Positions 1 to 32,022 of a DNA stretch of 32,022 nucleotides are shown in pieces. Under the pieces are notes generated by a model, which ran no database searches, was not told the origin of the DNA, and saw only the letters and a list, made by a program, of their open reading frames with translations. Made by a program: the position numbers and the translations under genes. The DNA is from Deltaproteobacteria bacterium (GTDB taxonomy: Bacteria; Desulfobacterota; Syntrophia; Syntrophales; Smithellaceae), in the NCBI GenBank assembly GCA_025361065.1, contig JANYAY010000171.1, forward strand, positions 1 through 32,022, read 5' to 3'. Positions within the stretch are counted from its first letter, which is position 1, and each line of letters begins with the position of its first letter.

Positions 1-345
1 GCAAGGGGGTGGATGTTTTTTAAGTGGCTGTAATATTAATAAGTTACACATTGGCACTCCTTAGTCCACCTCCGTCACCTCGTGACACCTCCGCCAGCGG
101 AGGACACGAAATGGCAATTTATCCTATTACGACACAGTCTCATGCGCCGGGTAGGCTGCCGGATCATATTCCAGCGAAGCGCGACGAAGAGCCTGCCCCG
201 TACATGATACGGGGGAATCCAGTATTATCATATCTGGTTCCCGACTTTCGTCGGGACGACGTCTGGATGCCGATTCGCGTGCCCTTCAGGGTATTCATCG
301 GCGACACTATATTGATAGCGCTTTTGCAATTATGACACGGTCTCT
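1..345. repeat. Mosaic of dispersed intergenic repeats (left copy)
   Basis: Bases 1-149 are a diverged direct copy of about 31281-31428, sharing the GCAAGGGGGTGGAT start, the block CACCTCCGCCAGCGGAGGAC and the tail GGCAATTTATCCTATT. Bases 160-222 match the reverse complement of 31450-31511, so two modules are joined in different relative orientations at the two ends of the window. Bases 251-267 (GTCGGGACGACGTCTGG) are the inverse of a module at 31190-31217 and recur in diverged form at 394-410. The 103-residue reading frame at 24-335 is made of these repeats and is not considered a gene. The copy is cut by the window edge, so its true left end is unknown. Confidence 0.8.
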
Positions 346-551
346 TGACCAGAAATCCGGCATATTTATCAACCGTTCTGGTTTGCGGCCTTTGCCGGGA
401 CGACGTCTGGTTTGCAGCCTTCGAGACCGGGTTGCAATTAACCTTGGTGTCTCTATGGGTTTTTTGCGTGTTGCCCGCCGGCGGGGTTTCGGGGTTGTAC
501 TTTTTGATGTGGGTGTAATTTTTATCCCAGATGCAGGTGGAGATCAGGAGA
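346..551. other. Gene-free stretch beside the repeat mosaic
   Basis: Apart from a further diverged copy of the GGGACGACGTCTGG module at about 394-410, I see no gene, RNA or clear promoter here. It follows the terminator of the thiolase operon. Confidence 0.5.
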
Positions 552-586
552 AACCTTCAGTGGAAAACCTGTTCCCACTGAAGGTT
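552..586 (-). terminator. Hairpin terminator after the beta-oxidation operon
   Basis: A perfect 12-bp inverted repeat (AACCTTCAGTGG and CCACTGAAGGTT) with an 11-nt loop lies 45 nt after the thiolase stop codon. Read on the minus strand it is followed only by a short pyrimidine-rich run (TTTCTCCT), so it is a weak intrinsic terminator or a 3' end stabiliser. Confidence 0.6.
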
Positions 587-631
587 CTTCTCTGCATTCG
601 AAAAACGGCCTCAAGCTACAAAAAAACGCCC

Positions 632-1822
632 TTACAGCATCTCAAATATAGCCGCGGCGCCCATGCCGCCACCGATACACATGGAGACGATACCGCGCTT
701 CGCCTTGCGGCGTTTCATTTCATGAAGCAGCTGTGCCGTCAGTTTGGCGCCCGATGCTCCCAGGGGATGACCCAGGGCGATGGCGCCGCCGTTGGGGTTA
801 ATATCGCCGGATTTGAGCCTGTCCTCGATGCCGATCTCGCGGATGCAATACAGGGCCTGTGCTGCAAAGGCTTCGTTGATCTCGAAGAGGTCGATATCTT
901 TGGTTGTCAGTCCCGCCTGCTTGAGGACCTTGGGAATGGCGTACTTCGGGCCAACGCCCATTTCTTCGGGCTTGCAGCCCGCTACGGCATAGTTGGTCAG
1001 TTTCGCCAGAGGCTTCACGCCGATGGCCTTGGCCTTCTCTGCCGTCATGACGAGGGCAAAGCCGGCGCCGTCGGTTGTCTGGGACGAGTTTGCCGCCGTG
1101 CAGGATCCGCCGGCCGCAAAGGGGGATTTCAGTTTGGCCATATCAGCCAGTGAAACCGGCCATCTCACGCCGTCATCCGTATCGAAAACGAATGTTTCGC
1201 GGATACGCTTCCCGCTCTTGGTTGTCTTGTATTTGAAAGCATTGATGGGAATGATTTCCCCTTTGAACTTCCCGGCCTTAATGGCTTCATAAGCCCTCCG
1301 GTTGCTCTCCATGCCCATGGCGTCCATGTCTTCCCGGGATATCTTGTAGTTGGCGGCAATGTTTTCCGCCGTCATACCCATGGAGATGTATACCCAGGGT
1401 GCATCACTGGGCCAATCTACGTTGGGACGCATGATGGAGCCCCCCATGGGAATGTGGGACATGGATTCACAGCCGCCGGCAATAATGACGTCGGACCAGC
1501 CCATGTTGATCTTGGCTGTTGCATCGGCGATAGACTGCACGCCCGAAGAGCAGAAACGGTTGATGGTCATGCCGGATGCAGACTCAGGCAGACCGGCGCC
1601 AACAGCAAGAATCTTTCCCATCTGCATGCCCTGCTCCCCTTCCGGGAAAGCACAGCCACAAATAAGATCGTCAACATCTGCGGGATCCAGTTGGGGTACT
1701 CTGGCCAGCAAACCTTTTATAACTTGAATGCCGATTTCATCCGATCGGGTTGCGGCAAGACCGCCTCTTTTTGAACGTCCACCGGCACTTCTGACGGCTT
1801 CGACAATGACAGCTTCTCTCAT
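632..1822 (-). CDS. fadA: Acetyl-CoA C-acyltransferase (thiolase)
   Basis: 396 residues, the usual length of a thiolase. It cleaves 3-ketoacyl-CoA with free CoA to acetyl-CoA and a shortened acyl-CoA, the last step of beta-oxidation in the cytoplasm. All three catalytic elements are visible: the nucleophilic Cys91 in [10 protein letters not shown], His352 in [10 protein letters not shown], and Cys382 in MCIGGGMG. The ATG at 1822 has AAGGAGG nine bases upstream. It is the last gene of the minus-strand operon, 65 bp after the FadN-type gene, with a hairpin between them and a terminator behind it. A biosynthetic acetoacetyl-CoA thiolase cannot be excluded from sequence, but the neighbours favour degradation. 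Confidence 0.93.
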
Positions 1823-1847
1823 GATGTTCCTCCTTGTATGTAACGGG

Positions 1848-1868
1848 CGCCGGCTCTTAAAGCCGGCG
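1848..1868 (-). other. Intercistronic hairpin between fadN-type gene and thiolase
   Basis: Perfect 8-bp arms CGCCGGCT and AGCCGGCG with a 5-nt loop, lying between the two genes and ahead of the thiolase ribosome binding site. No T-run follows on the minus strand, so RNA processing or stabilisation is more likely than termination. Confidence 0.5.
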
Positions 1869-1887
1869 TCCTGTCAATGATAAATTT

Positions 1888-4308
1888 TTAGTTGCGCAGG
1901 GGTTTGCCCGTTGTCAACATGTGCGTAATGCGATCCTGGGTTTTTTGCTCGCCGCAGAGACTCAGGAAGGCTTCTCTTTCCAGATCCAGAAGTTCCTGTT
2001 CCGAGACATACGTTCCTTCGGGGCAGTCGCCGCCGGAGAGAATATAGGCCACTTTTCTGGCTACGTGGACATCATATTCCGAGATGTAATTGCCTGCTTT
2101 CATATTGTAGAGTGCTGCCTCGATGAGGCCTCGGAAGTTCTCGCCCATAACGGGAATCATAGCCGGCCTGGGCGCCTTGTAGAATCTGGACATGCCGAGA
2201 ACTAGCTGCTTGGCGTCCCAGAGTTGCTGATCCCTGTTCATGCTGATGTTCTCCGTCTTGCGGATGTAGCCCAGATCCATGGCCTCGACGGCGCTTGTGG
2301 ACACCTTCGCCAGGGCGATGTTCTCGAAGGCCTTGGTATAATACTGCTGAATGTTCAGACCAGCCTCAATGGCACCGGTCGGAATGCCTTCGGTTAGACG
2401 CAGGGCAATTTCCTTACAGCCGCCGCCACCGGGAATGACGCCCACGCCGACTTCGACAAGCCCCATGTAGGTCTCACCACAGGGTTGGCATTTCGCGCCG
2501 TGCATCGCCATCTCGCAGCCGCCGCCGAGGGTCAATCCGGCAGGAGCAGTAACCACGGGCGTGGAGAGATACTTCATCCGCATATTGGCGTTCTGGAATT
2601 CGGAGCTGAGTTTCGCCAGGACATCCCACTGTCCGCCCTGGCAGGCCACGAGAATCTTAAAGATATTGGCGCCGGCAGAGAAATTGGCGGCGTGGTTGCC
2701 CACCACCATGCCGGCAAAATCCTTTTCCACTATATCACAACCGGTAAAGATCATTTCCACCAGACCGTCATCCACAGCGTTCATTTTCGTGTGGAACTCC
2801 AGACAGGCCACACCGTCGCCGATATCGACCAGGGTGGCGCTCTCATTGGATTTGATAACCTTTTCCCGGTCTTTCAGGGCGGGCAGGAGGATGATCTTCT
2901 GGTTATCCTCGATCTTCACATAGTCCTTGGCCGCAAAGTCATAGCAGTACAGGCCGTCTTTCTTCTTAACGTAGAAGGATTCGCAACCGGCTTTCAGCAT
3001 TTCTTCGATCTTCTTGGGCACCTTCTTCTCGAGCTTCTTCATGACGGCAACAACGTCTTTCACGCCGACGGCATCCCACAACTCGAAGGGTCCTAGCTGG
3101 TGGTTATAACCCCACTTCATGGCGTTGTCGACAGCCACGATATTGTCGCAGATCTCGGGTACACGGTTGGCGGCATAGATGAAATTGTTGCAGAAATATT
3201 CCCGGATGAGGTCGGCGGCCGCATCATTTCCGTTGAACAGTGATCTGGCCATGGCGCCCACGCCTTCCTCGCCCTTCTTCTTGGCTTCGGAGAGGGAATC
3301 AAATTTTGGCTTGCCCGCAGGAATGTATTCCATGGTGTTGTAGTCCAGAACCATTTTGACGGTTTTGCCTTTATCATCCTTGGTCTTCTTGTAGAAGCCC
3401 TGCTTCGTCTTGTTGCCCAACCACTTATTTTCCATCATTTTGGAAAGAAAATCGACGGGAATGAACACATCACGCGATTCATCGTCCTTAACTGCTTCGT
3501 AGAGGTTCTTCATGACATGATAGCCCGTGTCGAGTCCGACAAGATCCAGGGTGCCGAAGATAGCCGTGCCGGGACGACCGACGGCTTTGCTGATGATGGC
3601 GTCCACTTCATCGATTTTCATCTTCTTCTCCACCATAATGCGGATGGCGTTCGTCAGATCGTACGTTCCGATACGGTTTCCGATGAAGTTGGGAACGTCC
3701 TTGCAGATGACGACGCCTTTGCCCAGGCGTTCCTCGGAGAAGCTAACCATGTAGTCGACGATGTCCTTCTTCGTTTCCTTGCCCGGAATGATCTCCAGCA
3801 GTTTCATGTAGCGGGGCGGATTGAAAAAGTGGGTGCCCAGAAAGCGTTCCTTCAGGCTGGCACTGAAATTAGCGGAGATGTCCTTGATGGGAATCCCCGA
3901 TGTATTGGTGGAAATGATACAGGTGGGCTTTACGATCTTTTCGACTTTGGCAAAGAGTTCCTGTTTGATTTTCAGGTTTTCGATAACGACTTCGCAAATC
4001 CAGTCCACATCGGCCAGCCAGCCCAGATTGTCCTCAAAGTTGCCGATCTTGATCATGGACGCGTTCTTTTTGGTAAAGAAACTGGCGGGCTTTGATTTGG
4101 TCACGCCGGCCAGGCCGGCAGCGGCGAAGCGGTTGCGCCAGGCGGGGCTCTGCTCGGTCAACCCTTTCTTCTTGTCCGCTTCCGTCAGCTCGAAAGGCAC
4201 GATATCCAGCAGACAGCACTCGATGCCCGCATTAGTCAGATGGGCTGCTATTGTGGCGCCCATGACACCTGCCCCCAGGACGGCGGCTTTCTTAATTGCA
4301 TATGACAT
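1888..4308 (-). CDS. fadN: FadN-type 3-hydroxyacyl-CoA dehydrogenase / enoyl-CoA hydratase
   Basis: 806 residues from the ATG at 4308, chosen because AAGGAGG lies eight bases upstream; a longer frame reaches 4377 but would begin inside an intercistronic hairpin. The N-terminal half is a 3-hydroxyacyl-CoA dehydrogenase: Rossmann motif GAGVMG at residues 12-17, NTSGIP near 135 and the catalytic His160 in THFFNPP. The C-terminal part is a crotonase: oxyanion-hole segment FSAGAN near 543-548, catalytic Glu599 in GGGCEMAM and Glu619 in MGLVEVG. Dehydrogenase first, hydratase second is the order of Bacillus FadN and the reverse of E. coli FadB. It should hydrate trans-2-enoyl-CoA and oxidise the 3-hydroxyacyl-CoA with NAD+. 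It sits between acyl-CoA dehydrogenase and thiolase, the same trio as the Bacillus fadNAE operon. Confidence 0.92.
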   Translation of the reverse strand: MSYAIKKAAVLGAGVMGATIAAHLTNAGIECCLLDIVPFELTEADKKKGLTEQSPAWRNRFAAAGLAGVTKSKPASFFTKKNASMIKIGNFEDNLGWLADVDWICEVVIENLKIKQELFAKVEKIVKPTCIISTNTSGIPIKDISANFSASLKERFLGTHFFNPPRYMKLLEIIPGKETKKDIVDYMVSFSEERLGKGVVICKDVPNFIGNRIGTYDLTNAIRIMVEKKMKIDEVDAIISKAVGRPGTAIFGTLDLVGLDTGYHVMKNLYEAVKDDESRDVFIPVDFLSKMMENKWLGNKTKQGFYKKTKDDKGKTVKMVLDYNTMEYIPAGKPKFDSLSEAKKKGEEGVGAMARSLFNGNDAAADLIREYFCNNFIYAANRVPEICDNIVAVDNAMKWGYNHQLGPFELWDAVGVKDVVAVMKKLEKKVPKKIEEMLKAGCESFYVKKKDGLYCYDFAAKDYVKIEDNQKIILLPALKDREKVIKSNESATLVDIGDGVACLEFHTKMNAVDDGLVEMIFTGCDIVEKDFAGMVVGNHAANFSAGANIFKILVACQGGQWDVLAKLSSEFQNANMRMKYLSTPVVTAPAGLTLGGGCEMAMHGAKCQPCGETYMGLVEVGVGVIPGGGGCKEIALRLTEGIPTGAIEAGLNIQQYYTKAFENIALAKVSTSAVEAMDLGYIRKTENISMNRDQQLWDAKQLVLGMSRFYKAPRPAMIPVMGENFRGLIEAALYNMKAGNYISEYDVHVARKVAYILSGGDCPEGTYVSEQELLDLEREAFLSLCGEQKTQDRITHMLTTGKPLRN

Positions 4309-4336
4309 AATGATCCTCCTTGTTGATGTTTTTTTA

Positions 4337-4388
4337 AACCCCGCCTTGTGTCCCATCGTCCGCTTATGGACGACCACAAGACGGGGTT
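4337..4388 (-). other. Long intercistronic hairpin between acyl-CoA dehydrogenase and fadN-type gene
   Basis: Arms AACCCCGCCTTGTG (4337-4350) and CACAAGACGGGGTT (4375-4388) pair over 14 positions with one mismatch and enclose a smaller CGTCC/GGACG stem. On the minus strand it is followed by TTTAAAAAAAC, not a proper T-tail. It probably sets transcript stability or partial read-through inside the operon. Confidence 0.55.
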
Positions 4389-4403
4389 GATAGAATGAAA
4401 ATG

Positions 4404-6266
4404 TTAAGAAGCGAATGATTCGTCGGCAATCTCCAGAGTAGATCTGTCGCCAAACTTGATCGCTTCACACCGGGCCTTCACCGTTGTGAGGGCTTCATTG
4501 GCAAAAAATTTCGCTGAAGAGACTTTCCCTGTATAGAAGGCCACATCAGGATCCCCATGGACAAGGGCGCGTTGCTTGCCAATCGTATCAGCGCCCTTCG
4601 CCTGGTAAATACCCGCAAGCTTTTCTTCGGCAATCAGCGCCGCCTGCATCAGGATATTGCCCGCCACGAGATCGCCGAAAGCATCCATGAACGGCGACGC
4701 GTTGAGGATGGGAAGAAGAAAGCCGCCGCTTTTGCCTAGCTGGCCGAAGGTCATGGTCAGGTCGATAATGGCATTGCACGCCTCTTCCAGGGCGGACGCA
4801 TAGGCCTTCAGGCTTGCGTTGGCCTTGGCCTGGCCAATGGTCGCCATGATTTCACCAACGAGATTCATTACATTGGCGCCTTTTTTGGAACCAAGCTTGC
4901 GGCCTACCAGATCGAGACTCTGGATGCCGTTGGTGCCCTCGTAGATGGTGGTGATCTTGCAGTCCCTCAGATACTGCTCGACGGGATACTCGGCGCAGAA
5001 GCCGTAACCGCCGTGCACATCCATCGCCTTGGAACAAACGATCATGGCGTTGTCGGAAACCCAGGCCTTGCATACGGGAATCAGCAGCTCGGCCATGCCC
5101 TTCCATTTATCGTGCTCCGGCTTGGATTCGGTGGATTCCGCCACATCGAGGCAGTAGGAAGAGTAGTAAAGAATGGCCCGCATGGCTTCCACGCGGGATT
5201 TCATCCAGAGGAGATCCCGGCGGACATCCGGATGTTGAATAATGGCAACGGCCTTGGCTTCGGGATTCTTCATTTCCCAGACGGGCGTGCTCTGGATTCT
5301 TTCCTTGGCATACTGGACGGAGCGCTCCAGGCAGGCGCTTGCTGTGCCCAGAGCCTGATAGCCGACTTCGATGCGGGCTTCGTTCATCAACTGGAACATG
5401 ACCTTCAAACCTTCCCGCTCCTTGCCGAGGAGTTCGCCGATGCAGCTCCCGTTGTCGCCGAAGTTGAGCGTACAGGTTGCATTGCCGTGAATGCCCATCT
5501 TGTGCTCGATATTACCCGTTTGCACGTCGTTACTGCCGCCGATAGTTCCGTCATCTTTGACCTTAAACTTCGGAACAATGAAAATGGAGATGCCCGCCGT
5601 ACCGGGAGCATCACCTTCAATTCTGGCCAGGACGGGATGAATGATATTCTCCGTGAGATCGTGATCACCGCTGGAGATAAAGCACTTGGTCCCTGTAATG
5701 CTGTAGGTGCCGTCCGGCAGTCTTTTCGCCGTCGCTTTCAGCGCCCCGACATCGCTGCCCGCGCCCGGTTCCGTGAGGCACATGGTTCCGCCCCATTGCC
5801 CGGCATACATCTTGACCATGTATTTGCTCTTTTGCTCTTCAGTACCGAAATTTTCAATGAGGGCGGCCGCTCCGTTGGTCAATCCCGGGTACATAGTAAA
5901 GGGATAGTTGGCCGCCACAAAAAGTTCCGAACAGGCATTGCTCATGAGAAGAGGCATTCCCTGTCCCCCCACATCGACACACCGGGAGGGGCAAAGCCAG
6001 CCGGCTTCAACGAACTTCTGGTAGGCATCATGGAATATCGCCGGTACTGTTACCTTGCCGTCCTTGAAGGTGCAGCCTTCCCTGTCGCCGATGACATTGG
6101 TCGGCAAAATGACATTGACGGCCATTTTCTCCGCTTCGGTCAGCAGCATCATCACATCATCCTTGGAGAAATCCTTATACTTCTCCGTCGCAAACAGCTT
6201 CTCGATGCCCAGCTGCTCAAAAAGCAGGAATTGCTGATCTCTCATATTCACCAATAAATTACTCAT
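4404..6266 (-). CDS. fadE: Acyl-CoA dehydrogenase, long form (~600 aa)
   Basis: 620 residues, much longer than the ~380-residue short and medium chain enzymes, with the extra C-terminal helical domain of the long FadE-like class. It oxidises acyl-CoA to trans-2-enoyl-CoA with FAD, passing electrons to ETF. Visible family motifs are MCLTEPGAGSDVGALKA (162-178) for FAD and substrate, DVHGGYGF (416-423), and the catalytic base Glu443 in IYEGTNGIQ. The ATG at 6266 has GGAGGAGG six to eight bases upstream. No membrane segment or signal is present, so it is cytoplasmic. It is 49 bp behind the 3-hydroxyacyl-CoA dehydrogenase and opens the dehydrogenase/FadN/thiolase trio. Chain-length preference cannot be read from sequence. 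No etfAB is in the window. Confidence 0.92.
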   Translation of the reverse strand: MSNLLVNMRDQQFLLFEQLGIEKLFATEKYKDFSKDDVMMLLTEAEKMAVNVILPTNVIGDREGCTFKDGKVTVPAIFHDAYQKFVEAGWLCPSRCVDVGGQGMPLLMSNACSELFVAANYPFTMYPGLTNGAAALIENFGTEEQKSKYMVKMYAGQWGGTMCLTEPGAGSDVGALKATAKRLPDGTYSITGTKCFISSGDHDLTENIIHPVLARIEGDAPGTAGISIFIVPKFKVKDDGTIGGSNDVQTGNIEHKMGIHGNATCTLNFGDNGSCIGELLGKEREGLKVMFQLMNEARIEVGYQALGTASACLERSVQYAKERIQSTPVWEMKNPEAKAVAIIQHPDVRRDLLWMKSRVEAMRAILYYSSYCLDVAESTESKPEHDKWKGMAELLIPVCKAWVSDNAMIVCSKAMDVHGGYGFCAEYPVEQYLRDCKITTIYEGTNGIQSLDLVGRKLGSKKGANVMNLVGEIMATIGQAKANASLKAYASALEEACNAIIDLTMTFGQLGKSGGFLLPILNASPFMDAFGDLVAGNILMQAALIAEEKLAGIYQAKGADTIGKQRALVHGDPDVAFYTGKVSSAKFFANEALTTVKARCEAIKFGDRSTLEIADESFAS

Positions 6267-6315
6267 GTCTTCCTCCTCCCTGCGTTATTTTATAGGAAAC
6301 ACTGGCGTTTCCCCG

Positions 6316-7227
6316 TCAAATAGCGTGACCGGCGATGAATCCCGGTTGTCGGAACAACGGACCGGGGTACCGATAAAATCCTTTTCCTGTTTTCTGGCCG
6401 ACCTCACCCCGATCCACAAACTGTTTCAGAAAGTCGGCATTTTTCTGTAATTGCGCGTCGCCGGTTTGTTTTGCCCAGTAAGCCGTAACCTTCCACGCTG
6501 TATCGATGCCGATGCTGTCCATCAGTCCGAAGGGACCTACCGGCATATTCATAACTCCCATCCAGGACCTGTCTATATCTTCAATGGATGAGATACCGTT
6601 GGCGGCGAGGGTTTGCGCCGATTCGAGAAAAGCCCGGAGCATGGCATTGAACACATAGCCGCTGCTTTCCTTGCCGAGCATAATATCGATAAGTCCCATT
6701 CGCTTCGCGAAACCCTGAACGGCATGAATCGCTTCTTCATCGGTTCCGGGATGGGGCATGATATCGACAACGGTGTTTGTGCGGAGATCGTGGAAGTGGA
6801 GGGCGAGAAACTTGCCGGGCCTTCCCGTTGCCGAGGCAAACATGGACGGCAGCAGGGTGGAAGTGTTCGTGGTGAAGATGGTGCGGGGTGGACAGAGAGT
6901 GTGAAAAAGGGAAAAAACATTCCCTTTCAGGACGGGGTCTTCGGGAACTGATTCACTGACCAAGTCGATATCCGTAGCCGCCTCTTCCGGAACCGTCGTG
7001 GTCTTGATCCGGCCAATCGCCGCCTGGGCCTCCTCCTGGGTAATCCGTTTTAAGCGAACATAGGTTCCGGCCATCTTTTGAATAATCGCCAAAGCCTTGG
7101 TCAGTAATTCCTCCTGGATATCGTAGATTACGACGTTGCAGCCGTACATGGCGAAATGGAGGGCGATCTGCCGGCCCATGGTGCCGCCGCCGATGATCAG
7201 GATGCGTTGAATATCTTCCGGTTTCAC
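6316..7227 (-). CDS. 3-hydroxyacyl-CoA dehydrogenase (single-domain type)
   Basis: 303 residues, the size of 3-hydroxybutyryl-CoA dehydrogenases. It begins with a Rossmann fold: IIGGGTMGRQIALHF at residues 11-25 and the acidic residue ending beta-2 at VVIYD. The catalytic His is likely His144 in LALHFH, preceded by TTNTS at 119-123. The usual HFFNPP segment is replaced by HFHDLRTNTVVDIMPHPGT, so the second catalytic acid would be Asp155 instead of Glu. The start is GTG at 7227, with AAGGAG seven bases upstream and no alternative ATG nearby. The operon thus holds two hydroxyacyl-CoA dehydrogenases (this and the FadN type), which points to two different hydroxyacyl-CoA substrates in the pathway. 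Function as an NAD+-dependent hydroxyacyl-CoA oxidoreductase is confident, the substrate is not. Confidence 0.88.
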   Translation of the reverse strand: MKPEDIQRILIIGGGTMGRQIALHFAMYGCNVVIYDIQEELLTKALAIIQKMAGTYVRLKRITQEEAQAAIGRIKTTTVPEEAATDIDLVSESVPEDPVLKGNVFSLFHTLCPPRTIFTTNTSTLLPSMFASATGRPGKFLALHFHDLRTNTVVDIMPHPGTDEEAIHAVQGFAKRMGLIDIMLGKESSGYVFNAMLRAFLESAQTLAANGISSIEDIDRSWMGVMNMPVGPFGLMDSIGIDTAWKVTAYWAKQTGDAQLQKNADFLKQFVDRGEVGQKTGKGFYRYPGPLFRQPGFIAGHAI

Positions 7228-7252
7228 AATCTATCTCCTTATGTAAATTATT

Positions 7253-8038
7253 TCATGCGCCGGTAAAGGCGGGCTTCCTCCGTTGGGTGAAGGCTTGAAC
7301 GCCTTCCACATGATCGGTTGTCTTCATAAGCTTTCCCTGCGCGTCCGTCATCAGTTTGATGGCCTCGTCCGCCTCCATATTCAGGCTTCCATAGATGGTC
7401 TTCTTGGCATAACCATAGGCCAGTGTCGGACCTTTGGCCATACGACCCGCCAGTTTAGCTGTTTCTTCTTCCAGTGACGCCGCCGGGACAACTTTGTTGA
7501 TCATGCCTAGTCGGAGCGCTTCTTCGGCATTGATAATCTTGCCTGTCCAGATTAGTTCGAGGGCTTTGCGCACACCGACGGCCTTGGGAAGAAGGTACGT
7601 GTTCCCGATGAGTCCGAGGTTAATGTATAACTGGCCGAATGATGCCTGATCGGAGGCAATAATATAATCGCAGGCCAGGGCGATTTCTCCGCCCGCACCG
7701 AAGCAAATGCCGTTGACACAGGCAATGACCGGTTTCGGCAAGGCCATCAAACGTTTCATCACTACGGGATATGCCTTTGTTTCGATCGTCTGGGCTACTT
7801 CCGGCGCCGAAAGAGTCTTGGCGAGTTCCATCATCTTGATGTCGTCTCCGGCGGAAAACATCTGGCTTGCTCCGGTTACAACTACTGCCCGGATCTGTTC
7901 ATCTTTTTCGCAGCGGTCAACGGCAGCGGCGATTTCCTCAACCATCTCAAAATTGATGCAGTTCATCTCTTTCGGTCGATTCAGCGTGATAGTGGCGATA
8001 CCCTTATCCGCCTGAAACAATATGTACTGGTACTCCAT
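7253..8038 (-). CDS. Crotonase-family protein (enoyl-CoA hydratase/isomerase)
   Basis: 261 residues, typical of the crotonase fold. The oxyanion-hole segments are ASQMFSAGDDIKMM (about 57-70) and the GICFGAGGEIALACD block (about 110-124), whose Glu aligns with Glu144 of rat enoyl-CoA hydratase. The second catalytic Glu (Glu164 in the rat enzyme, within FGQPE) is missing: here the text is FGQLYINLGLIGN, with Tyr at that place. It may therefore be an enoyl-CoA isomerase or another crotonase reaction, leaving standard hydration to the FadN-type protein. The ATG at 8038 has AGGAGG seven bases upstream. It lies 25 bp before the single-domain dehydrogenase and is separated from the AbfD-type gene by a 325-bp gap holding a MITE-like element. 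Confidence 0.88.
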   Translation of the reverse strand: MEYQYILFQADKGIATITLNRPKEMNCINFEMVEEIAAAVDRCEKDEQIRAVVVTGASQMFSAGDDIKMMELAKTLSAPEVAQTIETKAYPVVMKRLMALPKPVIACVNGICFGAGGEIALACDYIIASDQASFGQLYINLGLIGNTYLLPKAVGVRKALELIWTGKIINAEEALRLGMINKVVPAASLEEETAKLAGRMAKGPTLAYGYAKKTIYGSLNMEADEAIKLMTDAQGKLMKTTDHVEGVQAFTQRRKPAFTGA

Positions 8039-8256
8039 GTATGCCTCCTGTTTATTCTTTGATGTTCTTTATCCAAAAACGAAGGGTTACGGCGATTCGG
8101 GATTTAATCCGGGCGCAGCCCTCGTGCTTACTTTTGTCTTCTCCGGGCGGTGAAATGATCGCCGCAATCTCCTCTCTAGTCATGCCGCAAACCCGGCACC
8201 CGCTTGGATTACAGCGGCTACCGGGGTGAGCTCACAGGAAGATTAGAATTCAACTA
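8039..8256. other. Gap inside the operon, left part
   Basis: Together with the adjoining MITE-like element this makes a 325-bp interruption between the AbfD-type gene and the crotonase. I see no convincing gene; a 62-codon plus-strand frame at 8041-8229 has no ribosome binding site and no recognisable product. No clear promoter was found for the downstream genes. Confidence 0.5.
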
Positions 8257-8350
8257 ATACCAATTCGCGCTCGCAGGCTAACTTTGTTGGCACAGCCTGC
8301 CCCGGCGCAGGCCGGGGTCGTCGCGTTATCCTTTGAAAGCAAAATGGTAT
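8257..8350. mobile_element. MITE-like element, short copy
   Basis: The 94-bp segment opens with ATACCAATTCGC and closes with GCAAAATGGTAT, imperfect terminal inverted repeats. Its core, CTAACTTTGTTGGCACAGCC followed by a CCCCGG/CCGGGG stem and GTCGTCG, is identical to the core of the longer element at 29631-29775. The short copy lacks about 50 bp that the long copy has between GTCGTCG and GCGTTATC. No coding capacity. The GC-rich stem could lower read-through into the downstream beta-oxidation genes. Confidence 0.75.
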
Positions 8351-8363
8351 AATCTGGAGTTGA

Positions 8364-9827
8364 TCAGCTCTTGATCCCCGCCAGGGTCTTCACCAGTTTT
8401 TTCCTCAACTTAATGTCGTACTGGGAAGTGATGGCGATCTGCTCCATGATGGGAGATCCACCGCCGTGATAGTTACCATAGTTCATAACACCGGCCAAAG
8501 TACCGATGGTGTAGTCGCCCAGAGTCATCCAGAACTTAATCTGGTCTTCCACGGGAACCTTGGGATTGCGGTTAAGGTATTTTTCCAGGACCGCCTTCAG
8601 GTCGGGATGGGCCAGATCTCCTTCGTAGGGGAAGGTAGCCGGGAGTCCACCAGCGATCCGGCAAAGAAGCTCCTGCTCATGAAAGACCGCTTCTCCCGTC
8701 AGACAGCGACCCACATTGCAGTAAATGGAGTTGGGAATGTAGCTGCCCGGACCGTAGGGGCAACTGCCCATACCCGGGATGATGACCTCCGGCTTGCCCA
8801 TGCTGGAGGCGGTGAAACCTGCGGCATAGCCCAGCTCTGATACTTTGATGATCTCCGCCAGCATTTCCTTCACATGGGGAGTCTTTTCAATGCCATTGTA
8901 TTCTGCTGCCAGGGCTGCCAGGCCAAGGAAAACGTCTCCGATGGCGGGCTTGCATCCCGAGTAGCTGTGGCGGTGGAACAGGGCGAATAGCAGGGCGCAC
9001 AGGCCGCCATGATCGTTTTCGCCGCAGAGGAAGACCCGTTCCCAGGGGACAAAGCAGTCCTCAAAGATGACGTAGGAGTCGGCATAGCCTATATCATTCC
9101 CGCGCTTGATATGTTTGCGCGCATGCATGTTATGGATGGTAACGACCTGCTTGACTCCTTCGTAATCAGAGGGAACGGCAAAGGCCACAGCGTAGTCCTT
9201 CTCATCGGGACCCAAGGCGCGGGTAGGAACAACGAGTATCTCATCGGATATGGAGGCCTCGGAAATGTGGAGTTTGCAGCCTCGGACGACGATTCCATCA
9301 CTTTTCTTCTCCACGACGCGGACATACATGTCGGGATCCGTCTGCTGGATGGGCCGCTTCAGGCGCTCACCCTTGACATCCGTCTGGGCGCAGCTTCCCA
9401 CGAGGTCTTCTTTCTGGAAGCGTTCAAGCCATTTCAGGAAGTTTTTATAGTAGGAGGTATTCCCGCTGTTCACCTTGTCCGCTTCAAAGGAAACGGCGTT
9501 GACGGCGTTGAGAGCATCAGTGCCCATGCAGCGCTGAATGCACATCCCCGCCTTCCGGCACAGGGCGCGGGTCATGTCCTGCTTCTTGTGAAGATCGTCC
9601 GTACTTTGATGCACATGACAGAAGCGGTTGATCGTTTCGCCTGTTAAATGTGAGGTGGCCGTGCACAGATCCTTCAACTCCGGATCGTTTACGGCGTCGA
9701 ACGTCATACCCATCACGTTCAGGACAGGTTGCTGAAGTTCGTCATCACGGTCGATCTTCTCGCCGTCATGATAAAGATTGCGTCTCATTTTCCGGAGCCC
9801 TGCAATGTATTGTTCTTTTGTTCTCAT
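8364..9827 (-). CDS. abfD: 4-hydroxybutyryl-CoA dehydratase family protein (AbfD-like)
   Basis: 487 residues against about 490 for Clostridium aminobutyricum AbfD, and similar along its whole length (for example TINRF..HQSTDDL, VVEKxxDGIVVRG). AbfD uses FAD and a [4Fe-4S] cluster to turn 4-hydroxybutyryl-CoA into crotonyl-CoA by a ketyl-radical route and also isomerises vinylacetyl-CoA. All four cluster ligands are present: Cys96 and Cys100 (GMCIQRC), His285 and Cys292 (FHRHSYSGC), as are the equivalents of Tyr296 and Lys300. Some active-site positions differ: the place of AbfD Glu455 is Gly451 (MNYGNYHGGGSP), Glu257 is Asp250, Thr190 is Ser189, Ala460 is Gly456. That comparison rests on AbfD recalled from memory. 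The ATG at 9827 follows the tetR stop by 4 bp, with AAGGAG seven or so bases upstream. Family membership is sure; the true substrate may differ from 4-hydroxybutyryl-CoA. Confidence 0.9.
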   Translation of the reverse strand: MRTKEQYIAGLRKMRRNLYHDGEKIDRDDELQQPVLNVMGMTFDAVNDPELKDLCTATSHLTGETINRFCHVHQSTDDLHKKQDMTRALCRKAGMCIQRCMGTDALNAVNAVSFEADKVNSGNTSYYKNFLKWLERFQKEDLVGSCAQTDVKGERLKRPIQQTDPDMYVRVVEKKSDGIVVRGCKLHISEASISDEILVVPTRALGPDEKDYAVAFAVPSDYEGVKQVVTIHNMHARKHIKRGNDIGYADSYVIFEDCFVPWERVFLCGENDHGGLCALLFALFHRHSYSGCKPAIGDVFLGLAALAAEYNGIEKTPHVKEMLAEIIKVSELGYAAGFTASSMGKPEVIIPGMGSCPYGPGSYIPNSIYCNVGRCLTGEAVFHEQELLCRIAGGLPATFPYEGDLAHPDLKAVLEKYLNRNPKVPVEDQIKFWMTLGDYTIGTLAGVMNYGNYHGGGSPIMEQIAITSQYDIKLRKKLVKTLAGIKS

Positions 9828-9831
9828 GGTA

Positions 9832-10584
9832 TTACTCCTTTTTTTTGCTCAAATGTTTATCTTTCCCGGCGTTCTTGCGGGAAACCACGGATTCTCTTTT
9901 TTCCATTTTTTCTTTTTTCTGCATCAACTCATTCAGAACTCTGGCATCGTCTATATTCAACCTCAGGACCAGGCCTGATTCCTGGCTTTTCATTCTGATT
10001 CCATCCAATATGGCCTCCATCAAAGGATCCAGGAAATCCATTATGGGCTCCTTTTTTGATAATCCTTTGAGGTGCCACTGGATAAACATATGCTCAATGC
10101 TGCCCAGTAACATGGCACGGAGAATATAGGGATCTACATTCTTTTTAAAGGTGCCGTCCTTAATACCATCCCGGATGCAATCCAGAACAATATGAGCAGA
10201 TCTGCGGACTGTCGCATGGGCCTTGGTCTGACGGAACCGCTTATTGGGCATAAGTTGCAACAGGACCAGAGCCGAATAGTCGGGATTTTCGCGATAGAGG
10301 CGGATATAGCTGCATAATACAGCCCTGATCCGAGCCTCTGTTCCTCTGATATAGGGAAGAACGTGCTCGAACTCGGCGATGGTTTCGACTGTTATCTTTT
10401 CGGGTATGGCGAACAGAAGATCTTCTTTAGTGCCGAAATTCTCATATACGGTGGCTTCGGAAACACCCGCCTTTTTGCTGATCTCCGCAATCGTAGTATC
10501 CTGAAATCCCTTGTCGGCAAAAATCCGCAGAGCGGCCTCCATGATCCTGTCTTTTCTGCTTTTCACCTTGCTGTTTTCCGTCAC
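9832..10584 (-). CDS. TetR/AcrR-family transcriptional regulator
   Basis: 250 residues. The N-terminal DNA-binding domain covers residues 11-60, with the helix-turn-helix at about 31-50 (TIAEISKKAGVSEATVYENF). The larger C-terminal part is the ligand-binding domain and ends in a Lys-rich tail. The start is GTG at 10584, with GGGAG about seven bases upstream, only some 20 nt behind the predicted transcription start. It is the first gene of its operon, 4 bp before the AbfD-type gene, and its promoter carries an inverted repeat across the -10 box, so it likely represses itself. The shared promoter module upstream of livK suggests it controls the importer operon too, probably with an acyl-CoA intermediate as ligand; this last part is inference from other TetR-type acyl-CoA regulators. 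Confidence 0.9.
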   Translation of the reverse strand: MTENSKVKSRKDRIMEAALRIFADKGFQDTTIAEISKKAGVSEATVYENFGTKEDLLFAIPEKITVETIAEFEHVLPYIRGTEARIRAVLCSYIRLYRENPDYSALVLLQLMPNKRFRQTKAHATVRRSAHIVLDCIRDGIKDGTFKKNVDPYILRAMLLGSIEHMFIQWHLKGLSKKEPIMDFLDPLMEAILDGIRMKSQESGLVLRLNIDDARVLNELMQKKEKMEKRESVVSRKNAGKDKHLSKKKE

Positions 10585-10607
10585 GAATCGCTCCCTATGG
10601 TAAACGT

Positions 10608-10642
10608 GACTATATTATAAAATAACATAGTCTGACTGTCAA
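10608..10642 (-). promoter_or_regulatory. Consensus sigma-70 promoter with overlapping operator for tetR operon
   Basis: On the minus strand TTGACA (10642-10637), a 17-nt spacer and TATAAT (10619-10614) form a perfect consensus promoter. An inverted repeat GACTAT (10608-10613) / ATAGTC (10627-10632) brackets the -10 box, the position expected for an autorepressor site. Predicted start of transcription is near 10607, about 22 nt before the GTG. Confidence 0.8.
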
Positions 10643-10701
10643 GTATTATTTTATTCCATAGCCTCACTGTTATTTTTAGTCGCATATAACAGTCTTACTA
10701 A
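10633..10701 (-). promoter_or_regulatory. Conserved promoter-upstream module, tetR copy
   Basis: This 69-bp block aligns without gaps to 20487-20555 upstream of livK, with about 55 identities counted by eye. The best-kept parts are TGACTGTCAAGT (containing the -35 box) and ATATAACAG-CT-ACTAA at the far end. Within it ACTGTTAT (10666-10673) and ATAACAGT (10686-10693) form a perfect 8-bp inverted repeat, a candidate operator or activator site. The rest of the 10585-10839 gap shows nothing clear. Confidence 0.7.
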
Positions 10702-10839
10702 TATTTCTCCCACAAACCTTGCTGACAGACTGACTCCGGTACGCAGAGCCCTGCACTGCCGATCGCCAGAAAAAATGGGACGCCGACCACCTCAGGGGCT
10801 TTTTAAAGTGTCGTCTTGTACGCAATAGGGAATGAAAAT

Positions 10840-12633
10840 CTATTTTGCATATAATGCATCAATCTGATCCTTGCATTTTTCAAAGACAACGCGCCTCTTG
10901 AGTTTCATGGTCTGAGTCAGCATGCCGTTCGCCAGGGTAAAAGGTTCGCTCATAAATATGAATTTTTTCGGGATCTCATACGTGGCATATTTATCCTTGA
11001 GGGTATTTGCTATTTCACTTACAAGAAATCTTTTTACCTCTTCCCTTTTAACGAGCTCATCATGATCCTTAGGGAGATTATTTTTTTCGGCCCATTTATC
11101 CAGCGCAATAAAATCCGGGATTATCAGACAAACATTAAACTCCCGGCCTTCCCCGTAAATCATGGCGTTTTCAATGAAGTGGTTCAGCTTGATATCTTCT
11201 TCAATCGCTACCGGGAACACATATTTGCCGTTTTCCAGCTTAAACTGCTCTTTAAGCCTTCCGGTAATAAAAAGGAAGCCTTCCTCGTCGAGACGTCCGC
11301 GGTCGCCCGTCCGAAATCCACCGTCAGGCGTCATAACGGCTGCTGTAGCTTCGGGCTTGTTATGATATCCCTGCATAACGTTAGGTCCGTAAATAATTAT
11401 TTCCCCGTCTTTGGCGTCGGGTCCGACTAAAGATTTATCAATCACTATCTTGCATTTGTCCATCACCGGGCCAACGCTGCCGATCTTGTATTTAGACGGG
11501 CAGTTCATGGTTGCTCCCGGCGAGGTCTCGGTCAATCCGTAAGCGTCATAAAGGGGAATACCCATATCCCAGAAAAAGTGAGAAATTTCCGGATTCATCG
11601 CGGCGCTTCCAGTCATGGATCCGGTTAATCTGCCGCCGAGTTTTTCCCGAATTTTCTTAAAAACAACAGCGTCCGCAATTTTAAATTTCAGGTTGGTCAT
11701 AAAATCGGATTTGCCTAGTGCCGCAAGCTCTCGTTTCTTCTTGGCGCTCTCCACTCCCATAACGAACAATTTCCTGGGAAGTCCGCCTTCTTCGTTCATC
11801 TTCGTCCATAAACCGTCATATACCCGGTTGAAGACTCTGGGTACGGCAATAAGATAAGTCGGCTTAACCAGAAGCAAATCATCGCCGATGGTCGTTGCGC
11901 TTTCCGCGAAACCTATTGATCCGCCCAGATGGCAGTATGTGACAAGTTCCGCCAGCCCGAAGACATGCGCCCAGGGCAGGATGGATAGTGTCCTGTCATT
12001 TTCATTCATGTGCGGGAAGTTAACCGTCGTAGCATGAGCGTTGCTCGTTATGTTGCCCTGGGAAAGGAGCACGCCTTTCGGGTCGCCGGTAGTTCCCGAT
12101 GTGTAAATCAGAATGCAGATGGCCGAATGTTCCGGATAGATGCTTTTTACTTTCCGGGCTGCGCCTTTCTTTTCCAAATCCGCCAGCGTATCCGGCCCAT
12201 CGCCTTCCATCAGGATAACTTTTTTTAACGTTGATATTGCAGAAATGCTGTCTTTGATCTTCTCGTATATTTCTTTCTTGGTGATAAAAAGCACCTTCAC
12301 TTTAGCGTCATTTATTATGTATTTCCACACTTGCACCAATTCAGCCTCATACATGGGCACGAACCTCGCACCCAGACCGCTAGTAGCGTAAAAACATACC
12401 GCCCAATCGGTGCTGTTATTCGAGATAATACCTACGGCATCGTCTTTGGCGATACCCAACTGACTCAACCCGCTTCTGACATTATCCACGCGTGATCCGA
12501 AATCAGCATATGTTATCCAGTCATATTGTTTCAATTTCTTGTTTTTCGTTCCCAGAAAAGGTCTCTGTCCAAATTTTGGAATGGATTTCTCCAGCATTTC
12601 CACTATATTGTCCGGTTTGGTTAATTGATACAT
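10840..12633 (-). CDS. AMP-forming acyl-CoA synthetase, long-chain (ACSL/FadD) type
   Basis: 597 residues, the length of long-chain acyl-CoA ligases. It activates a free carboxylic acid with ATP and CoA to acyl-CoA, AMP and PPi. Visible adenylate-forming motifs are YTSGTTGDPKG (177-187), YGLTETSPG, RTGDRGRLDEEGFLFITGR, the long-chain type segment FKLENGKYVFP, and NGMLTQTMK (569-577) holding the expected catalytic Lys577. No signal peptide or clear membrane anchor. The ATG at 12633 has AAGGAGG seven bases upstream. It sits alone between the CoA-transferase pair and tetR, with gaps of 334 and 255 bp, so it may have its own promoter. With the CoA-transferases it gives the island two ways to make the CoA ester. 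Confidence 0.9.
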   Translation of the reverse strand: MYQLTKPDNIVEMLEKSIPKFGQRPFLGTKNKKLKQYDWITYADFGSRVDNVRSGLSQLGIAKDDAVGIISNNSTDWAVCFYATSGLGARFVPMYEAELVQVWKYIINDAKVKVLFITKKEIYEKIKDSISAISTLKKVILMEGDGPDTLADLEKKGAARKVKSIYPEHSAICILIYTSGTTGDPKGVLLSQGNITSNAHATTVNFPHMNENDRTLSILPWAHVFGLAELVTYCHLGGSIGFAESATTIGDDLLLVKPTYLIAVPRVFNRVYDGLWTKMNEEGGLPRKLFVMGVESAKKKRELAALGKSDFMTNLKFKIADAVVFKKIREKLGGRLTGSMTGSAAMNPEISHFFWDMGIPLYDAYGLTETSPGATMNCPSKYKIGSVGPVMDKCKIVIDKSLVGPDAKDGEIIIYGPNVMQGYHNKPEATAAVMTPDGGFRTGDRGRLDEEGFLFITGRLKEQFKLENGKYVFPVAIEEDIKLNHFIENAMIYGEGREFNVCLIIPDFIALDKWAEKNNLPKDHDELVKREEVKRFLVSEIANTLKDKYATYEIPKKFIFMSEPFTLANGMLTQTMKLKRRVVFEKCKDQIDALYAK

Positions 12634-12967
12634 CAGATTCCTCCTTAGAATTATTTATTGGTACTTATTATTATTGACTTAATAATTCCATCATTTTCTC
12701 CGGGCGGGCTTGGTCCTGAAATATCAACCGCCGGAAGAAATGATCTTCATTTTTCAAGCAACCGACAGCTTATTCTTTGGAGAGTTTTTTCAAATTCAGC
12801 CTGCAACGCAGGATTGTTCTTGGGATGTTTTGTGTTTAAATGGTTTTTTCGCCAGACGTGACGAACAGCCGGCATGTCGTTGACATCGGCGTATCATGGC
12901 CCAAATGTTGTGCCAAAACCGCAGGCATAGGCGGTCAATCATCGTCTAGTCAATGCATGATAATGGC
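12634..12967. promoter_or_regulatory. Gap between CoA-transferase operon and acyl-CoA synthetase
   Basis: No gene is supported here. Close upstream of the synthetase start lies an inverted repeat, TTATTA (12668-12673) and TAATAA (12680-12685) around TTGACT, a possible operator. I did not find a convincing terminator for the CoA-transferase genes ending at 12968, nor a consensus promoter for the synthetase. A plus-strand frame at 12840-13106 looks like a shadow. Confidence 0.35.
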
Positions 12968-14311
12968 TCAGCCGGACTTTTTTTCCACTAATCCGTATTT
13001 TTTGAAAATATATTCATTATCTTCGCCAATATCAGCGGAAAGCCATTTGACCCTTAAAGGCGTTTTCGACAACTTGCCGGTTACAGGTAAGGTGACGATT
13101 CCGTAAGAGGGATGTTCTACTTTAGCAAAAGAGCCGCGAATCTGCCAGTGTTTTTCCTGAAGGACCTCTTTGGGTGTTAACATTTTTGTCGTGACCGGAA
13201 GCCCTCCCCCTCGCCACTTGGAGCGGGCGGATTTTACGCTGAAGGAAGAAAATTTTTCATTAATCTCATCGTAAGTATACTTGGCGACCGCATCCTCTAC
13301 TTCATTATTCAATTCTTGGACTTTATCAATATCATCCGTGATGCGATCAAGAAGCGTTTTCCATTCTCCCTCCAGCTTCCATTTCCCGAGGATTCTCATA
13401 GCCGCCCGAAAGTCCTGATCCCGGAAGCAGGCAATGGCCACATAGCTGTCTTTGCATTTAAAAAACCCGTAAGGGCAAAGGCCGTAATCGAGAGTCCCGT
13501 AACGAAACCTCGGTTTCTTCCAGACATAGCCAATGGTGGGCGGGAACCCGACACAGGAAGCGTAGGCATCGGCTGAAGCTATATCAACCATTTGTCCTTC
13601 ACCGGTCCGGCGCTTGAAGAAAGAAGCCACAAGGCCTCCGCAGGCTGCTCCGACAGCGGATGTATATCCGGCGGCATAAAACCCCGCGCGGGTCGGCCAG
13701 TTGTAAGGTTCCGGAGTGTTCGGAAGATCGCCGATCAGAGCGGCCAGACCGGACTCGGCCTGTGAGGTCAGGTCAGTCCAGGGCATACCGGCCATCTCTT
13801 TGCCTTTGGCGGTGTAATGCCCGTAAGGCGTGATGGCAATATAAATCAGGCCGGGATTGAGTTCCCGCAATTGCCGGTAGCCAATTCCCCATTCATCCAT
13901 TTCGCCGGGGGCAAAGGTTTCAATCAGAACGTCGGCCCGGGTCGCGAGGAGCTTGAGGTTTTCTCTGTCTTCGGGGTTGCTCAAATCCAGGGCAACGTTG
14001 CGTTTATTCCGGCTCTCCATCAGATAGGGAATGCCCACGCCCTTTACATTGGCCCCGTAAGGGCTGACAATGCGGGAAGGATCTCCTTCGGGTGGTTCAA
14101 TCTTAATAACCTCGGCTCCGGCTTCGGCGAAAAAACTCGCTGTAATATTGCCGGAAAAATTGGCATAACTTAAGTCGAGGACCATCATGTCATCGAGGGC
14201 TTCCGGCTTTCCTTCGGAGGTCATCATTTTCGATAGAAGCTGGCTCCATTCGGACAATGGCCCGGACGAACTTGTCTTCTGCAAGTATCTGGAATAAATG
14301 CGCTCTTTAAT
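12968..14311 (-). CDS. Family III (CaiB/BaiF) CoA-transferase, second subunit; probable ATT start
   Basis: Family III CoA-transferase moving CoA between acyl groups through an aspartyl-CoA intermediate. Features: LDLSYANFSG near the N-terminus, AEVIKIEPPEGD, ALDLSNPEDREN, VLIETFAPGEMDEWGIGY and the catalytic Asp in WTDLTSQAESG (residue 180 from the start used here). The frame is open to an ATG at 14359, but that codon has no ribosome binding site and lies 50 bp inside the upstream gene. A perfect AAGGAGG ends 8 nt before an ATT codon at 14311-14309 that overlaps the upstream TAA stop by one base. Starting there gives 447 residues beginning (M)KERIYSRYLQ. An ATG pair further in lacks a ribosome binding site. 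It is translationally coupled to the first CoA-transferase, suggesting a two-subunit enzyme. Confidence 0.85.
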   Translation of the reverse strand: MKERIYSRYLQKTSSSGPLSEWSQLLSKMMTSEGKPEALDDMMVLDLSYANFSGNITASFFAEAGAEVIKIEPPEGDPSRIVSPYGANVKGVGIPYLMESRNKRNVALDLSNPEDRENLKLLATRADVLIETFAPGEMDEWGIGYRQLRELNPGLIYIAITPYGHYTAKGKEMAGMPWTDLTSQAESGLAALIGDLPNTPEPYNWPTRAGFYAAGYTSAVGAACGGLVASFFKRRTGEGQMVDIASADAYASCVGFPPTIGYVWKKPRFRYGTLDYGLCPYGFFKCKDSYVAIACFRDQDFRAAMRILGKWKLEGEWKTLLDRITDDIDKVQELNNEVEDAVAKYTYDEINEKFSSFSVKSARSKWRGGGLPVTTKMLTPKEVLQEKHWQIRGSFAKVEHPSYGIVTLPVTGKLSKTPLRVKWLSADIGEDNEYIFKKYGLVEKKSG

Positions 14312-15665
14312 GGTCCTCACCTCCTTCGTAATTAAATATCTTGTCCTTGGCCAGATCATGATAAATCGGTGGTCTCTGGCCGACCCGATAATCCCAGTTA
14401 CCCACCACTCTTTCTTTTTCCAATTCTTTAATCTGGTCTTCCGTCAGTCCCATGATTTTCTTTAAGACATAGCGATTATGATAACCCAGTGGCCGGGAAA
14501 GCCATTTCGTCCGTCCCGGTGTTTTGCTGAGCATGGCGATCGGTCCTTCAATGACCAGCTTTTTATACATATCGTCTTCAAAGGGAATAACGCTTCCCCT
14601 TTCCTGCCGCCATTCATCATTGCAGATCTGCACATCATCCATTACCTCGGTAGCGGCAAAGCGGTGTTTACGGGCTAATTCGATTAATTCGGCTGCGTTT
14701 TTCGTTTTCACCCATTCCTCAACGACTTTATTTAAGGTCAGAGCATGTTCCGGCTGGAGCCGGCGGAAAGCCTTATTATATTTTTCGTCACGGGCAAGAT
14801 CTTCGCGGCCCAGAGCTTTGCAGAAAGATTGAAATTGCTTATCCGAGGCAATGGCCAGCGCGAGAAATTTTCCATCGAGCGTCTTAAATATTCCCGAGGG
14901 GGACATAGTGGGGTCCGAATTGCCGGTGCGCCCGAGATCATTTCCGGTGGCATCATGATAAGTAAAATGGGATAATGCTCGCATCAGTATTTCCGCCTGA
15001 CATCCGTCGAGATACTGCCCCTCTCCGGAACGCTCCCGGTAGTTGAGGGCGATAAGAATCAGCATAGCCGCGTAATACCCGGGGAAAAAATCACCGAAAA
15101 AATCAGGAACCTTGAAATACTTATCAGTATCCGGATGACCGGTTACCGACAGGACGCCGCTGGCGCCCTGGGCCAGCAAGTCCCAGCCGGGATTATACCG
15201 CTTCGGTCCATACTGTCCATAAGTGCTCAGACTGGCATAAATGACTTTAGGATTAATTTTACTGATCTGGGAGTAGCCTATGCCCCATGCTTCCACAGTC
15301 CCGGAGGTGAAATTTTCAATGACAATATCGGCTTTTTCCGCCAGCTTCAGGATCAGATCCTTGCCTTTGGGTTTCTTGACATCGATAGCAACAAAATATT
15401 TGCTCTGATTGATGAAATGCCACAGGGGATTGGAGTGCTTCCAATACTTGCCCCAGTATGTGCCACCACGCCAGTAGTCGCCCTGGTTGGGTACTTCCAC
15501 CTTAATGACCTCGGCGCCATACTGCGCCAGGAATTTCGCCGCCGTCGGGCCGAAAATCATGTGTGATAAATCCAGCACGCGGAGGCCTTTGAGTGCTTCC
15601 GCCTTTTTATCGGTGTCCTGCGGGGCAAAAAGCTTGTTGGTAAAACCAAAATAGTCTTCAGTCAT
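14307..15665 (-). CDS. Family III (CaiB/BaiF) CoA-transferase, first subunit
   Basis: 452 residues. Family features in order: LKGLRVLDLSHMIFGP (26-40), AEVIKVEVPNQGD (51-63), AIDVKKPKGKD (93-103), VIENFTSGTVEAWGIGY (115-131) and the catalytic Asp162 in PGWDLLAQGASG. The ATG at 15665 comes 2 bp after the livF stop. Its own 3' end carries the AAGGAGG for the next CoA-transferase. Two adjacent, different family III genes resemble BbsE/BbsF, the two subunits of succinyl-CoA:benzylsuccinate CoA-transferase, so a heteromeric enzyme is plausible; this is inference. Being cotranscribed with the importer, it likely activates the imported acid using succinyl-CoA or acetyl-CoA as donor. Confidence 0.88.
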   Translation of the reverse strand: MTEDYFGFTNKLFAPQDTDKKAEALKGLRVLDLSHMIFGPTAAKFLAQYGAEVIKVEVPNQGDYWRGGTYWGKYWKHSNPLWHFINQSKYFVAIDVKKPKGKDLILKLAEKADIVIENFTSGTVEAWGIGYSQISKINPKVIYASLSTYGQYGPKRYNPGWDLLAQGASGVLSVTGHPDTDKYFKVPDFFGDFFPGYYAAMLILIALNYRERSGEGQYLDGCQAEILMRALSHFTYHDATGNDLGRTGNSDPTMSPSGIFKTLDGKFLALAIASDKQFQSFCKALGREDLARDEKYNKAFRRLQPEHALTLNKVVEEWVKTKNAAELIELARKHRFAATEVMDDVQICNDEWRQERGSVIPFEDDMYKKLVIEGPIAMLSKTPGRTKWLSRPLGYHNRYVLKKIMGLTEDQIKELEKERVVGNWDYRVGQRPPIYHDLAKDKIFNYEGGEDH

Positions 15666-15667
15666 CT

Positions 15668-16372
15668 TTACATTCCTATATAAGCTTTCTTCACCAGTTC
15701 GTTGTTTAAGAGAAAATCGTTCGTTCCTTCCAGCACAATGTGACCGTCCTGTAATACATAGCCCCGATCGGCGATTTCCAGGGCATAAAGCGCATTTTGC
15801 TCCGACAGGAGCACTGTAATTCCATCAGCGGGAAATGTTTTAATGACGTCGTAGATCTGAGACATAATAAGCGGGCTGAGACCCAGCGACGGTTCATCGA
15901 TCATGAGGAGCTTAGGCTGGGCCATCAATCCGCGGGCAATCACCAGCATTTGCTGTTCTCCTCCACTCATCAGGCTGGCCCTCTGCCCGGAGCGTTCCTT
16001 CAGGATGGGAAATAAAGTGCATACCTTATCCATTGTTTTCTTCCGCTGTTTCCATGCTCGCGGCGTACAGGCTCCCATGAGCAGGTTTTCTTTCACGGTC
16101 AGATAAGTGAAAATTTTTCTTCCTTCGGGAATCTGAGATATGCCGAGCTTAACAATCTTGTCGGAAGACAGGTTTTGTATTTCGTTACCCATAAAGGAGA
16201 TACTTCCCGTTTTGATGGGCAGTACCGCGGAGATATTGTTAAGCACCGTTGTTTTTCCTGCTCCGTTCCCCCCCAGCAGGGCGACAATTTCTCCCTGGCG
16301 AACTTCGAGATTCACACCGTGGAGAACAGGAATCACGCCGTAGGCGGCGCTCAGATCATTAATGTTGAGCAT
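15668..16372 (-). CDS. livF: Branched-chain amino acid-type ABC transporter ATP-binding protein
   Basis: 234 residues, the normal LivF length. Walker A is GGNGAGKT (34-41), the ABC signature MSGGEQQ (135-141), Walker B LLMIDE (155-160) and the H-loop region follows. It powers import with LivG at the inner face of the cytoplasmic membrane. The gene overlaps livG by 14 bp and is 2 bp before the first CoA-transferase, so transport and CoA activation are made from one transcript. The label branched-chain amino acid is only the family name; members of this family also carry aromatic, alicyclic and dicarboxylic acids, and the enzymes around it suggest a carboxylic acid. Confidence 0.93.
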   Translation of the reverse strand: MLNINDLSAAYGVIPVLHGVNLEVRQGEIVALLGGNGAGKTTVLNNISAVLPIKTGSISFMGNEIQNLSSDKIVKLGISQIPEGRKIFTYLTVKENLLMGACTPRAWKQRKKTMDKVCTLFPILKERSGQRASLMSGGEQQMLVIARGLMAQPKLLMIDEPSLGLSPLIMSQIYDVIKTFPADGITVLLSEQNALYALEIADRGYVLQDGHIVLEGTNDFLLNNELVKKAYIGM

Positions 16373-17093
16373 AGCGAGCTCCTAGATAGGCCTCAATGAT
16401 TTTGGGATCCGAGGTTACTTCCTTAGGTGGACCCTCGGCGATCTTTTTGCCATATTGCAGGACAACAACCCTTTGGGTTGCGTTCATAATAATCTTCATC
16501 ACGTGTTCGATCCACAGAATGCTGATCGCGAACTGCTCCTGGGCACTCCAGATCATATCCAGCGCCCATGATGACTCCGTTGGATTCAGGCCGGCCATGA
16601 CTTCGTCGAGAAGCAGGAGCTTCGGCGTAGTGGCCAGAGCCCGGGCCAGTTCGAGCATCCGCAATTCGTAGAGATTCAGATCGCGCGCCAGCGTATCGCG
16701 CTTGGCGAACAACCCCACGAATTCGAGATAATAGGAAGCCTCCAGTGCGGCATCGGGAAGGCTCATATTGGGACGGTTTTTACCGTTGAGCACCCCTACC
16801 AGAACGCCGGCCAAGGCTGTCATGGATTCAAAAGGCTGGGGGATCTGGTAGGTCCGCGAAATACCCAGCTTACAGATTTTAGCACTGTCCATTTTCGTGA
16901 TGTCCGTTCCGTCAAAACTGATCGAACCGCTGTCCGCTTTGTAAATGCCACAGATCAGATTTAACATGGTTGTTTTTCCGGCCCCGTTGGGTCCGATCAA
17001 ACCAACCACTTCTCCTTCTTTAACGGAAAAGCTGACATCACTCACAGCGGCAAGACCGCCGAAATTTTTGGATACCGTTTTTATCTCCAGCAC
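16359..17093 (-). CDS. livG: Branched-chain amino acid-type ABC transporter ATP-binding protein
   Basis: 244 residues. Walker A GPNGAGKT (34-41), Walker B LLLLDE (159-164) and His197 of the H-loop are intact, and GLNPTE after Walker B is typical of LivG. The ABC signature, normally containing a Gly as in LSGGQ or LPYGxQ, reads LNLYELRMLELARAL here (139-153), so the usual Gly is replaced by Tyr. A weakened signature is tolerated in many heterodimeric ABC transporters where the partner site is complete, as LivF is. The gene starts 4 bp after livM and overlaps livF by 14 bp. Confidence 0.92.
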   Translation of the reverse strand: MLEIKTVSKNFGGLAAVSDVSFSVKEGEVVGLIGPNGAGKTTMLNLICGIYKADSGSISFDGTDITKMDSAKICKLGISRTYQIPQPFESMTALAGVLVGVLNGKNRPNMSLPDAALEASYYLEFVGLFAKRDTLARDLNLYELRMLELARALATTPKLLLLDEVMAGLNPTESSWALDMIWSAQEQFAISILWIEHVMKIIMNATQRVVVLQYGKKIAEGPPKEVTSDPKIIEAYLGARYAQH

Positions 17094-17097
17094 TGGA

Positions 17098-18141
17098 CTA
17101 TTCTCTCCTTACATGCAATTTTGGAAAATAATCACGGGGGCGCTTTTTGTGATAAAGTCCCCAAAGACCTTCTCCCCGGGGCAAAAAGACGATAAGGGCG
17201 ATCAGAACCAGAGGGAACAGGAAGTAGTTCACGGGACCGAGCCCCCGCAGAGAATCTTCGACAATTGAAATCAGATAAGCCCCGGGAATGGCCCCATAGA
17301 GAAAGGCCCTTCCTCCGACAATGACGATGATCAGAATTTTAGTCATAAATTCGAGGGGTAGATAAGTTACGCCGGCGAAGGTGCGAAAGGTGTGGACAAT
17401 GAACCAGCCGACAATTCCGGTTAAAATGGACGGAAGCACGTAATAAAATACTTTGTAATGGTCTACGTTCACCCCCATCATCCGGGCCACATTTTCATTT
17501 TCATTAATCGCAGCCAGATTAATTCCGAAACGGGAACGGACAATCCGGTCAGAGAAAAGGAGATAGGCCAGCATCAGAAAAAGGGAGAGATAGTAATAAG
17601 CAATATAATTCCAAGTTGCTTTCTCAAACGTCAAAAGTGCGCTCATGCCTACGAGGCCCACTTCTCCCCGGAAGATGTCTCCCCAGATAAAAGTTACATC
17701 CATAAAGGTCAGCGGCAGAATCAGGGTGATCAGAGAAAAATAGAGTCCTTTGGCAATCAATGTTGTCGGACTCAAAAGCAGCGAGATCACAGCGCAGACG
17801 GTGATGGTTGCCGCCAGCGTCAGGGCAGGACTCCAGCCGAAGTGGAGATTCAGGAGGGCCGCCGTGTAACCACCGATCCCCAGGTACAGCTGTGGACCAA
17901 AATTAACCCGGCCCGTCCCCAGCATCTGGAGCGACAGGGGAATAGCAATGGCCGCATAGAGATTGGCCGTTGTAAACATGGCCAGGATGTGAGGATAAGA
18001 AGAAACAAAGAGAGGTAGAATCAGCAAGACACTGATACCGATTATCGGATTTCTCCAGTAACGCGGTTCAATTACCCATTCCGATTTCTTGTCTCGAAAA
18101 CGTGCTACAATGCGATCCCGACGTAATTCAAAATTTACCAT
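17098..18141 (-). CDS. livM: Branched-chain amino acid-type ABC transporter permease
   Basis: 347 residues with about nine hydrophobic segments. After a charged N-terminal region of some 30 residues the first membrane segment is near 32-48. The family's permease region includes GRVNFGPQLYLGIGGYTAALL (about 87-107) and a cytoplasmic loop with INENENVARMMGVNVDHYKV, the EAA-like contact with the ATPases. The C-terminus is charged and cytoplasmic (KKRPRDYFPKL). The ATG at 18141 has AGGAG seven bases upstream and overlaps the end of livH by 7 bp. It forms the membrane channel with LivH. Confidence 0.92.
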   Translation of the reverse strand: MVNFELRRDRIVARFRDKKSEWVIEPRYWRNPIIGISVLLILPLFVSSYPHILAMFTTANLYAAIAIPLSLQMLGTGRVNFGPQLYLGIGGYTAALLNLHFGWSPALTLAATITVCAVISLLLSPTTLIAKGLYFSLITLILPLTFMDVTFIWGDIFRGEVGLVGMSALLTFEKATWNYIAYYYLSLFLMLAYLLFSDRIVRSRFGINLAAINENENVARMMGVNVDHYKVFYYVLPSILTGIVGWFIVHTFRTFAGVTYLPLEFMTKILIIVIVGGRAFLYGAIPGAYLISIVEDSLRGLGPVNYFLFPLVLIALIVFLPRGEGLWGLYHKKRPRDYFPKLHVRRE

Positions 18142-19010
18142 AAGGTTTCTCCTGCAAAAATACCCCCGCGCCGGTAAATCATCACGACTAGTGTAACAAT
18201 CAGGGCCGCAAGCCCCATGAAGCGGGAAACTAAAACGAAGCTGACCGTGGCATGAATGAAACCGATCAGGTAGGAAGCAACGATACTGCCCTTGAGATTA
18301 CCTAAGCCCCCAAGAATGGAAATAAGCATGGCTGTCATCAGAAGTGATGATCCCATGAACGGATCAATTCCCCAGAAGGGCGCAATAACTATCATGCATA
18401 TTGTCGGGGGAATCACCGAGAGGATCATGGCCAGATAGTACATCCGGTTGACATTCACCCCCATGAGGAGAGCCGCCGGGAGGTTCTGGCTGATCGCCCG
18501 GATGATCAGACCAACTCGTGTCTTCATAAACCAGACTACGTAGACTGCCGTCACCACGATTCCCACAAGAGCTGCGGCGATCATCTGGTAGGCTATGGTA
18601 ACACCGCCTATATTGAGCATACCGTCGATAATCGTCGAAGGAATGCTGACACCGTCGGTGACGGGGTACAAATAATTAGCCAGATGGGCAACGGCGAGAA
18701 AAATGAGAATCGACAGAGTAAGGAGGACTTCCTCCTCTTCCAGGTAGCGTTGAAAGACGCCCTTGTAAAAAACAATGAGGGCAAAGGCGCACTGGACCAG
18801 AAGCATGAGCAGGAGGCTGGGCAAAAGCCCCAGGCCCGCGTTCTCCATAAATGCCCAAGTAACGTAAGCGGCCAGTATAAAGGTCACCCCGTATCCGAGA
18901 TGAAATATTCGGAGAACCCCGCAAACTAGGGAGAACCCCAGGGATATTAAAAGATAGATAGAACCCCAAATAACAGTATAGATGACAATTTGTAGCAGGA
19001 TATCACTCAT
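18135..19010 (-). CDS. livH: Branched-chain amino acid-type ABC transporter permease
   Basis: 291 residues, about eight hydrophobic segments, no cleavable signal. Family features are LISLGFSLVCGVLRIFHLGYG near the N-terminus (23-43), the loop RAISQNLPAALLMGVNVNRMYYLA which contacts the ATPase, and GGLGNLKGSIVASYLIG near the C-terminus. The ATG at 19010 has a modest AAGAGAT ribosome binding site. It is the first of the four overlapping or abutting transporter genes and is separated from livK by 139 bp holding a stable hairpin. Confidence 0.92.
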   Translation of the reverse strand: MSDILLQIVIYTVIWGSIYLLISLGFSLVCGVLRIFHLGYGVTFILAAYVTWAFMENAGLGLLPSLLLMLLVQCAFALIVFYKGVFQRYLEEEEVLLTLSILIFLAVAHLANYLYPVTDGVSIPSTIIDGMLNIGGVTIAYQMIAAALVGIVVTAVYVVWFMKTRVGLIIRAISQNLPAALLMGVNVNRMYYLAMILSVIPPTICMIVIAPFWGIDPFMGSSLLMTAMLISILGGLGNLKGSIVASYLIGFIHATVSFVLVSRFMGLAALIVTLVVMIYRRGGIFAGETLW

Positions 19011-19111
19011 ATGATCTCTTTGCTTACTCCCGTTTCCCTGAACCTATCCACCAGTCAGGTTATTATTACCGCAAACAAATGTTACTTATGTGAATATTCC
19101 CTATTCTAAAG

Positions 19112-19141
19112 GGGTATCTGCGACCGCGGCCGCAGATACCC
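19112..19141 (-). other. Hairpin between livK and livH
   Basis: A perfect 11-bp stem, GGGTATCTGCG (19112-19122) and CGCAGATACCC (19131-19141), starts 9 nt after the livK stop. There is no strong T-run on the minus strand. This arrangement is common after abundant binding-protein genes and would let livK be made in excess over the membrane parts by partial termination or mRNA protection. Confidence 0.6.
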
Positions 19142-19149
19142 GGTATAAA

Positions 19150-20409
19150 TTACTTACGTAAATCAGTGGGCGATATGTAATCAGCATTCTTATACTGGGC
19201 GGGATAGATGACTTTCATTTCCCCCTTCTGCCACTGAACCACCGGCGTCAGATACTTCGGATGGGGTAGATTATAGTGGTATTTGGCGTTCCAACCGATA
19301 GTGCCCAGCACGGCCACTTCTTCCACTTGCTCCAGTTGTTTGATGAGTTTGTCAACATCGCCTGTTCCTTTTGCTTTTTCAATTGCCTTCTTGAAACCGT
19401 AAATGGTATCGTATGTTGTATGGGAGCCAAAGATAGGACCGACCTTATAATCCTTTACCAGATTTTCCATGAAAGGAAGAGTTTTGGGAGTAATGGCTAC
19501 CTTCACCATGGAGGAACCAACCATAACACCGTTTACTTTACCTTCGGTCATTTTCCAGGCCGGGGGCATCCCGGCGAGCCCGCCCCAGATCATCAGAGGA
19601 ATGTGCCGGGCGCTCGATTGTGCCCACTGCTTGATAAAGGCTGCCTCGTCAATGTAGCCTACGACACAGTCGATAATTCCGGCGTTGGATTTGGCGATTT
19701 CTTCAAAGATGGGATTGAACATCTTCTGATCAAGAGAAATGGTTGTCTCATAAACAACATTTATTCCTTTCCCTTTATAAACACCGGCCAGAGAAGGAGA
19801 GACATTCGGTAAACCTTTCCGCAAAGGTTTAGTCCACTCCATATCTTCATAAACAATGGCCACATTTTTGGTCTTGACCTGTTTTTTGAACACGTCGCTG
19901 TTTTCGGGAGCCCATATCTTCAGAAAATTTGTGGAGATGTAATAATAAGTCTGGAAACCGAAGCGGTATTTTTTATAGTTGTCGCGCACACGATGCCAGA
20001 TGTCATCTCCGGAACCGACAGTACTGAAGAAAAGGTGCGGGTATTCAGAGAACAGTTCCGCTCCAATCTCCATTCCGGCAACACCCATTTCGACCTTTTC
20101 CGCAATGATTATCGCCAACACCCGGTCGTTCATGACCAGCTTTTTGTAACTTTCCACGCATTTGGGAATTTCGCCCTTGGTGTCTTCAACGATCAGCTTA
20201 ACTTGTCTGCCCTGGATGCCGCCCGCCTTGTTAATCTCATCGACAGCCATGGCCGCAGCGCCCTTGGAGCTCAAGGAAGAGGGAGAAGACATGTTTCCCA
20301 TGAAGCCGATCTTGATCGGCCCCGTTGTATCAGGGCTTGCCGCCCAGACCCCCGTGGTCATGAGCAGAAAAATAAAAATCATTCCGATATACAAATGTAT
20401 CTTTTTCAT
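19150..20409 (-). CDS. livK: Periplasmic substrate-binding protein of the LivHMGF-type importer
   Basis: 419 residues from the ATG at 20409; the adjacent ATG at 20412 is equally in frame, and AGGAGG lies seven bases before 20409. The frame is open to 20496, but that would place the start on the promoter. The N-terminus is a signal peptide, MKKIHLYIGMIFIFLLMTTG with a likely cut after VWA; no lipobox Cys, so it is soluble in the periplasm. Next comes a type I periplasmic binding fold (PIKIGFMGNMSS..., MAVDEINKAGGIQGRQVKLIVED), as in LivK-family receptors. It captures the substrate for the importer. Branched-chain amino acids are unlikely given the CoA-transferase, ligase and beta-oxidation neighbours. 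Confidence 0.9.
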   Translation of the reverse strand: MKKIHLYIGMIFIFLLMTTGVWAASPDTTGPIKIGFMGNMSSPSSLSSKGAAAMAVDEINKAGGIQGRQVKLIVEDTKGEIPKCVESYKKLVMNDRVLAIIIAEKVEMGVAGMEIGAELFSEYPHLFFSTVGSGDDIWHRVRDNYKKYRFGFQTYYYISTNFLKIWAPENSDVFKKQVKTKNVAIVYEDMEWTKPLRKGLPNVSPSLAGVYKGKGINVVYETTISLDQKMFNPIFEEIAKSNAGIIDCVVGYIDEAAFIKQWAQSSARHIPLMIWGGLAGMPPAWKMTEGKVNGVMVGSSMVKVAITPKTLPFMENLVKDYKVGPIFGSHTTYDTIYGFKKAIEKAKGTGDVDKLIKQLEQVEEVAVLGTIGWNAKYHYNLPHPKYLTPVVQWQKGEMKVIYPAQYKNADYISPTDLRK

Positions 20410-20467
20410 CATGCTTCCTCCTCTGGTTTTTATATTTTTTCTAGCATTTACTTCACTCTCTGCAATT

Positions 20468-20496
20468 TTCATAAAGCAATGTAGTATGACTGTCAA
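20468..20496 (-). promoter_or_regulatory. Promoter of the importer/CoA-transferase operon
   Basis: On the minus strand TTGACA (20496-20491), a 17-nt spacer and TATGAA (20473-20468). The -35 box and flanks are the same as in the tetR promoter; the -10 box is weaker. Transcription would begin near 20461, about 50 nt before the livK ATG. Confidence 0.7.
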
Positions 20497-20555
20497 GTTT
20501 TTTTTTATTCCAGAGCCAAACTATTTTTTATGGCCTGATATAACAGCCTCACTAA
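20487..20555 (-). promoter_or_regulatory. Conserved promoter-upstream module, livK copy
   Basis: Gapless partner of 10633-10701, about 55 of 69 positions identical by eye. The TGACTGTCAAGT and ATATAACAG-CT-ACTAA parts are nearly unchanged, while the left arm of the inverted repeat seen in the tetR copy is degenerate here (AACTATTT). The GACTAT arm across the -10 box is absent. Conservation up to about 60 bp beyond the -35 box implies protein binding. Confidence 0.7.
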
Positions 20556-20636
20556 GGTTATCACCGATCCTCCGGCGGCCGAATTCTCACACAATAACGG
20601 AGGTGGGAAAAGGCTTCCTGCTTTGCATTTTGTGCT

Positions 20637-20667
20637 TTTCCACCCCCTTGCCCCCGCCAGCGGTGGA
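20637..20667 (-). repeat. Fragment of the dispersed flanking repeat
   Basis: The segment CCACCCCCTTGCCCCCGCCA with the following GCGGTGGAC is the reverse complement of the start of the right-edge repeat near 31266-31292. It lies in the livK/SDR divergent gap (20556-20838), where I see no gene. Confidence 0.65.
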
Positions 20668-20838
20668 CATTAAGCGGAAGTACTATCTATAAGGTTGATG
20701 CAAGAGTGATTGACAATTTATAATTAGTTAAATAAGCTGACAGCTATCAGGACATCTTTACCGTCGGCCTGAATGACCCGGCAAAAACAGTTTTTTTGAC
20801 CGTAAATTACAATCAAGTCAAAACGAGGAGGAATAATC

Positions 20839-21603
20839 ATGTCTGAACTGGAATTCGATTTGAAGGGTAGAATAGCATTGATCAACGGCGCCAGCCGGGG
20901 AATTGGCGAGGCAATTGCCCGAAAGCTGGCAGCCCATGGCGCTCATGTCATCCTTACCAGCCGCAAGCTGGATAACCTCAAACAAATCGCCGGGGATATA
21001 ACGAAGGCCGGAGGTAATGCTACAGCCCTGACTTGCCATATAGGAGAGATGGCCCAGATTAATCAATTATTCGAAACTATCCAAAAGCAATTCGGCAAGC
21101 TCGATATCCTGGTGAACAATGCCGCAATAAACCCCTTTTTCGGCGATGTGTTGAGTGCCGATGAGCAGGTTTGGGACAAAACGTTTGCCGTCAATCTGAA
21201 GGGGCACTTTTTCGTCAGCCAGCAGGCGGCAAAGATGATGAAGGTTGCAGGCGGCGGCGCCATCGTGAATGTGGCCTCGATCAACGCAGTCCGGCCGGCG
21301 CCTTTTCAGGGAATTTACTCTATTACCAAAGCCGGCATCGTTGCGCTGACATTGTCCTTTGCCAAGGAGCTTGCCCCCTACCACATCCGCGTGAATGCCA
21401 TCCTGCCGGGACTTACCGATACTAAGTTCGCCGCCGCTCTGACCCAAAGCCCGGAGATAATGCAGCTCGTCCTGCCCCAAATACCAATGGGCCGGATTGC
21501 CCAGCCCGCAGAAATGGCCGGTGCGGTTCTCTATCTTGTTTCCGATGCCGCATCTTATACAACCGGCGCCTGCATTAATATTGATGGCGGTATGCTGGCT
21601 TAG
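20839..21603 (+). CDS. SDR-family oxidoreductase (FabG-like)
   Basis: 254 residues, classical short-chain dehydrogenase/reductase. The nucleotide motif is NGASRGIG (16-23), followed by NNAA (93-96), Asn119, and the catalytic Ser147, Tyr160 and Lys164 (YSITK). The C-terminus ends INIDGGMLA, the common SDR end. Arg42 just after beta-2 (TSRK) would favour NADP(H), a family rule of thumb. It should interconvert a hydroxyl and a carbonyl group, possibly on a CoA ester of the same pathway. The ATG at 20839 is preceded by GAGGAGGAATAATC. It is divergent from livK; a TTGACA at about 20711-20716 could be its -35 box, but no good -10 follows. Confidence 0.9.
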   Translation: MSELEFDLKGRIALINGASRGIGEAIARKLAAHGAHVILTSRKLDNLKQIAGDITKAGGNATALTCHIGEMAQINQLFETIQKQFGKLDILVNNAAINPFFGDVLSADEQVWDKTFAVNLKGHFFVSQQAAKMMKVAGGGAIVNVASINAVRPAPFQGIYSITKAGIVALTLSFAKELAPYHIRVNAILPGLTDTKFAAALTQSPEIMQLVLPQIPMGRIAQPAEMAGAVLYLVSDAASYTTGACINIDGGMLA

Positions 21604-21639
21604 CTGTCAGCAGGAATAGAGCTTTGATTTAGAACCGGC

Positions 21640-21691
21640 AGGACTTATTTGCCGAGCCTTGCCTATAAGTCCTGACCATTATGCATAATGG
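21640..21691. terminator. Inverted repeats between convergent genes
   Basis: Two structures follow the SDR stop: AGGACTTAT (21640-21648) paired with ATAAGTCCT (21665-21673), and a perfect 16-bp palindrome CCATTATGCATAATGG (21676-21691) followed by TTGTTTAG. They lie between convergent genes, as expected for a two-way terminator, though the T-runs are poor. Confidence 0.5.
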
Positions 21692-21719
21692 TTGTTTAGT
21701 TGCTTTGTGGCCATTTTGC

Positions 21720-22214
21720 TTATAATCTTTTAAATCTGATTTCGCATTTGTCATAGCCGTTGGCAATGGTCTCACCCAAATTCAGCTCACAGCCAAACGC
21801 CCCGGCAATGCCTCTGTCGCCTTGCATAGCCATATCACAAAGCCTGGCGATCTGCTCATCGGAAGCTCCTTGTGATTGCCATGCTGCCACCAGCGGACAA
21901 AAATGAAAATCTATATCTAATTGATCATCAGTACATGCCAAAATCTTCATCTCAAACACCATTCTGGCCGGCCGTGTAAAAAGCTTTTTCTTCAGACCTT
22001 TAAGACTTCTGGTGCCGGCAGCGGCGGTTAATTGATCACCCTGAAAGCACCCGCATCTCATAATGGCCGCTTTGGCAAAGTCTTCAGTGTTTATACCGCG
22101 CTTCTCGGCCTCGTCAATCAAGAGATACAACCAGACGGCTCTATGCTCCAGCAAACCCCTTACTGCTTTAATAACGTTATTTTTGATCTTCGGATAGTTC
22201 TTAATATTGGACAT
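21720..22214 (-). CDS. L-2-amino-thiazoline-4-carboxylate (ATC) hydrolase family protein
   Basis: 164 residues. The C-terminal half carries the family pattern: IDFHFCPLVAAWQ, the LCDMAMQGDRG block, ELNLGETIANGYDKCEIRF. In Pseudomonas the name-giving member opens the ring of ATC to make L-cysteine, but many anaerobes carry relatives beside transport or catabolic genes and their role is not known to me. The ATG at 22214 has GAGGAGAT about eight bases upstream. No signal peptide or membrane segment. The gene faces the SDR tail to tail and is divergent from the FAH-family gene, sharing a 207-bp gap. Family assignment is by pattern memory and moderately sure; the substrate is unknown. Confidence 0.75.
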   Translation of the reverse strand: MSNIKNYPKIKNNVIKAVRGLLEHRAVWLYLLIDEAEKRGINTEDFAKAAIMRCGCFQGDQLTAAAGTRSLKGLKKKLFTRPARMVFEMKILACTDDQLDIDFHFCPLVAAWQSQGASDEQIARLCDMAMQGDRGIAGAFGCELNLGETIANGYDKCEIRFKRL

Positions 22215-22287
22215 CCCTTGATCTCCTCATTTATGCAATTAGCATATTTTATATAAATACTGAATATCTTTGTCCGATACAGCTTTC

Positions 22288-22381
22288 GGAAATGCCGGCT
22301 GAGGAAAATCAATTTGCCATGATTGGCAAATAAATGTATAAAATCATCAATACCTTGACACCGCGGAACCGGCATTTTCCG
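22288..22381. promoter_or_regulatory. Nested inverted repeats in a divergent promoter region
   Basis: A 20-bp site ATTTGCCA-TGAT-TGGCAAAT (22312-22331) is a perfect palindrome with a 4-nt centre, the form of a dimer-bound operator. It lies inside a wider pair of arms, GGAAATGCCGG (22288-22298) and CCGGCATTTTCC (about 22370-22381). Together they fill the gap between the ATC-hydrolase-like gene (-) and the FAH-family gene (+). Confidence 0.5.
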
Positions 22382-22421
22382 GAAGAAGTAGCAAATATCT
22401 TAAAAAGGATAAAGAGCATAT

Positions 22422-23261
22422 ATGAAAATTATTCGTTTTCTTTCCGCCGACAAGAAGATTCTATACGGAGCATACAATAAGGACAATCCTGCTGTAGCCA
22501 GGGTAATGGAAGGGAATATCGGTGGACCGTACAAAATTACATCCCGGGAAGCGGCAATAAAAAAGATACTGGCGCCGCTTGTACCGGTAAACATTCTTGC
22601 TCTGGGTATCAATTATAAGAAACATGGCGATGAAACAGCCATGTCCTATCCGGAACAACCGATTTTGTTTTTAAAGGCAACTACCAGCATTGCCGGGCCT
22701 GATGCGCCGATTCTTCTGCCTGCCGCAGGGTCTGATTGTGTCGATTATGAAGCGGAGCTGGCTTTGATCATCGGCAGGAAGGCGAAAAATATCAAACCGG
22801 CTGAAGTTATGGACTACATTTTCGGCTATACCTGCGCCAATGACGTCAGTGCGCGCGACTGGCAGTTTGATTTACAGAAAGCACAGTGGGCAAGGGGAAA
22901 GAGTTTTGATACCTTCTGCCCGCTGGGGCCGTGGATTGTAACAAAGGAAGATATTGCCAATGCTGACGATTTGGGTATTCGCGCCATTCTTAATGGGCAG
23001 TCTGTTCAGGAATCGCGGACATCGCAGATGATTTTTAACATTGCCGAAACTGTCAGCAACTTAAGCCGCTCGATGACCCTGCTGCCGGGTACGGTTATCC
23101 TGACAGGAACTCCCGCTGGTGTGGGCTTTACCCGCAATCCACCTTTGTTTCTCCAAGATGGAGATGTTATCAGCATAGAAATTGAAGAAATCGGGACATT
23201 GACCAATAAGGTTATTAAAGAAGACAGCGAAAAAGGCTCGAGGCCCAAGGCTAAAGCCTAA
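22422..23261 (+). CDS. Fumarylacetoacetate hydrolase (FAH) family protein
   Basis: 279 residues. Conserved FAH-fold features: GINYKKH (62-68), the metal ligands Glu110, Glu112 and Asp141 in DYEAELA and CANDVSARDWQ, RGKSFDTFCPLGP (158-170), and the LTGTPAGVGFTR loop near the end. Such enzymes hydrolyse, decarboxylate or hydrate beta-diketo and 2-oxo acids using Mg2+ or Mn2+. Typical relatives are acylpyruvases and 2-hydroxyhepta-2,4-diene-1,7-dioate isomerases; which one this is cannot be told. The ATG at 22422 has AAAAGGAT upstream. The last eight or so codons (GSRPKAKA) are encoded by the start of a heptamer repeat array, so the original stop codon has probably been lost and the tail replaced. 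Confidence 0.88.
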   Translation: MKIIRFLSADKKILYGAYNKDNPAVARVMEGNIGGPYKITSREAAIKKILAPLVPVNILALGINYKKHGDETAMSYPEQPILFLKATTSIAGPDAPILLPAAGSDCVDYEAELALIIGRKAKNIKPAEVMDYIFGYTCANDVSARDWQFDLQKAQWARGKSFDTFCPLGPWIVTKEDIANADDLGIRAILNGQSVQESRTSQMIFNIAETVSNLSRSMTLLPGTVILTGTPAGVGFTRNPPLFLQDGDVISIEIEEIGTLTNKVIKEDSEKGSRPKAKA

Positions 23262-23308
23262 AGGCTAAAGGCTGAAGGCTGAAGGCTGAAGGCTGAAGGC
23301 TGAAGGCT
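23232..23308 (+). repeat. Tandem heptamer array (GAAGGCT)
   Basis: Eleven consecutive 7-bp units: AAAGGCT, CGAGGCC, CAAGGCT, AAAGCCT, AAAGGCT twice, then GAAGGCT five times. The diverged units lie inside the 3' end of the FAH-family gene and the identical ones after its stop. Three related units (AAAGGCT, CAAGGCC, AGAGACT) stand at 24975-24995, again next to GTCAG and a caspase-like C-terminus. The five identical units suggest recent slippage expansion. Confidence 0.9.
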
Positions 23309-23309
23309 G

Positions 23310-23363
23310 TCAGTTTACTTTAAACAAAGTGCTGTCCTTCCCGAAGTTAACGTTTAAATTGTA
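23310..23363 (-). pseudogene. Relic of the 3' end of a caspase-like gene
   Basis: Read on the minus strand the bases encode YNLNVNFGKDSTLFKVN and a stop, against FIINFGKDSPLFKVN and a stop at the end of the complete caspase-like gene (24997). Nucleotide similarity runs on through the stop codon into GTCAG and the heptamers. No matching upstream coding sequence remains before the PNPOx-like gene, so this is a leftover of a lost or truncated paralogue, or a small duplication of the gene end. Confidence 0.75.
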
Positions 23364-23411
23364 CCTGTCCCTTTTTCCTTAAGATAATACGGGAATTTTC
23401 CCTAAATTATT

Positions 23412-23846
23412 TTAGTCCACGGCGATAAAATAGGAAGCAGTGAGACCTTGCAGAAGTTGAAAAGAACGGATCCGGATAGCAATTAATTCGACATCGGGAT
23501 CCTGAGCGAATGTTTCAAGATGGGGATGTCTCTCCAAAAGGCGTTTCAGCGCTTTTTCGTGCCGGCTTTCCTCCGATATTTTTTGAAATATGCCGTTGAT
23601 GGTCAGCGCCATTGTTTCTTGAGGCTGGCGTGAGGTACCCGAGCGGGTATCTATCAGGAGACTGACTTCAGGGTTGGCAAGCAAATTCCGGTATTTTTTG
23701 GTCTGCCGTTGGGTCAGCATATAAATTTCCAGTGTCGCTTCATCCGCTGCATAAGACATAAGAGAGCAATGGGGCACAACATTAGCGGCGGTTGCCAGGA
23801 CACAACTGTCCTTTTCCTGGACCAGGGCTTTGATTTTTTCCAACAT
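23412..23846 (-). CDS. Pyridoxamine 5'-phosphate oxidase-like flavin-binding protein
   Basis: 144 residues, the size of single-domain split-barrel proteins. The N-terminal part LVQEKDSCVLATAANVVPHCSLMSYAAD and the segment TKKYRNLLANPEVSLLIDTR are the usual PNPOx-like pattern that binds FMN, F420 or haem. Function is unknown; such proteins often protect against oxidants or reduce small molecules. It is not expected to be a true PdxH, which is longer. The ATG at 23846 has only a weak GAGGTT ribosome binding site. It stands alone between the caspase relic and the radical SAM gene; the 221-bp gap on the latter side shows nothing clear. Confidence 0.8.
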   Translation of the reverse strand: MLEKIKALVQEKDSCVLATAANVVPHCSLMSYAADEATLEIYMLTQRQTKKYRNLLANPEVSLLIDTRSGTSRQPQETMALTINGIFQKISEESRHEKALKRLLERHPHLETFAQDPDVELIAIRIRSFQLLQGLTASYFIAVD

Positions 23847-24067
23847 AAAACAGAACCTCGCTTTTCAGATAAACATCCCTTGTTAGGGCTGGATAAATCT
23901 GATCTTCATCAGGAATACTTCTGAGATTTTTTGTGGCACTATCCGGAAACTATTTTTTACTAAAACATCGTTTGTTCATGGGTAGACTATAAGTTTTTCG
24001 GACTTTTAGGTCAAGGAAATATTGGCCGTAAAATGCAGAGAAAAAAGCAGTAAGAGCAGGCCATTAA

Positions 24068-24946
24068 TCACAGTCCCCGCATATGGTCGGAACGGATCAG
24101 GCGCGCGTCGCGGCTTTGCAGGACGTGATCCACGGCGGCAATCATTTTTGCCCGGTCTTTCTGGAGGGTGCCGCTGATGGGCAGATAGTTCGAGGCGTGG
24201 GCACCGACAAACTTCAGATTGTCCATGGTAATATTCTCGAAGATCATCTTCATCTCCTCGAGGGTTTCGAAGGGGTCCAGCAGCTCGAAGGCCCCGGATT
24301 GCACTTGCCGGTGCAGGGGGGTTCCCGGCACGGGGGTATAGGTCAGCGCCGCCAGATATTGGGGCTTCATCTCATTGCAGATTTTCGCCGTTGCCAGGGC
24401 ATGCCTTCCCGATGCCTCGCCTTTTCCCGCCAGTCCCAGCAAAACCATGACGGACAGGTTTATTCCCGCTGCCACCAGGTGTTGCCCCGCCCGGAGCATA
24501 TCGGCTGCGCCGACACCCTTTTTGACCTTTTTCAAAAGCTCGTCGTCTCCCGTCTCCACGCCGATGTAAGCCTTGCCCAGTCCCGCGGCGCGCAGGGCCT
24601 TCAGTTCGTCCAGAGATTTGCCAAGTGTACTCTGGGGGCCGACATAGCTTCCTACGTGCCTCAGCTGCGGAAAGGTCTCCCGGAGCGTCCGGAGAATTTC
24701 CAGAAGCATCTCCGTATCGATGGCAATGGCGTCGCCGTCGCACAGGAAGACCTTTTCACAATCGCCATAATGGGCTTTGGCCAGGGCAATATCCTCTTTG
24801 ATCTCGGCGAGTGTCCGGATGCGGTAATGCTTGTCTTTGTACATCCCGCAAAAGGTGCATTGGTTATGCGAGCAGCCCACGGTGCATTGAAGGAGATAGC
24901 TGTTTGCCTCGCTGAAAGGGCGGAAGATGTTACCTTCGTATCTCAT
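24068..24946 (-). CDS. Radical SAM protein
   Basis: 292 residues. Near the N-terminus is a Cys-rich segment CTVGCSHNQCTFCGMYKDK, with Cys21, Cys25, Cys30 and Cys33. The likely [4Fe-4S] triad, Cys25-x4-Cys30-x2-Cys33, is one residue longer than the standard CX3CX2C. Further radical SAM features are the CDGDA strand, the GSYVGPQS segment, and YIGVETGDDELLKKVKKG (about 137-154), a typical SAM-contact region. The reaction is unknown. The ATG at 24946 has AAGGATG upstream. It lies 50 bp after the caspase-like gene on the same strand. Relatives with the same CSHNxCTFCGMY segment are a recognised but functionally unassigned group, as far as I recall. Confidence 0.85.
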   Translation of the reverse strand: MRYEGNIFRPFSEANSYLLQCTVGCSHNQCTFCGMYKDKHYRIRTLAEIKEDIALAKAHYGDCEKVFLCDGDAIAIDTEMLLEILRTLRETFPQLRHVGSYVGPQSTLGKSLDELKALRAAGLGKAYIGVETGDDELLKKVKKGVGAADMLRAGQHLVAAGINLSVMVLLGLAGKGEASGRHALATAKICNEMKPQYLAALTYTPVPGTPLHRQVQSGAFELLDPFETLEEMKMIFENITMDNLKFVGAHASNYLPISGTLQKDRAKMIAAVDHVLQSRDARLIRSDHMRGL

Positions 24947-24974
24947 TTGTTCATCCTTGGTCGGTTGTCAGGGA

Positions 24975-24995
24975 AAAGGCTCAAGGCCAGAGACT
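24975..24995 (+). repeat. Short copy of the heptamer repeat
   Basis: Three units, AAAGGCT, CAAGGCC and AGAGACT, directly after the caspase-like gene's stop on the minus strand. This matches the layout of the expanded array at 23232-23308 beside the relic. Confidence 0.7.
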
Positions 24996-24996
24996 G

Positions 24997-27990
24997 TCAG
25001 TTCACTTTAAACAGAGGACTGTCTTTCCCGAAATTAATAATAAACGGAGTCTGGGGATGTCCCAGCCTGCTGGAAATCTCCGCCGTCTTGTCCTTCGAAT
25101 AGCGCCCCAGCTTCGTCACCGTTACCATGCCGTCTCGCTCGGTATCCACCTCACTGCCCTTGGCAATCCCCTGCAACAATGTATGGGTGTACAAGCCATT
25201 ACCCTGAAAACCATCCAGCGCCGTCTGCACACTGCCGGCGGAAGCAAAAATGTGCAGCCCCATTTTCTTTGCCAACACCGACATCCGGGCATCGTAAAGG
25301 CCGCTGACAATGTTATCCACACCACCGGCGTGGCAGGTATCGAAGATAAACAGTTGAGACAGAGATTTTATCTTCTTGGAGATTTCGACAATTTCATTGG
25401 AACTGATCAGGCTCACAGTACTAAATAACTTCCCGTCAAAGCTGCTGGTAACTATGTAGTACTGCCCTTGCAGTAACAGTCCATGGGAGGCGTCAAAAAA
25501 TATAAAACGGTCTCCCTGTTTTATTTTTTGGGACAGATTATCTATTGTGGCCAGAATATTGGGTTTACCGGCCTGTTCATTTACCAGCCGGATCAAATGG
25601 ATATTTTCCGGTTTATAGATGGTACGAGCCGCAGCCGACAGCCGGCCTGCGAAATCTGCCGCATCCTTGGCCGCGTACTTGAGATTGATGGAGGCGTCAC
25701 GATACCTGTCGATGCCGACAGCCAGGATGTAAAGATGAGGATCGGCCTGTTTTACCGTGGATACGAACCGGGCTGTTTCCAGAAAACTCTGCACAGTATT
25801 GGGGGCATTAAAGGCTGTCAGGCTGATTTCATTCTCTCCTGCCATGCCCTCGACGTTAATGCATTCCTCAACGAGGTTTCCTTTCGGTGCACCCTGTTGA
25901 TCCCCGGATAATTTGATTGACTTCACAATGAGCGAGCGCATATCCTGATAGACAGCCCTGCTATTGAGTGCGGCGAGCTGCATTTTGGCCGTATTTTCAT
26001 TTTTCACCGCTTCGCGATAAAACCCGTCCGACTTGATGAGCTTGCCGTTCTGGAAGATCCGGATTTCACCGATACCTCCACCGGCACTTTTCACACGATA
26101 GCAGACTTTGGCCGCGGGCGTTCCGATTTCGCCGGGCAATGAGCTGAAACTGACCCGGGGGGGAGGATTCCTGATCGCTTCGGAAAGCGTCAGCGTAACC
26201 AGGTCGGCAATATTTTCCCCGCTTAGTTTGACCGTTACAATATCGGGCCGATAAAAGAGATCGTAAAACTGGTCAATCCCATATACCTTCGTATTGACAA
26301 GAATGTTCAGTTGCTTGTGACCATTGGGTGATGAATTATAATAACCGTCCGCAGTGACAATTATCCACTCGCCCTCACTGGCATCAATAAACTTGATCAG
26401 CTCTTCGCCGGTATTGGCGTTCCAGAGCCGTATCGTGCCGTCCGCCCCGCCGGATGCAACAATGTGCGGCTTGCTGGAAAAGGCGGTGGTTTTTACTTCT
26501 CCGGTGTGTCCGGCCAGTGTCCGCACTTCCCGTCCGGAGGCGGTATCCCAGATTTTCACCAGATTGTCGCGGCCTGCCGACAGGATGCGCCTGCCATCGG
26601 ATGAAAACGCCAGGGAGTTAATTCTCCCGGAGTGTCCGGTGAAATTTTTTATTTTTTGCCCGGTGGAAGCATCCCACAGACTGATCACGCCGCCCCAGTT
26701 TCCGGAAAGCAGATATTGGCCGTCCGGCGAATAGATGACTGTGCTTAAGCGATTCTTGAATGATTCTATGTTCCAGGCCATTTTATCACCCATGCGCACA
26801 ATAGGTGCGGGAGGAGCCTCAGATCTCGGGGCTGCGGCAGCAGGTGCGGGAACTGCGCCGCGGGAGTCGCCGCCTCTTCCTCTCCCGGCGGCGGACCGCA
26901 CATTATCTCTGGCGGCTTTGTAGTCGGGAACCGTTTTATTTTCTTTGAAAGGTCCGGTTTCGGCTCCTGTAGAAACATCCCATATTTTGATGGTGCCGTC
27001 CCAGCTTCCGGAAACCGCATATTTGCCGTCCGGGGAAAAGCCAACAGAGTTCACCCACGCCGTGTGTCCGGTAAATGAGCGTATTTCCTGTCCGGAGGCA
27101 ATATCCCAGAGCCTGATGACTTTATCACTGCCCGAGGTCAGCACAGAGCGCCCGTCGGGGGAAAAGGCCACGGATTCAATCAGATCATCTTTAGTCGGTC
27201 CGGTAAATACCTTTATTGTTTTTCCCGTTTCCACATCCCATAGTTTCGCTTTATGATTATAGCCGCCGGTGATAATTAATCGGGCATCCGGCGAAAAGGC
27301 GACGGAATAAATTACTTCCGTAACCCCGGCAAATGTTCTGTTTTCCCGGCCTGTCGCTGCATCCCAAAGCCGCAGAGATGTTCCGCCTGCCGAAACAATC
27401 AACTTGCCGTTTTTAGAATAATCCAGGGATTCAATTTCATTATGTCCCGGCGGGGCATAAATTTTTGCAGTTATATCGGCTTGCGCCGGATTGGGATTTT
27501 CCTGGAGAGCATCCGGAGCCTGCCCTTGTCCGCCCGAGTCCGGTGATTGCCCCATCCTTCCCACGATGGTCAGGATGGTCGGAGACATGCGAAAGACTGA
27601 TAAAACTATTCTGTCGCCGGGACTTGCGCCGGAAACAGCGCGTTCAAATGCACCAACGTTTTTAATTTTCTGGTAATTAAAACCAAGAAAGATGTCATTG
27701 GGTTTTATCCCCATTTGCGCTGCCGGCCCCCCTTTTGTTACCGAGGTAACCAAAACACCGTCATCCAAACTAGTCAACCGGGAAAGAAATCGCTTTGGCA
27801 TGCCCTCCAAAGACTGAACCTGAACGCCAAGCCATGCTTTTTCTTCGGCATATGCCGCAACGGGAGTGGCAGCGGATATAAACAAACAACAGATTATCAG
27901 CGCGCAAATAGGCAAAAACGAAATTAAAGACAAAAATGGATTTGTTAATCCGCTTTTATCAATAGTTCTTTTGTTGTTTAAAGTGATCAT
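24997..27990 (-). CDS. Secreted PDZ / WD40 / caspase-like (C14) protein
   Basis: 997 residues. A long signal peptide or anchor (about 17-48, ending AAYAEE) is followed by a PDZ domain (51-145; WLGVQVQS, GVLVTSVTKGGPAAQMGIKPND). Then come seven WD40 repeats (about 180-560) ending LRLWD, AKLWD, IRLWD, IKIWD, ISLWD, VKIWD and IRLWN, enough for one propeller. Between repeats 4 and 5 is an unstructured insert rich in Gly, Arg, Ala and Pro. The C-terminal domain (about 755-990) is caspase-like: His836 in FFDASHGL and Cys886 in FDTCHAGG form the catalytic pair. It should act outside the cytoplasm; target unknown. Propeller-plus-peptidase proteins of this type occur in multicellular and deltaproteobacterial lineages. 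The ATG at 27990 has AGGAGG eight bases upstream. The 266-bp gap behind it (27991-28256) shows nothing clear. Confidence 0.9.
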   Translation of the reverse strand: MITLNNKRTIDKSGLTNPFLSLISFLPICALIICCLFISAATPVAAYAEEKAWLGVQVQSLEGMPKRFLSRLTSLDDGVLVTSVTKGGPAAQMGIKPNDIFLGFNYQKIKNVGAFERAVSGASPGDRIVLSVFRMSPTILTIVGRMGQSPDSGGQGQAPDALQENPNPAQADITAKIYAPPGHNEIESLDYSKNGKLIVSAGGTSLRLWDAATGRENRTFAGVTEVIYSVAFSPDARLIITGGYNHKAKLWDVETGKTIKVFTGPTKDDLIESVAFSPDGRSVLTSGSDKVIRLWDIASGQEIRSFTGHTAWVNSVGFSPDGKYAVSGSWDGTIKIWDVSTGAETGPFKENKTVPDYKAARDNVRSAAGRGRGGDSRGAVPAPAAAAPRSEAPPAPIVRMGDKMAWNIESFKNRLSTVIYSPDGQYLLSGNWGGVISLWDASTGQKIKNFTGHSGRINSLAFSSDGRRILSAGRDNLVKIWDTASGREVRTLAGHTGEVKTTAFSSKPHIVASGGADGTIRLWNANTGEELIKFIDASEGEWIIVTADGYYNSSPNGHKQLNILVNTKVYGIDQFYDLFYRPDIVTVKLSGENIADLVTLTLSEAIRNPPPRVSFSSLPGEIGTPAAKVCYRVKSAGGGIGEIRIFQNGKLIKSDGFYREAVKNENTAKMQLAALNSRAVYQDMRSLIVKSIKLSGDQQGAPKGNLVEECINVEGMAGENEISLTAFNAPNTVQSFLETARFVSTVKQADPHLYILAVGIDRYRDASINLKYAAKDAADFAGRLSAAARTIYKPENIHLIRLVNEQAGKPNILATIDNLSQKIKQGDRFIFFDASHGLLLQGQYYIVTSSFDGKLFSTVSLISSNEIVEISKKIKSLSQLFIFDTCHAGGVDNIVSGLYDARMSVLAKKMGLHIFASAGSVQTALDGFQGNGLYTHTLLQGIAKGSEVDTERDGMVTVTKLGRYSKDKTAEISSRLGHPQTPFIINFGKDSPLFKVN

Positions 27991-28256
27991 GTCTGAACCT
28001 CCTGCAAAGTTCTTAATATCATAAATGCCGGGAAAGCAAGATGAATGATTATGCCTCGAAATCCCTTGTTTTCATAGAAGTTATCTGTCTTCGAATTTCC
28101 GGAAGAAGCATTTGCTGAAAAACAATTCCTTAATTTCCTGACGTGAAATACACTGAAGATTACCGGCGGGAAACTGCTGCTTTTGCAGGAAACGGGGAGG
28201 ATAGATGGTCGGAATATTTACATTTTCCCCGATCTGACCGACAGGAAAAGCCGTTT

Positions 28257-28529
28257 TTATTCTTTATGGAAGATAAGGCTGAGCGTGGCGAACAGTATGA
28301 GAATGATCACAAAGCCGGTCAGTAAAAATGCCTGGCCGCTTAGCTTCCCGGCGCCGGCTTCGATAAATAGCGGCAGGTCCCAGATGTGACTCCAGAAAAG
28401 GATGGCAAAGTAACCGATAAAAAGGGACAGCTTGACGCGGCCGAAGATCAGTGTGACGGTGATCAGGATGAGCGCGGTGATCATCTGGGACATCGGAATG
28501 GATATCTGTGTGGATAACAGGCTCTCCAT
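28257..28529 (-). CDS. Small membrane protein of unknown function
   Basis: 90 residues from the ATG at 28529, chosen because AAAGGAGG lies seven bases upstream; the frame runs open to 28613 without a ribosome binding site. Three hydrophobic segments are visible, about residues 15-33 (MITALILITVTLIFGRV), 36-47 (SLFIGYFAILFW) and 69-86 (AFLLTGFVIILILFATLSLI). I do not recognise a family. A perfect CRP-type site lies about 100 bp upstream, overlapping the end of the Crp/Fnr gene, so expression probably depends on that regulator or a relative. Confidence 0.8.
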   Translation of the reverse strand: MESLLSTQISIPMSQMITALILITVTLIFGRVKLSLFIGYFAILFWSHIWDLPLFIEAGAGKLSGQAFLLTGFVIILILFATLSLIFHKE

Positions 28530-28571
28530 AACAAATCCTCCTTTCAATAGGACTTCCAGGATATCTGTCTG

Positions 28572-28589
28572 CTGTTTTTCGCAAAACAG
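28572..28589. promoter_or_regulatory. Inverted repeat upstream of small membrane gene
   Basis: CTGTTTT-TCGC-AAAACAG, 7-bp perfect arms, lies between the CRP-type site and the ribosome binding site. It could be a second operator or a 5' leader hairpin. Confidence 0.45.
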
Positions 28590-28630
28590 ACTCTTTGACT
28601 TGGATACTCGCACAGATGGATCGGAAATGC

Positions 28631-28646
28631 TGTGATCGAAATCACA
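28631..28646. promoter_or_regulatory. Perfect CRP-type binding site
   Basis: TGTGA-TCGAAA-TCACA matches the CRP consensus TGTGA-N6-TCACA at all ten fixed positions. It overlaps the stop codon of the Crp/Fnr gene and stands 101 bp before the small membrane gene's ATG, a usual activator distance. As RNA it could form a 6-bp stem with a CGAA loop, but no T-run follows. Confidence 0.75.
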
Positions 28647-29364
28647 AAGAATCGGTATTCCTGTAAAAGGCAGGCTTGAGAAGAATGAATTTGCGATCGG
28701 TGATGGCGATTTCCTCTGCTTTTTCCAGACGGTTTATCATGCGTGTGGCCGTCTCCCGCGTCAGTGAGGCGAAGTTTCCAATGTCGCTGTGAGTGAGTTT
28801 CATATCAATCCTGGTTCCGTCCGGACAGGACACACCAAACTGCTCTGCCATGTATTCCAGTACGGCCCTGACCCGGTGTTCCGCGTCGGCGAAACTCATG
28901 ACCTTCATCATGGACCAGGCGTTTCTCAACCGACCGCAGAGCATGAAGATGATTCCCTTGAGAACTTTATTGTTCTCGAGCAACTGCCGGCAAAATACCT
29001 CCCGGGATATCTGCCCGATCCGGGTGTTCTCCAGAGCGATGACCGTGGCCGGTGCGGTCCCTCCGTCCAGGATCGCCATTTCACCAAAGAAATCCCCTCT
29101 TTTGTGAATTGCCAGCATTTTTTCTTTACCGTCAGCGCTCAATTGAATGATTTTCACCTTTCCCGAGAAAACGAAATAAAAATAATTGGCCGTGTCCTCC
29201 TCCTGGAGAATAATCTGATTCTTTTTGAATTGTTTTTCCTCCAGCAGCCCTTTAAATTCGGCAATTTCCCTGTTGTTCAGGCAGGCTAAGAAAGGAATCT
29301 TTCCTATGGCATAATCTATTCTGGTCCGCTGCGCCATCTCCTTCAAGTCTTTTTTCACGGCCAT
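28642..29364 (-). CDS. Crp/Fnr-family transcriptional regulator
   Basis: 240 residues. The N-terminal cyclic-nucleotide-binding fold spans about 25-140, with GDFFGEMAILDGGTAPATVIA at the place of the cAMP pocket; the Arg-Thr/Ser pair that holds cAMP phosphate in CRP is not clearly kept (TAPAT). There is no N-terminal Cys cluster, so it is not an oxygen-sensing FNR. A helix of about 140-165 links to a winged helix-turn-helix (191-216, THSDIGNFASLTRETATRMINRLEK region) with the SLTRET recognition helix common in CRP proteins. The ATG at 29364 has AGGAGA nine bases upstream. It precedes the small membrane gene, which has a matching site at this gene's end. Confidence 0.9.
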   Translation of the reverse strand: MAVKKDLKEMAQRTRIDYAIGKIPFLACLNNREIAEFKGLLEEKQFKKNQIILQEEDTANYFYFVFSGKVKIIQLSADGKEKMLAIHKRGDFFGEMAILDGGTAPATVIALENTRIGQISREVFCRQLLENNKVLKGIIFMLCGRLRNAWSMMKVMSFADAEHRVRAVLEYMAEQFGVSCPDGTRIDMKLTHSDIGNFASLTRETATRMINRLEKAEEIAITDRKFILLKPAFYRNTDSL

Positions 29365-29630
29365 CTGACCATTCTCCTGAATCGTGTCAATCGCTGCGCT
29401 GCGGCATGTTTCAGCCGGAAACGCTATCTACACTTATGGGGCACCGGACCGGATGATCTCCTGCCCTTTCTTTTCACAAGGACTATTAACAATGGCAGTC
29501 TGGCATATTTCTTAGAGTTCATCAACTGAAGAATACAGAAAGTACATCCCGGGCAAAGCCAGCAGCGATATTTTTATTTTCAGTCACTGACAAATCTTGC
29601 ACCATCCTGCAAGTCCTCAGAATTATTATA
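29365..29630. other. Gene-free stretch upstream of the Crp/Fnr gene
   Basis: I see no gene, RNA or clear promoter in this part. It borders the long MITE-like element. Confidence 0.45.
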
Positions 29631-29775
29631 ATACCAAGTCGCATTCTTTAGCTAACTTTGTTGGCACAGCCTGCCCCGGCGCAGGCCGGGGTCGTCGGCT
29701 TCCTCAACGTATGTACAATACGCCTGCGGAGCCTCCTCCTTGCCGCCGCGTTATCTTTTGAATGCAACTTGGTAT
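29631..29775. mobile_element. MITE-like element, full copy
   Basis: 145 bp bounded by terminal inverted repeats ATACCAAGTCGCATTC and GAATGCAACTTGGTAT (15 of 16 paired), with weaker pairing continuing through a TAAC motif on each side. The core holds a CCCCGG/CCGGGG stem and an internal CGTAT/ATACG hairpin. It has no coding capacity. A shortened copy at 8257-8350 shares the ends and left core. No clear target duplication was seen beyond the A+T-rich flanks. Confidence 0.8.
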
Positions 29776-29814
29776 AAATGCCGAGTGAAGATTACTGGTG
29801 AAAGAATCAATAAA

Positions 29815-29845
29815 AAAGGCAGAGCCATTTTCTGACCCTGCCTTT
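29815..29845 (-). terminator. Rho-independent terminator of the PEP-CTERM gene
   Basis: On the minus strand AAAGGCAG, a 15-nt loop and CTGCCTTT form a perfect stem followed by TTTATTG, 28 nt after the stop codon. Confidence 0.8.
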
Positions 29846-29872
29846 CTGCAATTAAATCGCTTTTGTGTTTCG

Positions 29873-30793
29873 TTAATTCTTTAACTTTCTCCTGACTCCT
29901 GCCAGCCCAACCAGACCAAGGCCAAGGAGAAGCATGGTTGCTGGTTCCGGGACTTGGGTCTGTACGGTGGTGGGAAGAAAATGGACATCCCCTGGGCCAA
30001 TAACGTCAAGGCCGCCGCTCAAGCCGTAGCTGCCAGCCAGATCGCCCGTGCAAACGCCGGAGAGGCTGTTTTGATCCAACGTCACTGCACCAGTACTTGC
30101 CAAGGCTCTGCCGCAATGATCTGTCGCGCCGGTGTTCATCCCGATGCTAGTGAGCGCGAGTATGTTCCCCAGGAATGTGCTGTATGTGCCGATGGTCGCG
30201 GAGCTACGGACATTCCAATATACGCCGGCGCCTGCACCTGTATTGATCACGTTCACGACCGAGCTGGACGAGGTGATCAGATCTGCATCCATCTGGAAAA
30301 CCCAGGCCGCGTTAGCGTTGCCCCCACCGTCTAGAGTGAGCGCCCCCGTCAAATTGGTGCTTCCCGCATGAACTGTATAGACGCCCGGAGAGAGGGTAAG
30401 TCCAGTCAGGTCCGCAAGCGATAGGGTGGTACCTGTCCCCATAGAATTAAGATTAGTTATCGCTGTGGTGAGTAGACCCTGAGCCGTCGCCGCGAGTGGG
30501 GTAGTTACTTGTAGTGATCCAGCTGTGATATTGATCCCTCCGTCGATCGAGCTGCCTGCGTAGACACCTACATTTCCGACGACGTTGCTCGTGGGGACAT
30601 TGGTCACCGCCGTGGCACCCAGAACCGTAAAGCTCGCCAAATCCGAACCCAGTATTGGATCGGCCGAGACCAGAGATGGGTAGGGAAGAGAGGCGCATGC
30701 TGCTACTACGAATAGAATAAATAACTTGCTCTTCATTTTAGATGCTATTCGTTCACCCAAAGTGTACCTCATTTTCTTAGAAATATTTCTCAT
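29873..30793 (-). CDS. Ice-binding-like (DUF3494) protein with PEP-CTERM sorting signal
   Basis: 306 residues from the ATG at 30793 (an adjacent ATG at 30796 is possible; AAGGAG lies six bases before 30793). A charged N-terminal stretch is followed by a hydrophobic signal core near residues 22-44 (KLFILFVVAACASL, cut likely after LVSA). The body has the DUF3494 pattern: LGSDLASFTVLGATAVTNV, the GNVGVYAGSSIDG block, LSPGVYT, AAWVFQMDADL and a repetitive Thr/Ser/Gly-rich beta-solenoid composition. The C-terminus, VPEPATMLLLGLGLVGLAG followed by VRRK, is a PEP-CTERM signal recognised by an exosortase, which anchors or exports the protein. True ice binding is not proven; many relatives are surface adhesins. 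No exosortase is in the window. An inefficient later ATG (30736) lacks a ribosome binding site. Confidence 0.9.
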   Translation of the reverse strand: MRNISKKMRYTLGERIASKMKSKLFILFVVAACASLPYPSLVSADPILGSDLASFTVLGATAVTNVPTSNVVGNVGVYAGSSIDGGINITAGSLQVTTPLAATAQGLLTTAITNLNSMGTGTTLSLADLTGLTLSPGVYTVHAGSTNLTGALTLDGGGNANAAWVFQMDADLITSSSSVVNVINTGAGAGVYWNVRSSATIGTYSTFLGNILALTSIGMNTGATDHCGRALASTGAVTLDQNSLSGVCTGDLAGSYGLSGGLDVIGPGDVHFLPTTVQTQVPEPATMLLLGLGLVGLAGVRRKLKN

Positions 30794-30873
30794 CATTTTC
30801 TCCTTTCTTTGGGTGGTCTCAATAAAGAGACATATCCCCTAAAAATAAAATTACATGCATATAATACGCCTTG

Positions 30874-30906
30874 CATAACATAACATAACATAACATAACA
30901 TAACAT
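30874..30906. repeat. Pentamer microsatellite (CATAA) upstream of the PEP-CTERM gene
   Basis: Six exact CATAA units and a partial seventh, about 80 bp before the start codon and next to an A+T-rich TATTATAT that could be a -10 box on the minus strand. Repeat-number change could alter transcription. Confidence 0.85.
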
Positions 30907-31119
30907 ATTGAATTAATGACTATTTTTTTATATACGATGGATTTCTTTTCTGTGATTATAAAAAAGGAATTGTAAACATATCCGACACCAGCCCGGCAAT
31001 TTTAACCTGGAATTATAACTTAATATGCTGAATATATTCACATAAATCAGTTCTGAATCCTATCGTAAAGAATTCCGACACAAAATCAACCACCCCGCAG
31101 CAAGCTGCGGAGAATTAAC
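30907..31119. other. Gene-free A+T-rich stretch
   Basis: Low-complexity, A+T-rich, with no supported gene. The hairpin CCGCAG-CAAG-CTGCGG near 31096-31111 is the only structure seen. Confidence 0.5.
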
Positions 31120-31575
31120 GCTCGTCCCGCTAAAGAGACTGTGTCACAATAGCAGACAAAACCATTAACCCCGTCATGCCGGTGAAAACCGGCATCCAGA
31201 CGTCGTCCCGACGAAAGAGACTGTGTCGCAATTGACAGATGCTGATTGCAGTCTATTCGTAATGTCCCCCGCTGGCGGGGGCAAGGGGGTGGATATTTTT
31301 GAAGTAGCCGTAATATTCATGAGTTACACTTTGGTACTACTTAGTCCACCTCCGTCACTACGTGACACCTCCGCCAGCGGAGGACACGAAATGGCAATTT
31401 ATCCTATTGCGACACATCCTCAAAAGCCGGGAACCAGTTCAAAGTTGCTGGATTCCCCCTTATCGAGTACGGGGCATGCTCTTCGTCGCGCTTCGCTGGA
31501 ATATGATCCGGCGTATGCTGGACGGAATGACAAAAAAGTAATTGCGACACAGTCTCTTTCGCCGGAATGACGATT
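31120..31575. repeat. Mosaic of dispersed intergenic repeats (right copy)
   Basis: The motif GAGACTGTGTCRCAAT occurs at 31135-31150 and 31217-31232 in plus orientation and near 31540-31556 inverted, and the same motif is found inverted near 122-137 and 322-338 at the left edge. Between them stands a CCGGTGAAAACCGG hairpin with GCATCCAGACGTCGTCCCGA (31180-31215). Bases 31281-31428 repeat 1-149 in the same orientation and 31450-31511 repeat 160-222 in inverted orientation. Frames across this region are repeat-derived and not considered genes. Confidence 0.8.
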
Positions 31576-31634
31576 CTGAGGCTTTTCCGACTTTTTACGA
31601 GGTCGTCAGCTTTCATCTGACACGAAGGGAAGAT

Positions 31635-32022
31635 ATGAAGATGCAGGCCCAACAAAAAAACAGCCGCAGGAAAAAAATTGCCGATGTTTCTCCGGAAGTT
31701 ACAAATCCCGACAAAAATACATCCTTCCCCATTGTGGGAATCGGCGCCTCCGCCGGCGGCCTGGAGGCACTGGAACAATTTCTCCGGCATGTGCCGGAAG
31801 GCAGCGGCATAGCCTTTGTTATTGTTCAACACCTGGACCCGACCCGCAAAGGGATCATGCCGGAACTGCTCTCCCGGGTAACCCAAATGAAGGTAAGCCA
31901 GGTCAGAGACCGGATGAAGGTTGAACCGAACTGCGTCTATGTCATCCCCCCCGACCGGGACATGTCTATTCTTCATGGCACCCTGCATCTATTCAAGCCG
32001 CAAGCACCTCGCGGACTGCGTC
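31635..32022 (+). CDS. CheB-type methylesterase domain protein, 5' part (runs off the edge)
   Basis: 129 codons are present, starting at the ATG at 31635 after GAAGGGA; an in-frame ATG two codons later is an alternative. After a basic, polar leader of about 30 residues comes the CheB catalytic fold: catalytic Ser39 in VGIGASAGGLEAL and His66 in VIVQHLDP, then PPDRDM. There is no N-terminal receiver domain, unlike classical CheB. That architecture is typical of long CheB-CheR-PAS-kinase fusion proteins, but the rest is outside the window. It follows the right repeat mosaic directly. Confidence 0.85.
   Translation, partial: MKMQAQQKNSRRKKIADVSPEVTNPDKNTSFPIVGIGASAGGLEALEQFLRHVPEGSGIAFVIVQHLDPTRKGIMPELLSRVTQMKVSQVRDRMKVEPNCVYVIPPDRDMSILHGTLHLFKPQAPRGLR

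Follow-up and report, generated by a model that had tools for sequence, protein, structure and literature searches.

We found that a gene from a Deltaproteobacteria bacterium, located in the 32,022-nucleotide stretch of DNA analyzed here (the window), encodes a protein that, judging from its sequence, belongs to a large and apparently unnamed family related to 4-hydroxybutyryl-CoA dehydratase (AbfD) but without the key glutamate of that enzyme. We propose that this AbfD-like protein (the query) is a FAD/[4Fe-4S] enzyme of a sister family of AbfD. It would act on an imported acid in the form of its CoA ester and yield a 2-enoyl-CoA with no net oxidation; the most likely reaction is dehydration of a 4-hydroxyacyl-CoA that is bulkier than 4-hydroxybutyryl-CoA. 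We give this reading close to an even chance; the binding of cluster and FAD, the reaction, and the substrate class are predicted.

The query matched the Pfam families HpaB_N (residues 3-267, 8.1e-87) and HpaB (residues 280-484, 9.3e-52). Its top solved relative was AbfD of Clostridium aminobutyricum (1u8v; E 1.6e-97 across residues 2-486), to which it is about 40% identical when aligned full-length. The Nitrosopumilus enzyme was second (6vjr; 2.1e-79), and HpaB monooxygenases ranked after both (3e-29 and weaker). An AlphaFold2 model (48 sequences; mean pLDDT 89.2) was found by Foldseek and VIA-align to be closest to 1u8v and 6vjr (TM 0.89; Z 47.6 and 48.2). The pLDDT was below 50 at residues 455-461 and 463-470, and the Gly451-Gly456 loop falls in a low-confidence part of the model.

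We compared active-site residues in a MAFFT alignment numbered on 1u8v. At positions 99/101/103/190/257/292/296/299/300/455/460, AbfD has C/Q/C/T/E/H/Y/C/K/E/A and the query has C96/Q98/C100/S189/D250/H285/Y289/C292/K293/G451/G456. All ten residue assignments in the earlier note were correct in this alignment: Cys96, Cys100, His285, and Cys292 match the four cluster ligands of AbfD, Tyr289 and Lys293 match Tyr296 and Lys300, and Gly451, Asp250, Ser189, and Gly456 replace Glu455, Glu257, Thr190, and Ala460. Glutamate was absent from the 455 position of the query, and the two solved 4-hydroxybutyryl-CoA dehydratases both carry Thr/Glu/Glu/Ala at positions 190/257/455/460, not the query residues. 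Ser189 and Asp250 are conservative exchanges. By motif matching, the catalytic Glu376 of the acyl-CoA dehydrogenase MCAD may correspond to AbfD Ala460 and hence to Gly456. The gene and the codons assigned by alignment are as follows.

8364..9827, (-) strand: AbfD-like protein, HpaB/4-hydroxybutyryl-CoA dehydratase superfamily, HGGGSP family, 487 aa from ATG to stop
9540..9542, (-) strand: Cys96 (AbfD Cys99), presumed cluster ligand, role transferred from AbfD
9528-9530, (-) strand: Cys100 (AbfD Cys103), presumed cluster ligand, role transferred from AbfD
9261-9263, (-) strand: Ser189 (AbfD Thr190)
9078..9080, (-) strand: Asp250 (AbfD Glu257)
8973-8975, (-) strand: His285 (AbfD His292)
8961-8963, (-) strand: Tyr289 (AbfD Tyr296)
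8952..8954, (-) strand: Cys292 (AbfD Cys299), presumed cluster ligand
8949-8951, (-) strand: Lys293 (AbfD Lys300)
8475..8477, (-) strand: Gly451 (AbfD Glu455)
8460-8462, (-) strand: Gly456 (AbfD Ala460)

The HpaB-type two-component flavin monooxygenases (2yyg, 9lft) share the superfamily fold (Foldseek 4.2e-25 for 9lft), but 2yyg has no cysteines at query ligand positions 96 and 100 in the alignment. No NCBIfam model names the family; the query reached HpaB models far under their cut-offs (TIGR02309, 128.7 vs 480.2 bits; TIGR02310, 58.8 vs 885.2). The canonical AbfD of locus L011 was also named by no NCBIfam model, reaching mainly HpaB models far below cut-offs. We found no description of the HGGGSP family in the literature searched, a coverage that took in few subscription papers.

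To describe the family, we scanned GTDB genomes with the query and kept 80 of 99 confirmed loci, at 66-96% identity. By their record titles, members come from Syntrophaceae, other Deltaproteobacteria, Desulfosporosinus and relatives (Bacillota), Syntrophomonadaceae, Actinomycetota, and Dehalococcoidia. Matches at E<=1e-30 were found in 121 of 155 genomes of the window's class, many with several, a count that includes canonical AbfD and other relatives. In the class to which Desulfosporosinus lacus belongs, 35 of 82 genomes had matches at E<=1e-50, 26 of them with a member of at least 69% identity. In the plasmid collection, the relatives (12 records) were all below 60% identity. The query's own genome had five matches: the query gene, a 73% paralogue, a canonical AbfD (L003) that is 70% identical to 1u8v, a more remote HpaB-like protein that lacks the ligand cysteines, and a frame of 266 codons corresponding to the C-terminal part of a canonical AbfD. 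Both kinds, family member and canonical AbfD, thus occur in this genome, as they do in others.

We then examined 128 aligned rows that share more than 60% identity with the query and represent 121 loci or rows and 112 distinct sequences. They were picked irrespective of the residue at position 455 and after dropping rows of 430 aa or fewer. The four ligand positions, the tyrosine, and the lysine were kept in all 128, as were Asp at 257 and Gly at 460. Position 455 was Gly in 126 and Ala in 2, and position 190 was Ser in 118 and Thr in 10. Since the same pattern recurs in 128 near rows, the query residues are not a sequencing slip. A second group was 45-51% identical to the query in a first comparison and 43-52% once further rows were included. 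Its members keep the ligands and Gly at 460, but position 455 is Ala, Ser, or Asp and position 257 is Asp, Glu, or His. We compared the near rows with 10 second-group and 10 canonical AbfD rows under the same length cut-off. Gly456, Asp195, Glu384, Glu462, Arg374, and Arg420 were common to 138 of 138 near and second-group rows, and Ala460, His196, Lys370, and Gln466 were present in 10 of 10 canonical rows. The canonical rows (n=10) have Ile (9) or Trp (1) at the Glu384 position and Gly (9) or Ala (1) at the Arg420 position. The fixation of Gly456, Asp195, Glu384, and Glu462 suggested a coordinated change in a maintained enzyme. We considered Glu384 or Glu462 as a new base and set both aside, because Arg374 and Arg420 are likewise invariant and the glutamates may form salt bridges. 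That the query is a degenerate or non-catalytic paralogue is highly improbable: two residues reportedly essential in AbfD are replaced, but identity of 66-96% is kept over several phyla together with invariant metal-site residues and a conserved operator-like site (described below).

We constructed a tree of 61 proteins with IQ-TREE, leaving out columns 190, 257, 380, 455, 460, and 466. The input was 204 candidates merged at 82% identity to 59, plus three reference rows and minus one query duplicate, and the 40 family rows were selected as those with Glu at 380, Gly at 460, and Glu at 466. These 40 proteins, with Gly at 460 and without Glu455, formed one side of a branch with 100/100 support that was recovered in every one of 200 bootstrap trees. 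All 13 rows with Glu455/Ala460, including both solved enzymes, were on the opposite side, and the query did not group with the solved 4-hydroxybutyryl-CoA dehydratases. The Thr/Glu/Glu/Ala quartet was found in 13 of 13 of these rows vs 0 of 40 family rows. The canonical rows were not one clean group (2 changes), as L179 and L180, a pair without two of the canonical residues and more, fall among them. Four farther-out proteins (L004, L143, L175, and L176) have at least one ligand missing and Glu at the Ala460 position. We looked for clean covariation of position 190 with 257 in the 40 family rows and did not find it (S+D 20, T+D 12, T+E 3, T+H 2, S+H 2, S+E 1).

The earlier note asked whether Gly451 and Asp250 mark a clade, and the fully supported branch and the 128 near rows show that they do. 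Its description of the protein as an AbfD homologue with an altered base was right about the residue changes. However, the query looks like part of a family that is sister to AbfD, and not like an AbfD whose base has changed; an ordinary AbfD is present in the same genome as well. Glu455 itself looks like a trait of the AbfD branch and not like a recent loss in the query gene, with a rooting by distant rows that is moderately secure. The two sides share the fold, the four [4Fe-4S] ligand positions, the Tyr296/Lys300 equivalents, and the CoA-ester gene setting; the query family differs from 1u8v and 6vjr in Ser/Asp/Gly/Gly for Thr190/Glu257/Glu455/Ala460, in HGGGSP for HGAGSP, in its fixed Asp195, Glu384, and Glu462, and in its separate branch.

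We consider it very unlikely that the query is an ordinary 4-hydroxybutyryl-CoA dehydratase with neutral substitutions. Full-length similarity and the retention of all ligands would fit this. So would the canonical-type AbfD frame found within ~10 kb in 8 of 80 loci (L011, L023, L037, L044, L047, L066, L068, and L070), vs about 0.4 expected by a simple estimate ignoring relatedness. Five of the eight are from Desulfosporosinus; the frame ends at the locus edge in L037, L066, and L068 and is partial in L047. The distribution of the quartet, the separate supported branch, and the genomes carrying both kinds argue against it.

The role of the query is narrowed by its gene neighbourhood and by shared regulatory sites. 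Fifteen genes of the window, from LivK to thiolase, are all co-directional, and the hydratase-to-thiolase genes start after a 325-bp gap.

19150..20496, (-) strand: LivK-like periplasmic binding protein; its listed TTG start, which overlaps an operator-like array, probably lies too far upstream
15668..19010, (-) strand: LivH, LivM, LivG, and LivF-like ABC transporter genes (18135-19010, 17098-18141, 16359-17093, 15668-16372)
14307..15665, (-) strand: CoA-transferase family III, first of an overlapping pair
12968..14359, (-) strand: CoA-transferase family III, second of the pair
10840..12633, (-) strand: AMP-dependent acyl-CoA ligase, FadD-like
9832..10584, (-) strand: TetR-family regulator, 4 bp upstream of the AbfD-like gene
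7253..8038, (-) strand: enoyl-CoA hydratase/isomerase (ECH), crotonase family
6316..7227, (-) strand: 3-hydroxyacyl-CoA dehydrogenase (HBD; NF006143, 352 bits, cut-off 312)
4404..6266, (-) strand: acyl-CoA dehydrogenase, ~600-aa type, with solved relatives including FadE5
1888..4377, (-) strand: FadN-like 3-hydroxyacyl-CoA dehydrogenase/crotonase
632..1822, (-) strand: acetyl-CoA C-acyltransferase (thiolase)
20839..21603, (+) strand: SDR dehydrogenase; related loci have a close homologue as the gene that follows the AbfD-like gene (80% identical in L012, for example)

The TetR regulator has a FadR-like match of 82 bits, under the curated cut-off of 200. In locus L006 (96% identical), one run contains LivK-H-M-G-F, two CoA-transferases, TetR, the AbfD-like gene, an enoyl-CoA hydratase beginning 24 bp past the AbfD-like stop, and a 3-hydroxyacyl-CoA dehydrogenase. 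This run is without an acyl-CoA dehydrogenase (one comes 386 bp and a second TetR gene downstream), which leaves the AbfD-like protein as the sole candidate there for making 2-enoyl-CoA. In L008, L009, L011, and L012 (91-94% identity), TetR precedes the AbfD-like gene and an SDR is the next matched gene; these runs contain homologues of neither the window's hydratase nor its transporter. Many Syntrophaceae likewise have TetR ahead of the gene and an SDR behind it. In many Desulfosporosinus, a hydratase comes before the gene, and acyl-CoA dehydrogenase, 3-hydroxyacyl-CoA dehydrogenase, DUF362, FadN, and thiolase genes come after. Desulfosporosinus lacus has a hydratase gene directly upstream of both a query-type and a second-group gene. 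The order there is first the second-group gene, accompanied by ECH, HBD, and a gene of the acetyl-CoA hydrolase/transferase family, then a canonical-type AbfD and a thiolase, and then the query type with its beta-oxidation genes; acyl-CoA dehydrogenases are present, as in the window.

We counted neighbours in the 48 of 80 loci with 5 kb on both sides, dropping the 32 with less on one side, and compared them with 20 arbitrary stretches from 9 related genomes, a small control set with only partly matched phyla. A homologue of the window's thiolase, FadN, FadE, HBD, ECH, or FadD was found within 5 kb in 35 of 48 loci vs 0 of 20 controls. When relatives were merged at 85%, 13 of 20 loci had a beta-oxidation or FadD neighbour (0 of 20 controls), 5 of 20 had at least two kinds of beta-oxidation gene nearby (0 of 20; p 0.047), and 4 of 20 had at least three (0 of 20; p 0.11). 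CoA-transferase and FadN neighbours, whose link to the clade the earlier note had suggested checking, do not define it, as homologues were found in only 2 and 13 of 85 loci, many of them with incomplete flanks.

We also searched the window for regulatory sites and found the following.

10614..10642, (-) strand: sigma-70 consensus promoter TTGACA-17-TATAAT, 12/12, upstream of TetR
10627..10701, (-) strand: array of three 13-bp operator-like sites, 31 bp apart, upstream of TetR and overlapping the promoter
20481..20555, (-) strand: second array of three operator-like sites, upstream of the Liv-type ABC operon (score 32.8-33.2)

The scan found 8 promoter-like sites vs 7.1 expected, and only the one upstream of TetR, where a palindrome overlaps the sigma-70 consensus, matched 12/12. 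Of 12 other loci whose TetR is more than 45% identical, 7 have the 13-bp site, ATAGTCAGACTAT, with at most 2 mismatches close to the TetR start; the site is otherwise rare (37 matches in 1.27 Mb, counting both strands and the TetR-start sites). It was not found near the TetR start in L006, L012, L013, L015, and L016. In L006, a pair of the sites lies immediately upstream of LivK, heading the run that ends with the AbfD-like gene, ECH, and HBD.

A matrix of 15 sites from other loci (two of them the L006 LivK sites, one letter-identical to the window's own) recovered two arrays in the window, each of three sites 31 bp apart, which scored 49.3 at TetR and 33.2 at LivK, against a maximum of 11.9 in 30 random windows with similar dinucleotide composition. 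A stricter matrix of 10 sites, built without L006, L007, and any site equal to the window's, gave 48.1 and 32.8, against 11.7 for the best of 100 exact dinucleotide shuffles. For the LivK array, the best score in 100 such shuffles was 11.7-13.5. No array was found in the window scan upstream of the hydratase operon (8039-8363) or of FadD (12634-12967). The TetR protein probably binds these arrays. The same three-site array at TetR and LivK ties the importer and CoA-transferases to the AbfD-like gene.

In the proposed pathway, an acid would be imported by the Liv-type ABC transporter and converted to its CoA ester by the class III CoA-transferases (or the ligase). The AbfD-like enzyme would then take off the C4 hydroxyl and a C3 hydrogen and move the double bond to C2-C3, like AbfD, and enoyl-CoA hydratase, 3-hydroxyacyl-CoA dehydrogenase, and thiolase would complete the breakdown. 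Another hydroxyacyl-CoA as substrate is the best reading. Several observations speak against this pathway: the four loci L008, L009, L011, and L012; the absence of an array upstream of the hydratase-to-thiolase genes in the window scan; the acyl-CoA dehydrogenases in the window and D. lacus clusters, with a ferredoxin-type gene in the latter; the merged count of only 4 of 20 loci with at least three kinds of beta-oxidation gene; and the low model confidence of the Gly451-Gly456 loop. The type of importer suggests that the acid is soluble and not long-chain. Long-chain hydroxy fatty acids made by oleate hydratase were a further candidate that we considered. A gene of this family (PF06100) was above cut-off in the query's own genome and 5 other Syntrophia genomes (6 of 154 overall), all six with a clade member. 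As clade members occur in about 40 of 51 genomes of their family anyway, this co-occurrence carries little weight; with the importer type against it, we rejected this candidate.

AbfD forms 2-enoyl-CoA through loss of the C4 hydroxyl, and also isomerises vinylacetyl-CoA. According to the 2015 work of Zhang et al., Glu455 is reported to deprotonate Tyr296, which reduces FAD, while a proton comes from Glu257 through Thr190; the E455Q and E257Q variants reportedly have no measurable activity. If so, a protein with Gly in place of Glu455 cannot use the AbfD route unchanged. The tyrosine, hydroxyl, and acid remain but the Glu455 base is gone, so the start of the reaction must differ from that of AbfD. 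Gly451 and Gly456 in place of Glu455 and Ala460 may make room for a C4 substituent, and Ser189/Asp250 would preserve a hydroxyl and an acid where AbfD has Thr190 and Glu257. Something other than Glu455 must then act as the base, be it another residue, water, or the substrate.

The changed residues bear on two other readings. The protein may catalyze a different 2-enoyl-forming or radical reaction on CoA esters, with another C4 leaving group or as a two-electron acyl-CoA dehydrogenation with the cluster relaying the electrons. Its proton chemistry has to be different, because both Glu455 and the Glu at the 460 position of the four farther-out proteins are absent; Glu384 and Glu462 are new and invariant, a ferredoxin-type gene lies ~5 kb upstream in the D. 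lacus cluster, and the query's genome keeps a canonical AbfD besides. We nevertheless regard such a reaction as unlikely, since Tyr289, Lys293, and the ligands, which serve dehydration in AbfD, are invariant, and no ETF or ferredoxin family was matched among the 20 window proteins scanned with Pfam. It is slightly less likely still that the protein is an isomerase only, converting a 3-enoyl-CoA or related beta,gamma-unsaturated CoA ester to 2-enoyl-CoA. The second activity of AbfD is established and could survive the loss of Glu455, and the product and gene order fit equally well. Crotonase-family isomerases manage without an oxygen-sensitive cluster, however, and a crotonase gene already adjoins; the four ligand positions are fully conserved, which suggests a functional role for the cluster.

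The proposed dehydration has counterparts in other protein families. The TetR/SDR/CoA-ligase company of the query gene resembles the lva operon. LvaA/LvaC (levulinate catabolism) and mammalian ACAD10/ACAD11 are alike in turning 4-hydroxyacyl-CoA into 2-enoyl-CoA, while the query is of a different protein family with cluster ligands. Such a step is required for 4-hydroxyacyl-CoAs longer than four carbons, and Pseudomonas and mammals use a kinase, which phosphorylates the 4-hydroxyl, and an unusual acyl-CoA dehydrogenase, with the phosphate eliminated (PMC11342911, PMC12440821). The gamma-butyrobetainyl-CoA TMA-lyase BbuA is described as a flavoenzyme performing a redox-neutral C4 elimination from a CoA ester, as proposed for the query, but it belongs to the acyl-CoA dehydrogenase family, with about 10% identity to 4-hydroxybutyryl-CoA dehydratase (PMC8364193). 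In the accessible main text of a benzene-activation paper, AbfD is named only as a mechanistic analogy (PMC13101534).

Genomes with both enzyme kinds are liable to misannotation, as a second 4-hydroxybutyrate pathway or as an aromatic hydroxylase. A large natural family that keeps the tyrosine and ligand residues without Glu455 offers a direct test of the Glu455-Tyr296 radical proposal. It is possible, though somewhat unlikely, that the whole family consists of [4Fe-4S]-flavin enzymes that have expanded in syntrophic anaerobes and sulfate reducers and act on diverse 4-substituted acyl-CoAs without ATP or net redox change. They would reach their reactive state without the Tyr-Glu455 couple proposed for AbfD and would be an anaerobic counterpart of LvaA/LvaC and ACAD10/11. 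Hydroxy and oxo acids block beta-oxidation. If the family dehydrates 4-hydroxyacyl-CoAs, it would supply a missing step in the anaerobic breakdown of these acids.

The active-site positions of AbfD (4-hydroxybutyryl-CoA dehydratase; numbering of 1u8v) were compared by alignment among relatives at numbered loci from other genomes or contigs, and a tree additionally placed those at L174, L178, L179 and L180.

L174 2624-4081, AbfD-side protein (alignment and tree)
L178 502-1977, AbfD-side protein (alignment and tree)
L179 3533-5041, AbfD relative (alignment and tree)
L180 4066-5544, AbfD relative (alignment and tree)
L004 1501-2946, AbfD relative with Glu at the Ala460 position (alignment)
L143 8698-10251, the same (alignment)
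L175 2817-4418, the same (alignment)
L176 2637-4262, the same (alignment)

In the L174 and L178 proteins, all four ligand residues are present and Tyr296 is replaced by Cys together with Glu455 by Gly. The tyrosine and the glutamate are thus both gone at once, in which these proteins differ from the query family. The L179 and L180 relatives, located on a very long branch, have the cysteines, but the residues at 292, 296 and 300 (His, Tyr and Lys in AbfD) are Tyr, Ile and Val. Each of the four relatives with Glu at the Ala460 position was found to lack at least one ligand, Cys99 being the sole missing ligand in L143 and L175. These four perhaps carry out acyl-CoA-dehydrogenase-like chemistry.

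Family genes with 64-77% identity to the query occur as tandem pairs at six loci (L021, L022, L023, L085, L129 and L130), which could possibly represent two-subunit enzymes or duplicates. Adjoining fragments of family genes in one Syntrophia genome (L131 6425-9142) are apparently a broken tandem copy.

At L127 (7823-11007 and 14452-15966), the query's 73% paralogue from the window's genome has genes 3-4 kb away that, judged by eye, resemble an acyl-CoA mutase of the B12-dependent type together with its GTPase. Homologues of FadE (acyl-CoA dehydrogenase), FadD (acyl-CoA ligase) and ECH (enoyl-CoA hydratase) precede these genes.

Other genes were found in the window, its genome and related clusters.

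Window 24997-27990, WD40-repeat protein of 997 aa, near the window's end
C19 14786-16249, window's genome, oleate hydratase family member (688 bits against PF06100)
L136 18075-19373, DUF362 protein with homologues in other loci

PF06100 is rare in the class of the window's genome (above cut-off in 6 of 154). The DUF362 protein and its homologues recur in Desulfosporosinus and Acididesulfobacillus clusters, and its protein cluster is present in 19 of the 85 loci.

Two operator-like sites were identified upstream of a second-group gene (from the part of the family 43-52% identical to the query) at L116 (5200-5273), hinting at a regulator of the same type as for the query gene.
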